A DNA stretch of 64,000 nt, from contig NZ_CAKLBU010000019.1 of the NCBI RefSeq assembly GCF_920984735.1, forward strand, positions 1 to 64,000, written 5' to 3'. The notes beneath the pieces are model-generated. The model saw only the letters and a list, made by a program, of their open reading frames with translations. It was not told where the DNA came from and searched no databases. Numbering within the stretch: position 1 is the stretch's first letter; every line of letters starts with the position of its first letter. This document shows, in pieces, positions 1-64,000 of this stretch. Origin of the DNA: Pedobacter sp. Leaf250. GTDB taxonomy: Bacteria > Bacteroidota > Bacteroidia > Sphingobacteriales > Sphingobacteriaceae. Position numbers and translations under genes: made by a program.

Positions 1-12
1 AAAACCACAAAA

Positions 13-72
13 GTAGTAGCCTCGATCCGAAAATCGAGACTACGCAAGATAGTTCAGTGGCTGAACTTCTTT
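13..72. other. two adjacent hairpins at the left edge
   Basis: Positions 16-43 form an 11-bp stem with one mismatch (GTAGCCTCGAT against ATCGAGACTAC). Positions 51-67 form a perfect 7-bp stem (AGTTCAG/CTGAACT) with a TGG loop, extendable by AAGA/TCTT across a bulge. They could belong to the 3' region of a gene or structured RNA lying left of the window. No complete tRNA cloverleaf can be drawn, and positions 73-214 hold no convincing gene. Confidence 0.3.
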
Positions 73-214
73 AGAATACAAAAATACTTTTTTGTCTAAA
101 TATTTGGAATTTATAACAGTACCTTTTTTTTGCATTCGTCATTACCTGCCTGTCGCGTCTAGACCTCAGACGATTTTTCTTCGTTTCGCGGCAACCCATA
201 AGTTCAACTTATAT

Positions 215-1141
215 TTAAATTCTCAAACTCACAATGTCATGTACGGCCTCCTCAATTTTCCCGTATTGAAATTCAAATCCATTTTCTAATAAAACTGCAG
301 GTTTAACCCACCTGCTTTTTAAAATCAATTCGGTTTCGGTGCCGATTATTCTGGCCCCGATAATCAAAAGCCAGGCAGGCGTTGGTATGCCAAATGGGAT
401 GCCATAAGTTTTTCTGATGGTTTGCATCAAATTACTATTGGTTACCGCATTTGGTGCCACGCAATTTACTATGCCTTTTATCTCCTGATTTTTTAGCAAC
501 CATTCAATACTGTTGACGGCATCTTGCTCATGTACCCAATTAACATATTGCTTACCATCTCCTTGCTTACCGCCCAAACCAAATTTTACCAGATTCAAAA
601 GTCTTGGAAATGCGCCATCGCTTCTTCCCAGAACAATACCCATGCGTAAGGCAACTTTTCGAGTTTTAGGTGTATCATTTTCAAAAAAACTGGTTTCCCA
701 GGCTTTGCAAACATCGATAGAAAAGCCGTAACCAATTTCTCCAGTGTACTCATCTTGCGGTTTGTCTTCCGCATGGCGATAAATGGTTGCAGAGGTAATA
801 TTGATCCACAATTTTGGTGGGTTAACTAAATTACCAATTACTTTTCCGAGTAACCTTGTTGGAACCACTCTAGAATTTATAATCTCCTTCTGATTCTTTT
901 TAGTGTACCTGCAGTTTACATTTTTTCCACAAAGATTAACCAATAAATCAGCATTTTCTAATTCCTTAATCCAGGCATCTTCTGTTTTTCCGTCCCATAC
1001 AATGGTTTTAATGTTTCCATTTTGTGGCTGCGGTTTTCTTGCTAAAATGATTATTTCTTCTGCCAGGTTTGTAAAATGTTTTGCCAGTAATCCTCCTAAA
1101 TATCCGTTTCCTCCAGCGAGGATGATTTTTTTGTAAGTCAT
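215..1141 (-). CDS. TIGR01777-type NAD(P)-dependent epimerase (SDR family)
   Basis: 308-aa cytosolic extended SDR protein. The Rossmann nucleotide-binding loop GGNGYLGG is at residues 10-17, and the C-terminal ~55 residues (from about 250) look like the DUF1731 domain that defines the TIGR01777/YfcH group. The physiological substrate of this family is not established, so no reaction is assigned. The ATG at 1141 lies 5 bp after the stop of the upstream DCC-family gene on the same strand, so both are probably co-transcribed from the promoter/operator region near 1980-2001. Length is normal for the family (about 300 aa). Confidence 0.88.
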   Translation of the reverse strand: MTYKKIILAGGNGYLGGLLAKHFTNLAEEIIILARKPQPQNGNIKTIVWDGKTEDAWIKELENADLLVNLCGKNVNCRYTKKNQKEIINSRVVPTRLLGKVIGNLVNPPKLWINITSATIYRHAEDKPQDEYTGEIGYGFSIDVCKAWETSFFENDTPKTRKVALRMGIVLGRSDGAFPRLLNLVKFGLGGKQGDGKQYVNWVHEQDAVNSIEWLLKNQEIKGIVNCVAPNAVTNSNLMQTIRKTYGIPFGIPTPAWLLIIGARIIGTETELILKSRWVKPAVLLENGFEFQYGKIEEAVHDIVSLRI

Positions 1142-1146
1142 GATTG

Positions 1147-1962
1147 CTATAAACTAAAGATTAACACCAAAATAATTAAGCGATAAAGTACCCAGGTAAT
1201 ACTCATTGCCCAGCCCAATTTTAAAATTTTACTTCTGCGGATGTGTTCTAAAAGCATTAACCCGGCAACCAGCATAAAATAAAGAATATAAAATATTGAA
1301 TTTACTTCAAAAAAATGATGAGTCATCAAACCGAAGATTAACAAGATAGATCCAGCGAAAGAAATTGTCATCATATTGCCCAAATAATCCCAAAGTTTTT
1401 CTTTTTTGTAAAAACTGATGATCATTCCCTGAAAAAGAATTTGTCCACCACAAATAAAGTACTCTCTGTATTTACCGCCTAAAGGCACAAAGTCAGTTAA
1501 CAGTTGTGCATAATTTGTTAAGATGAGAGCAGTAAAAAACCAAGTCAATAACAAATAAGCAATGCGGTAATGTAATTTAAAACTAGGCTGAATGGCATTT
1601 ATTTTTACCTCAGAAGGAATTATGACTTTCCGATTGTAAGAAACAAAAGCATAAATTTTAGACATCAGAAGAATGAATGGCTTAAACTGAAATAGCGGCT
1701 GGAATAATGGAATCGCGTTTCCTATTATTTTAAACAGGCTTCTAATGCCATAAGTTACTTCGCCGGTTTCTGTATTTACCAATGCAATTTCATTTGCAGC
1801 CCGTTGCTGATCAATCAATGGGCACAAATGAGCTGATGCATTTTGATAAGATTCTCTACCATCTACAGCCAGCATGCCTGTTTTTACAAATGCTTTGGTG
1901 TAAACAAAACACATCGGACATTCATCATCGAATAAAATTACGTGGTTGTTTAACGTTTTCAT
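1147..1962 (-). CDS. DCC-family (DUF393) thiol-disulfide oxidoreductase-like protein with C-terminal membrane segments
   Basis: 271 aa. The N-terminus carries the DCC motif DDECPMC at residues 12-18, with the CxxC pair (C15, C18) typical of this thioredoxin-like family. The DUF393 part ends near residue 115. The remainder holds about five hydrophobic stretches (roughly residues 133-152, 165-185, 197-214, 218-240 and 250-270), so this is a soluble DCC head fused to a membrane domain, longer than the stand-alone ~130-aa DCC proteins. It is the first gene of a two-gene unit with the SDR epimerase. A palindrome matching the one in front of the GbsR-like gene sits 18 bp upstream of its ATG. Redox function is inferred from the family. 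Confidence 0.8.
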   Translation of the reverse strand: MKTLNNHVILFDDECPMCFVYTKAFVKTGMLAVDGRESYQNASAHLCPLIDQQRAANEIALVNTETGEVTYGIRSLFKIIGNAIPLFQPLFQFKPFILLMSKIYAFVSYNRKVIIPSEVKINAIQPSFKLHYRIAYLLLTWFFTALILTNYAQLLTDFVPLGGKYREYFICGGQILFQGMIISFYKKEKLWDYLGNMMTISFAGSILLIFGLMTHHFFEVNSIFYILYFMLVAGLMLLEHIRRSKILKLGWAMSITWVLYRLIILVLIFSL

Positions 1963-1979
1963 TTTATTTATATTTTTAT

Positions 1980-2001
1980 ACTTTCAGTAAAAAATGAAAG
2001 T
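1980..2001. promoter_or_regulatory. inverted-repeat operator upstream of the DCC/epimerase unit
   Basis: ACTTTCA (1980-1986), an 8-bp spacer, then TGAAAGT (1995-2001): a perfect 7-bp inverted repeat. Exactly the same arms with the same 8-bp spacer occur at 2610-2631 in front of the GbsR/MarR-type regulator gene. The identical arms and spacing suggest both are bound by that regulator. This is an inference; no binding data can be seen here. Confidence 0.55.
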
Positions 2002-2078
2002 TAAAATTAAAAAATTAAGCCGGTTAAGGCTTAGGGTTATGGCAAACAGTTCTAGTACTTGATACTCAAATCTTGATA

Positions 2079-2585
2079 TTATTTAAATACTTTCAAAACG
2101 GAACCCCAAAACCAACTTTCCTCAGCTTTAAGCATTGTTTCAAGAGTTTTATCTACATTGATTGCCAACTTGTTGATATCGGTAACTGATTTTTTAAATG
2201 TTTTAAATTCAGGATCTTTTTCATCGCCAGTTACCGTAGAGAGTTCGTTTAATACCTTTAATACTGGTTCCAATTCCCTTTTTTTACGCTCTTTCGCAAC
2301 CTGACGGGCAATATTCCAAACATCTTTATCAGCGAAAAAGTATTCTTTTCTTTCACCGGCTTTATGTTGTTTTTCTATTAATCCCCAACCAATTAAATCA
2401 CGAAGGGTCATATTTGCATTGCCACGAGAGATACTTAATGTTTCCATAATTTCTTCGGTAGTTAACGCTTCCGGAGAAATTAATAACAAAGCATGTACTT
2501 GAGCCATGGTGCGGTTAATTCCCCATTCAGAGCCTAACTTGCCCCAAGCTTCGATAAATTTCAGTTTTGCTGCTGCTAATTCCAT
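2079..2585 (-). CDS. GbsR/MarR-type winged-helix transcriptional regulator
   Basis: 168 aa if started at the ATG at 2585 (ELAAAKLKFIEAWG...), or 174 aa from 2603. The winged helix-turn-helix spans about residues 25-85, with the family signature around EIMETLSISRGNANMTLRDLI and a wing near LIEKQHKAGERKEYF. GbsR-like proteins are dimeric repressors, with a C-terminal helical dimerisation region here from about residue 100. I prefer the downstream start because a -7 box (TATATTTG, minus strand, 2589-2596) lies only 3 nt before it, so an mRNA could not include the upstream ATG. The gene probably represses itself and the DCC/epimerase unit through the shared palindrome. Confidence 0.85.
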   Translation of the reverse strand: MELAAAKLKFIEAWGKLGSEWGINRTMAQVHALLLISPEALTTEEIMETLSISRGNANMTLRDLIGWGLIEKQHKAGERKEYFFADKDVWNIARQVAKERKKRELEPVLKVLNELSTVTGDEKDPEFKTFKKSVTDINKLAINVDKTLETMLKAEESWFWGSVLKVFK

Positions 2586-2588
2586 AAA

Positions 2589-2633
2589 CAAATATAGTAA
2601 CATTTTTAAACTTTCAAAAATTATTGAAAGTTT
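2589..2633 (-). promoter_or_regulatory. autoregulated promoter of the GbsR-like gene with overlapping palindrome
   Basis: Read on the minus strand: TTTG (plus 2615-2618), an 18-bp spacer, and TATATTTG (plus 2589-2596), a good Bacteroidota -33/-7 pair. The palindrome AAACTTTCA-N8-TGAAAGTTT (2608-2633) covers the -33 element, so a bound repressor would block the polymerase. The box ends 3 nt before the ATG at 2585, predicting a leaderless or almost leaderless mRNA. Confidence 0.6.
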
Positions 2634-2636
2634 ATG

Positions 2637-3761
2637 TTATTTGAAAGTTTCTTGTGATTCTCTCTTAATCTGGTCAACCATCATTGAAAGATTATTATTG
2701 CCTTTACTAAGTTGATTTAGTAATTTCAATTGTTGGGCATCAAAATAGACCGATAACTTTAAAACAGGCAGTGCAAGTATGGGCTCAAACATGGTTCCAG
2801 GGGCAAAGCCAGGTTCGTTATTTTTCGCCCTGTCGCGATCAAATTTAACAGTGGTATTAACATATTCCTCATGTTGTTTTTGCCCGGTTATGTAGGGCAT
2901 CAACCAGTTGACAGATTTTTTTATCGACGAGCCTTTGGCAGATTCGTAAATGTAGAAGTTTTGACCTTTTGCCCGATCGATCATAATGGCCAGTTTTAAC
3001 AAAGGTTCCAAATCGTAAATATGGTAGTGCATGGCATCGCGTTCTTTGAAATCCAAGCTGGTACCGTCAGGATAGAGATTGATATAAATGTGGCTTTTTA
3101 AGTTTTCTATCGTCCAATCGATTAGCTGCTGATCATGTAACGCATAGCCAATTTCACCTACCACTTTAAGCCGGTGTGCATTCCAGTTATTAATCGCTGT
3201 TGCCCTTCCGGGTTTCATGCGCTTGCTGCCGATTTCGGCTAAGGCAGTCTCCTTCAACCATTTTTGGATTAATATTTTATCCTTAGCAGGAAGATCATCC
3301 TTAATTAAATCGTAAGTTTCCACCGCTTTATCCAGGTTGGTATCATCAATTGGATTGCCATTGGGATGATTGACTGATGCCCATGGAACTAAAAAGGATA
3401 TACATTTGGTGAGGTATTTTTCATCGCCAGTGATCCGATATTGAAGCGCCAATGTGTACATTTTGCTCATATCAGCTAATGCCTCCTGTGTTTTTACCTT
3501 TTGAGGGTTTCCCTTTAAAAGCCCTTCCGTTCTTATTGTATCAATCGGATGGGGTTGATCATTCAGATTGCTGTTGGCCTGTTTTACTAATAACTCATAT
3601 TGCTTTTTAATTGTTGGATCTTTTTTTACTATAGATCGAAGTGAAGCAATCTCATTCGAATTCAGGCTAATTATTTGGCTAAAGGTGGAAGATGCAAACG
3701 CCAGAAAAATTCCAGTCATAAGAAACTTTCTCATCATAAAAGGGTTAAGTTGGGATTTCAT
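2637..3761 (-). CDS. alginate-lyase-family secreted polysaccharide lyase-like protein
   Basis: 374 aa with a signal peptide; residues 9-29 read as a short basic head, a hydrophobic core and SSTFSQ, and the true start may be M9 or M10. The body has the all-alpha (alpha/alpha toroid) look of the alginate lyase family PF05426. Visible hallmarks are the NNWNAHR stretch near residue 190 and DAMHYHIYDLEPL near residue 243, whose His and Tyr match the positions of catalytic residues in this fold. Substrate is uncertain: alginate, glucuronan and other uronic acid polymers are all cut by relatives. It is divergent from the YfhO-like gene. It lies about 35 kb from UDP-glucuronate-making genes, so acting on a self-made acidic polymer is possible but unproven. 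Confidence 0.78.
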   Translation of the reverse strand: MKSQLNPFMMRKFLMTGIFLAFASSTFSQIISLNSNEIASLRSIVKKDPTIKKQYELLVKQANSNLNDQPHPIDTIRTEGLLKGNPQKVKTQEALADMSKMYTLALQYRITGDEKYLTKCISFLVPWASVNHPNGNPIDDTNLDKAVETYDLIKDDLPAKDKILIQKWLKETALAEIGSKRMKPGRATAINNWNAHRLKVVGEIGYALHDQQLIDWTIENLKSHIYINLYPDGTSLDFKERDAMHYHIYDLEPLLKLAIMIDRAKGQNFYIYESAKGSSIKKSVNWLMPYITGQKQHEEYVNTTVKFDRDRAKNNEPGFAPGTMFEPILALPVLKLSVYFDAQQLKLLNQLSKGNNNLSMMVDQIKRESQETFK

Positions 3762-3827
3762 TTATCAAATCTAATTTTTTATTCTGCTCACATTTCATTT
3801 ATTCCTTTTTTATACCGCTCAATTTTT

Positions 3828-3835
3828 TATTTTTG
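3828..3835 (+). promoter_or_regulatory. putative -7 box of the YfhO-like gene
   Basis: TATTTTTG matches TAnnTTTG and lies 28 bp before the ATG at 3864. No clear TTG is seen at the -33 distance, so support is moderate. Confidence 0.35.
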
Positions 3836-3863
3836 ACGTTCGTTTAAACTTAAACAAACCTTA

Positions 3864-6374
3864 ATGAATAACTGGTTTAATAAAAATGGCATCCATCTGG
3901 CCATTATTGCATTTTTTGTAGTCATTACGTTTGCCTACTTCAGTCCTGTTTTGCAGGGTAAAGCGCCACAACAAGGCGATGTTTTGCAGGCAAAAGCCAT
4001 GCAGAAAGAAATTATGGATGTAAAGGCTGCAACTGGTAAAGGTCCGCTTTGGACTAACCAGATGTTCGGTGGAATGCCTGCATATCAGATTTGGGTACAG
4101 TATCCATTAAACATAACTACATACGGTATCGATGTTATTAAAGGGGTATTTCCCGATCCTGTTGGAACAGTGATTTTATATTTATTGGGTGCTTATCTGT
4201 TATTCTGTGTACTCAAAATTAACCCATGGCTTGCTGCTGCGGGTGCAATTGCGGTTGCTTTCACTTCATATAACTTTATTATTATTGCCGCAGGGCACAG
4301 TAATAAAGCATTGGCCATTGGTTTCTTTGCCCCAATTTTAGCTTCCATCATATTGGTTTTAAGGGGAAGATATTTGGTGGGGGCAAGTTTGCTTGCTTTA
4401 TTTATGGCATTGGAAATTCGTTCCAATCACATCCAAATGACGTACTATTTATTCATCGCTCTGTTTATTTTGGCTTGTATTGAATTTTATCATGCCTTCA
4501 AAGCAAAACAATTAAATATTTTCGGCAAATCAATTGGTTTCATCGCTGCGGGTATTGTGTTGGCTGTAATGGTAAACGCAGGTACATTATGGACAACTTA
4601 TGAATATGGAAAAGAAACCATACGCGGAAAATCAAATTTAACTACCGATAAAGCAGAAGCTTCGAATGGCTTGGATAAAGCTTATGCTTATCAATGGAGC
4701 CAAGGTGTTGGAGAGAGCTTTACATTTTTAATTCCAAACTTATATGGCGGGGCAAGTGGTGGACAATTGAATCCTGAAGGAAAGTTTATTAAAATTTTAC
4801 AGGATGGTACGGTTTCCAATGTTTTAGGTCCGGTATATGGTCAGGATACAGAGAAGGCGCTAAACGCCATCGCTCAAAATGCAGGCTCGAATTATTGGGG
4901 CGATAAACCCGGTACATCTGGCCCATATTATTTTGGGGCAATTATTTGCTTCTTGTTTGTTTTCGGATTATTTATCGTTAAACATCGCTGGAAATGGTGG
5001 ATTTTAGGAAGTAGTGTACTATTGTTATTCCTTTCTTTCGGACAAAATCTTCCTTTCATATCTGATTTATTCTTTAATTATCTGCCAGGATACAATAAGT
5101 TCAGAGCAGTAGAATCCATATTGGCGGTCGTAGGTTTATTGGTTCCATTATTGGCAATATTGGCTGTTAAAGAAGCACAGGATGGAAAATATGATCAGAA
5201 ATATTTAGTTCAACGTTTAACTTGGTCGGCTGGGATTACAGGAGGTTTTGCGCTTTTGATCGCGATAGCGCCAACAGCTTTCTTTAGCTTTACCAGTGCT
5301 ACACAGCCAGAGCTAACCACATGGTTAAATCAAATTACTCAAAATAATACTTCATTAACTGCACAGATTTTAGAGGCAGTAAAAGCTGATAGAATAAGTT
5401 TAGCCAGAACTGATGCTTTACGCACATTACTTTTCATCACAATTGGTTTTGGTTTAACATGGGCATTCATTACTAAGAAAATGAATATGCAATTGGCCTT
5501 TGGCTTATTGGCATTGTTCATATTGATTGATTTATGGCAAGTAGATCGTAGGTATTTGAATAACCAAAACTTTGTAAGCAAATCTGATTTAGCGAATCAT
5601 TATCAGGCAAGAGATGTTGATACATTCATTTCTGCAGACAAAGATCCAAATTTTAGGGTTTTCGATTTATCATTGGGTGATCCTTTCAAAAGTGCTGAAA
5701 CATCTTATTTCCACAAAACTGTTGGAGGTTTCCACTCGGCAAGGTTAAAACGTTTTCAGGAACTGGTAGATCATCAGTTAACAAAAAGCATCAATCAAGA
5801 TGTTTTGGATATGTTAAACACCAAGTATATCATTACGCAAGATCCTCAGAATGGCTCTTATAAAATGCAACGTAATGCTACAGCTGCGGGTAATGCATGG
5901 TTTGTTCAAAGTGTTCAGTATGCTAAAAATGCTGATGAGGAAATGAAAGCCATCAGTAGCTTCGATGCCAAAAAAGAAGCAATTGTTGATGAGCAATATA
6001 AATCGTTAATTGATACGAAACGCTTGGGCACAGGAGTAGAAGGATTTATTAAACTTATCAATTATACGCCAGACCATTTAACTTATGAATACTCTTCAGC
6101 GAAGGATGTTATTGCTGTTTTCTCGGAAATTTATTATAACAAAGGCTGGAAAATGTATGTAGATGGAAAGGAAAAACCTTACTTCAGGGCGGATTATATT
6201 CTACGTGCTGCACAGCTAGAAGGTGGAAACCACAAAGTGGAATTTATCTTCCACCCAACTTCTTATTACGCAGGCGAAAAAATCTCATTAGCTGGATCAA
6301 TTTTATTGCTTGCTGGTTTAGGATTCGGTTTTTATTCAGAAAATAAGAAGAAAAAGAAGGCTGTTAAAGCGTAA
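3864..6374 (+). CDS. large YfhO-like integral membrane protein
   Basis: 836 aa. A first membrane span lies at about residues 11-30, followed by a periplasmic loop containing KAPQQGDVLQAKAMQKE and WTNQMFGGMPAYQ, then roughly ten more spans to about residue 565. A soluble C-terminal domain of about 230 residues follows, and a last span lies near 805-825 before a Lys-rich tail. This architecture is that of YfhO/GT-C-like membrane glycosyltransferases, which transfer sugars from lipid carriers to envelope polymers, and the Bacteroidota homologues are normally about 800-850 aa. The exact donor and acceptor are unknown. It is followed by a strong terminator (6427-6477), so it appears monocistronic. 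Confidence 0.8.
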   Translation: MNNWFNKNGIHLAIIAFFVVITFAYFSPVLQGKAPQQGDVLQAKAMQKEIMDVKAATGKGPLWTNQMFGGMPAYQIWVQYPLNITTYGIDVIKGVFPDPVGTVILYLLGAYLLFCVLKINPWLAAAGAIAVAFTSYNFIIIAAGHSNKALAIGFFAPILASIILVLRGRYLVGASLLALFMALEIRSNHIQMTYYLFIALFILACIEFYHAFKAKQLNIFGKSIGFIAAGIVLAVMVNAGTLWTTYEYGKETIRGKSNLTTDKAEASNGLDKAYAYQWSQGVGESFTFLIPNLYGGASGGQLNPEGKFIKILQDGTVSNVLGPVYGQDTEKALNAIAQNAGSNYWGDKPGTSGPYYFGAIICFLFVFGLFIVKHRWKWWILGSSVLLLFLSFGQNLPFISDLFFNYLPGYNKFRAVESILAVVGLLVPLLAILAVKEAQDGKYDQKYLVQRLTWSAGITGGFALLIAIAPTAFFSFTSATQPELTTWLNQITQNNTSLTAQILEAVKADRISLARTDALRTLLFITIGFGLTWAFITKKMNMQLAFGLLALFILIDLWQVDRRYLNNQNFVSKSDLANHYQARDVDTFISADKDPNFRVFDLSLGDPFKSAETSYFHKTVGGFHSARLKRFQELVDHQLTKSINQDVLDMLNTKYIITQDPQNGSYKMQRNATAAGNAWFVQSVQYAKNADEEMKAISSFDAKKEAIVDEQYKSLIDTKRLGTGVEGFIKLINYTPDHLTYEYSSAKDVIAVFSEIYYNKGWKMYVDGKEKPYFRADYILRAAQLEGGNHKVEFIFHPTSYYAGEKISLAGSILLLAGLGFGFYSENKKKKKAVKA

Positions 6375-6426
6375 ATTTTCGTTTAAACTGGTTAACTGTT
6401 TAAACTGCTTAACCGAAATAATATTA

Positions 6427-6477
6427 AAAGTCATTTGATGATTAAGGTATAACGCCTTTTCATCGAATGACTTTTTT
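6427..6477 (+). terminator. intrinsic terminator after the YfhO-like gene
   Basis: A 14-bp stem (AAAGTCATTTGATG, 6427-6440, against CATCGAATGACTTT, 6461-6474, with one G-U pair), a 20-nt loop, and a T run to 6477. It is nearly symmetrical, so it may also stop minus-strand transcripts. Confidence 0.75.
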
Positions 6478-6581
6478 GGTTTAAGGTGATTTGAATGTTA
6501 CTGACTCCATAATAAACCAATCCTAACACCCAATTTAACATCCTTTATCATTTCGAAGAATAATTTAACAGTCTCGTAACA

Positions 6582-6610
6582 TTTGGTTGATAAACAGTGT
6601 CTTACATTTG
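6582..6610 (+). promoter_or_regulatory. promoter of a 31-codon membrane-peptide gene
   Basis: TTTG (6582-6585), a 17-bp spacer and TACATTTG (6603-6610) form a textbook Bacteroidota -33/-7 pair. The predicted start near 6616 is about 14 nt upstream of the ATG at 6630. Between 6478 and 6581 nothing else is visible. Confidence 0.65.
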
Positions 6611-6629
6611 TAGTGTAAAATCAAATGAT

Positions 6630-6725
6630 ATGTTAGAGTCATTCTTTGCCATTTGTTTATTGATTATTGTACTTTATTTCTTCAGCCCTTTTGAGGTTAA
6701 ACTTGATGAGGAAGAGGAGTGGTAG
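6630..6725 (+). CDS. small single-span membrane protein (31 aa)
   Basis: Short open frame of 31 codons ending in TAG at 6723-6725. The N-terminal ~20 residues (LESFFAICLLIIVLYFFSP) are one hydrophobic span; the tail is strongly acidic, ending DEEEEW. A clear promoter precedes it with a sensible leader, and a terminator insulates it from the gene upstream, which argues for a real gene. It could read through into the LpxH-like gene at 6797. Function unknown. Confidence 0.6.
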   Translation: MLESFFAICLLIIVLYFFSPFEVKLDEEEEW

Positions 6726-6796
6726 AATAATCTTCAATATTTTTAAACTGCTTTCTTCGGGCGGTAATAAATTCTTCTCCCCTAAATTTCCCGGTT

Positions 6797-7651
6797 ATGG
6801 ATAAAAGAACTATTGATGTAGTCGTAATTTCTGATGTGCATTTAGGCACCTATGGCTGCCATGCCAAAGAACTCCTTAAATATTTAAAAAGCATTAAGCC
6901 TAAAACGCTTATTTTAAATGGCGACATTATTGATATCTGGCAATTTAGTAAAAGCTATTGGCCGGAATCGCACATGAAGGTTATCCGTAAATTGATGAAG
7001 TTCGTTTCCGAAGGTGTTCAGGTATATTATCTTACTGGAAATCACGATGAGATGTTAAGGAAGTTTGATGGTATGGAAATGGGTAGTTTTCATCTTCAAA
7101 ATAAGTTAATTTTAGAGCTCGACGGAAAAAAAGCGTGGTTTTTTCATGGCGATGTGTTTGATGTTACCATGCAACATTCTAAATGGTTAGCAAAAATGGG
7201 CGCTGTTGGCTACGACACTTTAATATTGATTAACAGTTTTGTGAATTGGGTACTTGCCGCCTTTGGCCGCGAAAAAATGAGTTTTTCGAAAAAGATTAAG
7301 GCAAAATTTAAAGATGCGGTAAAGTTTATCAATAGTTTTGAGCAAACTGCTGCCGAACTTGCTATCGAAAAAGGATATCAATATGTGGTTTGTGGACACA
7401 TTCACCAGGGAGAAAAAAGAAAAATAGCTACTGAAGAAGGTCAGGTAACTTATTTGAACAGTGGCGATTGGGTAGAAAGTTTAACTGCATTGGAGTATCA
7501 AGATCAAAACTGGACCGTTTTTAAATACAATCACGAAGATTTCGTTAAAGATGAATTGGATGAAGGAATTCTATCAGATGCCGAAGATTTAAAAAGTAAG
7601 CTGGATGTAAACATACTTTTACAACACATTAAGTATGAAATTGCTCAATAA
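6797..7651 (+). CDS. metallophosphoesterase, LpxH-like (UDP-2,3-diacylglucosamine diphosphatase-type)
   Basis: 284 aa. All calcineurin-like metal-binding motifs are present in order: SDVHLG (residues 12-17), NGDIIDIW (about 41-48), GNHDEML (about 81-87), a central HGDVFD (about 115) and GHIHQG (about 200). LpxH-type enzymes split UDP-2,3-diacylglucosamine to lipid X and UMP on the cytoplasmic membrane face in lipid A synthesis. Bacteroidota LpxH-like proteins of this length are often annotated so, but substrate proof is lacking, and general UDP-sugar or phosphodiester hydrolysis is an alternative. It is followed after 20 bp by a glycosyltransferase-like gene, probably in one operon. Confidence 0.82.
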   Translation: MDKRTIDVVVISDVHLGTYGCHAKELLKYLKSIKPKTLILNGDIIDIWQFSKSYWPESHMKVIRKLMKFVSEGVQVYYLTGNHDEMLRKFDGMEMGSFHLQNKLILELDGKKAWFFHGDVFDVTMQHSKWLAKMGAVGYDTLILINSFVNWVLAAFGREKMSFSKKIKAKFKDAVKFINSFEQTAAELAIEKGYQYVVCGHIHQGEKRKIATEEGQVTYLNSGDWVESLTALEYQDQNWTVFKYNHEDFVKDELDEGILSDAEDLKSKLDVNILLQHIKYEIAQ

Positions 7652-7671
7652 TTTTTGGATATTCGGCACAA

Positions 7672-8661
7672 ATGAAAATACTTTACGCAATTCAGGGAAC
7701 AGGTAATGGTCACATTAGTAGGGCACGAGAAATTATTCCCTTACTCCAAAAATATGGAGAACTTGATATTTTAGTTAGCGGCACACAAGCAGATGTTAAA
7801 CTGAGCCAACCAGTAAAGTATCAGTTACATGGCTTTAGTTTCATTTTTGGAAAAAAGGGTGGGGTAGATCATTTTGCAACTTGGTTAAGCATGAATCTTT
7901 TTCGTTTTAGAAAAGACATGAAACAATTACCGCTCAAAGATTACGATCTTATTGTCAACGACTTCGAACCCGTAAGTGCCTGGGCCTGTAAATTGCAAGG
8001 AATTGATTGTGTTTCGCTAAGTCACCAGGCTGCTTTTAAATCGAAAAAAGTACCGCGTCCGCGAACGTTGGATTGGGGCAAGCTGATTTTGAGCAGGTAT
8101 GCGCCAACAAAATACCACATAGGGTTTCATTTCGATCGATATGATACGTTCATTCATACACCAGTAATCCGAGCTGAAATAAGAGCGATGAGAAGCGAAA
8201 ATCTTGGTCACTATACAGTTTATTTGCCGGCAGTTGATGATAAAAGATTGGTAAAATTGCTTTCACAGATTCCAGAAATAAAATGGGAAGTTTTCTCTAA
8301 ACATAGTAAAGAAGCTTACACTTACGAAAACATTTATGTTGAGCCGGTTAACAATGAAAAGTTTAATAAAAGCCTAGCCACTTGTGAAGGATTATTTACC
8401 GGTGGTGGTTTTGAAGGCCCTGCCGAAGCCCTTTATTTAAAGAAAAAATTGTTAGTGGCGCCAATGCGCTTTCAGTTTGAGCAACAATGTAATGCCTATG
8501 CCTTAAAGCAATTCGGTTTGCCTGTTATTTGGGGCAGCACCAGAAATTGGTTGCCAATTGTGAAAGAATGGGTAAATAATCCGCAGAAACATGAATTCGA
8601 TTTTCCTGATGAGACAGAAAAAATTATCGATGATATGGTGAAAAGGTATACAAGGGTTTAG
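7672..8661 (+). CDS. TIGR00661/MJ1255-type glycosyltransferase
   Basis: 329 aa with a GT-B-like layout: an N-terminal Rossmann-like half opening with ILYAIQGTGNGHISRA (residues 3-18, resembling the MurG/UGT glycine-rich loop) and a C-terminal half with the nucleotide-sugar pocket near LFTGGGFEGPAEALYLKK (about residues 243-260). The family is widespread but its sugar donor and acceptor are not assigned. Close spacing (20 bp) to the LpxH-like gene suggests a shared transcript and a role in glycolipid or LPS synthesis, which is inference from context. Confidence 0.8.
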   Translation: MKILYAIQGTGNGHISRAREIIPLLQKYGELDILVSGTQADVKLSQPVKYQLHGFSFIFGKKGGVDHFATWLSMNLFRFRKDMKQLPLKDYDLIVNDFEPVSAWACKLQGIDCVSLSHQAAFKSKKVPRPRTLDWGKLILSRYAPTKYHIGFHFDRYDTFIHTPVIRAEIRAMRSENLGHYTVYLPAVDDKRLVKLLSQIPEIKWEVFSKHSKEAYTYENIYVEPVNNEKFNKSLATCEGLFTGGGFEGPAEALYLKKKLLVAPMRFQFEQQCNAYALKQFGLPVIWGSTRNWLPIVKEWVNNPQKHEFDFPDETEKIIDDMVKRYTRV

Positions 8662-8678
8662 CTTTATTTTATTAATCA

Positions 8679-8709
8679 GATGAATATTGGCATGTTGCAG
8701 ATATTCATC
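8679..8709 (+). terminator. possible weak terminator
   Basis: GATGAATAT (8679-8687) pairs perfectly with ATATTCATC (8701-8709) across a 13-nt loop. It sits 17 bp after the glycosyltransferase stop codon, but no clean T run follows. Confidence 0.4.
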
Positions 8710-8765
8710 CGATGACTATTTATTTTCAGCTTTTTATCTTTACTTTGCCTACTCTTTAAAAAGGC

Positions 8766-9746
8766 ATGATTAATCAGTTTCGACAGCTAAATCCAATTAA
8801 CCTCTTATTTCTATTGGCTTACACATTTTTTATGCGTATTGCCATTTTTTATGAGATGCCAAATCAGCTGAACTTTGATTTTCTGGAGCCTTTCGCCAGG
8901 TTATTGATCAATATCGATTTGGACAATGCGTTTTCAGCATCAACCAATATTTTTATTGCTGCTGTAATCATTTTTGTTCAGGCGTTAATCTTTAACAGCA
9001 TCATCAGTAACCACAATTTATTGGCTAAACCAAGTTTCTTGCCGGCCTTAATGTATATTACGGGCATGAGCTTGTTTATGCCGTTCATGATTTTAAGTCC
9101 GGCTTTGATTAGCAATTTTTTCTTGATTTGGGTAATTGATAAATTTTTAAAACTGGGCAAGAGTGCAAATTCCATTACTACGGTTTTTGATATCGGAATG
9201 ATCATCGGTATCGGAACATTGATATATTTCCCGTTCATGGCCATGTTGCTGATGATTTTCTTGGCGCTATTGCTTTTCAGATCGTTCGATTGGCGGGAGT
9301 GGATTGCCGGACTTGTAGGATTTATTACGGTATTTTTCTTTTTGGCTGTTTTTTATTACTGGCGTGATAATTTATCCTCCTTTTATCAAATTTGGAAACC
9401 TTTAGGCAATAAGTTTCCATCGGTATTCACTGTTAATTATAATGATTATTTGGTCCTCATTCCGGTAGCTATTATTATCGTGTTGGCATCCTTGCAGCTG
9501 CGAGAAAACTTTTTCAGAAGCTTCATCAGTACACGTAAAGGATTTCAATTGCTGTTTTTTATGTTTATTGTTGCTGGTGCGAGTTTTTACCTTAAACCGA
9601 ATTTCCGTACATGGCATTTTCTGCTCTGCGTACCACCAGGGTCGGTATTATTGGCCTACTATTTTAGCAATGCAAAAAAGCGTTGGTTTTACGAAACGCT
9701 CTTTGTTTTATTTGTGCTCTCCATACAATATTTTCTTTTTGTTTAA
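8766..9746 (+). CDS. DUF6427-like polytopic membrane protein
   Basis: 326 aa, about nine to ten hydrophobic spans covering nearly the whole chain. The first begins after INQFRQLNPINL; others lie around residues 60-80, 90-120, 140-175, 178-198, 225-245, 260-280 and 290-325. There is no recognised catalytic motif. The composition and the N-terminal RxxNPINLL pattern resemble the Bacteroidota DUF6427 family of unknown function. It stands alone between the glycosyltransferase unit and coaX. I assign no activity. Confidence 0.65.
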   Translation: MINQFRQLNPINLLFLLAYTFFMRIAIFYEMPNQLNFDFLEPFARLLINIDLDNAFSASTNIFIAAVIIFVQALIFNSIISNHNLLAKPSFLPALMYITGMSLFMPFMILSPALISNFFLIWVIDKFLKLGKSANSITTVFDIGMIIGIGTLIYFPFMAMLLMIFLALLLFRSFDWREWIAGLVGFITVFFFLAVFYYWRDNLSSFYQIWKPLGNKFPSVFTVNYNDYLVLIPVAIIIVLASLQLRENFFRSFISTRKGFQLLFFMFIVAGASFYLKPNFRTWHFLLCVPPGSVLLAYYFSNAKKRWFYETLFVLFVLSIQYFLFV

Positions 9747-9789
9747 CCTTTTTTAACAAAATACTAGGCCAAAACTTAACAAAGATTGA

Positions 9790-9797
9790 TAGCTTTG
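9790..9797 (+). promoter_or_regulatory. putative -7 box upstream of coaX
   Basis: TAGCTTTG matches TAnnTTTG. It would give a leader of about 90 nt before the coaX ATG at 9891. A matching -33 TTG is not clear. Confidence 0.35.
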
Positions 9798-9890
9798 TGG
9801 CAGGATTTTGCGATAAATGCTTTTTGGATTGTAATTCGCTTGATAGGAGATAAGTAGTGTATCAAACAAATTTTCGTGTTAAAAACATAA

Positions 9891-10625
9891 ATGCATAGCT
9901 TAAGTATTGATATAGGTAATTCATCGGCGAAGGTGGCTGTTTTTACTGGGAAAGAAATTGTACATCATCAACGGCTAACTAAATTGGGCATATTGGATTT
10001 GGGTCAATTAATTGATAAATTTTCGCCTAAAAAATCAATCATTAGCAGTGTAAATCAAGAAATTGGCCCGCTGGAAGAATATTTAAAAAAGCATACCACA
10101 TACATTAGATTTTCAGCATCATTAACAAATGGTGTAAATAACAAATATGAAACGCCTGTTACGCTTGGGTTAGATAGATGGGCAGGCATTTTAGGCGCTA
10201 ATAGTTTGTTTGCCAAAAACGCTTGTCTGGTAGTTGATGCGGGTACCTGTATCACCTATGATTTACTTACCAGCAAAAAAGAATATTTCGGTGGGAGTAT
10301 AAGCCCGGGGATAGCCATGCGTTTTAAAGCTGTGCATGATTTTACAGGTAGATTACCTTTGGTAGATTGGAATGCAAAAGAATCCATCCCGGAAGGTAAG
10401 GATACGCAATCGGCCATAAAAAATGGTGTATTGCAAGGGATTATAAATGAAATTGAAGGCTTTATTGCCATAAATAATATAAAGGAAAGTGCTTTAAAGG
10501 TGATTATAACAGGTGGCGACGCTAATTTTTTGTATAAGCAATTACAAAACAGCATCTTTGCCCCTCAAATTATACAAGATCCCTATATCGTATTAAAAGG
10601 ATTAAATGAAGCTATTGCAGATTAA
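9891..10625 (+). CDS. coaX: type III pantothenate kinase
   Basis: 244 aa, the usual size for CoaX. It phosphorylates pantothenate with ATP, the first step of coenzyme A synthesis, in the cytosol. Visible ASKHA-fold motifs: SIDIGNSSAKVAVF at residues 4-17 (phosphate-1), LDRWAGILGA near 92-101, VVDAGTCITYDL near 114-125 (phosphate-2), GGSISPGIAMRFKAVHDFTGRLP near 133-155 and IITGGDANFL near 205-214 (adenosine motif). Type III kinases need a monovalent cation and resist CoA feedback. The next gene starts 2 bp after the stop codon, so coaX leads the unit coaX / outer-membrane protein / lptC. Confidence 0.95.
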   Translation: MHSLSIDIGNSSAKVAVFTGKEIVHHQRLTKLGILDLGQLIDKFSPKKSIISSVNQEIGPLEEYLKKHTTYIRFSASLTNGVNNKYETPVTLGLDRWAGILGANSLFAKNACLVVDAGTCITYDLLTSKKEYFGGSISPGIAMRFKAVHDFTGRLPLVDWNAKESIPEGKDTQSAIKNGVLQGIINEIEGFIAINNIKESALKVIITGGDANFLYKQLQNSIFAPQIIQDPYIVLKGLNEAIAD

Positions 10626-10626
10626 A

Positions 10627-11919
10627 ATGTACAAAAGAATAAATTATATTGCAGCCATATTCGTTCTAGTTTGTGGTTTAGGTGTTCAGGCACAGGTTAC
10701 CACTTCATCGCCATATTCAAGATATGGACTTGGAAATATCAAAGGTTCATTGTTGCCACAATTGAGAGCAATGGGTGGTATTTCCACTGCAGTAAATTCC
10801 ATTACAGGATTTAATAATATCAATATGCAAAATCCTGCATCTTATTCCTCTATAACTTTAACTACAATTGATGTTGGGATGAGTGCAGGTTTAACCAGTT
10901 TAAGTCGCAATAATTTAAGCGAAACCAGTTTTAATGCTACATTCAGCCATTTGGCTTTCGCTATTCCTGTAAACAGAAAATCCGCTTTGAGTTTTGGTAT
11001 TCTTCCTTATTCTGATTTAGGTTACTCTTACAGAAATACAGTTAAAATCGACACGACAAGTGTTGATCAACTTTACGAAGGTGAGGGTGGTTTGTCAAAA
11101 GCTTACATTGGTTATGGTTACCGCATCGGTGATCATTTAAGAATTGGAGCCAATGCAGAATACATCTTTGGTAATCTTCAAACCACAAGAGCAACTGAAT
11201 ACGCACTTGCAGGTGCCATTAATGCAAAACTTCAAAATAAAAATAGTGTAGGTGGTTTAAACTATTCGTACGGCATTCAGTATGATTTCAATGTGGGCAG
11301 AACAACATCTGTTACTTTGGGTTATTCAGGAAGCAACTCAGGTAAATTAAATTCCAACCAAACTTTTTATGCTACCCAATACACCAGAGATGCTGCTGGT
11401 AATGAGAGTACGGCCATTGATACTTTAAATTCAGTTGATAATGGTAAGTCGAATTTAACTTTGCCACTATCGCACAATTTTGGTGTTTCCATTAAAAAGA
11501 GTGATAAATGGTTAATTGGTGCTGATTTTAGAATGAGCAAATGGGCTGCTACAAGCATCAATAATATAAATTCTGGATTGCAAGATAGCTGGGGCGCATC
11601 ATTAGGCGGCCAATGGACGCCAGATGCAACATCATATAACAGTTATATGAAACGTATTGATTATCGTCTAGGTTTCAATTATGATAAAACCTATATTCAA
11701 ATCAATAATCAGGATATTAAACAAATGGGTGCTTCTTTAGGATTTGGATTTCCATTGCCTAGCGCCAATGCAGGGTCGGCATTCTATAAAATCAACTTCA
11801 CAACCGAAGTTGGGCAACGTGGAACTTTAAATAATAATCTGGTAAAAGAACAATTCATTAACTTTCATTTAGGGTTTACGCTTAACGATACTTGGTTCCG
11901 TAGATATAGAGTTGATTAA
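10627..11919 (+). CDS. outer-membrane beta-barrel protein (FadL/OmpP1-like, Bacteroidota type)
   Basis: 430 aa from the ATG at 10627. An upstream in-frame ATG at 10606 lies inside coaX and adds seven non-signal residues, so I reject it. A signal peptide (residues 1-24, ending GVQAQ) precedes the SSPYSRYGLGN motif, common at the start of Bacteroidota barrel proteins, then alternating amphipathic strands through to the C-terminal aromatic FRRYRVD. The protein presumably sits in the outer membrane; cargo is unknown. It starts 2 bp after coaX ends and overlaps lptC by one base, so the three are translationally linked. Confidence 0.78.
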   Translation: MYKRINYIAAIFVLVCGLGVQAQVTTSSPYSRYGLGNIKGSLLPQLRAMGGISTAVNSITGFNNINMQNPASYSSITLTTIDVGMSAGLTSLSRNNLSETSFNATFSHLAFAIPVNRKSALSFGILPYSDLGYSYRNTVKIDTTSVDQLYEGEGGLSKAYIGYGYRIGDHLRIGANAEYIFGNLQTTRATEYALAGAINAKLQNKNSVGGLNYSYGIQYDFNVGRTTSVTLGYSGSNSGKLNSNQTFYATQYTRDAAGNESTAIDTLNSVDNGKSNLTLPLSHNFGVSIKKSDKWLIGADFRMSKWAATSINNINSGLQDSWGASLGGQWTPDATSYNSYMKRIDYRLGFNYDKTYIQINNQDIKQMGASLGFGFPLPSANAGSAFYKINFTTEVGQRGTLNNNLVKEQFINFHLGFTLNDTWFRRYRVD

Positions 11920-12491
11920 TGAAACCGCAAACTTTTTTCTTTGGTTTGATGCTTGGGTTGCCATTATTTTTGGCATCATGTGGCGATGACGATCTGAAAA
12001 AAGCAAATCCGGTAGCCATTAATAAGATCACGTTTACCAGAGATAGAACCATTGGCGTTGAAGTTGTTTACAGCGACTCGGCCAGGGTTAAGGCAAAAGG
12101 TAATGCACCCATCATGGATAAGATTACCCCATCAGAGGGTGCCATTTATCAGGAAATGCCCAAAGGCGTTAACATCAATTTCTTCAATCCCAACGGAACA
12201 ATAGATGGTAACCTGGTTTGTGATTATGCCATCAGGAAAGATCAGGATAAAAAAACCGAATTCAGGAAAAATGTGGTGGTGAAGAATAATAAGGGCGATA
12301 CTTTTTCTTCCCAGGAATTGATCTGGGATGAAATAAAAAAGATTTTCTATTCAACGCAAAGGGTATATGTAAAAGGTGCTGATGGAAGTGAAGGAAATGG
12401 TATTAATTTTCAGGCTCCACAAGATTTCAGCACTTATTCTATGGAAACCGGGAGTGGCGATTTAAATATGAAAGAAGGCATTACGCCATAA
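11919..12491 (+). CDS. lptC: LPS export ABC transporter periplasmic protein LptC
   Basis: 190 aa. It begins with a lipoprotein signal (lipobox LASC, Cys21) followed directly by GDDD, then an LptC-like beta-jellyroll region (about residues 40-180) whose repeated strands include VYSDSARVKAKG and EGAIYQEMPKGVNINFFNPNG. LptC links the inner-membrane LptBFG extractor to LptA in the periplasmic LPS bridge. Many LptC proteins use a membrane helix; this one appears lipid-anchored, as in other Bacteroidota. The ATG overlaps the stop of the preceding barrel gene (TAATG). Confidence 0.85.
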   Translation: MKPQTFFFGLMLGLPLFLASCGDDDLKKANPVAINKITFTRDRTIGVEVVYSDSARVKAKGNAPIMDKITPSEGAIYQEMPKGVNINFFNPNGTIDGNLVCDYAIRKDQDKKTEFRKNVVVKNNKGDTFSSQELIWDEIKKIFYSTQRVYVKGADGSEGNGINFQAPQDFSTYSMETGSGDLNMKEGITP

Positions 12492-12594
12492 GTGATGTGA
12501 TATGGATCAGGTAAAATCAAAAATGTACCACTCATCCATTCAAATATATTTATGCCGATTTAATTTTTCATAATAAGGTGTTTTGTCTCGATTC

Positions 12595-12711
12595 TATCTT
12601 TGATTTTAAGTCTTCCATTAATCCTTAAAAACCTAATCTATTTGCTTAAAAATTAAACACTTGATAAATAAAATTTTGTGTTTTCTTTTTTAAGGCAAAT
12701 TTGTATCTTGC
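12595..12711 (+). promoter_or_regulatory. candidate promoters of the PpiD-like gene
   Basis: The 260-bp gap after lptC holds two candidate -7 elements: a perfect TATCTTTG at 12595-12602 and TATCTTGC at 12704-12711, with a TTTTG at 12674-12678 upstream of the second. The gap is AT-rich and contains no gene. Confidence 0.4.
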
Positions 12712-12751
12712 GCCCTCTTAAAAAAAACTAAATAAATTTATAAAGTACAAT

Positions 12752-14839
12752 ATGGGATTAATGACATTTTTGCGTAACCGTGCTGGCTATATCTTGGTCT
12801 TTGCTATCGGTTTTGCAATTGTTGCATTTTTAGTAGGCGATGCAATTAACGTGGGTAAGCCTTTTTGGTCGGCAAATCAAAAGGTAGTGGGTACGGTTGA
12901 TGGGAACGATATCAGTATTGATGATTTTCAACCAAAAGTAGATCAGAGTTTAAATCAATACAAACAACAATTCGGTGGAAGTTTGAATCCTCAAATGACA
13001 GCTATGGCTGTTGATCAGGCTTGGAATGCAGAATTGGCGGGTGTCCTATTGAATAAAGAATATGAGCGTTTAGGTTTAACGGTTTCTGAAGATGAGTTGT
13101 TCGATTTATTGCAAGGTCAAAACCCAAGCCCGATTATCAAACAATATTTTTCAAATCCTCAAACCGGACAAATTGATCGTGCTACCTTGATGAACTTTTT
13201 AAAATCAAAAGATGCACAGGCTTTACAGCAATCAAACATGTTGCAAGAGCAAATCAAAGAGCAATCTTTACAGGCAAAATATTCGAACTTAATCCGCAAT
13301 TCGGTTTATGTAACTTCATTAGAAGCAACAGATGAATACACCAACCGTAATAAATTGGCTAATTTCAAATATATCGGTTTAGATTACAGCACTATTGCCG
13401 ATGCTTCAGTAAAACTAACTGATGCAGATTATTCAGCTTATTATGATGAAAACAAAGCACGTTTCAATAATCCACAAGAATCTCGTTCTTTTGATTATGT
13501 GTCATTCAGCATTCGCCCAACTGCAGCAGATTCGGCAACAGTAAAAGCACAGGTTAAAAAAATTGCTGCTGATTTCAGGGCTTCTAAAAATGATTCACTT
13601 TTTGCGGCAATCAATTCTGATGTTAAAGTTCCTTATACTTATTTGTCGAAAGGTAAATTGGGTGATGCCGCTTTAGATTCAGCAGTATTTGCTTTGCCAG
13701 CAGGAAGTTTCTACGGACCAACATTAACTGGGAATGCTTATAAATTGGTGAAAGTTATCGATACACGTTTCTCTCCGGATTCAGTTAAAGTAAAACATAT
13801 TCTAATTGATCCAGCTAAAGTCGGCGGCGATGTTCAAGCGGCTAAATTGGCTGATTCATTAAAAGGCTTAATTGCTAAAGGCGGTAACTTTGCCGAACTG
13901 GCAAAAACCTATAGTGTTGATGGTTCTAAAGATCAAGGTGGTTCACTGCCTTCTTTCAGCCGTGGCCAAATGGTTCCAGAATTTGAAAATGCTGCATTTG
14001 ATGGTAAAGCTGGCGATTTGAAAGTGGTTAAATCACAGTTTGGTTACCACATCATGAGCATCGAAAGACAGATGGGGAATTCTAAAGTAGCTAAATTGGC
14101 TTACATTGAGAAAGCTTTAGGTGCAAGTAGCAAAACACAACAGGCAGCTTATAAAGCAGCAAGTAATTTCTTAAACGATGTTAAGGGAAAAGATTTTGCT
14201 AAGTATGCGCAAGAGAAAGGTTTAAAAGTTGCTGTTGCTGATAAAATTGGTGCTACTCAAGGTTTCGCAGCTGGTTTAGATAATCCTCGTAAATTAATTC
14301 AAGATGCTTATGCTGCAGATAAAGGTGATGTTTTACCTGAAATCTACACCATGACCAATGAATATGTTGTCGCTCACTTAACGGCAGTTAATCCTAAAGG
14401 TATCCTTCCATTAGAAGCGGTTAAAAAAGAAATTCAGCCTTTGGTATTAAACGAAGTAAAAGCGAAATTATTAAAAGAGAAATTTAATGGAGCTGGTAAA
14501 GCAAGTTTAGATCAAATTGCATCTAAAGTTGGCGCTCCGGTTAATCCAGTTCAAAATATCGTTTTTGCAAATCCTGTAATTCCTGGAGTTGCTCAAGAAA
14601 ATAAATTGGTGGGTAGCGTATTTGGTGCTCAACCAGGTAAAGTTTCGGCTCCAGTTGCTGGAGATCGTGGTGTTTATGTTTTCGCTGTTGATGGATTTAC
14701 AAATCCAGCTCCAATTGCAAATATGTTCAAACAAAAAGAAAGTATGTTGTTGAGTTTAGGACAACGTTCAGGTCAGGCTGCCTTCCAGGCTTTAATTGAT
14801 CAGGCTACTATAAAAGACAATCGTGTGAAATTCTATTAA
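12752..14839 (+). CDS. PpiD-like periplasmic peptidyl-prolyl isomerase/chaperone
   Basis: 695 aa. A single N-terminal membrane anchor (residues 12-33) leads to a periplasmic SurA-N-like chaperone domain (about 38-230). A parvulin rotamase domain lies at about 345-445, recognisable from VKVKHILIDP, FAELAKTYSVDGSKDQGGSLPSFSRGQM and QFGYHIMSIE. The second half forms a further substrate-binding region. PpiD-type proteins assist folding of exported and outer-membrane proteins at the translocon exit. Length is slightly above the E. coli protein, normal for Bacteroidota. It is followed at once by a strong terminator. Confidence 0.92.
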   Translation: MGLMTFLRNRAGYILVFAIGFAIVAFLVGDAINVGKPFWSANQKVVGTVDGNDISIDDFQPKVDQSLNQYKQQFGGSLNPQMTAMAVDQAWNAELAGVLLNKEYERLGLTVSEDELFDLLQGQNPSPIIKQYFSNPQTGQIDRATLMNFLKSKDAQALQQSNMLQEQIKEQSLQAKYSNLIRNSVYVTSLEATDEYTNRNKLANFKYIGLDYSTIADASVKLTDADYSAYYDENKARFNNPQESRSFDYVSFSIRPTAADSATVKAQVKKIAADFRASKNDSLFAAINSDVKVPYTYLSKGKLGDAALDSAVFALPAGSFYGPTLTGNAYKLVKVIDTRFSPDSVKVKHILIDPAKVGGDVQAAKLADSLKGLIAKGGNFAELAKTYSVDGSKDQGGSLPSFSRGQMVPEFENAAFDGKAGDLKVVKSQFGYHIMSIERQMGNSKVAKLAYIEKALGASSKTQQAAYKAASNFLNDVKGKDFAKYAQEKGLKVAVADKIGATQGFAAGLDNPRKLIQDAYAADKGDVLPEIYTMTNEYVVAHLTAVNPKGILPLEAVKKEIQPLVLNEVKAKLLKEKFNGAGKASLDQIASKVGAPVNPVQNIVFANPVIPGVAQENKLVGSVFGAQPGKVSAPVAGDRGVYVFAVDGFTNPAPIANMFKQKESMLLSLGQRSGQAAFQALIDQATIKDNRVKFY

Positions 14840-14862
14840 TTAGAAATTCCGTAAATTTGCTA

Positions 14863-14894
14863 CCGTTCCAGCTTAAAGCTGGAACGGTTTTTTT
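14863..14894 (+). terminator. intrinsic terminator after the PpiD-like gene
   Basis: A perfect 10-bp stem CCGTTCCAGC (14863-14872) / GCTGGAACGG (14878-14887), 5-nt loop TTAAA, then seven T residues. Confidence 0.92.
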
Positions 14895-14905
14895 ATTTAT
14901 AAGCC

Positions 14906-15430
14906 ATGGAAATTCAAGAAAACATCATTAATAAGGTTGCCAATAGTGGATTAATCACTTTAAATCTAGAAGATTTTTACCATAAAGGTGAAAGGGTAAT
15001 CTACGATATCAAGGATAATCTTTTTCATGGATTGATGTTGAAAGAAAAAGATTTCAGAGCGTTTATCAAAGATCACGATTGGACGCAATATCAAGATAAG
15101 AACGTGGGGATTATTTGCTCAGCAGATGCAATTGTACCCACCTGGGCTTATATGCTTTTAGCGAATAAATTACAGCCTTATGCAAATGAGGTGGTTTTTG
15201 GTGGTCTAGAAACCCTGGATGCAGTGCTTTTTACCAAAGCCCTGGCTAAAATCAACCCTGATGATTTTGCCAATGAACGTGTGGTGGTTAAAGGTTGTGG
15301 CGACATTGATATTCCGGTTGCAGCTTATGTGGAAGTTACCAATCTGCTTACACCAGTGGTGAAGAGTATCATGTTTGGTGAGCCTTGTTCCACGGTTCCG
15401 GTGTTTAAAAGGAAGGATGTTACGCTCTGA
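14906..15430 (+). CDS. DUF2480 family protein
   Basis: 174-aa soluble protein of the Bacteroidota DUF2480 family, function unknown. Recognisable stretches include NKVANSGLITLNLEDFY (residues 9-25), the VPTWAYMLLANKL segment (about 74-86) and VVKGCGDIDIPVAAYVEVT (about 128-146). No signal peptide or membrane span. It starts 11 bp after the terminator of the preceding gene and therefore needs a promoter overlapping that terminator or read-through. Confidence 0.82.
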   Translation: MEIQENIINKVANSGLITLNLEDFYHKGERVIYDIKDNLFHGLMLKEKDFRAFIKDHDWTQYQDKNVGIICSADAIVPTWAYMLLANKLQPYANEVVFGGLETLDAVLFTKALAKINPDDFANERVVVKGCGDIDIPVAAYVEVTNLLTPVVKSIMFGEPCSTVPVFKRKDVTL

Positions 15431-15587
15431 ATTTCTTCTGCAATTTAAGGAACGTTATAGCGAACGATATTGAGATCGTTTAATAATTTTAGTTTTGGTT
15501 GGCTTTTTGTATATATTTCGTAATGATTATATGGCATTACATTCTTAGTCGTTATAATCACAACACACAAACGATACGCACAAGCAA

Positions 15588-16361
15588 ATGAAAAAATTAA
15601 TCTTATTATTTACGATCGCTCTTGGAGCATTCCGGCTGCAGGCACAAGAGTTGCCACTCAAGAAGGACCCGGTTTTTCAGGAGGGAGAGATTTTACAGTA
15701 TAAATTGAGGTATGGATTTATCACTGCTGCAGAGGCTACCATTAAGGTGACCAATTCAGATTTGGTGTTTGATAACAAACCGACCTATAAGCTTACTGTT
15801 GATGCTCAAACCTCGGGTACTTTCGATGTATTTTATAAGATCAGAGATCACTACGATTCTTACATCGATAAAAAGGATTTACTGCCTTATTTTTATCAGG
15901 AAAACATTCGTGAAGCGAACTATAAGAGGCAGGATAAGGCGAGGTTTAATCAGGATGCTAAAAAGATAGTTTCCAATAGGGGTAATTTTAATACGCCTAC
16001 TACGCAGACCTTTGATTTAGTCTCCGCTTATTACTTCGCCAGAAGTTTGGATATTTCTAAACTCAAAATAGGCGATAGTTTCAAGCTAAATTATTTTCTG
16101 CAGGACGAAGTTTCCGCCTTGGAAATCGAATATGTTGGAAAAGAAACTATAAAATGTAAACTGGGGAATATACGTTGTTTAAAATTCAGTCCATCTATTA
16201 AGCCAGGGCGAATCTTTAAAAAAGACAGTCGTTTGTATCTTTGGGTTACCGACGATGGAAATAGAGTTCCTGTGAAAGCACAAGTAGAGATATTGGTTGG
16301 TGCCGTTACGATGGAGTTAAAATCAGCCGCAGGCTTAAAATACGCTTTAGCAAAAGAATAA
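15588..16361 (+). CDS. DUF3108 family secreted protein
   Basis: 257 aa with a clear signal peptide (residues 1-20, ending RLQAQ). The mature protein matches the DUF3108 pattern: an early EGEILQYKLRYGFITAAEATI, a central VFYKIRDHYDSYID and a late LWVTDDGNRVPVKAQVEILVGAV near the C-terminus. It is predicted to be a periplasmic beta-rich protein; function unknown. The stop codon overlaps the start of the DUF3109 gene by one base, so the two are translationally coupled. Confidence 0.85.
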   Translation: MKKLILLFTIALGAFRLQAQELPLKKDPVFQEGEILQYKLRYGFITAAEATIKVTNSDLVFDNKPTYKLTVDAQTSGTFDVFYKIRDHYDSYIDKKDLLPYFYQENIREANYKRQDKARFNQDAKKIVSNRGNFNTPTTQTFDLVSAYYFARSLDISKLKIGDSFKLNYFLQDEVSALEIEYVGKETIKCKLGNIRCLKFSPSIKPGRIFKKDSRLYLWVTDDGNRVPVKAQVEILVGAVTMELKSAAGLKYALAKE

Positions 16362-16927
16362 TGATGATAGAAGTGGAACAAGTGCTGGTGCACGAAGATG
16401 TTTTAAAAGAAAACTTTGTTTGCAATTTGAGTAAATGCAAAGGTATTTGCTGTGTAGAGGGAGATTCCGGAGCGCCTTTGGATCATGATGAAACTGCTGT
16501 TTTGGAAGAAATTTATCCAAAGATTAAACATTTGCTAAATGAAAAAGGTATTCAAGCCATTGAAGATCAAGGAGTTTATGTGGTGGATGAAGATGGCGAC
16601 TTAACTACACCATGTGTTGATAAAAATAAAGAGTGTGCTTATGTGTTATTTGAAGGCGGTATTACCAAATGTGCCATCGAAAAAGCTTATGAGCAAGGGT
16701 TAGTAGAATGGCAAAAACCTATTTCTTGTCACCTGTATCCGATTCGTATTACCAAGTATCCGGAATTCGATGTATTGAACTATGACCGTTGGCATATTTG
16801 CCATGATGCCTGTACCTTTGGAAGAGAATTGAAAGTGCCCGTTTACAGCTTTTTAAAAGGACCACTAATCAGAAAATATGGTGAAGATTGGTATAAGGGA
16901 CTGGAAAGTTCAGTAGCAGCGATGTAG
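16361..16927 (+). CDS. DUF3109 family cysteine-rich protein
   Basis: 188 aa, cytosolic. Eight or more cysteines are placed as in DUF3109/YkgJ-like proteins: CNLSKCKGICC near residues 22-32, then single cysteines near 87, 94 and 106, a CHLYPIR motif near 126 and CHDAC near 147-151. The arrangement suggests a metal or Fe-S centre, but no activity is established. ATG overlaps the DUF3108 stop (TAATG); a second in-frame ATG three bases later is equally possible. Confidence 0.83.
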   Translation: MMIEVEQVLVHEDVLKENFVCNLSKCKGICCVEGDSGAPLDHDETAVLEEIYPKIKHLLNEKGIQAIEDQGVYVVDEDGDLTTPCVDKNKECAYVLFEGGITKCAIEKAYEQGLVEWQKPISCHLYPIRITKYPEFDVLNYDRWHICHDACTFGRELKVPVYSFLKGPLIRKYGEDWYKGLESSVAAM

Positions 16928-17183
16928 GTAAAATCCTAGTTTCTATTAATCAATTGAGTTCATAGGTCGTTACCTTTTTCAAACCTTTTAGATCAATTTA
17001 TAATCATGAGTAGATGTTTTTTATGCTTGCATAAGAAATGCCTTAAAATGAAATTATCTACGGCCAGACTATGACTTTGATGCCAATGAGCCAGCTATCT
17101 ATAGTGCTTAAATAAATCCTCTCGATACGATCAAAACTTTAAGAAAATACTTGAAATATCCATCATTCATAAATAGTCTTTAA
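16928..17183. other. intergenic region before the EPS locus
   Basis: About 320 bp without a gene up to 17250; frames are broken by many stops. It separates the housekeeping region from the polysaccharide locus, and only its last ~70 bp shows a signal (the rfbB promoter-like element at 17182-17220). Confidence 0.5.
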
Positions 17184-17220
17184 GGACTAGTTAGTTGTTT
17201 AATTGTAATAACTATCTTAT
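17182..17220 (+). promoter_or_regulatory. rfbBCDA promoter, weak member of the EPS promoter family
   Basis: AAGGACTAGTT (17182-17192) followed after exactly 20 bp by TATCTTAT (17213-17220). It matches the EPS element GGGCTATTG at six of nine positions, with the same 20-bp register to the -7 box. The predicted start is about 25 nt before the GTG at 17251. Confidence 0.45.
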
Positions 17221-17250
17221 TTTAGCCGACTGAAAATCATTTAAATAACT

Positions 17251-18303
17251 GTGAAAAAAATTCTAATCACTGGTGGGGCAGGCTTTATTGGCTCTCACGT
17301 AGTCCGCCGCTTCGTAAATAATTATCCTAATTACGAAATTGTTAACCTTGATGCCTTAACTTATGCTGGCAATTTGGCCAATTTAACTGATATCGAGAAC
17401 AAACCAAATTATAAATTTGTTAAGGTTGATATTACTGATGCGGTTGCAATTTTGAATTTGTTTAAGGCGGAAAATTTTGATGCTGTAATTCATCTTGCTG
17501 CAGAAAGTCATGTTGATCGTTCGATTGCAGACCCTACGGCATTTGTGATGACCAATGTAATTGGAACCGTAAATTTACTCAATTCAGCTCGCGAATATTG
17601 GAAAGGTGATTATAATAAAAAACGCTTTTACCATATAAGTACCGATGAAGTTTATGGTGCACTTGGCGAGGAAGGTATGTTTACAGAAACTACTTCTTAT
17701 GATCCTCATAGTCCATACTCTGCTTCAAAAGCAAGTTCTGATCATTTCGTAAGGGCATATCATGATACCTATGGTATGGATTGTGTGATCTCGAACTGTT
17801 CTAACAATTATGGCTCACATCACTTTCCTGAAAAATTGATTCCATTAGCCATTAATAATATCAAAAATAATAAACCTGTACCTGTTTATGGAAAGGGCGA
17901 AAATGTTCGCGATTGGTTATGGGTTGAGGATCATGCCCGTGCTATTGATGTAATTTTCCACAATTCGAAAACTGGTGATACCTATAACATTGGTGGCCAC
18001 AATGAGTGGAAGAATATTGATCTGATCAATCTGTTATGCAACATCATGGACAAAAAGCTGGGACGTGAAACTGGTGAATCGGCAAAACTGATCACCTATG
18101 TTACTGATCGTGCTGGTCATGATTTACGCTATGCGATCGATTCCTCCAAATTACAGAATCAATTGGATTGGGTGCCTAGTTTACAATTTGAGGAAGGCTT
18201 AGCCAAAACAGTTGATTGGTATCTTCAAAATGAAGATTGGTTAAGCAATGTCACTTCAGGTAATTATCAATCTTATTACGATAAACAATACAGCAATAAA
18301 TAA
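17251..18303 (+). CDS. rfbB: dTDP-glucose 4,6-dehydratase
   Basis: 350 aa, extended SDR. It converts dTDP-glucose to dTDP-4-keto-6-deoxyglucose, step 2 of dTDP-L-rhamnose synthesis. Seen: NAD loop GGAGFIGSH (residues 7-15), the catalytic STDEVYG (about 130-136, with the family TDE triad) and YSASKASSDH (about 157-166, Tyr/Lys pair), and the NCSNNYG substrate region. The start codon is GTG; no better ATG exists upstream. It is first of the tight order rfbB-rfbC-rfbD-rfbA. Confidence 0.96.
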   Translation: MKKILITGGAGFIGSHVVRRFVNNYPNYEIVNLDALTYAGNLANLTDIENKPNYKFVKVDITDAVAILNLFKAENFDAVIHLAAESHVDRSIADPTAFVMTNVIGTVNLLNSAREYWKGDYNKKRFYHISTDEVYGALGEEGMFTETTSYDPHSPYSASKASSDHFVRAYHDTYGMDCVISNCSNNYGSHHFPEKLIPLAINNIKNNKPVPVYGKGENVRDWLWVEDHARAIDVIFHNSKTGDTYNIGGHNEWKNIDLINLLCNIMDKKLGRETGESAKLITYVTDRAGHDLRYAIDSSKLQNQLDWVPSLQFEEGLAKTVDWYLQNEDWLSNVTSGNYQSYYDKQYSNK

Positions 18304-18851
18304 TGGAGATCGAGCAAACGGGTTTAAAAGATTGTATCATTATCAAACCACGAGTTTTTGATGATCCCCGTGGATATTTTTTCGAGAGTTTTAATAAAGA
18401 GACCTTTGAAGAAAAGACAGGATTTTCTGGCGATTTTATTCAAGACAATCAATCGTATTCATCTTATGGTGTGATCAGGGGTTTACATGCCCAAACAGGT
18501 GCCTTTGCTCAAGCTAAATTGGTTCGTGTAACCAAAGGTGAAGTTTTGGATGTTGCCGTTGATGCCCGTCCGGGTTCGCCTACTTATGGCAAACATGTAG
18601 CAGTTCGTTTGAGTGCAGAAAATAAACTGCAACTGTATATTCCCAGAGGTTTTGTACATGGTTTTTCAGTATTAAGTGAAACTGCTGAATTTCTTTATAA
18701 ATGTGATAACTTTTTCAATAAAGCATCCGAAACGGGTGTAATTTACAATGATGCTGATTTGAATATTGATTGGTTAGTTCCTGCTGGTCAGGCATCAGTT
18801 TCTGATAAAGATCTTTTATTAAAACCTTTCGCTGAATTACATCATGGGTAA
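18303..18851 (+). CDS. rfbC: dTDP-4-dehydrorhamnose 3,5-epimerase
   Basis: 182 aa, cupin-fold RmlC. It epimerises C3 and C5 of dTDP-4-keto-6-deoxyglucose. Visible markers: DPRGYFFESFNKETFEEKTG, the catalytic region IRGLHAQ (His near residue 63, although the family usually has LHYQ and here it is LHAQ), and the YIPRGFVHGF segment near residues 116-125. The gene overlaps rfbB by one base and rfbD by eight. Confidence 0.95.
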   Translation: MEIEQTGLKDCIIIKPRVFDDPRGYFFESFNKETFEEKTGFSGDFIQDNQSYSSYGVIRGLHAQTGAFAQAKLVRVTKGEVLDVAVDARPGSPTYGKHVAVRLSAENKLQLYIPRGFVHGFSVLSETAEFLYKCDNFFNKASETGVIYNDADLNIDWLVPAGQASVSDKDLLLKPFAELHHG

Positions 18852-19725
18852 AACATTAATTATAGGTGCCGGCGGTCAGTTGGGGCAATGCCTCAAAACC
18901 GTAGCAGAGCGTAGAGGTATTTCTGATATTGTTTTTCCAGCAGAAGCAGATGCTAATATTTTAGACCAAACTGGTTTGAAATCTTTATTGAAAAAAGAAA
19001 AGCCTGCTTTTGTAATCAATTGCGCTGCATATACTGCTGTTGATAAGGCTGAAGATGAGTTAGAATTGGCGAAAGCAGTAAATGAAACCGGAGCAGCAAA
19101 CCTTGCCTTGGCTTGTGCATCCAATCAATCTACCTTAATTCATTTATCAACAGATTTTGTATTTGAAGGGAATGTGGTAAAGCTCCTGTTAGAAAGTGAT
19201 GATGCACAGCCGATCAATGTATACGGACAAACCAAATTGGATGGCGAAAAAGCTGTTGTTGCATTGTTGAAAGAATATTTTATTCTTCGTACCAGTTGGT
19301 TGTATTCAGAATATGCCAAAAACTTTGTAAAGACGATGTTGAAATTGGGTGCAGAGCGTGATGAATTGAATATCATCGCTGATCAGATAGGAACACCAAC
19401 TTATGCCATTGATCTCGCTAATGCAATATTTGATATTATTGAATCCGAATCAAAAGAATATGGTGTTTATCATTACAGCAATGAAGGCGTTACATCGTGG
19501 TTCGATTTTGCTAAAGCCATATTCGATATTAGTGGCACATCGGTAATGGCCAACCCTATTCCAGGCTCAGCCTATCCAACAAGAGCCATTCGTCCGGCAT
19601 TTTCAGTGATGGACAAATCAAAAATAAAAAATACATTTAATATTGATATTCCCTATTGGAGGGATAGTTTAATAAAATGTATTAATGAAATCAACAATAA
19701 TTCATTTAATGAAATACATAGATAA
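18844..19725 (+). CDS. rfbD: dTDP-4-dehydrorhamnose reductase
   Basis: 293 aa SDR-type reductase, the last step to dTDP-L-rhamnose (NAD(P)H-dependent reduction of the 4-keto group). Seen: GAGGQLGQ (residues 8-15), INCAAYTAVDKAE (about 59-71), LSTDFVFEG (about 101-109) and YGQTKLDGE (about 125-133, catalytic Tyr/Lys). Overlaps rfbC by eight bases. The 50-bp gap to rfbA contains a heptamer repeat. Confidence 0.95.
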   Translation: MGKTLIIGAGGQLGQCLKTVAERRGISDIVFPAEADANILDQTGLKSLLKKEKPAFVINCAAYTAVDKAEDELELAKAVNETGAANLALACASNQSTLIHLSTDFVFEGNVVKLLLESDDAQPINVYGQTKLDGEKAVVALLKEYFILRTSWLYSEYAKNFVKTMLKLGAERDELNIIADQIGTPTYAIDLANAIFDIIESESKEYGVYHYSNEGVTSWFDFAKAIFDISGTSVMANPIPGSAYPTRAIRPAFSVMDKSKIKNTFNIDIPYWRDSLIKCINEINNNSFNEIHR

Positions 19726-19743
19726 AAGATTTGTCGGCTTCAG

Positions 19744-19774
19744 TCTAAAATCTAAAATCTAAAATCTAAAATCT
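19744..19774 (+). repeat. tandem heptamer repeat TCTAAAA in front of rfbA
   Basis: Four perfect TCTAAAA units plus TCT, ending one base before the rfbA ATG at 19776. The array replaces the normal ribosome-binding region, so slippage would alter the distance or sequence just upstream of the start codon. Confidence 0.9.
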
Positions 19775-19775
19775 G

Positions 19776-20636
19776 ATGAAAGGTATAATATTAGCTGGTG
19801 GAAGTGGAACTCGCTTGCATCCTTTAACACTTGCTTGTAGCAAACAAATGATGCCGGTTTATGATAAGCCGATGATTTACTATCCATTATCAACATTAAT
19901 GTTGGCTGGCATAAAAGAAATCCTGATTATTTCCACACCTCACGATCTGCCAAATTTTGAAAAACTCTTAGGTGATGGAGCTTCATTGGGCTGTAAGTTC
20001 AGCTATGCTGTTCAGGTAGAACCAAATGGTTTGGCACAGGCCTTTGTTATTGGTGCAGACTTTATCGGCCATGATAAGGTAGCACTTGTTTTAGGAGATA
20101 ATATATTCCATGGCGATGGGATGGCAAAGCTTTTACAGGCCAGTTCTGATCCTGACGGTGGGGTTGTATTTGCTTATCAGGTTTCAGATCCAGAACGTTA
20201 TGGCGTAGTAGAATTTGATGAAAATAAAAAAGCAATTTCTATCGAAGAAAAACCTGTAACGCCTAAATCGGACTATGCCGTTCCTGGTTTATATTTTTAT
20301 GATAATGAAGTGGTAGAAATTGCCAAAAACATAAAACCATCGCCTCGTGGAGAATATGAAATTACAGATGTAAACCGTGTTTATTTAGAACGTGGTAAAT
20401 TAAAAGTTGGGGTATTAAGTCGTGGAACTGCCTGGTTAGATACAGGTACTTTTGCTTCCCTAATGCAAGCTGGAGAATTTGTTCAAATTATTGAAGAACG
20501 CCAGGGATTGAAAATTGGCTGTATAGAAGAAATTGCTTATCGTATGGGTTTCATCAATGGAGAACAGTTAACGGCAATAGCAACGCCGCTTGTAAAGAGC
20601 GGTTATGGCAGTTATCTGCTTAAATTGGTTAAATAA
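19776..20636 (+). CDS. rfbA: glucose-1-phosphate thymidylyltransferase
   Basis: 286 aa nucleotidyltransferase making dTDP-glucose from dTTP and glucose-1-phosphate, the entry step of the rhamnose pathway. Motifs: [16 protein letters not shown] (residues 3-18, nucleotide loop), [16 protein letters not shown] (about 25-40), [12 protein letters not shown] (about 107-118, Asp metal ligand) and [10 protein letters not shown] near 157-166. It lies last in the rfb operon, preceded directly by a heptamer repeat. Confidence 0.96.
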
Positions 20637-20699
20637 ATACAACGATACATTAAGGTTTGCATACTCTTAAGATGTGACAATAGAATTTGCAATTATAGC

Positions 20700-20732
20700 G
20701 ACTAATCTTAAAAATTTTATTTAGGATTAGTC
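20700..20732. terminator. possible bidirectional terminator between rfbA and the histidine kinase
   Basis: GACTAATC (20700-20707) pairs with GATTAGTC (20725-20732) across a 17-nt A/T-rich loop. It lies between two convergent genes. There is no long T run, so support is modest. Confidence 0.4.
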
Positions 20733-20801
20733 TGCTCTTCAAAATTTAATTATGAGTCATATCGATACGGATAGCACAGGTCGAAGTATTTTTAATATTA
20801 T

Positions 20802-21584
20802 TTAACCAATCACGAAGTCTGCTTTTAATGGAATTTTTACACTAATCATGGTGCCCTTATATTGTTCGATGGTTATTGTGCCGTTGATCCGTTCTGCCCT
20901 GTTTCGAATATTTTCCAGTCCCATTCCCTTTCCTGTGTTCTGCTTAAAATCAAATCCTATACCATTATCCTTTACAGTAATAATCATGTCATTGGCATTA
21001 AAATAAATGGTGAGTTTAAACTTAGATGCTTTTGAGTGTTTTAGCGCATTATGCGCTATTTCTTTAATAAGCAGGTAACACTCTCTTTTTCCTTGGTTAT
21101 CAATTTTAGTTTCGGGGATATTTTGTTCTATCTCGGATTGAAAATAGATTTTACTGTGCTTAAATAATTGACGCACTTGATCTTCAATAAAATAAACTAA
21201 GCTTTCTAAATGGTCGTTTTCCGAATTTGTGCTCCATATAATCTCATTTATTTTTTGAGAAATTTCATCTATCATTCCTTTTAAAATTTGAATTTCTTTG
21301 ACATCTGATTTAGATTTACTTGCATGTTCTGCATATAATTTAATAGCTGTTAAGCCTGATCCTATTTCATCATGAATCTCGCTACTGATTCTTTCACGCT
21401 CCAGATTGATCAAATTACGCTGATTTCGAAGGTTTTTCTTGTAAAGGTTTGAACTAAAATAAAATTGAATGGTCAAATAAATGAACAAAATGAACAGAAT
21501 TATAACTAAAAAAATAGAGTAAATATTGATTTCGTATAAAGCGGTGTAGGCTAGATTCATAATAAGTATATGTAAGTCAATCAA
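20802..21584 (-). CDS. HisKA_3-type sensor histidine kinase (NarL/LuxR partner class)
   Basis: 260 aa. One N-terminal membrane span (about residues 18-43) with almost no periplasmic part is followed by a HisKA_3 dimerisation domain whose phospho-acceptor is His in ISSEIHDEIGSGL (about residues 72-84). A HATPase domain shows IAHNALKHSKAS (N box, about 172-183), VKDNGIGFDF (G1, about 199-208) and GMGLENIRNRAE (G2, about 217-228). With no sensor domain it probably reads a membrane or partner-protein signal. It is divergent from the NarL-type regulator at 21946, the obvious partner. Confidence 0.9.
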   Translation of the reverse strand: MIDLHILIMNLAYTALYEINIYSIFLVIILFILFIYLTIQFYFSSNLYKKNLRNQRNLINLERERISSEIHDEIGSGLTAIKLYAEHASKSKSDVKEIQILKGMIDEISQKINEIIWSTNSENDHLESLVYFIEDQVRQLFKHSKIYFQSEIEQNIPETKIDNQGKRECYLLIKEIAHNALKHSKASKFKLTIYFNANDMIITVKDNGIGFDFKQNTGKGMGLENIRNRAERINGTITIEQYKGTMISVKIPLKADFVIG

Positions 21585-21945
21585 CTAAATTGAACAAAAT
21601 AATAAAATATTGTAGTATTAATAATGCGAATACAAACTGTAAATTTACTATTTTGTAGTAGTATTTATGTAATTTTTTGTAAGTATTCACATGATAAAAA
21701 AGTAGTACACTAAATTATAAAATGTTGATTTAAAAGTACCTAAGTAAACCTTGACGGTGAATAATTATTGTATATTTTTGCGTTAGTTTATTATTACGAT
21801 AATGAATTTTTGTCGCCCCTATATTTTTTTTTCGTTATTTTTAGAAAATGTTATAATCTGTCTTATAAGATTTTAAATGTTCATGGTAATGAAGATTTTT
21901 TAACGTCGGTGGCTTAGGAATATAAAAATTAAAATAGCTAACTGT
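21585..21945. other. divergent regulatory region between kinase and regulator genes
   Basis: 361 bp, very AT-rich. It holds a good plus-strand promoter at 21751-21780 and leaves a leader of about 160 nt before the regulator. That leader contains a 24-codon open frame from ATG 21802. For the kinase only a weak minus-strand -7-like TTATTTTG is seen near its start. Confidence 0.5.
21751..21780 (+). promoter_or_regulatory. promoter of the NarL-type response regulator
   Basis: TTG (21751-21753), a 19-bp spacer and TATTTTTG (21773-21780). This lacks the GGGCTATTG extension seen upstream of the polysaccharide genes. Confidence 0.6.
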
Positions 21946-22581
21946 ATGATTTCGATTTCAATAATTGAAGATCACGATTATTATCGTGCCAGTCTGGTAA
22001 ATGCCATCAAGGAAAATGATTCTTTCCAAATCAAAGGTATTTATGCTACGGCAGAAGAGGCAATAGAATGCCTACCAGGAAATACTCCCGACATTGTTAT
22101 TGTTGATATTAAGCTTAAAAATAAATCAGGCATTGATGTTATTTTGGAAACTAGAAACAATCATTTAAACACACAGTTTTTAATGTGCACTGGTTTTCAA
22201 AATGATGAAAAAATATTTAGTGCACTTAAGGCAGGTGCTGCAGGGTACATAATTAAAGGGTCTACCACTGCTGAAATCCATGATGCATTGATTGATTTAT
22301 ATGAAGGAGGTTCTCCCATGAGCCCATTCATCGCTCGTAAAGTTATTGGCTTGCTTCAAAATAAAGATGCTTGCAATAAAAAAGTTGACTTGGGTTTGAG
22401 TGTAAGGGAATTGGAAGTATTATCACTTTTAAGTAAAGGTCTGTTGTATAAAGAAATTTCGGATCAACTTTTTATCAGTCCAAATACAGTTAAAAATCAT
22501 TGTAAAAATATATATAGGAGATTGCATGTTCAAAATAAAATTGAAGCGTTAAATAAATTTAAAGAATATAACTATAATTAA
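21946..22581 (+). CDS. NarL/FixJ-type response regulator
   Basis: 211 aa. The receiver domain (residues 1-120) is intact: EDHD acidic pair at about 8-11, phospho-acceptor Asp in DIVIVDIKLKNKSG (about residue 55), a conserved Thr/Ser region and the Lys of GYIIKGS (about 103). The LuxR-type helix-turn-helix (about 148-205) reads LSVRELEVLSLLSKGLLYKEISDQLFISPNTVKNH. It is predicted to be phosphorylated by the divergently encoded HisKA_3 kinase and then to bind DNA. Position at the entry of the EPS locus makes it the best local candidate for EPS control, which is an inference. Confidence 0.92.
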   Translation: MISISIIEDHDYYRASLVNAIKENDSFQIKGIYATAEEAIECLPGNTPDIVIVDIKLKNKSGIDVILETRNNHLNTQFLMCTGFQNDEKIFSALKAGAAGYIIKGSTTAEIHDALIDLYEGGSPMSPFIARKVIGLLQNKDACNKKVDLGLSVRELEVLSLLSKGLLYKEISDQLFISPNTVKNHCKNIYRRLHVQNKIEALNKFKEYNYN

Positions 22582-22602
22582 TATGCATTTTTTCATCATT
22601 TA

Positions 22603-22610
22603 TACTTTTG
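22603..22610 (+). promoter_or_regulatory. putative -7 box upstream of the small hypothetical gene
   Basis: TACTTTTG matches TAnnTTTG, lying about 170 bp before ATG 22782. No matching TTG at -33. Confidence 0.3.
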
Positions 22611-22781
22611 ATCATTGCGACCGTGCAGAATGCTACTCTTAAAAATGGCAAGTATCTATCAAGCTAGCAAATATTTGGTATAAATATTGTGAATGGTATT
22701 GTATCTTTCCTTATTCGAAAACAGCTTGTTAGTAAATGCCGACAGTCTTCGTTATTAGGAACTTTACTTAAGTGTTTTATT

Positions 22782-22976
22782 ATGATTCAATTAGATTTCT
22801 ATACTTGCGTAATTAAATTAAATAGAATACAAGTTGGTGATGAAATAATTGATGAATATGAATCTAAAGGTCGTGTTGTTAAAATCATAAAGAACATCAA
22901 GATTAAAGGTGTAACAGAATTTATCTTCCTATTAGATAATAAACAAACCATTTTTGTTCTCGGTGAGGCTGTTTAG
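22782..22976 (+). CDS. small hypothetical protein (64 aa)
   Basis: I do not recognise it. The frame is open from 22689, but the first ~31 residues are low-quality (basic, cysteine-containing), so I prefer ATG 22782. The product then reads as a compact alpha/beta or small beta-barrel protein with IQVGDEIIDEYESKGRVVKI and a hydrophobic C-terminus. No signal peptide. It stands between the regulator and the glycoside hydrolase. Confidence 0.5.
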   Translation: MIQLDFYTCVIKLNRIQVGDEIIDEYESKGRVVKIIKNIKIKGVTEFIFLLDNKQTIFVLGEAV

Positions 22977-22996
22977 TAGCTAAATCTTTTTAGAAA

Positions 22997-23030
22997 TTTG
23001 TTAATAAGACGATCAAATTTGCTATTTTAG
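22997..23030 (+). promoter_or_regulatory. putative promoter of the glycoside-hydrolase gene
   Basis: TTTG (22997-23000), 22-bp spacer, TATTTTAG (23023-23030). The predicted start is just before ATG 23047, giving a very short leader. Confidence 0.4.
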
Positions 23031-23046
23031 ACGCAAATCTCCCGAA

Positions 23047-24639
23047 ATGTTTAAATCTGTTCTAATTATTACCTGTTTATCTACAGTGGTTATATCAAAT
23101 TCCTGTAAAAGATCAATCGCTGTAGAAGATCAGTCGCTGAATTGGGTTAGATCATCAAATCTTCCCAGCACCGGTATTGCGTTTAAAGAATATTTAGGTG
23201 TCAATGCTTTTGAATGGGATGTATCTTCAGACGTTGCACACGAGCGAATAGATCAGGCAAAAATAAAAACAGTTAAGGCATTTGGCGGGATAAGACATTA
23301 TTTAGATTGGGAAAGAATTGAATTAAAAGATGGTGTGTTTTCATTTAGTCCGGCACACAATGGAGGTTGGGACTATGATGCTATTTATGCTGAAATGAAA
23401 AAAGCTGGTAAATATGTTTTAATAGATCTTAAAACATGCCCAAGTTGGTTACTTTCTTCATATCCAGCAAACCAAAGAGATCCAGAAAATGTACCTGCTC
23501 CTTACGGTTTAGATAGGAGCAAACCAGAAAGCTATATCAAACAGGCGAGGGTTGGCTTTCAGTTGGCTGCTAGGTATGGATCAAATACTAAAGTCGATAC
23601 TACTTTACTCTTAATTGATCCAACTCTTCGTTGGAGAGACGATACTAGAAATATTAAAAAGGTTGGTTTAAATTTAGTAAAATATATAGAATGTGATAAT
23701 GAACGGGATAAGTGGTGGAAGGGTGATTTAGCAAAACAATCTCCTGAGGAATATGCCGCTAACCTATCAGCCTTTTATGATGGTCATTTAGGTAAGTTGG
23801 GTAAAGGTATAGGCATTAAAAATGCCGATCCGAACATGATCGTGGTAATGGGCGGTTTGGCAGAGGCTAACCCAGGCTTTGTTGAGAAAATGATCAACTG
23901 GTGCGCCGCTAATCGTGGAAAAAAACCTAATGGTGAAATTAATCTATGTTTTGATGTAATCAACTATCATCTCTATTCTAATGATGCTTTTAAAAATAGT
24001 GGTAATGCAACCAAAGGAATGGCTCCTGAGCTTTCCAATCTAAAATCAGTAGCCAATCAATTTTCAGCTATGGCTAAAAAATCTGCAGCAAATATTCCAG
24101 TTTGGGTAACTGAAACTGGCTATGATATAGGAGAACATACGCCTCAACGCGCTATCAAAATCGGAAATAAAAGTTCCTTAATAACACAAGCAGACTGGAA
24201 TTTACGTACATCCTTACTTTATGCACGAACGGGAATTTCTAAATGTATTTTTTATATGTTAGATAATGTTGACGTAAATAGTTGGACGCAGTATTCCTCA
24301 TCAGGTTTTATCAATCCAGACCGTACCAAGCGGCCGTCTGCTGATTACATATTACAAAGCAATAAGTTATTAGGAGAGTATCACTATCAATCTTCACTTA
24401 AAAGTGATCCTATTGTAGATGTTTATGCTTTAAATGATAAAAAGATGTATGTACTTACTATTCCAGATGAAATTGGTCGTACTGCAGGTTACAATTTGAA
24501 TTTAGGCTCAGCAAAACAAGCTGTCATATATACACTTGCAGTTGGTCAAACTCAAATGAATAGTAGAATTGTTGATACCAAAAATGGGATCATACAACTT
24601 GAGGTTACTGAAACACCGATTTTCGTAGAAGCTAAATAA
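23047..24639 (+). CDS. clan GH-A-like secreted glycoside hydrolase (TIM barrel)
   Basis: 530 aa. The N-terminus looks like a lipoprotein or secretion signal (hydrophobic residues 4-18, then SNSC with Cys20, a non-canonical lipobox). The TIM-barrel body shows the clan GH-A marks: ECDNERDKWW near residue 218 (NE, acid/base Glu) and VWVTETGYD near residue 354 (nucleophile Glu). A beta-sandwich-like tail follows from about residue 450. The family could be GH39-, GH5- or GH42-related; I cannot decide. Lying inside an EPS locus, it may trim or degrade the polymer made here. Confidence 0.75.
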   Translation: MFKSVLIITCLSTVVISNSCKRSIAVEDQSLNWVRSSNLPSTGIAFKEYLGVNAFEWDVSSDVAHERIDQAKIKTVKAFGGIRHYLDWERIELKDGVFSFSPAHNGGWDYDAIYAEMKKAGKYVLIDLKTCPSWLLSSYPANQRDPENVPAPYGLDRSKPESYIKQARVGFQLAARYGSNTKVDTTLLLIDPTLRWRDDTRNIKKVGLNLVKYIECDNERDKWWKGDLAKQSPEEYAANLSAFYDGHLGKLGKGIGIKNADPNMIVVMGGLAEANPGFVEKMINWCAANRGKKPNGEINLCFDVINYHLYSNDAFKNSGNATKGMAPELSNLKSVANQFSAMAKKSAANIPVWVTETGYDIGEHTPQRAIKIGNKSSLITQADWNLRTSLLYARTGISKCIFYMLDNVDVNSWTQYSSSGFINPDRTKRPSADYILQSNKLLGEYHYQSSLKSDPIVDVYALNDKKMYVLTIPDEIGRTAGYNLNLGSAKQAVIYTLAVGQTQMNSRIVDTKNGIIQLEVTETPIFVEAK

Positions 24640-24687
24640 ACTATAAATTTCTGTATAGTATATTCAAACACCGCATTATTTGGTATT

Positions 24688-24727
24688 TAAGGGCTATTGA
24701 AAACCCTTTTTGCAAATTCTATTTTTG
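24688..24727 (+). promoter_or_regulatory. EPS promoter element A (acetyltransferase gene)
   Basis: TTAAGGGCTATTG (24687-24699), exactly 20 bp, then TATTTTTG (24720-24727), a perfect -7 box. The TTG of the motif sits where the -33 element belongs. AAGGG...CCCTT also forms a 5-bp stem followed by T residues, so a weak terminator for the upstream gene may overlap. Confidence 0.65.
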
Positions 24728-24805
24728 TATATGATTTAAATCATCTTCGCAAGGTACTGCGTTTGGTAGTAATCATTTCAATATATATGATTTACAAAAA
24801 AAATA

Positions 24806-25348
24806 ATGTGGTTAGATAATCGGCTCATTTTTAAGGCTGGTATATTTCAAGATTGGCAGGAGAATAGAGGAAATTTTAAATCGAGGATGATTATGATTTT
24901 GTTCAGAATATCATCATTGGTTTATCAGCATCAAATCTTGAGGTATATATTCTTTTGGTATTTGCTCCTCTATAAATTTCTAATTGGATGGGTATTTAAC
25001 ATTGGTCTGAATTCGGGTGCAAGAATTGGCAAGGGGCTTAAGATACAATATGGTTTTGGAACCGTCATTGGAAGCAAAACTATTATCGGTGAGAATTGTA
25101 ACCTGAGACAATTAACCAACATCAGCTGTAAAATAACAGAAACGGGCACATGTAGTGCTGCACCAGTTATTGGTAATAATGTAGATATCGGTGTTAATGT
25201 TGTAATTATAGGTGATATTAAAATTGGTAATAATGTAATTATCGGAGCAGGGTCTGTAATCACTAAAGATGTGGAAGATAATTCGGTAATGGTTGGTAAC
25301 CCAGCCACTTTATTAAAAAAAAAATACATTTTCCCTGATCACATTTGA
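24806..25348 (+). CDS. hexapeptide-repeat O-acetyltransferase (serine acetyltransferase-like)
   Basis: 180 aa. A helical, partly hydrophobic N-terminal region (residues 1-65) is followed by left-handed beta-helix hexapeptides (about 70-165), including IGKGLKIQYG, IGNNVDIGVNVVIIGDIKIGNNVIIGAGSVITKDV, and the family ending VMVGNPATLL. The fold and the CysE-like layout predict acetyl-CoA-dependent O-acetylation, here most likely of the polysaccharide or a precursor rather than of serine, given the location. It is monocistronic, driven by EPS element A. Confidence 0.82.
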   Translation: MWLDNRLIFKAGIFQDWQENRGNFKSRMIMILFRISSLVYQHQILRYIFFWYLLLYKFLIGWVFNIGLNSGARIGKGLKIQYGFGTVIGSKTIIGENCNLRQLTNISCKITETGTCSAAPVIGNNVDIGVNVVIIGDIKIGNNVIIGAGSVITKDVEDNSVMVGNPATLLKKKYIFPDHI

Positions 25349-25498
25349 TCTTAAAATCGATCTTGTTATAATCGGATTCAGCTTTCCGGTTCATTCTGAG
25401 TTTCGACGATATCTCTTCATTTTATAGTTTCTCATTTTGTAATTAATATGCTCATTATTAGGGCTTTTTATTTCTTTTTTTACCTCATTTTACAATAT

Positions 25499-25545
25499 TA
25501 GCCCTATTGGGCTATTGTCCAAAATCGTCCTTAACCGCAACTTTA
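25499..25545 (+). promoter_or_regulatory. EPS promoter element B (main plus-strand operon) with inverted half-site
   Basis: GGGCTATTG (25509-25517), 20 bp, then CAACTTTA (25538-25545), a poor -7 box in the correct register. The upstream TAGCCC (25499-25504) mirrors GGGCTA (25509-25514) across TATT, and CTATTG is directly repeated 8 bp apart. It precedes the ten-gene operon starting at 25616. The rest of the 267-bp gap shows no gene. Confidence 0.55.
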
Positions 25546-25615
25546 CACAGGTTGAAAATTACTAAAGGTTGCTAATCTATAAACCAGTTAATTTTAATTT
25601 TTAAGCATTCATTTT

Positions 25616-26020
25616 ATGAAAAAACTATTATTAAAAAGTTTTAGGAAAAGTATAAGCAAGAAACACATACTAATTGTGGATGGCGGCTTAAATCTAGGCA
25701 AATTACTTCATTTTATTTTGGCCTCTGAATATCATTTAACCATCAAAACAAATGGTATTGAAGCCTTAAGTTGGCTTGAAGAAGGTAATGATCCGGACTT
25801 GGTCATATCAAGTTTGAGAATGCCTTATTTTGATGGAAGTTTGTTTATACAAATTCTAAAGCTAAGCGGTCTGTATAGAAATACACCTGTAATGCTATTG
25901 TCAGGAGAAGAAAACCTGGAAGAGAAAGTAAAGAACATGACTTTTAAGGTAGATAGTTATATGGAAAAGCCATTTAATCCTACTAAATTAAAAAGCCAAA
26001 TTAACACTCTAATTGCCTAA
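25616..26020 (+). CDS. stand-alone pseudo-receiver (CheY-like, non-phosphorylatable)
   Basis: 134 aa, receiver fold from residue 17. The acidic pair after HILIV is DG instead of DD/DE, and the phospho-acceptor position in PDLVISSLRMPYFDG (about residue 62-63) is Ser instead of Asp. The C-terminal Lys of MEKPF (about 116) is kept. This protein therefore probably cannot be phosphorylated in the usual way and may act by protein-protein contact. Its stop codon overlaps the ATG of the sugar-transferase gene by one base, and that protein carries a second receiver-like domain, suggesting the two interact. Confidence 0.8.
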   Translation: MKKLLLKSFRKSISKKHILIVDGGLNLGKLLHFILASEYHLTIKTNGIEALSWLEEGNDPDLVISSLRMPYFDGSLFIQILKLSGLYRNTPVMLLSGEENLEEKVKNMTFKVDSYMEKPFNPTKLKSQINTLIA

Positions 26021-27093
26021 TGTCTCCTACAGCAATTGACCCACAGCCTACGAATGTAAAGGTGGTCTATTATGGTAATTTGTTGTCTCAACAGGTAGCC
26101 GATCACATTGGCGATCATTTCAAAAATCTAGATTTTATTGCTGATTTTGATAGTTATATTCAAGCGCAAACCTTTTTAAGCTTGCCAGATATGATCATGA
26201 TTGAGGTGGATGGAAATGATAAGTGTTTCGAGCAGGTATCTCTTATCCGCAATCATCCTGTATTGAAAAGATTAATTATTGTATTAATCGGGACTGTTGA
26301 GAGCAGCATTTACAGGAGAAAATCGTTGATGCTCAAAGTAAATGATTATTATATCTTTCCTTTTCCCAAGCAGGATTTTATATACAGGATCAATTTCTTA
26401 TTAAAATTTAAGTCTATTCAGCCCAGTATGCTGGAGCTTAGCACTGTAATGGAAGATAGGTATCAAATGCCTTTATCGAAGCGTATTTTTGATATTGTAG
26501 TTTCAGGAACTGCACTATTCTTCTTATCTCCGTTTTTTATCCTCGTAGCCATACTTGTTAAATTGGAGTCGAAAGGTCCGGTTGTTTATAAAAGCAAAAG
26601 AGTGGGTGCTGGTTACCGAATTTTTGATTTTTACAAGTTTAGATCCATGCGTAGTGATGCTGATAAAATGATCGATCAGCTATCTGGCCTTAATCAATAT
26701 GCAAATGAAGGTGGAAAGAATGGAAAATCGGCTTTTGTTAAATTTTCAAATGATCCGCGAATTACCCGGGTAGGAAAGTTTTTAAGAAAAACGAGTATTG
26801 ATGAGTTGCCTCAGCTTGTTAATGTTTTAATGGGTGATATGTCTCTTGTAGGCAACAGGCCCTTACCGCTTTATGAGGCCGAACAACTAACTACAAATAA
26901 ATGGTCTACCCGTTTTAATGGTCCTGCTGGATTAACTGGCCTATGGCAAATTAGTCGCCGAGGAAAGAAAGACATGTCGGAAAGTGAACGCAAAGAATTG
27001 GATAACTATTACGCCAATAACTATTCTATTTTATTAGATTTTAAAATTATTCTCAAAACATTACCTGCACTAATCCAGAAAGAAGATGTGTAG
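26020..27093 (+). CDS. polyprenyl-phosphate priming sugar transferase with N-terminal receiver-like domain
   Basis: 357 aa. Residues 150-357 are a bacterial sugar transferase (WcaJ/PglC-like core): a reentrant/membrane segment at about 153-180, YKSKRVGAGYRIFDFYKFRSMR, DELPQLVNVLMGDMSLVGNRPLP and the LWQISRRG ending. The enzyme moves a sugar-phosphate from a UDP-sugar to undecaprenyl phosphate, the first membrane step of EPS repeat synthesis. Unusually, residues 10-130 look like a receiver domain (PDMIMIEVDGND, then FPFPKQDF) in place of the N-terminal helices of WcaJ. Its phospho-acceptor position appears to be Glu. Confidence 0.85.
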   Translation: MSPTAIDPQPTNVKVVYYGNLLSQQVADHIGDHFKNLDFIADFDSYIQAQTFLSLPDMIMIEVDGNDKCFEQVSLIRNHPVLKRLIIVLIGTVESSIYRRKSLMLKVNDYYIFPFPKQDFIYRINFLLKFKSIQPSMLELSTVMEDRYQMPLSKRIFDIVVSGTALFFLSPFFILVAILVKLESKGPVVYKSKRVGAGYRIFDFYKFRSMRSDADKMIDQLSGLNQYANEGGKNGKSAFVKFSNDPRITRVGKFLRKTSIDELPQLVNVLMGDMSLVGNRPLPLYEAEQLTTNKWSTRFNGPAGLTGLWQISRRGKKDMSESERKELDNYYANNYSILLDFKIILKTLPALIQKEDV

Positions 27094-27114
27094 TATTTAT
27101 TAAATATATTCAGT

Positions 27115-27795
27115 ATGAAATCCTATCTTTTCCCAATAATAATCTGCATACTTTTTCTAAATAGCAAAGTAAACGCTCAAGAAACAGTTATTGCTTCAGT
27201 TAATCAAAGCGATGTAGAAAAATACATCGCCTTGGCAAAAAAAAACTACGCTAAGCGAAAAGTTCAAGAAGCTACAAGTGAAAGTTTTAAGCAAGACATT
27301 AATGTAGCAAAAATGTCTTACTTAGACTTATTTGGAGCTTCCTACATTTATCGTCCACCAGGAAAAACTGTAATTGATCCAATCAATCCATATAATGTTA
27401 ATGGATTTCAGTTAGGTGTGAACTTCAATCTTGGTTCGTTTTTACAGAAACCCTTTAATGTTAAAAAGGCTAAAGCCAATTATATGATTGCAAAGTTTCA
27501 GCAATTAGATTTCGATAACGAGTTGGTGGTAGAAGTAAAGAAAAGATATTATGATTATCTGCAGCAAAAGAGCCTACTTAAAGTGTACACTAAAAGCGCT
27601 CAGGATAGTAAAGGTGTTGCCGAGAGTGCAAGATATAGGTTTGAAAAAGGGCAGGTAACGTTAGATGTATACAATGAATCACGTATTGCACAAACTTCGG
27701 CTATGTCTTTACAAATACAAACCGAGTCTGACTTTTTAAAGGCGAAAGATTTATTTGAGGAAATTATTGGCCAAGAGTTGGCTGATGTTAAATAA
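27115..27795 (+). CDS. short TolC-like outer-membrane/periplasmic protein
   Basis: 226 aa with a signal peptide (residues 1-21, ending VNAQ). The middle and C-terminal parts are long amphipathic helices resembling one TolC/OEP repeat (NVKKAKANYMIAKFQQLDFDNELVVEVKKRYYDYLQQKS, ARYRFEKGQVTLDVYNESR, the latter with the common A..RYxxGxxxxxxxxxAR pattern). TolC proteins usually have two such repeats over 400 or more residues, so this is about half-length. The likely role is as an accessory to EPS export at the envelope. Confidence 0.6.
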   Translation: MKSYLFPIIICILFLNSKVNAQETVIASVNQSDVEKYIALAKKNYAKRKVQEATSESFKQDINVAKMSYLDLFGASYIYRPPGKTVIDPINPYNVNGFQLGVNFNLGSFLQKPFNVKKAKANYMIAKFQQLDFDNELVVEVKKRYYDYLQQKSLLKVYTKSAQDSKGVAESARYRFEKGQVTLDVYNESRIAQTSAMSLQIQTESDFLKAKDLFEEIIGQELADVK

Positions 27796-27807
27796 CTTAT
27801 ATAATTA

Positions 27808-29946
27808 ATGGATATTAAATCATTTTTTAAGCTTATTAAAAATTATAAGTGGATACTCATTGGTACACCAATTTTAGTGGGAATAATTGCATTTCTTTTG
27901 GTTAAAAGAATGCCTAAGCAATACTATTCAGAGTCGCAAATTTCAACAGGATTACTAGATCCATCCAAAAAAGTAATCAGTAATCAAACTGTAGATTTTT
28001 TTGCTGTCAATCAACAGTTTGCTAATATTATTGAAAAGTTTGGCATGAAAAGAATGATCAATACCTTAAGCTATAACTTGATAATACATGATTTAAGTAA
28101 TCTGAAACGTTCTTTTAGAGATCATTCTAGTCAATTAATACCTTCTGATAAAGCCAGTCGTGGTGAAATTATTCGCTTATTAAAGGAAAAATTAGCAACC
28201 CAATCATTGCTAACATTAGCAGATAATAATGGTAAATATAAGATTTATGATTTGGCAGAAAGCATGGGTTATGGCGAAGAGGCTCTGAGAAATAAATTGG
28301 AAATATCACATGCTGGCAATAGCGATTTGATCACCATTGCATTTATATCGGAGAATCCAAATCTATCTGCTTTTGTGGTTAATTGTTTGAGTGCAGTTTG
28401 CATCAATACTTATAGTGCTGATGTATCAACAAACCAAAGTAATGCCGCAGCTCTATTAGATTCTCTACTAAAGGTTAAAGAGTTCGATATGAATACTAAA
28501 AATGCCTCTCTATCATCTTTTAAGAAAACTAAAGGGGTGCTTAATCTTAATGAGCAATCTGCTACGGTCTATAATGAAATTACTAAATACGAAAGTCAAC
28601 GAGCTGATGTAGCAAGAACAATTGCTTCGAACCAGGCAGCTATCAGAATTATTATTGGTAAGTTAAATGGTAATGATGCTTTTATTGCGGGTAGCAGTAA
28701 TGTCGATAACAGAATAATTGTTGGTTTAAAGCGGCAATTAGAGGCTGCTAATAATGCATTTATTGATGGGGGATTTAAAGCTTCTGGACAAAAAAAGATA
28801 GATTCATTAAATAGATTAATATCAGCAAAAAGCAATGCCAACTCTGACGATAATTTGCTGGATCCTCGAACATCCAAACAAACATTGGTGCAGCAAAAAT
28901 TAGATTTAGAAATTGCCTTACAACAAGCAAAAAGTAGTATAAGTACTATTGATAGGGCTTTAAGTACGTTAAGGAGCAGGTATGCAAGCATGGTACCTTA
29001 CGATGCAGATATTCAAAATTATGAGCGTGATGCTGACATTGCAACCAAAGAGTATATGGCTGCATTAGATCAATACAATCAAAGTAAAACAAACAAAACT
29101 TTGGGATTGCACTTGAAAGTAGAGCAGGCTGGATTACCAGGCAAGCCTGAAAAATCTAAAAAAGCACTTTATGTGATAGGATCTAGCTTTGGAGGTTTTG
29201 CATTTTGTTTTGGAATTTTATTTTTATTGGTGTTGTTAGACAAAAAAATTACTGATGCTGATCACTTACGCTTACTCACCAAATCAGAAGTTGTAGGAGG
29301 TTTTGGTAAGATTACCAATGATGAGCGAAACCCAAGTTTCATTTGGAATAAGGAAAGTAGCGGAAACGCTCATGAAAAGTATAAAAATGATATTCGATCT
29401 CTTCGCTTTGAATTGCTCAAAAAATTAGATGATGATAATCAACAAATATTAGGAATCTCCAGCTTATCTCCTAAAGAAGGAAAAACTCAATTGGCTTATA
29501 ATTTGGCTTACTCATTTGCTATGGTAGGCAGAAAAACTTTGTTAATTGCTGATGAACTTCCTTTGGTAACATCGTCCCAAAAGCAAATCGCACATCCTCA
29601 AAGTTTTCAAAATTTTATTGCTAAAAGAGAGTTGCAAACGGAAGACTTGATTACGATTATGACTAAGAATGCAGCTAAAGGATCCTTATTAGAGACACAA
29701 AGTTTAAATAATTTAAAAAGTGCATTTGAAGAACTGAAATTACAATTTGATAATATTGTTATCGATATTAACAGTTTGCAAGATTTGAATATCACGAAGG
29801 AGTGGTTAACTTTTGTAGACAAAAGTGTATTGGTTTTTAAATCAGGAAATACCATTTCGGCTGATCAACTTAAGCTTATTACTTATATTAAACATCAAGA
29901 AACATTTGCAGGTTGGGTATTTTATCAGGCTTTAGCAGCTTCTTAA
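27808..29946 (+). CDS. Wzz/GumC-like polysaccharide copolymerase with degenerate BY-kinase domain
   Basis: 712 aa. A Wzz domain with membrane spans at about residues 15-34 and 452-476 encloses a long periplasmic coiled region. The cytosolic C-terminus resembles a bacterial tyrosine kinase ATPase: Walker A SPKEGKTQ (about 555), but the Walker A' motif reads LLIADELP instead of LLIDADLR, so the key Asp is displaced. Walker B-like NIVIDIN is present. The C-terminus ends FYQALAAS without the Tyr cluster that BY-kinases autophosphorylate. It is therefore probably a structural copolymerase controlling chain length, not an active tyrosine kinase. Confidence 0.82.
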   Translation: MDIKSFFKLIKNYKWILIGTPILVGIIAFLLVKRMPKQYYSESQISTGLLDPSKKVISNQTVDFFAVNQQFANIIEKFGMKRMINTLSYNLIIHDLSNLKRSFRDHSSQLIPSDKASRGEIIRLLKEKLATQSLLTLADNNGKYKIYDLAESMGYGEEALRNKLEISHAGNSDLITIAFISENPNLSAFVVNCLSAVCINTYSADVSTNQSNAAALLDSLLKVKEFDMNTKNASLSSFKKTKGVLNLNEQSATVYNEITKYESQRADVARTIASNQAAIRIIIGKLNGNDAFIAGSSNVDNRIIVGLKRQLEAANNAFIDGGFKASGQKKIDSLNRLISAKSNANSDDNLLDPRTSKQTLVQQKLDLEIALQQAKSSISTIDRALSTLRSRYASMVPYDADIQNYERDADIATKEYMAALDQYNQSKTNKTLGLHLKVEQAGLPGKPEKSKKALYVIGSSFGGFAFCFGILFLLVLLDKKITDADHLRLLTKSEVVGGFGKITNDERNPSFIWNKESSGNAHEKYKNDIRSLRFELLKKLDDDNQQILGISSLSPKEGKTQLAYNLAYSFAMVGRKTLLIADELPLVTSSQKQIAHPQSFQNFIAKRELQTEDLITIMTKNAAKGSLLETQSLNNLKSAFEELKLQFDNIVIDINSLQDLNITKEWLTFVDKSVLVFKSGNTISADQLKLITYIKHQETFAGWVFYQALAAS

Positions 29947-29959
29947 CACAAAGCCAAAC

Positions 29960-31237
29960 ATGCAGAAAAGCTTATTATTCGTTCTTTTAGTTTATTGCTT
30001 TATATTCGGATTTCTATTTCGTGAAATTGGAAGCTTACCGTACGGATTTTTTGTAGAAGGTTTAATAGTTTTGGTTATTATTACGGTGGCAATTAATGCA
30101 CCACAATCCTTTTTTAAGGGTATTAATAATGATTTATTTTACTGTTTGTTAATTTGGTTTGGTGTAAGTTTACTGGAAGCCCTTAACCCTGAAGCGAGTA
30201 TAATAGGTTGGGTAGCAGAATTAAGGAGTATTGCTTTATATCCATTTATCATCACTTGGCTTAGTTTGATTATATTCAAATCACAGAAAGATTTAAATCT
30301 TTTCCTGGTTATAATCATTTCGTTTTCAGTTTTGGCAACTCTAAATGGAATCAAACAATTGTTTTTTGGACTCTCGGCTGGCGAAAATGAATTTTTGCAG
30401 GCAAATGCTGCGACACACTTACTGTGGGGTAGATTAAGAGTTTTCTCTTTTTATACTGATGCAGGACAGTTTGGGGCATCTCAGGCACATATTGGTTTAG
30501 TGGCACTTATTCTATCTTTTGGAGAAATGAAAGCTTGGAAAAGATTAGCCTTATTAAGCGCTTCTGCTTTTTGCATTTACGGAATGCTTATTTCAGGAAC
30601 AAGAGGAGCGCTTTTCGCTTTACTGGCTGGAGGAGTTTTTGCTATCTTTTTAAGCAAGAATTTTAAGGCAATGCTGCTTGGAAGTGCATTGGCAGCATTT
30701 TTTGTAGGTATTTTAATGTTCACGCATATTGGCGATAATAACTATCAGATTTATAGGTTACGAACAGCACTTAACCCCGAAGATGCCTCGCTAAATGTAA
30801 GATTGATAAACCAGCAAAATTTAAGAAAATATATGGAAAGCCGCCCATTTGGTGGTGGTTTAGGTAGTTTAGGATACAATGGTATGCTTTACAACGGCGG
30901 AACCTATCTTTCTTCTTTTCCGCCAGACAGTTTATTCGTAAAAATTTGGGCGATGTACGGTGTGGTAGGCCTAACCATTTGGTTCGCCATTATGATGTTC
31001 ATTTTAGGAAAGTGTTGTGGTATTACCTGGATGATACAAAACAAGCAACTCAGAATAAAACTTATCGCCTTAACTGCAGGTTTTGGAGGGATTTTATTTT
31101 GTAGTTATGGTAATGAGGTAATGAATACCATGCCTTCGGCCATTGTTGTGTACTTGTCTTGGGCATTTATTTATAGATCCCCTCAAATGGATATGGAAAG
31201 AAATCTTCTGCCACTTAAAGAACATTTAACTATTTAA
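29960..31237 (+). CDS. Wzy/O-antigen-ligase-like polymerase
   Basis: 425 aa polytopic membrane protein with about eleven to twelve spans. A large periplasmic loop lies near residues 265-325, with ISGTRGALFALLAGG (about 213-227) and RPFGGGLGSLG near the loop end, as in the Wzy_C/O-antigen ligase family. It would polymerise or ligate lipid-linked repeat units on the outer face of the inner membrane. It follows the copolymerase gene by 13 bp, the usual pairing of Wzz- and Wzy-type functions. Confidence 0.85.
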   Translation: MQKSLLFVLLVYCFIFGFLFREIGSLPYGFFVEGLIVLVIITVAINAPQSFFKGINNDLFYCLLIWFGVSLLEALNPEASIIGWVAELRSIALYPFIITWLSLIIFKSQKDLNLFLVIIISFSVLATLNGIKQLFFGLSAGENEFLQANAATHLLWGRLRVFSFYTDAGQFGASQAHIGLVALILSFGEMKAWKRLALLSASAFCIYGMLISGTRGALFALLAGGVFAIFLSKNFKAMLLGSALAAFFVGILMFTHIGDNNYQIYRLRTALNPEDASLNVRLINQQNLRKYMESRPFGGGLGSLGYNGMLYNGGTYLSSFPPDSLFVKIWAMYGVVGLTIWFAIMMFILGKCCGITWMIQNKQLRIKLIALTAGFGGILFCSYGNEVMNTMPSAIVVYLSWAFIYRSPQMDMERNLLPLKEHLTI

Positions 31238-31238
31238 T

Positions 31239-31343
31239 ATGCCTTTTGAAATATTTGTTTTCCCAGGTGTTATCTGTTTAATATATGCCTTTTTTAAGGC
31301 TACTAATAATATAAAATCGCAAAAGCCTCATCATGATGACTAG
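31239..31343 (+). CDS. small membrane protein (34 aa) between polymerase and glycosyltransferase genes
   Basis: 34 codons, ATG 31239 just after the polymerase stop and TAG at 31341-31343. It overlaps the start of the next gene (ATG 31333) by 11 bases, which would couple translation. A hydrophobic segment (EIFVFPGVICLIYAFFK, residues 4-20) is followed by a polar tail ending in PHHDD. No homologue is recognised. Its tight fit in the operon supports reality. Confidence 0.55.
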   Translation: MPFEIFVFPGVICLIYAFFKATNNIKSQKPHHDD

Positions 31344-32499
31344 TATTTTGAATTTTTTATGGATTTTTTTGCAAATTTTAATTGGCTACAATTTAGTGCT
31401 GCCATTGTTCATGGTATTCTTCTCTTTATTTGTCGCTAAGAAATCAAAATTGATAAGCACAAATAAATCATTTGATTACGCAATTATTGTTACCGCTTAT
31501 GAACAAACTGGATTTTTGAATCAAGTTGTGGCTTCATTACTTCAATTAAATTACGAGAATTATATAATATATGTAGTTGCAGATAATTGTGATATTACTG
31601 GCCTAGCACTTCCTTCCGATAAAGTAATTCTGCTTAAACCACCGCATACTTTGGCAAGTAATATTAAATCGCACCATTTTGCAATCAATAATTTTATTAA
31701 AAATCATGATATCATTACGATTATTGATAGCGATAACCTTACTCATTCTGAATATATAAATGAATTAAATGTTTTTTTTGATCAAGGTTATGAAGCTGTT
31801 CAAGGGTTAAGGGCAGCAAAAAATCTGAATACCACCTATGCCTGTTTGGATGCTGCTCGTGACTTATATTATCATTTCTATGATGGCGAATTGCTTTTTA
31901 AACTAGGCTCATCTGCAACATTATCCGGATCAGGAATGGCTTTTGAATCTAGGCTATATCAAGAATGCATTGCAAAAATAGATCCTGCTGGTGCTGGCTT
32001 TGATAAAGTGCTTCAGGCACAAATATTAGTGAAAAATAAACGCATAGCTTTTGCTGAGAATGCAATGGTTTATGATGAAAAAACTACTAATTCAACTCAA
32101 TTGGTAAATCAAAGGGCCCGATGGATTAATACATGGTTTCGTTTCTCAAAATTTGGTATCACCATCATTAATCAAAGTCTTAAAAACTGGAGTGTAAATC
32201 AATTCTTATTTGGGTTGATTTTGTTAAGGCCACCCTTATTTATTTTTTTAATCTTATCTGTTTGCTTTTTTTTAATTAATCTAGCCATTGGTAGTATGGG
32301 TGCAGTATTATGGTTTATAGCCATTCTTGTTTTTATTATCGGTTTTGTTATTGCACTATTAAGGCAACCTATCGATGCAAGAATTTATAAATCTTTGATT
32401 GGTATCCCTAAGTTTATTTATTACCAAATTATTTCGCTTATCCATTCTAAAAACGCAAATAGAAGGTCTGTAGCTACCAAACATATCATTAATCCATAA
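31333..32499 (+). CDS. membrane-bound GT2 glycosyltransferase
   Basis: 388 aa. Processive-type layout: an N-terminal span (residues 8-32), a GT-A domain with AIIVTAYEQ (about 50-58) and the DSD motif (IIDSDN, about 135-140), the acceptor/product QRARW motif (about 257-261) and two or three C-terminal spans (about 288-345). Resembles cellulose synthase-like GT2 enzymes, so transfer occurs at the cytoplasmic membrane face. Donor sugar unknown. The start could be ATG 31333 or 31336; both overlap the 34-aa gene. Confidence 0.85.
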   Translation: MMTSILNFLWIFLQILIGYNLVLPLFMVFFSLFVAKKSKLISTNKSFDYAIIVTAYEQTGFLNQVVASLLQLNYENYIIYVVADNCDITGLALPSDKVILLKPPHTLASNIKSHHFAINNFIKNHDIITIIDSDNLTHSEYINELNVFFDQGYEAVQGLRAAKNLNTTYACLDAARDLYYHFYDGELLFKLGSSATLSGSGMAFESRLYQECIAKIDPAGAGFDKVLQAQILVKNKRIAFAENAMVYDEKTTNSTQLVNQRARWINTWFRFSKFGITIINQSLKNWSVNQFLFGLILLRPPLFIFLILSVCFFLINLAIGSMGAVLWFIAILVFIIGFVIALLRQPIDARIYKSLIGIPKFIYYQIISLIHSKNANRRSVATKHIINP

Positions 32500-32509
32500 C
32501 GAGCAAAAC

Positions 32510-33718
32510 ATGGAAAATTTAGATATTATTATTGTTGGGCAACAAGGATGGGATACTGAAATCGGAAGCAATTGCAAAAACATAGCCGAAGAATTTTCAA
32601 AAAACAACCGTGTGCTCTATGTTAATCCTCCTCTTGATCGTATTACTAGGTGGCGTGAACCCGATAGCGATTTGGTAAAAAGTAAAATGTCGGTTATTTC
32701 TGGCGATAAACCAGTATTAAACCAGGTGAAAGATAATCTGTACGTATTGGATTGTGATTGTTTAATCGAATCTATTAACTGGTTACCTTCTGGTTGGCTT
32801 TACAATCGCCTTAATAAATTAAATAATAAAAGAATTTTTACGGCTGTCAATCGTGCCATTGAGCACATAAATTTCAAAGTAGATGTTTTATTCAATGATA
32901 GCGATATGTTTAGAAGCTTTCATTTAAAAGCATTGCTCAAGCCAAAATTGAGTATATATTACTCTCGTGATAACATGCTCGCTACAAGTTATTATAAAAA
33001 GCACGGTTCGAAACTCGAACCTCAAATTATAGCGCAGAGCGATTTATGTTTTACCAATTCGAAGTATTTAGAAAGCTATTGCAGAAAATACAATGCCAAC
33101 TCATTTAACGTAGGCCAAGGTTGTGATTTTGCTTTGTTCGATGCTTTTGAATTGAACCCTGTTGTTGCTAAGTTGGATAATATTCCACATCCACGTATTG
33201 GTTATGTAGGTGTATTAACATCTGCCCGCTTGGATATTTCGATCATTAATGACATCGCTGAAGCAAAACCAGAATGGAGTATTGTTTTAGTAGGGCCAGA
33301 AGATGCTACTTTTCAGGAAAGTAAGCTTCACCAAAAGGCTAATATTCATTTTATTGGCGCTCAACCCGTTACTGAATTGCCGAACTACATCAATGAATTT
33401 GATGTATGCTTTAATCCTCAATTAATGAACGATTTAACCATTGGTAATTACCCGCGAAAAATTGATGAATATTTAGCTTTAGGCAAACCTACAATTGCGA
33501 CTAAAACAGAGGCTATGGAACCTTTTAATCATCATGTGGTACTGGCCGATGGTGTTGAAAGTTATATTAATGGCATTCAAAAGTTATTAAATGAGCATAG
33601 TGAGGTTAGCGCAAGCGAAAGAAAATCATTTGCCCGATCGCACACTTGGGGCAATTCGGTAGCACTGATGTATAGATTTATAAAAAAAACTAAAATCTCC
33701 TTATATGAAAATCGCTAA
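32510..33718 (+). CDS. GT-B glycosyltransferase (GT4/TuaH-like)
   Basis: 402 aa, no membrane span. N-terminal IIIVGQQGWDTEIGSNCKNIAEEFS resembles TuaH-type enzymes of acidic wall polymers; the C-terminal half has IGYVGVLTSARLDISIINDIA (about 227-247), and the nucleotide-sugar region NYPRKIDEYLALGKPTIATKTEAMEPF (about 315-341), including the EX7E-like pattern. It likely adds a sugar to the lipid-linked intermediate on the cytosolic face. It overlaps the next gene by 14 bases. Confidence 0.8.
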   Translation: MENLDIIIVGQQGWDTEIGSNCKNIAEEFSKNNRVLYVNPPLDRITRWREPDSDLVKSKMSVISGDKPVLNQVKDNLYVLDCDCLIESINWLPSGWLYNRLNKLNNKRIFTAVNRAIEHINFKVDVLFNDSDMFRSFHLKALLKPKLSIYYSRDNMLATSYYKKHGSKLEPQIIAQSDLCFTNSKYLESYCRKYNANSFNVGQGCDFALFDAFELNPVVAKLDNIPHPRIGYVGVLTSARLDISIINDIAEAKPEWSIVLVGPEDATFQESKLHQKANIHFIGAQPVTELPNYINEFDVCFNPQLMNDLTIGNYPRKIDEYLALGKPTIATKTEAMEPFNHHVVLADGVESYINGIQKLLNEHSEVSASERKSFARSHTWGNSVALMYRFIKKTKISLYENR

Positions 33719-34574
33719 CATCATAATGGCCTATAAAAATCCGCAGCAGATCATGATGATGTTAAATGCTATGGAATATCCTAATTTTGATTTTTATATT
33801 CATGTTGATAAAAAAGTTGACATCAAGGATTTTCTATATCTTCAGGATCTGCCAAATGTATATTTTATAAGCAATAGAACAGTGTGCAATTGGGGTGGAT
33901 TTCAATTTGTTACAGCGATTTTTAAGTCTTTAGATGAGGTAATTCAAAAAAATATCAACTACGAATTTTATAACTTGTTAAGTGCACAAGACTATCCAAT
34001 AAAGCCAATGAACATCATTGCAGATTTCTTTAAGGATAATATTGGCAAAAGTTTTATATCCTATGATATGGAAGGTAATGAGCAATGGTGGGCACATGCC
34101 AAATCAAGATATGAAACCTATCATTTTACCGATTTTAAGTTTAGGGGAAAGTATTTTCTTCAACGTTTGATCAATTACGTTACGCCAAAACGGAAATTTC
34201 CAATCTCTGCAAAATTGTATGGTACCTGCGTTTCTAGCTGGTGGTCTATTTCAAAAAATGCTGCAGTTTACCTGAATGATTATGTTAAAAATAACGACAA
34301 GTTAATGCGCTTCATGAAGTACACCTGGGCTGCTGATGAGTTTTTAATCGCAACGTTATTGATGAACTCGCCACACCAAAAGTATATAGTAAATAATAAT
34401 TTAAGAATGATTACCTGGGAAGATTCCTTACCTAATCCAATCATATTGACAACCAAAAATTTCGATGCCATTTCTGAATCGAAAATGTTTTTTGCTAGGA
34501 AATTTGATATTGCTGTAGATCGAGAAATCTTAATCGAAATTGATCAAAAGCTTTTAACCAATACCTTGGTATAA
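33705..34574 (+). CDS. GT14-like (core-2/I-branching type) beta-glycosyltransferase
   Basis: 289 aa. The pattern resembles GT14 branching enzymes: MAYKNPQQIMMMLNAM, FYIHVDKKVD (about 29-38), NRTVCNWGGFQFVTA (about 55-70), FYNLLSAQDYPIK (about 88-100), and WWSISKNAAVYL (about 178-189). In animals such enzymes add beta-1,6-GlcNAc branches; bacterial relatives are found in polysaccharide loci and may add GlcNAc or xylose side residues. It overlaps the preceding GT gene by 14 bases, indicating coupled translation. Confidence 0.82.
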   Translation: MKIANIIMAYKNPQQIMMMLNAMEYPNFDFYIHVDKKVDIKDFLYLQDLPNVYFISNRTVCNWGGFQFVTAIFKSLDEVIQKNINYEFYNLLSAQDYPIKPMNIIADFFKDNIGKSFISYDMEGNEQWWAHAKSRYETYHFTDFKFRGKYFLQRLINYVTPKRKFPISAKLYGTCVSSWWSISKNAAVYLNDYVKNNDKLMRFMKYTWAADEFLIATLLMNSPHQKYIVNNNLRMITWEDSLPNPIILTTKNFDAISESKMFFARKFDIAVDREILIEIDQKLLTNTLV

Positions 34575-34575
34575 A

Positions 34576-35667
34576 ATGAAAGAACAAATAAAGCACCGTT
34601 TTTTGGTATTGGATATGTTTAGAGGCATATTTGCCTCTTTGGTTGTATTTTACCACATGAGTGCATTCTCTAATACCCCCGTATTGAACAATGATTTTAT
34701 CAAAAATGCGGATATGTTTGTTGATTTTTTCTTTGTATTAAGTGGTTTTGTTATTTGTTATTCCTATCAGGAAATAAATAGCAGTACAGCTCTTAAATCT
34801 TTTCTTTTTAAAAGGATTGCACGCATATATCCTTTGCATTTATTTATGTTATTGCTGTTTTTAGCAGTTGAGGGAATCAAATTTGTTTTAGTAAATCATG
34901 TGAAAATTAATAATTCACTAGATAATAGTATTACTACATTTTTCTCCTCTCTATTTTTAATCAACTCCGTCAAATTACCAAATGTTCGTGATATTGGTTG
35001 GAATATGGTTAGTTGGTCAATAAGTGCAGAATTAATTAGTTATGTAGTGTTTGGAATAGTCTGTTTATTCATCAAGGTTAAAATGGGGATCAAGCCTACA
35101 ATATATTTGATTGTTGCGTTACTATCAGCTTTGCTTATATATCTTATTACAGGAAAATCAAAATTGGATTATACATATGATTATGGATTTTTACGCGGTT
35201 TAACTGGATTTTTCATCGGTGCCTTTTGCCTATACTGTTTTAAATATTTGCATTCAAGATACCTAAACTTAAATCGATCGCTATTCAATGTTCTTGAAAT
35301 TACAGTGCTTTTATTAATTGCAATTTCTATTGCACTAGGCGATTACTTGAAACTCATAGGATTTATATACGAGCTTGTGTTTTTTGTTTCAATTTTGGTA
35401 TTTTCTTTTGAAATGGGCTGGATATCAAAAGTTTTTAGTCGCATTGAGATATTCCAAAAGCTTGGTAAATATTCTTATTCCATTTACATGGTACATACCT
35501 TATTTATCAGCATATTCAATGTTATTTTTATTAGAATATTCAAATTGCCGGAAACGTCATATTGGTACCTGTTTGCGCTTAATTTCATCGTAATTTATTA
35601 TGCTGCCCAATGGACCTACAAAAATATTGAGATGAGATTTCAATACAGATCGAAAAAGGTGAAGTAA
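34576..35667 (+). CDS. acyltransferase 3 (OafA/NodX-like) membrane protein
   Basis: 363 aa with about ten membrane spans. The family opening RFLVLDMFRGIFASLVVFYHM (residues 8-28) contains the R/H pair, and VDFFFVLSGFVICYSY (about 49-64) is the second signature. These enzymes move acetyl or other acyl groups across the membrane to sugars of surface glycans. Last gene of the plus-strand operon; its TAA (35665-35667) touches the stop codon of the opposing gene (35668). Confidence 0.9.
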   Translation: MKEQIKHRFLVLDMFRGIFASLVVFYHMSAFSNTPVLNNDFIKNADMFVDFFFVLSGFVICYSYQEINSSTALKSFLFKRIARIYPLHLFMLLLFLAVEGIKFVLVNHVKINNSLDNSITTFFSSLFLINSVKLPNVRDIGWNMVSWSISAELISYVVFGIVCLFIKVKMGIKPTIYLIVALLSALLIYLITGKSKLDYTYDYGFLRGLTGFFIGAFCLYCFKYLHSRYLNLNRSLFNVLEITVLLLIAISIALGDYLKLIGFIYELVFFVSILVFSFEMGWISKVFSRIEIFQKLGKYSYSIYMVHTLFISIFNVIFIRIFKLPETSYWYLFALNFIVIYYAAQWTYKNIEMRFQYRSKKVK

Positions 35668-36450
35668 TTATTTTTTTAAGGGGCGCATGAATAAAATGTC
35701 CATATTATATTTTACTTGGCGATAAGTATCTCTCAGTATTTTAACTAAGAAGTTTGGCCGTTGCTTCCAGTTTGCTCTCTGCATAGTACTCGGCTCATTT
35801 TCCGAATTTTTTTGATGAAGTAAATTTGCGAAATCTTTATAGAAAATACCTTTACCTTTATTTTGGATAAAGGATATACACATTTTGTATTCCGTTATAT
35901 CACCTTTAATCCCTTCGGGATATCTGCCAAATTTTGAAAAGAATGTGGATCGTCTTAAATGAGGATGATCAGTATAAAAATAGATCTTATCGTAATCCAA
36001 TGCTAAAGTTGGAATATACATTTCATCAAAATCTTTACTATAGGGTTTTAAGTAGGGGAAGGCAAAATAAGCATAGAACTTCACAATATCAAGACTTGAA
36101 TCTTTCTCCATTGCTTCCAGTGCCGTACGTAGCTTATCAGGAAATAGCACACTCGGTTCAAAATCCTCTTGCAAATAAAGGGTAAATGGTCGGGTTACCG
36201 CATCTTGGCCTTTATTTAAGTTGTTACCTAAACCACGATTAATTTCTGTACCAACTAATTTGAAATTATATTCTTGTCTTAACTGATGCAGTTGGTTTTG
36301 AAATATAGGCTTACTACCATCATCTGAAACTACAATTTCCCCAAAATTGCAATTATGCTTTTTTAGTGTTTGCAGTAAATTCGCTAAAGAACCAGGCCTG
36401 TTATAATGTGTAATGAGTAGTGATATAGCTGAAAAGTCATTGTTAATCAT
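35668..36450 (-). CDS. GT2 family glycosyltransferase
   Basis: 260 aa. GT-A fold: SLLITHYNRPGSLANLLQTL (about 10-29), EIVVSDDGSKPI (about 38-49) and YLQEDFEP (about 92-99), where the DxD-like motif reads QEDFEP. It is shorter than processive enzymes and lacks clear spans, so it probably transfers one sugar. It follows the next upstream GT2 gene after 3 bp. Confidence 0.82.
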   Translation of the reverse strand: MINNDFSAISLLITHYNRPGSLANLLQTLKKHNCNFGEIVVSDDGSKPIFQNQLHQLRQEYNFKLVGTEINRGLGNNLNKGQDAVTRPFTLYLQEDFEPSVLFPDKLRTALEAMEKDSSLDIVKFYAYFAFPYLKPYSKDFDEMYIPTLALDYDKIYFYTDHPHLRRSTFFSKFGRYPEGIKGDITEYKMCISFIQNKGKGIFYKDFANLLHQKNSENEPSTMQRANWKQRPNFLVKILRDTYRQVKYNMDILFMRPLKK

Positions 36451-36453
36451 GCT

Positions 36454-37317
36454 TTATTCGTTTTTGCTGGTTTTAGTATCATGTGCAGGGTGGGGCTTAA
36501 ATAGGCTTGTTAAATTACGCACCTCTAAGCTTAAACGAGAAATCAAAGCAGATGTAAAATTACCATCGCGTTGCAATGTACGCGGTGCAGTCCAGGCTCT
36601 TGCTGCATTTACACGCATGGGTTCAACTTTCCCAAATTTCATTAAATCGAAACATAACCGGCCATCATCACCTCGGGTGTTATGCATAATGTACCCAGCT
36701 TGCAAGCCAAACTCTTTCACATAACCCATACTGATTCCAAATGCATTCAGATAAGGACGTTTAAATTGTCGTAATTCTGCAGCCACATCCTTCATTTTTT
36801 CTAAAAGATATAACTTCCAGCGTGGAAAGCCTGGCTCTGGAATAAAAGAATATCTTCCGTATACACAAGCAACACCTGGTTTGCCCAATTTTGACATCAT
36901 ATTATCTACCCAATTTGATGGATAAACGCAGTCTGCATCAGCGAGTAAAATATATTTTCCCTTAGCATTTTCCATACCCAATTGTCTTGCAGGTCCACAA
37001 CCTTGAATCTTCTGAAAAAATGTAGTTATGTTTAATTGATCAAGTGTTTGTTGGGTTTTATCTGTAGAGTTATTATTAACAACAATAATTTCAATTGCAT
37101 ATTGAGTTTTTAAGTCAGCTAAACTAGCAATATTTCTAATGATATTAAGCTCCTCGTTCCAAGCTGCAATTAATATAGTAACCAATGGTGGGCGACTTTG
37201 TAGTGCGGTAAGTTTTTGATTAATCTCCAAAAAAAATGTTGGTGGCACCTCATTAATGCTTTTAAATGCAAAATCATATTGGCTAACCCATTTAGGTGCG
37301 GAAAAAATCGTTGTCAT
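36454..37317 (-). CDS. GT2 family glycosyltransferase
   Basis: 287 aa. GT-A signature: VTILIAAWNEELNI (about 43-56), IIVVNNNSTDKTQQTL (about 77-92), the DXD-like ADADCVYPSNW (about 127-137) and a C-terminal TRGDDGRLCFDLMKFG region (about 207-222), corresponding to the acceptor ED motif. Soluble or membrane-associated; donor unknown. Part of the minus-strand block downstream of Wzx. Confidence 0.85.
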   Translation of the reverse strand: MTTIFSAPKWVSQYDFAFKSINEVPPTFFLEINQKLTALQSRPPLVTILIAAWNEELNIIRNIASLADLKTQYAIEIIVVNNNSTDKTQQTLDQLNITTFFQKIQGCGPARQLGMENAKGKYILLADADCVYPSNWVDNMMSKLGKPGVACVYGRYSFIPEPGFPRWKLYLLEKMKDVAAELRQFKRPYLNAFGISMGYVKEFGLQAGYIMHNTRGDDGRLCFDLMKFGKVEPMRVNAARAWTAPRTLQRDGNFTSALISRLSLEVRNLTSLFKPHPAHDTKTSKNE

Positions 37318-37335
37318 AGCTTAAGTATAATTTGT

Positions 37336-38691
37336 TCAATTTGAAATCGGTTTAGGAGATTTAAATCCATTAGAAATAAATTTTTTGATTTCAATAAAAC
37401 TGATGAAATAACTATTAAAAATTGAAAAGTTTTGGTAGCCTTTGTTGATGTAATAGTATGAAATCAAAATACCAACCAATGTGGGTATAAAGGTTCCAAC
37501 TACCAATCCATAAATGTTACCGAAAATATAAATGCCTGCAAAATCTGTTATTATGTTTATAACAACCATAATAATAACCTTATATAAATTTATTTGAGGT
37601 TTGTGTATAGCATCTAATGTTACACTTAAAAACCGATCGGCAGGATATAATAAGGCTACTACAGCACTGATTCTAAATATGTTTACGGCTATCGAACCTG
37701 CTTCTGTTCCATTATATTTACCACCACCAATAATAGCTAACGCATAACCTGCAAAGATAAATGCTCCAATAAGAAAGGGTATTAAACCAATGGTAATTAT
37801 GCCAATGTATTTCCCCATCGTGGATATCAATTTAGGTTTATTGCCTTGATTGTATTCACTAGATAAGGCTGGCATGGCTGTAGCTACAAAGCTTCTTAAA
37901 GGAATTTCTACAACCTCCATTAGCCTACGCCCCAAATTGTAAACAGCCAATGATGATGGTCCAAGCATAAAATTTATAACAAAAGTATCAGTTACACCAA
38001 AAAGGCTCGAGCTTATCGATGTACCTACCGTATATTTACCGAAATCAAATATTTCTTTGATGCATGTTTTTGTTCGGTTTGCAAAATACCTTATTCCAGA
38101 CCAACCTAGTATCAAACACAGCATACTGGTAATTCCACCAGCTAAAATGTTAATATACATAAGGTTGGTTAGTGTGTTATGCTTAGCTAGTATTAAAAAA
38201 CCTAAACACAAAATTAAAAATGATACCTGAAATACCCTAATATACATTAATCGTCCAAATTTTAAATCGCCCTGTGCAATGCACATGGTTACAATCATTG
38301 GTAAAGAGCAAATCAGATTTAATGAATAATACTTAGCGAAAAATAGTAAGCTTTCATCTTTTATATAGAAAACGATGGCTATTAAGGGAATATTCAGTAA
38401 TAATAGAATAATAGTTGTATTGATCGCAATAAACCAAGTTGATCCTATCACTTCCTGCCCTCGATCTGGAGATGAACCAGCATAAAATTTAACAAATGCA
38501 GTTGATAAAAAACCTTGTCTAAAGGTATCCAAAAATGATAGCATTGATTGAAAAAAGAACCAGATGCCAATTTCTTTTATGGATAGCGAACGATAAAGGA
38601 TAGCCGTTAAAAGAAAGGTAAGCACCGACATGCCTCCAGTTCCCATTAAGGAAAGAAAATGGATGTTTCTTAGCTTTTGTAGAATTTTCAT
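37336..38691 (-). CDS. Wzx-type oligosaccharide-lipid flippase
   Basis: 451 aa with about 12-14 membrane spans and the polysaccharide_synt (MATE-like) pattern: an N-terminal GTGGMSVLTFLLTAILYRSLSIKEIGIWFFFQSM region and FVINFMLGPSSLAVYNLGRRLMEVVEIPLRSF around residues 243-275. It would flip undecaprenyl-linked repeats to the periplasm. A second, different flippase gene begins at 63498 in this window. Confidence 0.88.
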   Translation of the reverse strand: MKILQKLRNIHFLSLMGTGGMSVLTFLLTAILYRSLSIKEIGIWFFFQSMLSFLDTFRQGFLSTAFVKFYAGSSPDRGQEVIGSTWFIAINTTIILLLLNIPLIAIVFYIKDESLLFFAKYYSLNLICSLPMIVTMCIAQGDLKFGRLMYIRVFQVSFLILCLGFLILAKHNTLTNLMYINILAGGITSMLCLILGWSGIRYFANRTKTCIKEIFDFGKYTVGTSISSSLFGVTDTFVINFMLGPSSLAVYNLGRRLMEVVEIPLRSFVATAMPALSSEYNQGNKPKLISTMGKYIGIITIGLIPFLIGAFIFAGYALAIIGGGKYNGTEAGSIAVNIFRISAVVALLYPADRFLSVTLDAIHKPQINLYKVIIMVVINIITDFAGIYIFGNIYGLVVGTFIPTLVGILISYYYINKGYQNFSIFNSYFISFIEIKKFISNGFKSPKPISN

Positions 38692-38743
38692 TTAATGGAT
38701 AATTTCATTTTATAAATTGATTTGTATAATGGAATGCATCCCT

Positions 38744-39757
38744 CTAATTAAAACTTTTGATAAATATACGTTCGATCCATTTATTCATTGTAAATTCTTT
38801 TTTCAAAGAAAGGATAGTTTTATCTTCAATAAAATTGATTGGTAGTTTTATGGCGCTTATATCAATTATTGCAATTTGATTGGGATCATAACTCGGGTCA
38901 TTTTTTACCCATTGATTAGTGGTAATTACTTTTTTACCTGAACCTAAAGCATCAAGCACACGCATGGCCATTCCGCTTTGCTTAGCATTGCTTACATCTA
39001 TTATGGTTTTGGATCGAGATAAATTTAAAATGTATTCTTCACGAGACATCTTATTGAATTTGATCAATTTTAAATCGATTTTTGTGCCCTTGAGTCGCTC
39101 AATAATATAATATCGAATGGGCATATAGAAATGAGATTTCAGTATGTAATCATTTGCTTTCGCAAATTCCATGAATTTTAATAGGCCAGTATAGCGTTCA
39201 GGTAAATATGATCCAAAGTAAAAAAGATCGAATTTGATGGTATTGGAAGGATGTTCGCCCATTGCCATAATTTCATCTGTATAGAAAGTTGGCGAATAGC
39301 TTAGTTCAGGATAATCCTGTACGTCTTTATAATCGAACGAAAATTTGGCGTCAAATTCTGCCAGCACATTATATTTTTGTTCTTGGTTCATGAATGGGCT
39401 ATTCGTGTTCGAATCCCATTGATAATATATTGTCTTTATTCCTGGATTGATTTCTTTTATCTTTTTTACAAACCAGGTGGGCATTTTATAGCCTCTGATT
39501 ACAAGAAAATAGTCAAATTTTTTATTGATAATTTGTTTGAGAATTCTTTTATAATGAAGTTCTTGATATGCCGTTAATTTTGATGGTTTTAATCGGTTAA
39601 CAATACCATACATAATACTCGTGTCTCGTTCAGGAAAATAGGTAACGGCAGCACCATAATTTTTTTCCAGTTTATCAATTAATTGTTCATGATAATAATA
39701 AAATTTAACCCCAATGTATAGAATTTTTTTACCAATAAGTTCAGTTTGAGCTATCAC
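38744..39757 (-). CDS. CgeB-like GT-B glycosyltransferase
   Basis: 337 aa. The C-terminal half has FGSYLPERY (about 190-198), SRSKTIIDVSNAKQSGMAMRVLDALGSGKKVITT (about 258-291), typical of CgeB-type proteins with the Glu/Asp sugar-nucleotide pocket, and the N-terminal half is a Rossmann domain with ILYIGVKFYYYHEQLID. Predicted cytosolic. Driven by EPS promoter element C, with a leader of about 110 nt, and probably the first gene of the unit ending at 35668. Confidence 0.75.
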   Translation of the reverse strand: MIAQTELIGKKILYIGVKFYYYHEQLIDKLEKNYGAAVTYFPERDTSIMYGIVNRLKPSKLTAYQELHYKRILKQIINKKFDYFLVIRGYKMPTWFVKKIKEINPGIKTIYYQWDSNTNSPFMNQEQKYNVLAEFDAKFSFDYKDVQDYPELSYSPTFYTDEIMAMGEHPSNTIKFDLFYFGSYLPERYTGLLKFMEFAKANDYILKSHFYMPIRYYIIERLKGTKIDLKLIKFNKMSREEYILNLSRSKTIIDVSNAKQSGMAMRVLDALGSGKKVITTNQWVKNDPSYDPNQIAIIDISAIKLPINFIEDKTILSLKKEFTMNKWIERIFIKSFN

Positions 39758-39876
39758 TATGAATGTTTATTTATTACAATAAGAAACTAAAATAGAAATT
39801 GAAAAGATGCAATTTTATAGATTATGGTAAAAAGATTATAAATATTTTTTGGTTTAATGTCAAAAACTTCCTTAAG

Positions 39877-39917
39877 TAAAAGTACCGATATGAGGAATGT
39901 TGGCCAATAGCCCTTTT
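39877..39917 (-). promoter_or_regulatory. EPS promoter element C (CgeB-like GT and downstream genes)
   Basis: Minus strand: AAAAGGGCTATTG (plus 39905-39917), exactly 20 bp, then TACTTTTA (plus 39877-39884), a -7 box with one mismatch. The core is identical to elements A, B and D. Confidence 0.65.
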
Positions 39918-39981
39918 CTACCAGATTTACTTATGAACCACCTCATTAAATATAAAACCATGTTAAAGTTCATGCCAGGCC

Positions 39982-41007
39982 TTACTTATAATAATTTGCA
40001 AAATCCTTGTGTTCAATTTTCGCTAAAGATTCCTGAGAAAGTGATTTGAAATAGGCATAAGTAAGTTTAAGTCCTTCGACCCGGTTTACCTTCGGCTCCC
40101 AGCCTAAAATTGATTTAGCCTTTTCAATATTTGGTCTGCGTTGTTTTGGATCATCTTGCGGCAGATTGTGATAAACAATTTTTTGAGTGGTTCCGGTCAG
40201 TTTAATGATCTCTTCACAAAATTGCTTGATCGTAATTTCATCAGGATTACCAATGTTCATTGGCTGACTATAATCGCTATGCAGCAATCTGTAAATCCCT
40301 TCTATTAGATCATCTACATAACAAAATGAGCGTGTTTGTGAACCGTCTCCGAAGATGGTTAAATCTTCGCCTCGTAATGCCTGCCCAATAAATGCAGGTA
40401 AAACCCTGCCATCATTCAGGCGCATACGCGGGCCATAAGTGTTAAAAATTCTTATAATCCGGATTTCAACACCATGAAAAGTATGATATGCCATGGTAAT
40501 GGCTTCTTGAAAACGCTTGGCTTCATCATAAACACCTCTTGGCCCCACAGGATTTACATTTCCCCAATATTCCTCAGGTTGCGGATTCACACTTGGATCG
40601 CCATAAACTTCAGAAGTTGAAGCAATCAGCATTCTGGCATTTTTCACTCTTGCCAATCCTAAAAGATTATGAGTGCCTAAAGAACCAACTTTTAAAGTTT
40701 GGATAGGAATTTTCAGATAATCTATCGGACTTGCCGGCGAAGCGAAATGCAGGATATAGTCCAGATTTCCAGGGATATGAACAAACTTGGAAACATCATG
40801 GTGATAAAACTCAAAGTTTTCGCGGGCGAATAGATGCTCAATGTTGGCAAGGTCGCCAGTGATGAGATTGTCCATTCCAATAACATGATAACCTTCATGA
40901 ATAAAACGATCGCATAAATGGGAACCTAAAAAGCCAGCTGCTCCTGTAATTAATATTCTTTTCGGCTGTATGGATGGTGATTTAGCGCTGCTGCTTTCGT
41001 TTGTCAT
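39982..41007 (-). CDS. UDP-glucuronate decarboxylase (UDP-xylose synthase)
   Basis: 341 aa extended SDR. NAD loop GAAGFLGSH (about 23-31), [21 protein letters not shown] (about 88-108, the UXS signature), STSEVYGDP (about 130-138), YDEAKRFQE (about 160-168, catalytic Tyr/Lys) and [11 protein letters not shown] (about 191-201). It decarboxylates UDP-glucuronate to UDP-xylose through a 4-keto intermediate. Overlap of one base with the UDP-glucose dehydrogenase gene makes a two-step UDP-Glc to UDP-Xyl unit. Confidence 0.9.
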
Positions 41008-42365
41008 TATGCTAATTCATTAATTTGAGCTTGCAATTGATTCGTGTTTTTTGGCCTGGTAATCAATTGTCTACCAATGCTATTGTAATAATAACCAAGG
41101 TCGATCATTTTTTCAAGATCAAATAAGTTTCTGCCATCGAATATGACTCTTTCGTTCATCAAAGAAGCAATTTTGTTAAAGTCTGGATTTCTGAATAACG
41201 ACCATTCGGTAGCAATCAATAAGGCGTCGGCAGCTTGAAGGGCTTCATATTGGTCAGGTGCATACACAATTCGGTCCCCAAAAATTGCTTTCACATTTTC
41301 GATGCTTTCCGGATCAAATACACTCACCGAAGCTCCTTTTTCTAAAAGTGCTTCAATGATGTATAATGCTGGTGCTTCACGTATATCATCAGTTTCTGGT
41401 TTAAAAGCCAGGCCCCATAATGCGAAATGTTTACCTGTAATCTCGCCGTTGTAGTACTTTAAAACTTTATTTACCATTACTGTCTTTTGGCGTTCATTAA
41501 CGTTCATCACTGATTTTAGTATTTCAAAATCATATACATATTCATCAGCTGCTTTTACCAAGGCTTGAACATCTTTTGGGAAGCATGATCCACCATAACC
41601 AATACCTGGAAACAAAAATCTTTTTCCTATTCTCTCATCAGAACCGATACCTCTACGTACCGAATCAACATCAGCACCAACAAGTTCACAAAGGTTTGCA
41701 ATCTCGTTCATAAAAGTAATTTTGGTTGCCAAAAATGAGTTGGCTGCATATTTTGTTAATTCTGATGATTTCTCATCCATAAACAAAATTGGATTTCCCT
41801 GACGAACGTATGGGGCATACAATTCCGTCATTATTTTTTTTGCCTTTTCGCTTCTAGTCCCTAATACTACACGATCTGGTTTCATAAAATCTTCAACCGC
41901 AACACCTTCCCTTAAAAATTCAGGGTTTGAAACCACATCTACTTCAATATTAGTGTGTTTTTCAAAAATTGCTTTTACCTTGTCAGCAGTACCTACAGGT
42001 ACGGTGGATTTATTTACAATTACTTTATAGGATGTAATTAAGTTTGCAACATCTTTAGCAGCTCCTAAAATATAGGAAAGGTCGGCAGCCCCATCACCTC
42101 CTGGAGGCGTTGGCAAAGCCATGAAGATAATTTGAGCACTTTCAATTGCAGAAGCAAGATCAGTAGTAAATGTTAGACGTTGTTGTGAAATATTGCGGTT
42201 AAATAGCAGTTCTAAGCCAGGCTCGTATATGGGTAAAAAACCATTTTGCATTTTTTCTATCTTGGCAACATTGATATCTACGCATATTACGTCGTTACCC
42301 GTTTCTGCTAAGCATGTGCCCGTTACCAAGCCTACATAGCCAGTCCCAATTACTGCTATTTTCAT
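41007..42365 (-). CDS. ugd: UDP-glucose 6-dehydrogenase
   Basis: 452 aa. NAD loop [17 protein letters not shown] (about 7-23), NKSTVPVGT (about 118-126), NPEFLREG (about 147-154) and the catalytic Cys in [15 protein letters not shown] (about 252-266). It oxidises UDP-glucose to UDP-glucuronate with two NAD. It probably feeds the decarboxylase downstream and may also supply glucuronic acid to the polymer. Transcribed from EPS element D, which has a perfect palindrome at the predicted start. Confidence 0.94.
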
Positions 42366-42397
42366 AAGTTTACGTGAATTTATCTGTGGTTATAATT

Positions 42398-42413
42398 CGT
42401 TAATGAATTAACG
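42398..42413. promoter_or_regulatory. palindrome at the predicted ugd transcription start
   Basis: CGTTAAT-GA-ATTAACG, perfect 7-bp arms, lies directly downstream of the -7 box at 42414-42421. A repressor bound here would block initiation or promoter clearance. The ATG follows 32 bp further. Confidence 0.5.
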
Positions 42414-42453
42414 CGAAGATAAATGATGCGTTATTTTAAGCCAATAGCCCTTT
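42414..42453 (-). promoter_or_regulatory. EPS promoter element D (ugd-uxs unit)
   Basis: Minus strand: TTAAAGGGCTATTG (plus 42442-42455), exactly 20 bp, then TATCTTCG (plus 42414-42421). Confidence 0.65.
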
Positions 42454-42527
42454 AAGACCATCATTTATAGTAACCTACATCTTATTATATCATGATTTTG
42501 GATTGCCCGTCAAATTACTAACAAATG

Positions 42528-43373
42528 TTATTGGATTGATTCTCTAATTTTACATATTGTACCTGCAATCAGCGCAAAGCCATAATTGGCAACCGCCTTT
42601 GGAAAATTTTGTTCTTTTTTAATGTGAAACATATCTTTTCGCCAAGCATTATAATTGGTACTATTTAGCTGATCATATATAACGGAGATATTTTGACCAA
42701 GAGCAACTGTGGTATGCCACATGCCATTGGGTACAAAAATGGTTTCTCCAGGTTCAAGCGTAACTTCGATGGATTGAGCTGATTTAAACTTAGGATGTTT
42801 ACCCAAATCTGGATTTAAAATGTTTACCGGCGATAGAAAGTTTGCATAACCTTTTCTACCAGCATATAAATACTCATCCTGATCCCCAGGGAAAAGAATA
42901 AACTTCTTTTCGCCATATAGTTGGGTTATCCAGGCATTGGTGTGGTAAAAATCTTTATGTAAAGAGTATTGATTTCCTTGGCCTCCAAAAAATAAATTCA
43001 CGTTTTTTCCGAATTTACCAAAAGGGAATATCTTAGAATCAAACCAGTTGGGTGTTGCAAAATTCATGTGGATGGGTTTAATCATAGCCATAAATTCGGG
43101 TAAATCGTGTGGAATTTCAAAGCTGATTGGATAGGGAGCTGGATTTGCAGGAGTACTATTTTTGGTCAACTCAAGAATCTGGTTGATGCTGTAATTCTTT
43201 CCCTCAAAATCCATTACATAATCACCAAATTTATCACTAAAAAAATCTGGACCAAATTGGTGGCTTGGCCATGCTTTTGAGGCATTCTTAAACACCAAAG
43301 GTTTTCTTTTTTTTAAGTATTGGTTAATAAATTCCTCGTAAGATATTTGATCTCTTTTTTCTATTTGTGGCAT
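42528..43373 (-). CDS. cupin-like/JmjC-fold Fe(II) 2-oxoglutarate-type oxygenase
   Basis: 281 aa, cupin_8 family. The metal facial triad is readable as HKD (in YSLHKDFYHTN, about residues 136-140) and the distal His in NGMWHTTVALG (about 227-237); a conserved Lys in YGEKKFILF (about 151-159) could bind 2-oxoglutarate. Such enzymes hydroxylate proteins, amino acids or natural-product intermediates. It lies 13 bp after the PPTase gene of the NRPS/PKS unit, so tailoring hydroxylation of the assembled product is the likely role, by inference. Confidence 0.8.
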   Translation of the reverse strand: MPQIEKRDQISYEEFINQYLKKRKPLVFKNASKAWPSHQFGPDFFSDKFGDYVMDFEGKNYSINQILELTKNSTPANPAPYPISFEIPHDLPEFMAMIKPIHMNFATPNWFDSKIFPFGKFGKNVNLFFGGQGNQYSLHKDFYHTNAWITQLYGEKKFILFPGDQDEYLYAGRKGYANFLSPVNILNPDLGKHPKFKSAQSIEVTLEPGETIFVPNGMWHTTVALGQNISVIYDQLNSTNYNAWRKDMFHIKKEQNFPKAVANYGFALIAGTICKIRESIQ

Positions 43374-43386
43374 GATTGGCTAGGTT

Positions 43387-44097
43387 TTAAGCGTAATTCC
43401 AATATAAAATAGCAGATAATTTGGTTCTCACGAGAGAAATGATATAATCATGGTCAGTTTTTATTGTTGATAAATGATAATTCTGATTTGCTCTTGAAAG
43501 GAAAGGAGGTAAGCAATCGAGTTCTTTTAAATTGTTTAGCAAACCTTCACCGGTTGCTTTCAATATTCCTTCTTTACGCGTCCATAGGCCGTAAAAAGCT
43601 ATTCTTTTATTGATTGAACCGCGTATTAACTTTTCTTCCTGTTTATTAAAACATTCGGTAATAAGGGGTTCAAAATCAAAATTTTTGTTGATCAGTTCTA
43701 CGTCGATGCCAATAGATTCTTTGCTTAGCGCTATTACAATGCGATCGCTGCTATGACTGATGTTAAATTCGATGCCTTGAATGAACGGTTTTTTATTATG
43801 TCCTTCGCTAAAAAGCAATTCATTGGCTGGTGTACCAATACCCAAAGCAATGATTTTTCTTAACGCATAGCGTGTAGATAGATAACGTTCGCGGTCATGC
43901 TGCATCATAAAGCGTTTTGATCTATTAATTTCATTCTCTGATAAAATTTGATGTATTTTATCTTTAATGGCTTCAAAATAGTGGCTAACCTTAATTTTGA
44001 TTACATGGTCTGATTGTAAATCAAGTTTCTGATCATGGTCAAAATCGTCCCAATTGATCTCGGTTTCAATAAGTAACTCATTGCTAGGCGTTTGCAT
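43387..44097 (-). CDS. Sfp-type 4'-phosphopantetheinyl transferase
   Basis: 236 aa from ATG 44097. An upstream in-frame ATG at 44208 would add 37 residues lying wholly inside the NRPS gene and unlike the family, so I reject it. Motifs: FNISHSSDRIVIAL (P2-like), IGIDVELI (GxDxE, Mg-binding) and FYGLWTRKEGILKATGEGL (WxxKEA). It moves phosphopantetheine from CoA to carrier-protein serines, here those of the adjacent megasynthases. The start overlaps the NRPS gene end by 14 bases. Confidence 0.9.
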   Translation of the reverse strand: MQTPSNELLIETEINWDDFDHDQKLDLQSDHVIKIKVSHYFEAIKDKIHQILSENEINRSKRFMMQHDRERYLSTRYALRKIIALGIGTPANELLFSEGHNKKPFIQGIEFNISHSSDRIVIALSKESIGIDVELINKNFDFEPLITECFNKQEEKLIRGSINKRIAFYGLWTRKEGILKATGEGLLNNLKELDCLPPFLSRANQNYHLSTIKTDHDYIISLVRTKLSAILYWNYA

Positions 44098-47000
44098 TTT
44101 TGTTGAGCTGGTTCTGTAAAATTTTAGCAAAAGCAGTGTGATGCGGTGCTGAAATAAAAGTTTTATGATCGCCTGGTATTTCGCACACTTCCACTCCTTT
44201 ATTTGCAAAGCGATCCCAACCCAAATAAGTTAAGTCATCCAGAAAATAAAGACGTTCAGATACTCTGAACAATGTGATCTTCAGGTTTGCTGCAGTGAGT
44301 AAATATCGTTGCAAGGCTTCATCATATTTGATATATATTCCCTTCTCCCGATCTGAAAACAATGCCCAATCTAAATCCAATTTTGTTTCACTATTTTTAA
44401 ACAGTCTTTTTTTAGTAATATCAAGTTGATATTTTAAAGTGTTGATTGGCGTTTTCGTAAATGATGCCGCAATAAACGGGATTTTTTTGAATTGTCTTTT
44501 TATAAAATATCCTAAGTTATTCTGACTTTCTTCTTTCGAAACATTTCTGCCAGTATCGGTATCCACTACGCCAAGTAAGTTAATTTCCTTACCTAATACT
44601 TTAAGTTGTTTCGCCATTTCAAAGGCAATAAAACCGCCCAATGAGTAGCCTACAATGTTGTAAGGCCCGTTTGGATTGCTTAGCAATAATTCTTCAATAT
44701 AACGGGCCGCTATTTGTTCAATGCTATCTGGAACTTGTTCATCATGATCAAGGCCTATTGCCTGCACACCATATATTGGCTGGTCTTCGTTCAGTGAGGC
44801 TATAATTGATTTAAACAACAATACATTTAATCCGCTTCCATGAATTAGATAAACCGGGTTTTTGTCTCCTCCAGTACGGATGGGAATAATGGTCTGCGAT
44901 TTTTTATCATTTACCTCGAATGAAAGCTGTTGGGCCAATGTTTCAATGGTAGCATATTTAAGCAATGTTGTAAGAGGCATACGAAAGCCTATTTTTTTTT
45001 CTAGAGCAAGCATCATGCTTACAGCTATTAACGAGTTTCCTCCTAGCTCAAAAAAGTCATCTGTAATATTAATATCTTCTTTCACTAAACATGTTGACCA
45101 AATCTCTTTTAATAACTCTTCAGCAGGCGTAAGTGTACCATTTGCCTTGATGCTTTTTTCGGTAGGATTGAAAATAGGCTTTGGAAGTAATGCCCGATCA
45201 ACTTTCCCATTTGAGGTGATTGGAAATGCCTCCAGTACAACAATGTAATGAGGTAGCATATAAGAGGGCAATAGCTTGGCAAGATCGTCTTTTAAGAATT
45301 TCAAATAATTTTTACTGATACTTATCTGATCCTTGGCAACATGATGTTGCTGGCTCACATCCAGTAAGTTTGGGTCATCTTTAAATTTCTGGTTCAGCAC
45401 CAGATAGGCTACCAATACCTCACTTTTATTGATATCATCTCTTTGTAATACCAATGTTTGGGCAATCTCTTCCCTATTCAACAATTGGTTTTCGATTTCA
45501 CCAGGCTCTATCCTGTGGCCCCTTACCTTTATTTGGTGGTCTATTCTTCCCAAACATAGAATTTCTCCGCTTGGCAACATTTTACCCAAATCACCGGTTT
45601 TGTATAAGATTAAATTTGAATGTGGATCTGTGCGCACAAACTTATCATCGGTAAGCTTTTCCTGGTTAATATATCCTAAACTTACGCCATCGCCACCGAT
45701 ACAAATTTCACCCACTTCACCTTTGTATACAGGGTTCAGGGATTGATCCATTATGTGTACCTGGGTATTGTGAACGGGGTTTCCAATTGTAATCCATTCA
45801 TCTGAGGGCAAAATCTCTTTTCCACTGGAATAAATGGTGGTTTCAGTTGGCCCATACATGTTCCACAATCGGGCCCCGGTGCTTAATATCGCTTTGGCCA
45901 AATGAATATCCAATTGCTCACCCCCAACTATAACTTTCAATTGATTGGTCTTGAGGCCAACATCCAAAATCATAGACAGGGTGGAGGGAGTGCCCTGAAG
46001 GGCTGTAATATTTGCAAGCGAAATTAAATCGTTAATTAATCTTCCATCTTTAGCAGTGATTGAGTCAGCAATAACTACTTCAGCACCACAAATTAGTGGC
46101 AGGAAAAGCTCAAGTGCAGCAATATCGAATGAAATTGTGGTTATCGCTAACAATCGATCGATATCGGTTAAACCTGGCATTTGCTGCGTACTTAAAAGGA
46201 GATTGGCTAAATTACCATGACTGATTTTTACGCCTTTAGGAAAACCAGTTGATCCTGATGTGTATAATAAATAGGCAGGATCCTTAAGGTCAATTGCAAT
46301 ATTTTTCCATTTATTAATGTTTAAGTGGATGGAGGCAAAGGCTTCATTAATTGATATGTTTTTGATTCCAGGATCTATTTGGATGGTGGAACTTGAAACC
46401 ATGTTCGAAGCACCAGAATCTTTCAACATATAATTAATCCGCTCTACAGGCAAATTGGTGTCAATGGGTAAATAAGCAGCTCCTGTTTTTAAAACAGCGA
46501 TCATTGTAACCAGCATTTTTGCTGATCTCTCTACTGCAATCGCGATGGTCTGGCCTTTACCAATCCCTTTATTCTGAAGATAAAATGCCAATGCATCAGC
46601 CTGCTGATGTAATGTTTGGTAATCTAGTCGCTCACCATTAAAAGATAATGCATTGCGATTGGAATACGGCTTTGCACATTCGTTAAATAGATCGACAAAA
46701 CTATTGGTGTTAACGAAAGAATCTCCCTCTACAATTGCCTTTACGGCGCCTGCACTTACCGCATCGACAATTTTAATAGCGGGGTTTTCAAGAAAAATAT
46801 CGATCAAACTTTTAAAGTCGCTGATCATTTCATTAATAGTTGCCGCTTTAAAAAGTTGGGTATTGTAATTCCATTCCAAAGTTAGCCCATCAGCAGTATC
46901 TGTTGCATTTACAAAAAGCTCAAAAGTTTCACTTTGCCTTACATTTGATATAATTTGGTGGTCTACGCCATAGAACGAAACGTCGCTATCCATACCCATA

Positions 47001-48139
47001 TCAATATTAAATACAATGGGAACCAGTGGTACTCTGGAAATATCTCTTTTAGGATTTAATTTGTTAAGCAGCTGACCAAAACTGTATTGTTGATGGTCAT
47101 AAACATCCATTAAATGACTGCGTTTTGCATTTAGATAATCAGTTAATGATAAATTTGCATCAATAGTACTTCTAATGGGAAGTATGTTTACACAATGGCC
47201 AACCAAATTATAAAAGGCAGTTACGGCTTGTTCTGCTGAGGGTAATCCAATTACCAGTTCATTTTGACGTGTTTTTTTAAAAATTAACACTTCAAAAATG
47301 GATAACATGGTGGTTACGAGACTACAGCCAATTTTTGCTCCACCTTTTCGTAAATTTTCGACACTGTTTTTGGGCAATAACTGATCTATACGCTTAGATT
47401 GATACGTACGCTGATTTGCTCGTGGAAAGTCTGTGGGTAGATCGATTTGAGGAGCCGCCTGCGCAAATTCCTTTAACCAAAAATTTTCAGTAGATCTAAA
47501 TTCAGCGCTATTAAGATAATTATCTTGTGCAATTGCAAACTGACTAATTTGAAAAGCTTCAGGAAGTACTAATGAATTGCCCAGGAGATGCGAGCTGTAC
47601 AGTTTACTGAGTTCTTCCAAAATGATGCCTAATGACCAGCCATCGCAGATAATGTGGTGCAAAATTAACGTAATCAACACTTGATCATCCTCCAGTTGAT
47701 GAATAAAAACCCGAAACAAAGGTGCCTCATTTAAATCAAAAGGATGGGCCATTTGGGTATTTAAAAATGAATCAATGTGCTGTTTTTTAATATCATGAGA
47801 CAATTCCTGGAGATCTTCTGCTATAATCTGGTATGGAATAAAATCATAAATGATCAACTTCTCACCATTACCACTAATGTGGCTCCGCAAGGCTTCATGT
47901 CGTTGAACCAATTGGTCAAAAGCTTTTTTGAAATAATCAAGCTCGAAGTGCCCCTTAATCGCTATTGACACCGACTCGTTATAAGCGATATTTGCCTCAT
48001 CGCCACCCATCAAACAGGATAGATAGATTTCTTGTTGCGCTTTATTAATGGATACAAGTTTATCAATATTTCTATCCTGCTCAAACGGATTGAAGTCAAT
48101 TGAAATTAAATCGGTTTCTAAATTTAATGTATTCATCAT
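44084..48139 (-). CDS. non-ribosomal peptide synthetase, C-A-PCP-TE
   Basis: 1351 aa. Condensation domain (about 25-450) with HHIICDG (about 160-166); adenylation domain (about 480-960) with LLYTSGSTGFPKG, NMYGPTETTIY and RIDHQIKVRGHRIEPGEIE; PCP (about 1000-1070) with DDFFELGGNSLIAV; type I thioesterase (about 1090-1340) with VYLIHGSGLN and the active Ser in GYSLGG (about 1166). The specificity code I derive by hand from alignment to GrsA is about D-I-L-Q-I-G-M-I-Y, which resembles glycine codes. It follows the hybrid synthase by 3 bp, so it should take over its acyl chain, add one residue and release it. Confidence 0.93.
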   Translation of the reverse strand: MMNTLNLETDLISIDFNPFEQDRNIDKLVSINKAQQEIYLSCLMGGDEANIAYNESVSIAIKGHFELDYFKKAFDQLVQRHEALRSHISGNGEKLIIYDFIPYQIIAEDLQELSHDIKKQHIDSFLNTQMAHPFDLNEAPLFRVFIHQLEDDQVLITLILHHIICDGWSLGIILEELSKLYSSHLLGNSLVLPEAFQISQFAIAQDNYLNSAEFRSTENFWLKEFAQAAPQIDLPTDFPRANQRTYQSKRIDQLLPKNSVENLRKGGAKIGCSLVTTMLSIFEVLIFKKTRQNELVIGLPSAEQAVTAFYNLVGHCVNILPIRSTIDANLSLTDYLNAKRSHLMDVYDHQQYSFGQLLNKLNPKRDISRVPLVPIVFNIDMGMDSDVSFYGVDHQIISNVRQSETFELFVNATDTADGLTLEWNYNTQLFKAATINEMISDFKSLIDIFLENPAIKIVDAVSAGAVKAIVEGDSFVNTNSFVDLFNECAKPYSNRNALSFNGERLDYQTLHQQADALAFYLQNKGIGKGQTIAIAVERSAKMLVTMIAVLKTGAAYLPIDTNLPVERINYMLKDSGASNMVSSSTIQIDPGIKNISINEAFASIHLNINKWKNIAIDLKDPAYLLYTSGSTGFPKGVKISHGNLANLLLSTQQMPGLTDIDRLLAITTISFDIAALELFLPLICGAEVVIADSITAKDGRLINDLISLANITALQGTPSTLSMILDVGLKTNQLKVIVGGEQLDIHLAKAILSTGARLWNMYGPTETTIYSSGKEILPSDEWITIGNPVHNTQVHIMDQSLNPVYKGEVGEICIGGDGVSLGYINQEKLTDDKFVRTDPHSNLILYKTGDLGKMLPSGEILCLGRIDHQIKVRGHRIEPGEIENQLLNREEIAQTLVLQRDDINKSEVLVAYLVLNQKFKDDPNLLDVSQQHHVAKDQISISKNYLKFLKDDLAKLLPSYMLPHYIVVLEAFPITSNGKVDRALLPKPIFNPTEKSIKANGTLTPAEELLKEIWSTCLVKEDINITDDFFELGGNSLIAVSMMLALEKKIGFRMPLTTLLKYATIETLAQQLSFEVNDKKSQTIIPIRTGGDKNPVYLIHGSGLNVLLFKSIIASLNEDQPIYGVQAIGLDHDEQVPDSIEQIAARYIEELLLSNPNGPYNIVGYSLGGFIAFEMAKQLKVLGKEINLLGVVDTDTGRNVSKEESQNNLGYFIKRQFKKIPFIAASFTKTPINTLKYQLDITKKRLFKNSETKLDLDWALFSDREKGIYIKYDEALQRYLLTAANLKITLFRVSERLYFLDDLTYLGWDRFANKGVEVCEIPGDHKTFISAPHHTAFAKILQNQLNKNANA

Positions 48140-48142
48140 CGA

Positions 48143-51100
48143 TTAATTGGTTTGCACCTGCAAGAACATTTGATCATTTTCAGGATCCTCAATAAACCAG
48201 GCCGGATTTCCAAACCGATCCTTTCCTAACCTTGCTCCCGAAATAGGCGGTTGATTGTTGTCGATTACAACGGCATGAGGATTATAATTCAATAATTTTT
48301 GCGATTGATTATGCGTATTCGGGAAAAAGCCTTTGGCAATCATTTCATCAATTGAAGTAGTAAAGGCGATGATCATTTTGTCGATATCAGGGTAACTCGT
48401 AGCCTCAGTTATAAAGCATGGGAAGCCATCCAGAATATGAATTCCTTTCTCTCTCATCAGCACAAACAGAAGCTCACTGTAAATCATTTCCGGTTCCATT
48501 TTAAGTTTCCATAGCGAGCCAAAGTTTACCACTTGCATGGGTAATTTTCTAAAGGCAATTTCACGATTTAATGATTTAGAGATGAAATTCCCTTTGTCGT
48601 TAAGTTTCTGCTGCAAGGAAGGGCCTTGTTCTTTCATGTAGATTAAGGATGCTTTGGCTGATGCTAGCGCAAGCGGATGACGAACGAATGTTCCGGCAAA
48701 GTAGGTGATACCAACTTCAGGAATAGAGTCATCCCCATAATTCCATGTTCCGCCATCAAGTGCATCCATAAAGGTTCTTGTGCCAGCAATAACACCAATT
48801 GGTATACCTGCTCCAACTACTTTTCCATAAGCGGCAATATCTGCTTTTACGCCTAACAAGGCTTGAGCACCCCCTGGATGCATTCGAAAACCTGTAATCA
48901 CTTCATCAAAAATTAAGGCAACGCCATTTTCGGATGTGATTTGACGAAGTTGTTTCAAAAAAGAAATGGGTACGAATTCTGGCCTTCTGCTTTGAATGGG
49001 CTCTACCAATACGCCGGCAATTTCACTTGCCCGATCTTTAATAATGGCCAGGGTTTCATCTGTTCCGTAATCAAGCACTAGTATGTTTTCTACTGCCTCT
49101 GGCATAATGCCAGCAGCAGCAGGAAAAGATTTCATTTTTTTGGTTCCACGAACCAGAACTTCATCGAAAATGCCATGGTAAGATCCAGTGAAAGCAACAA
49201 TTAAAGAACGTGCCGTTACCGTCCTAGCCAAACGGATACAGCCCATTACGGCCTCAGATCCGGTACTACATAAACCTGTTCTGTCAAAATCAGTGAAATC
49301 GCAAACTAAACGACTCACCTCTGCCGCTAATTCATGTTGCGGACCTACCTCAAACCCTTTTTCAATTTGATAGTGAAGTGCTTCTTTGATAAAATCAGGC
49401 TGATAACCAAGCATATTAGAGCCAAAACCATTTAAAGCGTCTATATATTGGTTGCCATCTAAATCCCATAGTTTACTACCGTCCGATTTTTTTACTATTA
49501 TAGGGTATATTAAATCTTTTATTGCAGGTTTAAAGCCATTTACCACACGTGGATCGGCCATAAACCCTCTGCTCTCTGCTGTTGAAGCCTTACTTTTAGC
49601 AGTTTTCTTATTGTATCTTTTTATTAAGTCTGATAAAAATTGTTGTTGTTTTTCACTGAGTGCTGTTTTGGTAAATTCGATTTTTGGTGTGGCACCAAAT
49701 GGCTTGCGTACTTCGTTTTGTTCCTCTTTAGATAGGGCTGCTAGCGGTGTAAGGTCTTTTACTGGATTTGTCTGCGTTGTATTTTGCACAATGTTTACTG
49801 GTGCAGCAATTGGATTGTTCTGCGTATTTGTGATCAGCTGAATCTGTTTAGCAATTAATTCCAATTGTGCTGAAAGTAAAGCCAAAGCAATGTTTTCCTG
49901 CGCTGGAACTACTGGTTGTGATGAAATAGGAGATGCTTGTATTACATCCGTCACTACAGGATCAGTTACGATTAAAGGCGCTAAATAATTAACTAAAGCA
50001 TCGATTGATGAGCATTCTTCATTTAATTGTCTAAATGTAATAGGCACTTTAAATTCCTTTTTAAGTGATGTTGCTACCTGTGTAAGCAATAAAGAATCAA
50101 ATCCAATTTCTAAAAAGTTTTTGCATAAGTCTATCCCATCAAACTCTATTCCTGATGAAAGCTCGAGTACAGTTTTAACTTGATTAATAAGAACGTTTCT
50201 TTTCATTTGAGCTTGATTATTAGGGGTATTAGCTTTTGTTATTGATTTGGATGTATTGTTATTGGCTATAGCTGGCTGTGCAGGTTCTACCCAAAATTTC
50301 TTTTTATTGAAAGCGTAAGTGGGCAATTCGACAAAATTTCTTTGTTGATCGGAATAGTATTGTTCCCAGTTGATTGGAAAGCCAGCACAAACTAAGGCAC
50401 CTACCGAATGAATTATTTTTTGTGTTTCCACTGCGCTACTCATCATGCTGGATATTACTATGCCTTTGTGTGCATGTTCCAGTAAAATTTGTTTGGTGAA
50501 TACACTTAAAGCCTCCCCTGGTCCAACTTCTAAAAATAGAGGGTCGTGGTGGTTAATGATGTATGTTATTGCAGTCGAAAATTTTACAGTATTTCTTAAA
50601 TGATTTGTCCAATAATTTACATCAAGCGCTTGCTCATTGGTAAGCAATTTGCCAGTTACCGAAGAAACTATAGGTACTTTTGGTTTCTGAAGGTTGATGG
50701 ACTCAACCAGTTTTTTAAAATCAGGAAGAACCGGATCCATCATTACCGAGTGAAATGCATGGCTTGTTGCTAATAATTTACTAGGCATGCCCAAATTGTC
50801 CAGTTTCTTTTTGAAAATAGATAATGATTGATCGTTCCCAGAAATTACGAATAAGTTTTTGGTGTTTTCTGCCGCAATAGATAAATCTTCAGGCAATAGA
50901 TCAGCAATCTCCGTATTTTTTATACGAACTGACAACATGCCACCGCCTGGAAGTTTACTTATTAGTTTACCCCTTAAAGCTACTAATATAAGCGCATCGT
51001 TTAATGAAAACACTCCAGCCAGGTGTGCAGCAACATATTCTCCAACACTATGGCCACAAAATATATCTGCCTTGCATCCCCAACTCATCCACAGTTTTGC

Positions 51101-54100
51101 TAAAGCATATTCTGTACAAAAAATAGCTGGTTGTGCATACTGTGTATCATTTAAAGTCTTCGGTTCATTGTTTGCTGAAAAAATAATCGATTTGATATCT
51201 AAATGAATGATCTCTTTTAATAACTCCGCACATTCATCAATCGCATCCTTGTAAACAGCTTCCTGCTTATATAGGCTGGCACCCATATTTAAATATTGTG
51301 CACCCTGACCTGGAAATAAAAACACTAACTTATTCGCTTTTTGATGTAATTGGTGCGTGATTGCGAATGATTGCTTTTGATTTGCCATTTCCTCTGCTAA
51401 ATTCGACATGGTGTTTACAATGCCAAATGCCCTGTAATTAAAATCCGCTTGAGATTGGTGTAGCGAATAGGCTAAATCTTCTGCCAATACGGCTGGATGC
51501 AGCTGGATAAAATCTTCAAGCTTGCTACCATAATCTTTTAGGCTTTCCATTGATTTTGCCGACCACGAAATTAATTCATGCGCTCTTTTTGTAACAGGTG
51601 TTTGCATGGTATTTTCATATCCTTCCAACACCACATGAACATTTGTGCCGCCCACGCCAAATGAGCTTACACCAGCTAAACGTGTTTCTGCATTCCAATT
51701 TTGCAAATGGTTGTTTACATAAAACGGGCTGTTATCAAAATCAATGTGTTTATTTGGTGTATTGAAACCAATTGAGGGCACCAATTTCTTATGGTGCAGT
51801 GATAAGCAGGTTTTGATGAAACTTGCTACGCCTGCCGCTTCTGTGAGGTGGCCAAAATTACTTTTGATAGATCCAATGGCACAGTATTGTTTAATGTTTT
51901 GCTGACCAAAAGCCTGTACAAGTCCTTCAAATTCTATAGGATCGCCAATAGGAGTTCCTGTACCATGTGTTTCTACGTATGAAATATCGCTCGATTCAAC
52001 ATCTGCATCTGCAATGGCTGCCAAAACTGCATCGGCCTGCCCTTCAGTGCTTGGTGCTGTGAAACTGGCCTTATCATTTCCATCATTGCTTACGCCCACA
52101 CCTTTAATCACGGCATATATTTGGTCGCCATCTGCTTTGGCATCTTCCAGTCTTTTTAACAGTACCACGCCGGCGCCATCGCTGAAAACCGTGCCGGTCG
52201 AATCATCATCAAATGGGCGGCAATGTCCATCTTTGCTTAAAATACTTCCCTCCTGATAGATGTGGCCACTATTTGCACAAGAATTTATGCTTGCTCCGCC
52301 TGCTATTGCTACATCACATTGCATTGCTCTTAAACTGTTAACCGCTTCCAAGATTGCAAGCAGTGAGGTAGAGCAGGCCGAATTAATATTAATGGCAGGT
52401 CCTTTAAGGTTTAAATGGTAAGCCGTTCTAGAAGCTATGTAATCCTTATCATTAACCGTGGTTACCTGAAGTTTACCCATGGTTTCGATTTTATCAGGAT
52501 GTGCCAAAACATTATTTTCATAATATAAATTAGGTCCGCAGCCTGCAAAAACGCCAGTTTTATGATCTGCTTTGGATGGGAGGTGCCCTGTTTTTTCGAG
52601 CACTTCGTATGCGATTTCCAAAAATATTCTTTGCTGTGGATCCATCAGTTCGGCTAACTTCTTATTAATGCCGAAAAAATCAGGATCAAAAAGCATGGTA
52701 TCTTTTATTACGCCGCGAGCCTTAATATATAAAAGATCATTTTTAATCTGATCAGGTATATGCTCATCCAATTCCTCATCTGTAAAGAAAGTAGTGGTTT
52801 CCTCGCCTTTGCATAGCAGTTGCCATAAGGCCGAAATGGTTTCAGCACCCGGAAATCTACCCGCCATTCCAATCACTGCAATATCTCTATCGCCTGTTTG
52901 ATGTTGATGATTTTTTTGGCGAACAGATTCCGATGATTTATTTAAATATTTTAAAACGCCCGCTATGGTGGGGTACTGATAAAGTTTTGTAATGGGCAAT
53001 ATAAATTTTTGCGCTGCAAGTGCAATAATCAGCTTTTGTGATAAAAGAGAGTCGCCGCCTAAGTCGAAAAAATTATCGTTTATGCCAACACGTTTTACCG
53101 CTAAAACCTCCTTCCATATGGATGAAATCCGCTTTTCCTGGTCGTTTTTGGGTGCTACATAAGGGTTTTGTAATAAATCAGAGTAATCTGGTATAATTAG
53201 AGCTTTCTTATCTATTTTGCCATTTACAGTAAGTGGCATTTGTGATAAATTTACCCATATTCTAGGGATCATAAACTCAGGCAATGCGCTGGCTAAATAA
53301 TTTTCGGCAGCTATTTTATTGAAACCCGGTTTGCCTACTATAAAGGCAACCAATTGTTTTTCGCTGCTGCTATTGATCTTAACCACGCATTGCTTAACAT
53401 AGGGTATATCTAGTAGTACATTTTCAATCTCACCAAGCTCCACACGATAACCTCTGATTTTTACCTGGTCGTCAATTCTTCCAAGGTATTCTATGTTTCC
53501 ATCCTCCAACCATCTGCCCATATCTCCAGTTCTATAAAGACGTGTTTGGTGAATAGAAGGCGCACTTGTAAAGTTTACATCGGTTAATTTCTGATTATTT
53601 AAATAACCCTTTGCCAAATGATTACCGCCTAAGTAAATTTCTCCTTTGGAGCCAGTGGTTACTAATTCTTTTGCTTCATCTAGAATAAAAACTGTAGTTC
53701 CTTTTAAAGGTTTACCAATGGGTAACGATGGCGAGTAAATGGTGTTATTAGCATCGCATTTAAGCGCAGTTGCGGTTACAGTGCCTTCTGTTGGTCCGTA
53801 AACGTTGTAAAACGTCCCTGAGAACTGCCATTTTAAGTATAGTGATATTGGGCAAACATCCCCACCAACAATGATCCTTTTTAAATTTTTAAATTTAACT
53901 GGGTTTAAGTTTTCCAGAAAGCCTGGTGTAACATCCAGATGATTTATTTTTTGAGCGGTTACATAATTTGTAAACTTTTCAGTATCCAACAATAAATCTT
54001 CTGATAATAGTATTAAACATGCGCCTGTGCTTAATGCCAGAAATATTTGTTCAACTGAGGCATCAAAGGCAAAACTCGAAAAAAGAAGAATTCTATCTGT

Positions 54101-54652
54101 TGCTTCTACACCATAGTATTTGCCCTGTTCGGCAATAAAATTATTTACAGCGGCATGCGTAATCTCAACCCCTTTTGGTTTTCCGGTAGAACCTGAAGTA
54201 TAAATAATATACGCAGTATCTTGTCCCTGAATAGTAACAGAAGGTAAATCGGTATTTTGGATTGCAATCATTGCTGCATCGTGCTTCAAACAAATGATTG
54301 ATGCGTTTAACTCATAAGTATTTTGATGAGCAGCAATAATAAACGATGCGCTTATGTCATTCAATATATAATTTATTCGCTCTTTTGGGTAAGCAGGATC
54401 AATTGGCACATAACTGGCGCCACATTTTAACGTCGCTACAATGGCAACTATCATTTCAAAAGAACGTTCCAAGATTATTGGAACATATGAATTAGATTTT
54501 ACACCCTGTAAAATTAGATAGTTGGCAAGCTGATTTGATTGTAAATCAAGTTCCTGATAACTGATAGATTTATTATAATATGTTACAGCAATACGATCGG
54601 GATTTACATAGACTTGACTGGCGAGGAGCGCATTAAGGGTATTAGTATTCAT
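48143..54652 (-). CDS. hybrid NRPS-PKS-aminotransferase megasynthase (A-PCP-KS-AT-ACP-AMT)
   Basis: 2169 aa. Adenylation domain (about 1-480; YIIYTSGSTGKPKG, NVYGPTEGTVTAT), PCP (about 500-575; DNFFDLGGDSLLSQ), ketosynthase (about 587-1010; ACSTS, HGTGTPIGDP, NFGHLTEAAG, so Cys-His-His complete), acyltransferase (about 1108-1400; FPGQGAQY, GHSVGE), ACP (about 1490-1570; LEIGFDSLLL) and a class III PLP aminotransferase (about 1720-2125; active Lys in AAYGKVVGAG near 1944). The tail ISGARLGKDRFGNPAWFIEDPE is the usual linker to a C domain, located in the next protein. No KR, DH or ER is seen, so the beta-keto group should become a beta-amine. Hand-derived A-code is about D-A-E-D-I-G-V-V-T, resembling Gln/Glu types. 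Confidence 0.92.
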   Translation of the reverse strand: MNTNTLNALLASQVYVNPDRIAVTYYNKSISYQELDLQSNQLANYLILQGVKSNSYVPIILERSFEMIVAIVATLKCGASYVPIDPAYPKERINYILNDISASFIIAAHQNTYELNASIICLKHDAAMIAIQNTDLPSVTIQGQDTAYIIYTSGSTGKPKGVEITHAAVNNFIAEQGKYYGVEATDRILLFSSFAFDASVEQIFLALSTGACLILLSEDLLLDTEKFTNYVTAQKINHLDVTPGFLENLNPVKFKNLKRIIVGGDVCPISLYLKWQFSGTFYNVYGPTEGTVTATALKCDANNTIYSPSLPIGKPLKGTTVFILDEAKELVTTGSKGEIYLGGNHLAKGYLNNQKLTDVNFTSAPSIHQTRLYRTGDMGRWLEDGNIEYLGRIDDQVKIRGYRVELGEIENVLLDIPYVKQCVVKINSSSEKQLVAFIVGKPGFNKIAAENYLASALPEFMIPRIWVNLSQMPLTVNGKIDKKALIIPDYSDLLQNPYVAPKNDQEKRISSIWKEVLAVKRVGINDNFFDLGGDSLLSQKLIIALAAQKFILPITKLYQYPTIAGVLKYLNKSSESVRQKNHQHQTGDRDIAVIGMAGRFPGAETISALWQLLCKGEETTTFFTDEELDEHIPDQIKNDLLYIKARGVIKDTMLFDPDFFGINKKLAELMDPQQRIFLEIAYEVLEKTGHLPSKADHKTGVFAGCGPNLYYENNVLAHPDKIETMGKLQVTTVNDKDYIASRTAYHLNLKGPAININSACSTSLLAILEAVNSLRAMQCDVAIAGGASINSCANSGHIYQEGSILSKDGHCRPFDDDSTGTVFSDGAGVVLLKRLEDAKADGDQIYAVIKGVGVSNDGNDKASFTAPSTEGQADAVLAAIADADVESSDISYVETHGTGTPIGDPIEFEGLVQAFGQQNIKQYCAIGSIKSNFGHLTEAAGVASFIKTCLSLHHKKLVPSIGFNTPNKHIDFDNSPFYVNNHLQNWNAETRLAGVSSFGVGGTNVHVVLEGYENTMQTPVTKRAHELISWSAKSMESLKDYGSKLEDFIQLHPAVLAEDLAYSLHQSQADFNYRAFGIVNTMSNLAEEMANQKQSFAITHQLHQKANKLVFLFPGQGAQYLNMGASLYKQEAVYKDAIDECAELLKEIIHLDIKSIIFSANNEPKTLNDTQYAQPAIFCTEYALAKLWMSWGCKADIFCGHSVGEYVAAHLAGVFSLNDALILVALRGKLISKLPGGGMLSVRIKNTEIADLLPEDLSIAAENTKNLFVISGNDQSLSIFKKKLDNLGMPSKLLATSHAFHSVMMDPVLPDFKKLVESINLQKPKVPIVSSVTGKLLTNEQALDVNYWTNHLRNTVKFSTAITYIINHHDPLFLEVGPGEALSVFTKQILLEHAHKGIVISSMMSSAVETQKIIHSVGALVCAGFPINWEQYYSDQQRNFVELPTYAFNKKKFWVEPAQPAIANNNTSKSITKANTPNNQAQMKRNVLINQVKTVLELSSGIEFDGIDLCKNFLEIGFDSLLLTQVATSLKKEFKVPITFRQLNEECSSIDALVNYLAPLIVTDPVVTDVIQASPISSQPVVPAQENIALALLSAQLELIAKQIQLITNTQNNPIAAPVNIVQNTTQTNPVKDLTPLAALSKEEQNEVRKPFGATPKIEFTKTALSEKQQQFLSDLIKRYNKKTAKSKASTAESRGFMADPRVVNGFKPAIKDLIYPIIVKKSDGSKLWDLDGNQYIDALNGFGSNMLGYQPDFIKEALHYQIEKGFEVGPQHELAAEVSRLVCDFTDFDRTGLCSTGSEAVMGCIRLARTVTARSLIVAFTGSYHGIFDEVLVRGTKKMKSFPAAAGIMPEAVENILVLDYGTDETLAIIKDRASEIAGVLVEPIQSRRPEFVPISFLKQLRQITSENGVALIFDEVITGFRMHPGGAQALLGVKADIAAYGKVVGAGIPIGVIAGTRTFMDALDGGTWNYGDDSIPEVGITYFAGTFVRHPLALASAKASLIYMKEQGPSLQQKLNDKGNFISKSLNREIAFRKLPMQVVNFGSLWKLKMEPEMIYSELLFVLMREKGIHILDGFPCFITEATSYPDIDKMIIAFTTSIDEMIAKGFFPNTHNQSQKLLNYNPHAVVIDNNQPPISGARLGKDRFGNPAWFIEDPENDQMFLQVQTN

Positions 54653-54692
54653 ACAAAATTTAGATTATCGTTAATATTTCTTATTGTCAGAA

Positions 54693-54729
54693 AAAATATA
54701 AACAGCTGTTTAATAGCAATATATAGCGA
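54693..54729 (-). promoter_or_regulatory. candidate NRPS/PKS operon promoter
   Basis: Minus strand: TCGCTATAT (plus 54721-54729), exactly 20 bp, then TATATTTT (plus 54693-54700). The GCTAT part is in register with the EPS element, but the match is only five of nine, and the start would lie about 35 nt before ATG 54652. Low strength. Confidence 0.3.
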
Positions 54730-54790
54730 TTTTTTTCATTTGTTTTTTACTCACTAAAGTACCCTAATAATCATATCAATGAAATAGTGC

Positions 54791-54803
54791 AAAAGGGCTA
54801 TTA
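54791..54803 (+). promoter_or_regulatory. EPS core AAAAGGGCTATTA in reverse orientation
   Basis: AAAAGGGCTATTA has one mismatch to the EPS core but no -7 box at 20 bp and no plus-strand gene after it. It may be an upstream activator site for the NRPS promoter or a relic. Confidence 0.35.
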
Positions 54804-55007
54804 GTCATTAAGCAATACTTATAGAAATTACAGTTTAGCGCTTAAGGAATATTATGTGTTGGACCAGTCGATCTTTTATTAAGGAGATTGAAATATTATC
54901 CAAATACTTGGCAGGTTGGATATATTAAATGCATCTGATTGCAAACCATATTTAGTGAAATGGCTATATCAGTCAAACTAATTGTGATGTAGTATGAGGT
55001 ATTTCAG

Positions 55008-56174
55008 CTACTTTCTTTTTGAGCGTTCCCAAGCGGCACTTTGGTTTTTATTGATATACCTGAATAGGCCGGCGATAACTGCATAGTTCATTACACAGAA
55101 ATAATAGGGAACAAAGAAAGATTTTATTTTGATGTTTTTTTGCTCAAATAGGAGGCCGATATAGCTGCAAACATAAAAAAGAATTTGACCAAGCAATAAA
55201 ATCGTGTAAATTTTAGGATGATTGCCTGCTACAATAAAAATATTTAAAATGAAGGCAACAATTAGCATAAAGGGCGTAATTGTCCAGCGGAGTACCCGAT
55301 GAGAAATGTATTGAAAAGTAAGCAGCGGATTGCGAAAAGGGTTAGCTGCCTTTTTTAGTCTTAAAATAGATTGGATCCCTCCAGCTGCTATTCTGATCTT
55401 CCGTTTGAGTTCCTCCTTTGTATTTGCCGATGCTGTTTCTGATGCATAGGCATTTGGTTCATAGGCAATAATGTAGCCTTGTTCAGCTATTCTCATAGCG
55501 ATCATGTGGTCGTCAATAATGGTATCAGATTCTACAGGTTGGTATAACGATGCTCTGATGCTGAACAATTCTCCAGCTGCCCCAACGTTAGAATAAAGTT
55601 CGTAATCCCATGTTTTAAGTTTCGATTCGTACTTCCAATAAAAACCTTCTCCGGCCGAACTGGCATCTGCCTGTTTCTCTACCAGAATTCGCTTCTCGCC
55701 GGCAACTGCACCAACCTTTTCATTTTGATAATGTTTTACCAGTTGTTTCACCGCTTCGCGGTTCAAAAAGGTGTTTGCATCTGAAAATATTATAATTTCC
55801 CCTTCAACATAAGGCATTGCCCTTTTTATAGCGGCCATTTTTCCATTCCGATCCCCATTGTTTAAAGAAGTAATTTCTTTATAAGGAAGAATACGTTCTA
55901 ATGTGCGGTCTGTAGATCCATCGGTTATAAAAATAATTTGGAAAAGTGCTGATGGGTAATCGAGTAGAAGTGTATTTTTTATCTTCTCAACAATCAGGTC
56001 TTCCTCATTCCAGGCTGCAACCAAAAGGGTTACTTTTGGCAACTGTTTTGGTTGCATAAATACTTTTGATTTCACAAATAATCTCTTTATTCTGGTTAAG
56101 GTATATAGTACCATTCCATATCCTAAAAAAGTATAAAATACAATGGCCAATGCCATCCAAAATAAAACAATCAT
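55008..56174 (-). CDS. membrane GT2 glycosyltransferase (hyaluronan/poly-GlcNAc synthase-like)
   Basis: 388 aa. An N-terminal span (about 4-24), a GT-A domain with VTLLVAAWNEEDLI (about 48-61), FITDGSTDRT (about 84-93), FSDANTFLN (about 130-138, DXD-like), and DDHMIAMRIAEQGY (about 223-236, acceptor ED motif), then three or four C-terminal spans (about 295-380). The overall form matches processive or long-reach GT2 synthases. Preceded by another GT2 gene after 69 bp on the same strand, from which it is probably co-transcribed. Confidence 0.85.
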   Translation of the reverse strand: MIVLFWMALAIVFYTFLGYGMVLYTLTRIKRLFVKSKVFMQPKQLPKVTLLVAAWNEEDLIVEKIKNTLLLDYPSALFQIIFITDGSTDRTLERILPYKEITSLNNGDRNGKMAAIKRAMPYVEGEIIIFSDANTFLNREAVKQLVKHYQNEKVGAVAGEKRILVEKQADASSAGEGFYWKYESKLKTWDYELYSNVGAAGELFSIRASLYQPVESDTIIDDHMIAMRIAEQGYIIAYEPNAYASETASANTKEELKRKIRIAAGGIQSILRLKKAANPFRNPLLTFQYISHRVLRWTITPFMLIVAFILNIFIVAGNHPKIYTILLLGQILFYVCSYIGLLFEQKNIKIKSFFVPYYFCVMNYAVIAGLFRYINKNQSAAWERSKRK

Positions 56175-56243
56175 AAAGAAATAATAAAATGTTTAGTGGC
56201 TATAGCAATTGGGGCGCAGATTTTCTCCATTATTCATTAACGA

Positions 56244-57146
56244 TTAAATCGACCCCCTGCTATGTTTTGGGTTGGTTAAGTGCCAAAAGATGGCTTTGCG
56301 CAAGTAAGGAATTAAATCAGTGCGCTGCTCTTTCACATATTTAAAAATTTGTTTTGGAGTAGCGATGCAAATAAAATACAGGCCAAAAAGCATGGTATTT
56401 ACTAAGGTTGTATTTCTTCTGATAAACAAAATTCTGTTACGCGTTGTAAAGTATGTTTTTAAGGCACTCTCACGCCCAACACTCATTGATTCCTTATGAA
56501 AAATATGGGTTTTTCCGGTAAACCAAATTTTCTTTCCTGCTTTCTTGAACATTTCGCACCAATCAAGTTCCTCGTAATACAAAAAATAAACTTCAGGCAT
56601 CATGCCAATTTTAACAATGTCTGCCCTTCTACACATCATTGCAGCACCATGGCAAAATGCAGTTTCATTGCTTGCTGCCGAAAATTGCCCGGTGTTTTGT
56701 GCGTATAAACCATTTGTTTTGTTTCTGCAAGTAATATAGTTCATCGGTGTGAAACCAGCGTATTGAATGGTTTCGGGCTGATCATAATACAGAATAAGGG
56801 GAGAGATGATCCCAATTTGAGAATTGGCCTCCATTTCTTTTATGAGTATATCAACCATGCCATCAATTACTTCGGTATCATTGTTGAGCATTAAAATGTA
56901 ATCGCCCTGTGCAAATTTTAAGCCTAAGTTATTCCCGCCCGCAAAGCCTAAATTAATTTCCGATCGAACGTAAATTAAATTTGGGAAACATGCTTTAAAG
57001 TCTTCGCCATGGTCATCAACACTGGCATTATCAACAATAATAACCTCCAATTTATCCAGGTTGAGATTTCGCTTAATAGATTCCAAAAAGTCTAATGTTA
57101 CTTTGGGCTGATTATAATTTACCGAGATAATGGATGTTAAACTCAT
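56244..57146 (-). CDS. GT2 glycosyltransferase, rhamnosyltransferase-like
   Basis: 300 aa. SIISVNYNQPKVTLDFLESI (about 5-24), EVIIVDNASVDD (about 34-45), GFAGGNNLGLKFAQGDYILMLNNDTEV (about 67-93), FCHGAAMMCRR (about 163-173) and YYEELDWCEMFKKAG (about 190-204). The GFAGGNN and NNDTEV signatures are those of RfbF/WbbL-type rhamnosyltransferases, so dTDP-rhamnose is a plausible donor, supplied by rfbBCDA. It starts from the divergent promoter shared with the UDP-HexNAc dehydrogenase gene. Confidence 0.84.
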   Translation of the reverse strand: MSLTSIISVNYNQPKVTLDFLESIKRNLNLDKLEVIIVDNASVDDHGEDFKACFPNLIYVRSEINLGFAGGNNLGLKFAQGDYILMLNNDTEVIDGMVDILIKEMEANSQIGIISPLILYYDQPETIQYAGFTPMNYITCRNKTNGLYAQNTGQFSAASNETAFCHGAAMMCRRADIVKIGMMPEVYFLYYEELDWCEMFKKAGKKIWFTGKTHIFHKESMSVGRESALKTYFTTRNRILFIRRNTTLVNTMLFGLYFICIATPKQIFKYVKEQRTDLIPYLRKAIFWHLTNPKHSRGSI

Positions 57147-57151
57147 TTCTG

Positions 57152-57191
57152 CAAAGCTACTAAATAGGTTGGCTGTTAACCATAGTCTTTT
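57152..57191 (-). promoter_or_regulatory. EPS promoter element G (rhamnosyltransferase-like GT)
   Basis: Minus strand: AAAAGACTATGG (plus 57180-57191), exactly 20 bp, then TAGCTTTG (plus 57152-57159), a perfect -7 box 6 nt before the GT ATG at 57146. The core matches the EPS consensus at nine of twelve positions. Confidence 0.5.
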
Positions 57192-57296
57192 AGGGTAGTA
57201 AATCCTTTGGGGTATTCGAATGAACGATCACGCTTTGCTATATTCATCCGACGACTAAAAAAAACATTCTATATCTTTATAGCTTATAGTAGAATT

Positions 57297-58568
57297 ATGT
57301 ACCTAGAAAAGCAAATCGTGGTGATTGGTTTAGGCTATGTTGGATTGCCTTTAGCCATTGAGTTTGCGAAAAAATATCCTGTTGTTGGTTATGATAATAA
57401 TCCTAAACGTGTTGAAGCCTTAAATGATTTATATGATGGAACCAATGAAGCCAACCTGCTTGATCTTGATTTTGTTCTTCGTTCCAAAGGGTTAAAACTT
57501 AGTGCTGACATTCAGGATATTAAGAATGCTCAAATTTACATTGTAACTGTTCCTACCCCAATTGATCAATTAAAACAGCCAAATCTCGAGCCATTACTAT
57601 CCGCAAGTAAAATGCTGTCAAAGGTTTTAAAAAAGGGTGATATTGTAATTTACGAATCAACAGTTTACCCGGGTTGTACAGAAGAAGATTGTGTTCCGGT
57701 ATTGGAACAGTTTTCAGGCTTACAATACAATGTTGATTTTTTCTGTGGATATTCTCCCGAACGCATCAATCCTGGCGATAAGGTAAATACTTTAACAAGA
57801 ATTAAAAAAGTCACCTCTGGCTCAACACCTGAAACTGCTGTTCTTATTAATAATTTGTATGCCTCCATCATCACTGCCGGAACCCATTTGGCACCCAGTA
57901 TTAAAGTTGCCGAAGCTTCAAAGGCGATAGAAAATGCACAACGTGATGTAAATATTTCTTTCGTAAATGAGCTGGCCTTGATATTTGATAAAATGGGTAT
58001 TGATACTACAGATGTTTTAGCTGCCGCTTCAACCAAGTGGAATTTTCTCAACTATAAACCTGGATTAGTGGGTGGGCACTGCATCGGTGTTGATCCTTAC
58101 TATTTGGCGCATAAATCAGAGTCTTTGGGTTATAAGCCTGAGGTTATTCTTTCAGGAAGAAGAGTGAATGATAATATGGGCATGTTTGTAGCTAATAAGG
58201 TGATTAAAATGATGGTGGCAAAAAGTGGTATGATAAATAGTATGAAGGTGCTCATTTTAGGTTTTGCATTTAAGGAAAATTGTCCTGATACCAGAAACAC
58301 CAAAGTGATTGACATCTACCGTGAACTTCGTGATTTTAATATCGATGTTGATGTGTGTGATCCTTGGGCAAACCAAAAAGCCGTTGAGCTAGAATATGGC
58401 ATTGACTTGATTGCAAAAGATAACTTCCAAAAATACCATGCAGTTATCATAGCAGTAGCCCACCAGCAGTTTTTGGATATAGATTATGTTAAATTTAAAC
58501 ATGAGGGTGCCATCATTTTTGACACTAAATCTTTTATTGCTCGGGATCTGGTTGATGCGAGACTTTAA
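57297..58568 (+). CDS. UDP-N-acetylhexosamine 6-dehydrogenase (WbpO/TviB-like)
   Basis: 423 aa from ATG 57297. A longer frame from 57207 adds 30 residues unlike the family, so I reject it. NAD loop VVIGLGYVGLPLAIEFA (about 8-24), VTVPTPID (about 86-93), YESTVYPGCTEE (about 118-129), catalytic Cys in PGLVGGHCIGVDPYYL (about 253-268) and KAIENAQRDVNI. The GGHCIGVDPYYL form points to enzymes oxidising UDP-GlcNAc or UDP-GalNAc to the uronic acids, not UDP-glucose. Possible -7 box TATCTTTA at 57272-57279. Confidence 0.9.
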   Translation: MYLEKQIVVIGLGYVGLPLAIEFAKKYPVVGYDNNPKRVEALNDLYDGTNEANLLDLDFVLRSKGLKLSADIQDIKNAQIYIVTVPTPIDQLKQPNLEPLLSASKMLSKVLKKGDIVIYESTVYPGCTEEDCVPVLEQFSGLQYNVDFFCGYSPERINPGDKVNTLTRIKKVTSGSTPETAVLINNLYASIITAGTHLAPSIKVAEASKAIENAQRDVNISFVNELALIFDKMGIDTTDVLAAASTKWNFLNYKPGLVGGHCIGVDPYYLAHKSESLGYKPEVILSGRRVNDNMGMFVANKVIKMMVAKSGMINSMKVLILGFAFKENCPDTRNTKVIDIYRELRDFNIDVDVCDPWANQKAVELEYGIDLIAKDNFQKYHAVIIAVAHQQFLDIDYVKFKHEGAIIFDTKSFIARDLVDARL

Positions 58569-58684
58569 ATATCTCTAAGGGTGGATTGGAAATAGGGATG
58601 GAAGATAAGGGGATAGAGAATAGGATGTTGATGGAGTTGTTGTTACCTAAACAAAGAAGCAACAATAAAATAATTTAAAACAAG

Positions 58685-58852
58685 ATGAATTATTTGTTGC
58701 TTGTTTTCCTTGGTTTATCCTCAATTAATATGTTTACTAATAATGACATTCTAGGCATCTCGGCCGTTGTATTGTCTAATGTTATTGTTTATTTATCTTT
58801 CAGGCGATTTAAAAGAGAAAGAAAACTCGACGATCTCAAACGAATTAATTAG
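58685..58852 (+). CDS. small membrane protein (55 aa)
   Basis: 55 codons, ATG 58685 and TAG at 58850-58852. The first segment (residues 2-16) and a second (about 23-39) are hydrophobic, and the tail is strongly charged (FKRERKLDDLKRIN). It fills most of the 411-bp gap between the dehydrogenase and the phosphatase gene. No clear promoter of its own is seen; positions 58569-58684 are otherwise empty. Function unknown. Confidence 0.5.
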   Translation: MNYLLLVFLGLSSINMFTNNDILGISAVVLSNVIVYLSFRRFKRERKLDDLKRIN

Positions 58853-58875
58853 CATAAGATGTTAGTTTGAATTTT

Positions 58876-58915
58876 TAGGGCTGTTATCAATCAACTAAAT
58901 TATTCTGTATGTTTG
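58876..58915 (+). promoter_or_regulatory. EPS promoter element F (PHP phosphatase gene)
   Basis: TAGGGCTGTTA (58876-58886), 21 bp, then TATGTTTG (58908-58915), a perfect -7 box. The spacing is one base longer than in the other elements and the core has two changes, so it counts as a variant member. Confidence 0.55.
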
Positions 58916-58979
58916 CAAATACGTTAGATAGTAGGCACAAGCAATCGAAATTATTTAGTCTTTTTAGAGATACCTTAAT

Positions 58980-59708
58980 ATGTTTAATTTCTTTACCAAA
59001 CGAAATAAGATTACTGATATATCATGGCTGGGAATTGATATGCATTCGCATATTTTGCCAGGTATTGATGATGGCTCGCCTGATGTGTTTACTAGTTTAA
59101 GGTTCGTAAGAGCACTTCAAAACTTAGGTTTCTGTCATTCTATAGCCACTCCTCATATATTTAAAGAATTACATCCAAATAATTTCGAAACCATTGACAG
59201 AGCAAAGAGCGAATTGGATTTGGCAATTACCAATGCTGGGATAAATTTTAAATTGGAATCGGCCGCGGAATATATGATTGATCAAGATTTTAATCTTGAA
59301 GCTACAATCTGTTCACTGCAAAATAAATATCTTTTAATTGAAATGTCATACCTGAATGAAAGCCCAAACATCATCCAGCAAATTTTCAACGTGGGGATAA
59401 AAGGATATAAGCCTATTTTGGCCCATCCGGAACGGTATATTTTCTACTTTAAAGACCATTCGAAAGTTAAATTGTTTAAAGAAAAGGGCTGCTTGTTACA
59501 GTTAAATTTACTTTCTATAACCGGTTATTACGGTAAAGAAGTAAAGCAACTTGCCGATTACCTTCTTAAGGAAAATATGTACGATTTGGCTGGTACTGAT
59601 TTACACCATGACAAGCATCTATCCACCCTTAGTAATGCTGTAGAATCAGGTAAGTTATATGAGTTGATCGGTCAGTATCCATTTAAGAACAAAGAAATTT
59701 TTGGTTAG
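58980..59708 (+). CDS. CpsB/YwqE-type tyrosine-protein phosphatase (PHP family)
   Basis: 242 aa. PHP metal motifs: DMHSHILPGIDDG (residues 20-32), ATPH near residue 56-59, a central EYMID, LAHPERY (about 148-154) and AGTDLHHDKH (about 204-213). Members remove phosphate from tyrosine residues of BY-kinase tails of EPS machinery. In this window, the only BY-kinase-like domain lacks a Tyr cluster, so its target may lie elsewhere or be another protein. Confidence 0.9.
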   Translation: MFNFFTKRNKITDISWLGIDMHSHILPGIDDGSPDVFTSLRFVRALQNLGFCHSIATPHIFKELHPNNFETIDRAKSELDLAITNAGINFKLESAAEYMIDQDFNLEATICSLQNKYLLIEMSYLNESPNIIQQIFNVGIKGYKPILAHPERYIFYFKDHSKVKLFKEKGCLLQLNLLSITGYYGKEVKQLADYLLKENMYDLAGTDLHHDKHLSTLSNAVESGKLYELIGQYPFKNKEIFG

Positions 59709-59793
59709 GAAAGTCTCATTTTTGCTGGAACCATTCATTTTTCATTAAAATCTAGTTACTAAAAACTGAATGCTTTATATTGATTGGGAAAGC

Positions 59794-59821
59794 TTTGCAA
59801 TGAAATAATTTTGTATTTTTG
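59794..59821 (+). promoter_or_regulatory. promoter of the Wza-like/Wzz/Wzx unit
   Basis: TTTG (59794-59797), 16-bp spacer and TATTTTTG (59814-59821). It gives a leader of about 85 nt before ATG 59913 and lies downstream of an in-frame ATG at 59784, which it makes unlikely as a start. The GGGCTATTG extension is absent. Confidence 0.5.
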
Positions 59822-59912
59822 CTCGAATATTTGCATAATTAAAATGAAAAGATGTTTAACCCTGTTTAGCTTAATAAAGGTTATACCTTTTTTCATAAAC
59901 TACCAAAAACAC

Positions 59913-62426
59913 ATGAAGTTTAAAAATCTAATCAAGGCCTTTCTCTTCTTCTCATTCCTTTTACTTTCTCATTCTATTTATGCTCAAACCAATTATGCAG
60001 ATGTGAGGGTAGATGAATTGAGTGATGCAAAGATCAGGGAATTGATGCAACGTGCTGAATCCATTGGTTACAGTGATGCGCAATTAGAGCAATTGGCACT
60101 GGCACAGGGCATGAAGCAATCCGAAATTGAAAAGCTTAGGATGAGGGTAGAGAAAATCAGAAAACAGGATGGAACACAAAATAATAATTCTGAAGAAGAT
60201 CCGACATTAACGAAGCCATTTACTGATCTCAATCGTTCGAGAGTAAATAGCTCGCAAAGCAAAATAGATTCATTAAAAAGGGTAAATTCAGTACTCTCTA
60301 GCAAAGCGCTAGCTAATACCATATCACCAAATCGGTTGAAAATTTTTGGGGAAGAACTTTTTGGCTTAAGTACTCAAACTTTTGAGCCAAATTTAAGGAT
60401 GGCCACGCCAAAAAGTTATGTGGTTGGGCCAGATGATGAGTTATTGATTGATATTACTGGTGACAATGAAGTTAGTTATAAGTCAAAAGTAAGTCCTGAT
60501 GGTAATATCAGGGTACAATATATTGGCCTCATTTCAGTAGCAGGATTAACTATAGAGCAGGCCACTTCAAAGATAAAATCAACACTTTCTACCACCTATC
60601 CTGCCTTAAGATCCGGCCGTACTGCTGTTTCCATTACGCTCGGCAATATCAGAAGCATTACCGTTACGATAGTTGGCGAGGCTGTTAAACCCGGTTCGTA
60701 TACCGTATCTTCCCTGGCATCATTATTCAATATTTTAAGTACTGCTGGTGGTCCGAATGTGAATGGAACTTACCGCAATATTCAAATTGTTAGGGGAAAT
60801 AAAGTAATCAATACAATTGATATTTATGATTTTTTAATGAATGGTATTCAAAAAGGCAATATTAGGCTTCAAGATCAGGATGTCATTAATATACCGGTTT
60901 ACAATACCCGTATCGAATTATCTGGTGAAGTAAAAAGGCCTGCGTTTTTTGAGATTAAAGAGAATGAAACATTAGCCGATGCCTTACGTTTTGCAGGAGG
61001 TTTTTCGAGCAATGCTTATTCTGCACAAATAAAGGTTTTACAAAATACAAACCGGGAAAGAAAAATTATGGATGTGACAGAAGCGGAATTTTCTACTTAT
61101 AAGCCACAAAATGGAGATAAGTTTATCGTGGAAAGGATCTTGGATCGCTTTGCAAACCGTGTAGAGATTTCTGGCGCAGTTTTTCGCCCCGGGCAATATG
61201 AACTGGATGATCAGCTTACATTAAAAAGTTTAATCCAAAAGGCTGATGGAGTTAAGGAAGATGCATTCCTCAACCGAGGATATATTTCCCGCTTAAATAC
61301 AGATAATAGTATGGCGTTGGTTTCATTTGATTTAGCTAAAATATTGGCTGGAACAGAACCAGATATTAAACTGCAACGTGAAGATAAAGTGGTGATTAAA
61401 TCCATTTTTGAATTGCGTGAAGATTTTAAAGTGACAGTTCAGGGTGAAGTAAGGCAACCGGGGACTTTTGCCTATGCCGATGGCATGAATCTGGAAGCAT
61501 TGATTCAGATGTCGGGCGGATTTAGAGAAGGTGCTACACCAAATCGCATCGAGATTTCTAGGCGGATCAAAAATAGTGATGCAACCTCTGCATCTGCCCA
61601 AACCGCTGAAGTTTTCTCTGTTAATGTAGATCCGGATTTAAAAATTCAGCAAAATGGTTTTACCTTAAAACCATTTGATATCGTTTCCATTCGCAGTTCA
61701 GAAAGTTATCATATTCAAAGACAAATTAAAATTGAAGGCGAAGTATTGTATCCAGGTGTTTACACCATTATAAAAAAAGATGAGCGGATTTCTGATATTA
61801 TCAAAAGAGCTGGCGGATTAAGTCCATTGGCTTATGTGGAAGGTGCTTCTTTAAGACGAAATGGAAAAGGCGATTTGAGAATGGATAGCTTGGAAACTTT
61901 AAGAGAAGACCGTGAAAAGCTTTTAAATCTGCAGCGTTTAAAACAATCAGGTGCCCGGGATACCACGAGTTTGGATAAAGATCTTCAAATATTAAGAAGT
62001 GATTTGGTGGGTATCGATCTTAAAAAAATCATGGAAAAACCACTGTCCAGATACGATTTAATTGTTGAGAATGAAGATGTGATCCGCGTTCCAAAGGAGC
62101 TTCAAACCATTCGTGTTACAGGCGAAGTATTAAAGCCCAACAGCATTGTTTACACTAAAGGAAAAAGTTTTACCGGATATATTAGCGGTTCTGGTGGTTT
62201 CAGTTATAATGCATATAAAAAGGGTGCTTTTATTGTCTACTCCAATGGTTCCGTAGCGGCCAATCGGAAGTTTCTGTTTTTTAATAACTTTCCACAGGTA
62301 AAACCGGGTTCAGAAATATTTGTTCCAAAACGGGCAGAGAGAGAAAAATTAAATGCCACTGCATTTATTGGCATATCAACAGCTGTTGCATCATTGGCTG
62401 CAATTATTGTAACCTTACTGCGATAA
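59913..62426 (+). CDS. Wza-like polysaccharide export protein with six SLBB repeats
   Basis: 837 aa from ATG 59913; the open frame begins at 59784, but the signal peptide (MKFKNL...SHSIYAQ) starts only at 59913 and the promoter lies after 59784. A helical region is followed by the poly_export domain (about 165-245: YVVGPDDELLIDITG, SPDGNIRVQYIGLISVAGLT). Six SLBB repeats then occur near residues 249, 330, 416, 506, 604 and 731, each with a [VI]xGEVxxPG-like core, and a C-terminal span (about 812-835). Wza forms the outer-membrane export channel; typical Wza has only two or three SLBB domains, so this is an extended Bacteroidota type. Confidence 0.88.
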   Translation: MKFKNLIKAFLFFSFLLLSHSIYAQTNYADVRVDELSDAKIRELMQRAESIGYSDAQLEQLALAQGMKQSEIEKLRMRVEKIRKQDGTQNNNSEEDPTLTKPFTDLNRSRVNSSQSKIDSLKRVNSVLSSKALANTISPNRLKIFGEELFGLSTQTFEPNLRMATPKSYVVGPDDELLIDITGDNEVSYKSKVSPDGNIRVQYIGLISVAGLTIEQATSKIKSTLSTTYPALRSGRTAVSITLGNIRSITVTIVGEAVKPGSYTVSSLASLFNILSTAGGPNVNGTYRNIQIVRGNKVINTIDIYDFLMNGIQKGNIRLQDQDVINIPVYNTRIELSGEVKRPAFFEIKENETLADALRFAGGFSSNAYSAQIKVLQNTNRERKIMDVTEAEFSTYKPQNGDKFIVERILDRFANRVEISGAVFRPGQYELDDQLTLKSLIQKADGVKEDAFLNRGYISRLNTDNSMALVSFDLAKILAGTEPDIKLQREDKVVIKSIFELREDFKVTVQGEVRQPGTFAYADGMNLEALIQMSGGFREGATPNRIEISRRIKNSDATSASAQTAEVFSVNVDPDLKIQQNGFTLKPFDIVSIRSSESYHIQRQIKIEGEVLYPGVYTIIKKDERISDIIKRAGGLSPLAYVEGASLRRNGKGDLRMDSLETLREDREKLLNLQRLKQSGARDTTSLDKDLQILRSDLVGIDLKKIMEKPLSRYDLIVENEDVIRVPKELQTIRVTGEVLKPNSIVYTKGKSFTGYISGSGGFSYNAYKKGAFIVYSNGSVAANRKFLFFNNFPQVKPGSEIFVPKRAEREKLNATAFIGISTAVASLAAIIVTLLR

Positions 62427-62429
62427 AAT

Positions 62430-63494
62430 ATGGCTGAAACTGTAAACAGGGAAATTACCTTAAAAGAATTGGCGGTAAAACTTACCGAATGGCTATCATA
62501 CCTCAAATCGAAGTGGCTGATCATTGTTTTAGGTTGTGCCGTGGGTGTTGGGTTAGGATATTTTTATGCATCTTATAAAAAACCTAAATACGTGGCAGTA
62601 AGTACTTTTGCATTGGAAGATGCAAGTGGTGGCAGTGGCCTTGGCCAAATGGCTGGATTAGCATCTATGGTTGGGATAGATATTGGTGCCGGTGGAACAG
62701 GTGGGGTATTTCAAGGCGATAACTTAATTGAATTATATAAATCAAGAACTATGGTTCAAAAAGCCTTGTTAACAGAAATGGATTTTCAGGGCAAAAAGCA
62801 ATTGATTTTGGAACGTTATCTGGATTTCAACAATTTAAAACAAAAATGGTCTACTGAACTGGCTTTAAATAGGGTTGATTTCCAATCTGGTAAAGATCTC
62901 CATTTAACAAGGACTCAGGATAGCATTATTGGTGAGGTGGTAAAAGCAATTGGTATTAACAATCTGGTAGTCACTAAACCAGATAAAAAACTGAGTATTT
63001 TGAAGGTGCAAGTTACCTCAAAAGATGAGTTATTTTCAAAGGCTTTTAATGATCAAATTGTAAAAAATGTAAATGAATTCTATGTATCGACGAAAACTAA
63101 AAAGTCAATGCAAAATATTGCTGTATTACAACATCAAACGGATTCAGTAAAACGCGAGCTCAACCGGGCTCTAAGTGGAATGGCAAGTTTAACAGACGCC
63201 AATCCTAACGCCAATCCCGCCAGGCAAATATTAAAAGTTCCTTCTCAAAAAAAACAGGTTGATGCCCAGGCCAATACCGCAATACTTACAGAATTGGTTA
63301 AGAATTTGGAAATGTCTAAGCTTTCACAACAAAAGGAAATGCCTTTAATCCAAATGATTGATGCTCCGGTATTCCCCCTAAACAAAATATCAACAACTAA
63401 AATACAAGGAATGGTTGCAGGATTTTTTATTGCATGTTTTTCAATGTCCGTTTTTCTTTTGGTAAGAAGAGGTTTCTTATCTATGATCAGATAA
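62430..63494 (+). CDS. Wzz-type chain-length determinant without kinase domain
   Basis: 354 aa. Two membrane spans (about 32-50 and 325-345) enclose a periplasmic domain with the Wzz signature (KKPKYVAVSTFALEDASGG, then coiled regions ending near PLIQMIDAPVFPLNKIS). A Gly-rich stretch (about 67-97) stands near the start of the periplasmic part. No cytosolic ATPase domain exists, unlike the protein at 27808. It follows the Wza-like gene after 3 bp. Confidence 0.88.
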   Translation: MAETVNREITLKELAVKLTEWLSYLKSKWLIIVLGCAVGVGLGYFYASYKKPKYVAVSTFALEDASGGSGLGQMAGLASMVGIDIGAGGTGGVFQGDNLIELYKSRTMVQKALLTEMDFQGKKQLILERYLDFNNLKQKWSTELALNRVDFQSGKDLHLTRTQDSIIGEVVKAIGINNLVVTKPDKKLSILKVQVTSKDELFSKAFNDQIVKNVNEFYVSTKTKKSMQNIAVLQHQTDSVKRELNRALSGMASLTDANPNANPARQILKVPSQKKQVDAQANTAILTELVKNLEMSKLSQQKEMPLIQMIDAPVFPLNKISTTKIQGMVAGFFIACFSMSVFLLVRRGFLSMIR

Positions 63495-63497
63495 TAA

Positions 63498-64000
63498 ATG
63501 TCGGGATTAAAGAAAAATATTGCCTTTAATACGCTTTTATCTATTTCTCAAATATTATTTCCTTTGGTTACCTTTCCTTATGCATCAAGGATATTGGGAC
63601 CAGAGGGTATGGGGGCAATTAATTTCGCCGATAATATCATCACCTACTTTCTTATTTTTTCTGCTTTGGGTATACCGCTTTATGGCGTTAGGGAAATTGC
63701 TAAAGTAAAGCACGATCAGATTGCATTGGGGCGTGTGTTTTCAGAGCTGATACTGATTCACTTGCTTACGTCTATTCTCTCAGTTGTTATTTTATTGATT
63801 ATAACTTTCTCAAGTGATAGATTGATGGAAAATATTGAACTCTACAAAATAGGGATGACTATTTTGCTGGGTAATGTTTTTATCGCTGAGTGGTTTTTTC
63901 AGGGTATCGAAAAGTTTAAATACATTGCTATAAGAACTGTCAGTATCCGATTATTTACCATTGTGCTTCTTTTTACATTAATTCATGCTGTATCAGATCT
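63498..64000 (+). CDS. second Wzx-type flippase (5' part only)
   Basis: ATG 63498, 167 codons open to the window end; 3 bp after the Wzz stop. NTLLSISQILFPLVTFPYASRILGPEGMGAINFADNI is the classical N-terminus of RfbX/Wzx flippases, with the FPLVTFPYxSRxLGPEGxG signature, and several membrane spans follow. Partial because of the window boundary. It differs clearly from the flippase at 37336. Confidence 0.85.
   Translation, partial: MSGLKKNIAFNTLLSISQILFPLVTFPYASRILGPEGMGAINFADNIITYFLIFSALGIPLYGVREIAKVKHDQIALGRVFSELILIHLLTSILSVVILLIITFSSDRLMENIELYKIGMTILLGNVFIAEWFFQGIEKFKYIAIRTVSIRLFTIVLLFTLIHAVSD

Follow-up and report, generated by a model that had tools for sequence, protein, structure and literature searches.

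An NRPS-PKS-aminotransferase cassette found in exopolysaccharide loci of Pedobacter and other bacteria

Genes of the cassette and the surrounding locus

The window, a 64,000-nucleotide stretch of Pedobacter sp. Leaf250 DNA (contig NZ_CAKLBU010000019.1, positions 1 to 64,000), contains four collinear genes encoding a hybrid assembly line (NRPS1 and NRPS2), a 4'-phosphopantetheinyl transferase (PPTase) and a cupin oxygenase. This cassette is flanked by UDP-glucose 6-dehydrogenase (UGDH) and probable UDP-xylose synthase (UXS), Wzx and glycosyltransferase (GT) genes on one side, and by two GT2 genes on the other, within a locus for exopolysaccharide (EPS):

25616..35667 (+): EPS core, with response regulator, initiating sugar transferase (26020-27093), OEP, Wzz/Wzc-like and Wzy-like proteins, GTs and acyltransferase 3
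35668..37317 (-): two GT2 glycosyltransferases
37336..38691 (-): Wzx-type flippase (Pfam)
38744..39757 (-): WaaS/CpsH family glycosyltransferase
39982..41007 (-): NAD-dependent epimerase/dehydratase, probable UXS (Pfam)
41007..42365 (-): UGDH, EPS precursor (Pfam)
42528..43373 (-): Cupin_8/JmjC-type Fe(II)/2-oxoglutarate oxygenase (Pfam Cupin_8)
43387..44097 (-): Sfp/HetI-type PPTase (Pfam ACPS on the ORF 43387-44208)
44084..48139 (-): NRPS2, C(21-460)-A(476-1000)-PCP(1004-1080)-TE(1086-1351) (Pfam, motifs)
48143..54652 (-): NRPS1, A(1-490)-PCP(496-580)-KS(589-1020)-AT(1101-1400, malonyl type)-ACP(1481-1560)-class III aminotransferase(1691-2110) and a short conserved tail (Pfam, motifs)
55008..56174 (-): GT2d, PgaC/IcaA-like membrane GT2
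56244..57146 (-): GT2e, GT2 glycosyltransferase
57207..63494 (+): TviB-like UDP-HexNAc dehydrogenase, CpsB, Wza (SLBB/Poly_export) and Wzz-like protein

The open reading frames, strand, order and domains of the four-gene block had been read in an earlier note on this DNA, and all were confirmed by an ORF check, Pfam and inspection of motifs. Pfam gave A-PCP-KS-AT-ACP-Aminotran_3 for NRPS1 and C-A-PCP-TE for NRPS2. The motifs of NRPS1 are those of a malonyl-specific type I modular PKS, with an intact KS active site that includes the cysteine (ACSTS), an AT of the malonyl type (GHSVG, fitting GHSxG, and HAFH) and the ACP serine, and its aminotransferase (AMT) domain has the PLP lysine in a YGK motif (YGKVVGAG at 1942). 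Those of NRPS2 are of an NRPS with TE release, namely HHIICDG in the C domain (HHxxxDG), the carrier serine and GYSLG in the TE (GxSxG); serine motifs were present in the PCP and ACP carriers of both proteins. As the earlier note had it, a Pfam scan of the cassette proteins found no KR, DH or ER domain in the assembly line. The AMT follows KS-AT-ACP at the end of NRPS1, ahead of the C domain that opens NRPS2, and its closest solved structure is the AMT domain of MycA (6kfm/6kfr, E 3.9e-102). A genome-wide check showed this C domain to be the only one in the 4.8-Mb assembly.

The junctions, previously described as 3 to 13 bp or overlapping, measured 3 bp (NRPS1/NRPS2) and 13 bp (PPTase/cupin), with the PPTase overlapping NRPS2. 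We took the ATG at 44097, overlapping the stop of NRPS2, as the PPTase start, since the 273-aa ORF that begins with TTG is too long. On these sequence grounds we consider it almost certain that the cassette is a two-protein NRPS-PKS-AMT line with a PPTase and a cupin.

The closest solved relative of the cupin is JMJD5, and its metal site (H-x-D...H) is intact, as LHKD and WHTT align with the JMJD5 site. Its probable role is hydroxylation, either of a residue or of the product. In Dyella, Pseudoxanthomonas, Frateuria and two Variovorax plasmids, too, NRPS1 has a gene for a JmjC-like or 2OG oxygenase directly upstream, so the pairing of oxygenase and cassette is not confined to one lineage.

The locus has the components of a Wzx/Wzy EPS system, since an initiating transferase, Wzx, Wzy, Wza and a chain-length protein were all found. 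There were no transposon or repeat boundaries at the ends of the cassette block, and base composition gave no clear foreign signal (GC 0.375-0.386 for the NRPS genes against 0.34-0.37 for the neighbours). No DegT-type sugar aminotransferase gene, which could indicate a sugar-amine acceptor, was present in the window locus, and two strong ones lie on another contig. Among the scanned neighbours no MBOAT (DltB-type) transferase was matched, the only candidate acyltransferase being Acyl_transf_3 at 34576-35667, and no transferase dedicated to moving a peptide to a sugar was identified.

Adenylation codes and the predicted product

The ten-residue code of the NRPS1 A domain (A1), taken from aligned codes, is DAEGIGVVTK and has no clear match. 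We take it to be about as near to Lys-type codes as to those for Gln/Glu, and by this code the starter may be Gln, Glu or a basic residue. Consequently, the Gln/Glu-like starter that had been proposed is unsupported. The NRPS2 code (A2), DILSIGMIYK, is Gly-like, which supports the proposal of Gly as the second residue. These substrate names rest on textbook codes, for which the relatives provide an internal control: their codes include textbook-like ones for Thr (DFWSIGMVHK), Asp (DLTSIGHIGK), Pro (DVQVMAQVVK), Ser (DVWSLSLIDK) and Gly (DILSLGMIWK), as well as a Val-like one (DALALGGTFK). Their recovery argues that the aligned code columns are right. Both A-domain positions vary among family members, and about ten Pedobacter NRPS2 proteins have an apparent N-methyltransferase, an insert of about 390 aa, behind the A core. 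The cassette family, as judged from its codes, is one with a constant skeleton and exchanged amino acids.

The collinear domain order supports the scheme that had been put forward, in which a loading amino acid is extended by one malonyl unit, beta-aminated, joined to one (Gly-like) residue and released by the TE. The PPTase would arm the carriers; NRPS1 would load the amino acid, extend it once with malonyl and transaminate the beta-ketone on the ACP. Because the domain order lacks KR, DH and ER, the expected output is a gamma-substituted beta,gamma-diamino acyl chain, H2N-CHR-CH(NH2)-CH2-CO-, which NRPS2 would couple with one more, Gly-like residue before the TE hands it on. From domain order and knowledge of these families, we think such a skeleton probable.

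Distribution and EPS linkage

A first sample of Pedobacter comprised 71 same-genus genomes, of which 27 had NRPS1. Read in synteny, the cassette adjoins GT2e in all 27 and GT2d, as a copy at least 66% identical, in 26, and these two neighbours stay constant while chromosomal settings and the remaining EPS genes change among the 27. In a second Pedobacter sample GT2e lay within 25 kb of the cassette in 20/23. Taken together, 47/50 Pedobacter cassettes (27 of them by synteny) lie beside the same polysaccharide glycosyltransferase, in sampling that was non-random and favours Pedobacter, and in which the co-inheritance samples are related genomes rather than independent trials. The link with the EPS locus suspected earlier is thus real and, extending to proteobacterial EPS loci, much wider than the window could show; the place between UDP-xylose and GT genes, formerly called unusual, instead exemplifies the rule for the family.

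Loss and gain at the site were also evident. An otherwise syntenic EPS locus without the cassette runs from GT2d directly to UGDH (L128), another retains only the PPTase, having lost NRPS1 and NRPS2 (L129, genome G026), and two correspond to the locus of G062 minus the cassette (L145/L146). Protein distances of the AMT and GT2d correlated less well (rho 0.38) than those of GT2d and GT2e (0.70), and in two genomes (G060 and G063) the GTs were closest to same-site genomes, whereas the AMT was closest to other clades. This discordance between the AMT and GT phylogenies indicates that cassettes have been exchanged between EPS loci and retained there, which argues against simple joint descent. Pairs of GT2d and GT2e were also found in EPS loci without NRPS genes, at 70% identity or more in 3 genomes and at 55-59% in others.

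Some further genes recur with the cassette. TIGR04325-family methyltransferases (family F6) adjoin it in Pedobacter EPS loci and also at L205, L206, L208, L210, L212, L213 and L216, hence in Bacteroidota as well as Proteobacteria. GMC-type oxidoreductase genes occur in cassette-bearing EPS loci of more than one phylum, namely those of several Pedobacter (F40/F41), Rhizobium (L208/L212) and Pseudoxanthomonas (L153-L155). Proteins resembling the FdtA and FdtB enzymes for 3-amino-3,6-dideoxyhexose (F7, F8) were read in 14 cassette-bearing Pedobacter loci, where they might supply an amine acceptor; they are absent from the window locus.

About 26% of the sampled Sphingobacteriaceae and 41% of the sampled genomes of Dyella's family carry the cassette, mostly in EPS loci where the context was checked. 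In the latter family NRPS1 was found in 60/147 genomes, and Wza lay within 60 kb of the cassette in 40/44 tested, where independent placement would predict about 2. Homologues in EPS loci with Wza 14-30 kb away were seen in Dyella, Luteibacter, Pseudoxanthomonas, Frateuria, a Burkholderiales MAG and a Rhizobiales genome, genes in GC-rich loci being called by codon-usage scoring. An annotated record of Variovorax paradoxus (L206) has an EPS operon ordered NRPS1-NRPS2-PPTase-hydrolase-hydrolase-Wza-Wzc-sugar transferase, and the cassette lies inside annotated EPS operons of Aliiroseovarius (L207), Rhizobium (L208/L212), Loktanella (L213), Rhodobacter (L214) and Jannaschia (L216). Outside Dyella's family, the orders with EPS-locus homologues include Burkholderiales, Rhizobiales and Rhodobacterales. 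In an AMT tree, a set of 51 rows (36 EPS-linked) was split at 100/99 from 8 other AMTs, taken from bacillomycin, cyanobacterial, Xenorhabdus, Pseudoalteromonas and Agrobacterium siderophore-type clusters and all labelled as not in EPS loci. A conserved partnership of the cassette with EPS loci is therefore very probable.

The partnership is not exclusive. The earlier note had regarded conservation of the block without an EPS locus as the mark of a hitchhiker; such conservation was seen in at least 8/20 non-Pedobacter Sphingobacteriaceae, whose cassettes lacked surrounding glycan genes (genome G181 has only a Wza upstream), but not in 47/50 Pedobacter. Likewise, GT2e is absent from within 25 kb of the cassette in 16/27 genus-g61 genomes, and a Spirosoma and two Variovorax plasmid copies lie outside EPS loci. 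These copies indicate that the cassette is a self-contained unit with a preference for EPS loci. The three plasmid copies (L204, L205 and L210) are near copper-resistance genes, which might hint at a metal ligand or merely reflect plasmid gene content.

Release, fate of the product and relation to known systems

The mode of release differs between lineages. Bacteroidota cassettes have the TE in cis; the beta/gamma-proteobacterial NRPS2 is C-A-PCP-C-(A)-PCP without a TE, and behind several of these cassettes come a pair of alpha/beta hydrolases akin to TIGR03100/TIGR03101; and in alpha-proteobacteria the protein is C-PCP-TE, lacking an A domain. Where a terminal C domain has no A domain to itself, another molecule could provide the amine. 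A-PCP-TE proteins of about 880-895 aa, which have a single A domain with a Gly-like code and lack a C domain, stand alone amid EPS GT genes in four genomes (G144, G422, G425 and G067; for example L131:2713-5352 in the last), and may be single-amino-acid EPS acylation enzymes. An acceptor is likely for these proteins, because hydrolysis by the TE would only give the free amino acid back. It is mainly for these two reasons, the terminal C domain without an A domain and the A-PCP-TE proteins, that we prefer transfer to a glycan over a free product. The C-termini of TE-less proteobacterial NRPS2 proteins (Dyella, Pseudoxanthomonas, Burkholderiales, L029 and L036) end in a short basic tail behind the last carrier, such as GLLxRLFG, that resembles a docking or membrane motif.

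Relatives occupy EPS clusters in Bacteroidota as well as in alpha-, beta- and gamma-proteobacteria, which suggests modification of surface sugars or a partner molecule of the biofilm matrix. We propose that the cassette is a self-contained biosynthetic unit of EPS loci, which most likely provides an N- or O-linked peptidyl substituent for the EPS made by the Wzx/Wzy system, or for its repeat unit. The chances that a short gamma-amino-beta-amino acyl peptide is made and also attached to EPS seem to us about even, attachment being the inferred step, and simple hydrolysis would fit the cis-TE equally well.

The main rival, possible though somewhat doubtful, is that the TE hydrolyses the chain to give a free secreted molecule (an aminostatine-like dipeptide, signal, protease inhibitor or metal ligand) that works within the biofilm matrix or shares its regulation, the glycan staying unmodified. 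With a PPTase and a TE included, the cassette is complete in itself; it occurs alone in many genus-g61 genomes and on plasmids, and shows variable A-domain codes and N-methylation of a kind also usual in natural products. Vicinal diamines are good copper ligands, and copper genes neighbour the three plasmid copies that lack an EPS locus. However, a free product leaves unexplained both the repeated return of the cassette to EPS loci and the separation of EPS-linked AMTs from those of free metabolites, and no dedicated exporter or resistance gene accompanies the cassette in the window. Glycosylation of the peptide by the GTs, giving a glycosylated peptide or an oligosaccharide conjugate flipped by Wzx in place of a substituted polymer, would account for the constancy of GT2d and GT2e while the remaining EPS genes vary, but we judge it very unlikely, as the pairs in NRPS-less loci imply that these enzymes serve a polysaccharide without any peptide, and GT2d resembles polymer-type synthases. 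Passive hitchhiking of a block that landed in an EPS locus is in keeping with a self-contained unit, with gains and losses at the site and with copies elsewhere, but is very unlikely, being largely refuted by the distribution: the same EPS neighbour for 47/50 Pedobacter cassettes despite discordant phylogenies, and a repeated association in alpha-, beta- and gamma-proteobacteria.

It is customary to regard NRPS/PKS lines as sources of free metabolites and to attribute the substituents of surface polysaccharides to simple acyltransferases. Tentatively, attachment to EPS would point to a widespread, unrecognised class of surface polysaccharides bearing nonribosomal beta,gamma-diamino acyl peptides, in which the EPS-locus cassettes of Bacteroidota and alpha-, beta- and gamma-proteobacteria form a distinct lineage, swapped like serotype cassettes and varying in their amino acids, and the chelating vicinal diamine could give a metal-binding or cationic matrix. 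If this is true, the NRPS/PKS and surface-polysaccharide fields would be linked, and many orphan hybrid clusters would have to be re-labelled.

Pedobacter NRPS-PKS hybrids have been counted in surveys (PMC12181424, PMC10609062), and a tractable branch of the genus has been reported (PMC12181424). A table of 2013 lists P. heparinus C6XWU5, with the architecture of NRPS1 (A-CP-KS-AT-CP-PLP1), as an uncharacterised assembly line predicted to be 'Nrp-Mal-Gly-Pk'; the entry gives the domain layout without product or genomic context (PMC3870968). Our literature search found no paper tying an AMT-PKS-NRPS cassette to EPS.

Two systems of surface polymers offer partial parallels. DltA-type D-alanylation is alike in idea, in that an A domain and a carrier supply an aminoacyl group for a surface polymer, but the cassette has its TE in cis, a peptidyl/polyketide chain in place of D-Ala and no DltB-type transferase among the Pfam-scanned neighbours, on which ground DltABCD-like aminoacylation was rejected. 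In XrtA/PEP-CTERM EPS loci, hydrolases 1 and 2 (TIGR03100/TIGR03101) are related to the alpha/beta hydrolase pair behind the proteobacterial EPS-linked cassettes, although the proteobacterial hydrolase scores well under the curated cut-offs and the window has no such hydrolases.

The nearest biochemical precedent is the AMT of mycosubtilin MycA, which, as described in PMC3870968, takes Gln as the amine donor and aminates a beta-ketothioester held on an ACP. MycA and iturin-type AMTs share with the cassette the order KS-AT/ACP-AMT followed by a C domain, and a class III PLP aminotransferase of the GSAM type. Unlike them, the cassette loads an amino acid via A-PCP rather than a fatty acid, has an assembly line of only two proteins, forms no macrolactam and lies in an EPS locus; the amino-acid-type loading and single NRPS module exclude an iturin/mycosubtilin or microcystin-type lipopeptide pathway. 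The cassette AMTs are also separate from BamA and other lipopeptide and siderophore AMTs in the tree (100/99 support). The partnership with EPS loci appears to be new, whereas the parts themselves are of known kinds.
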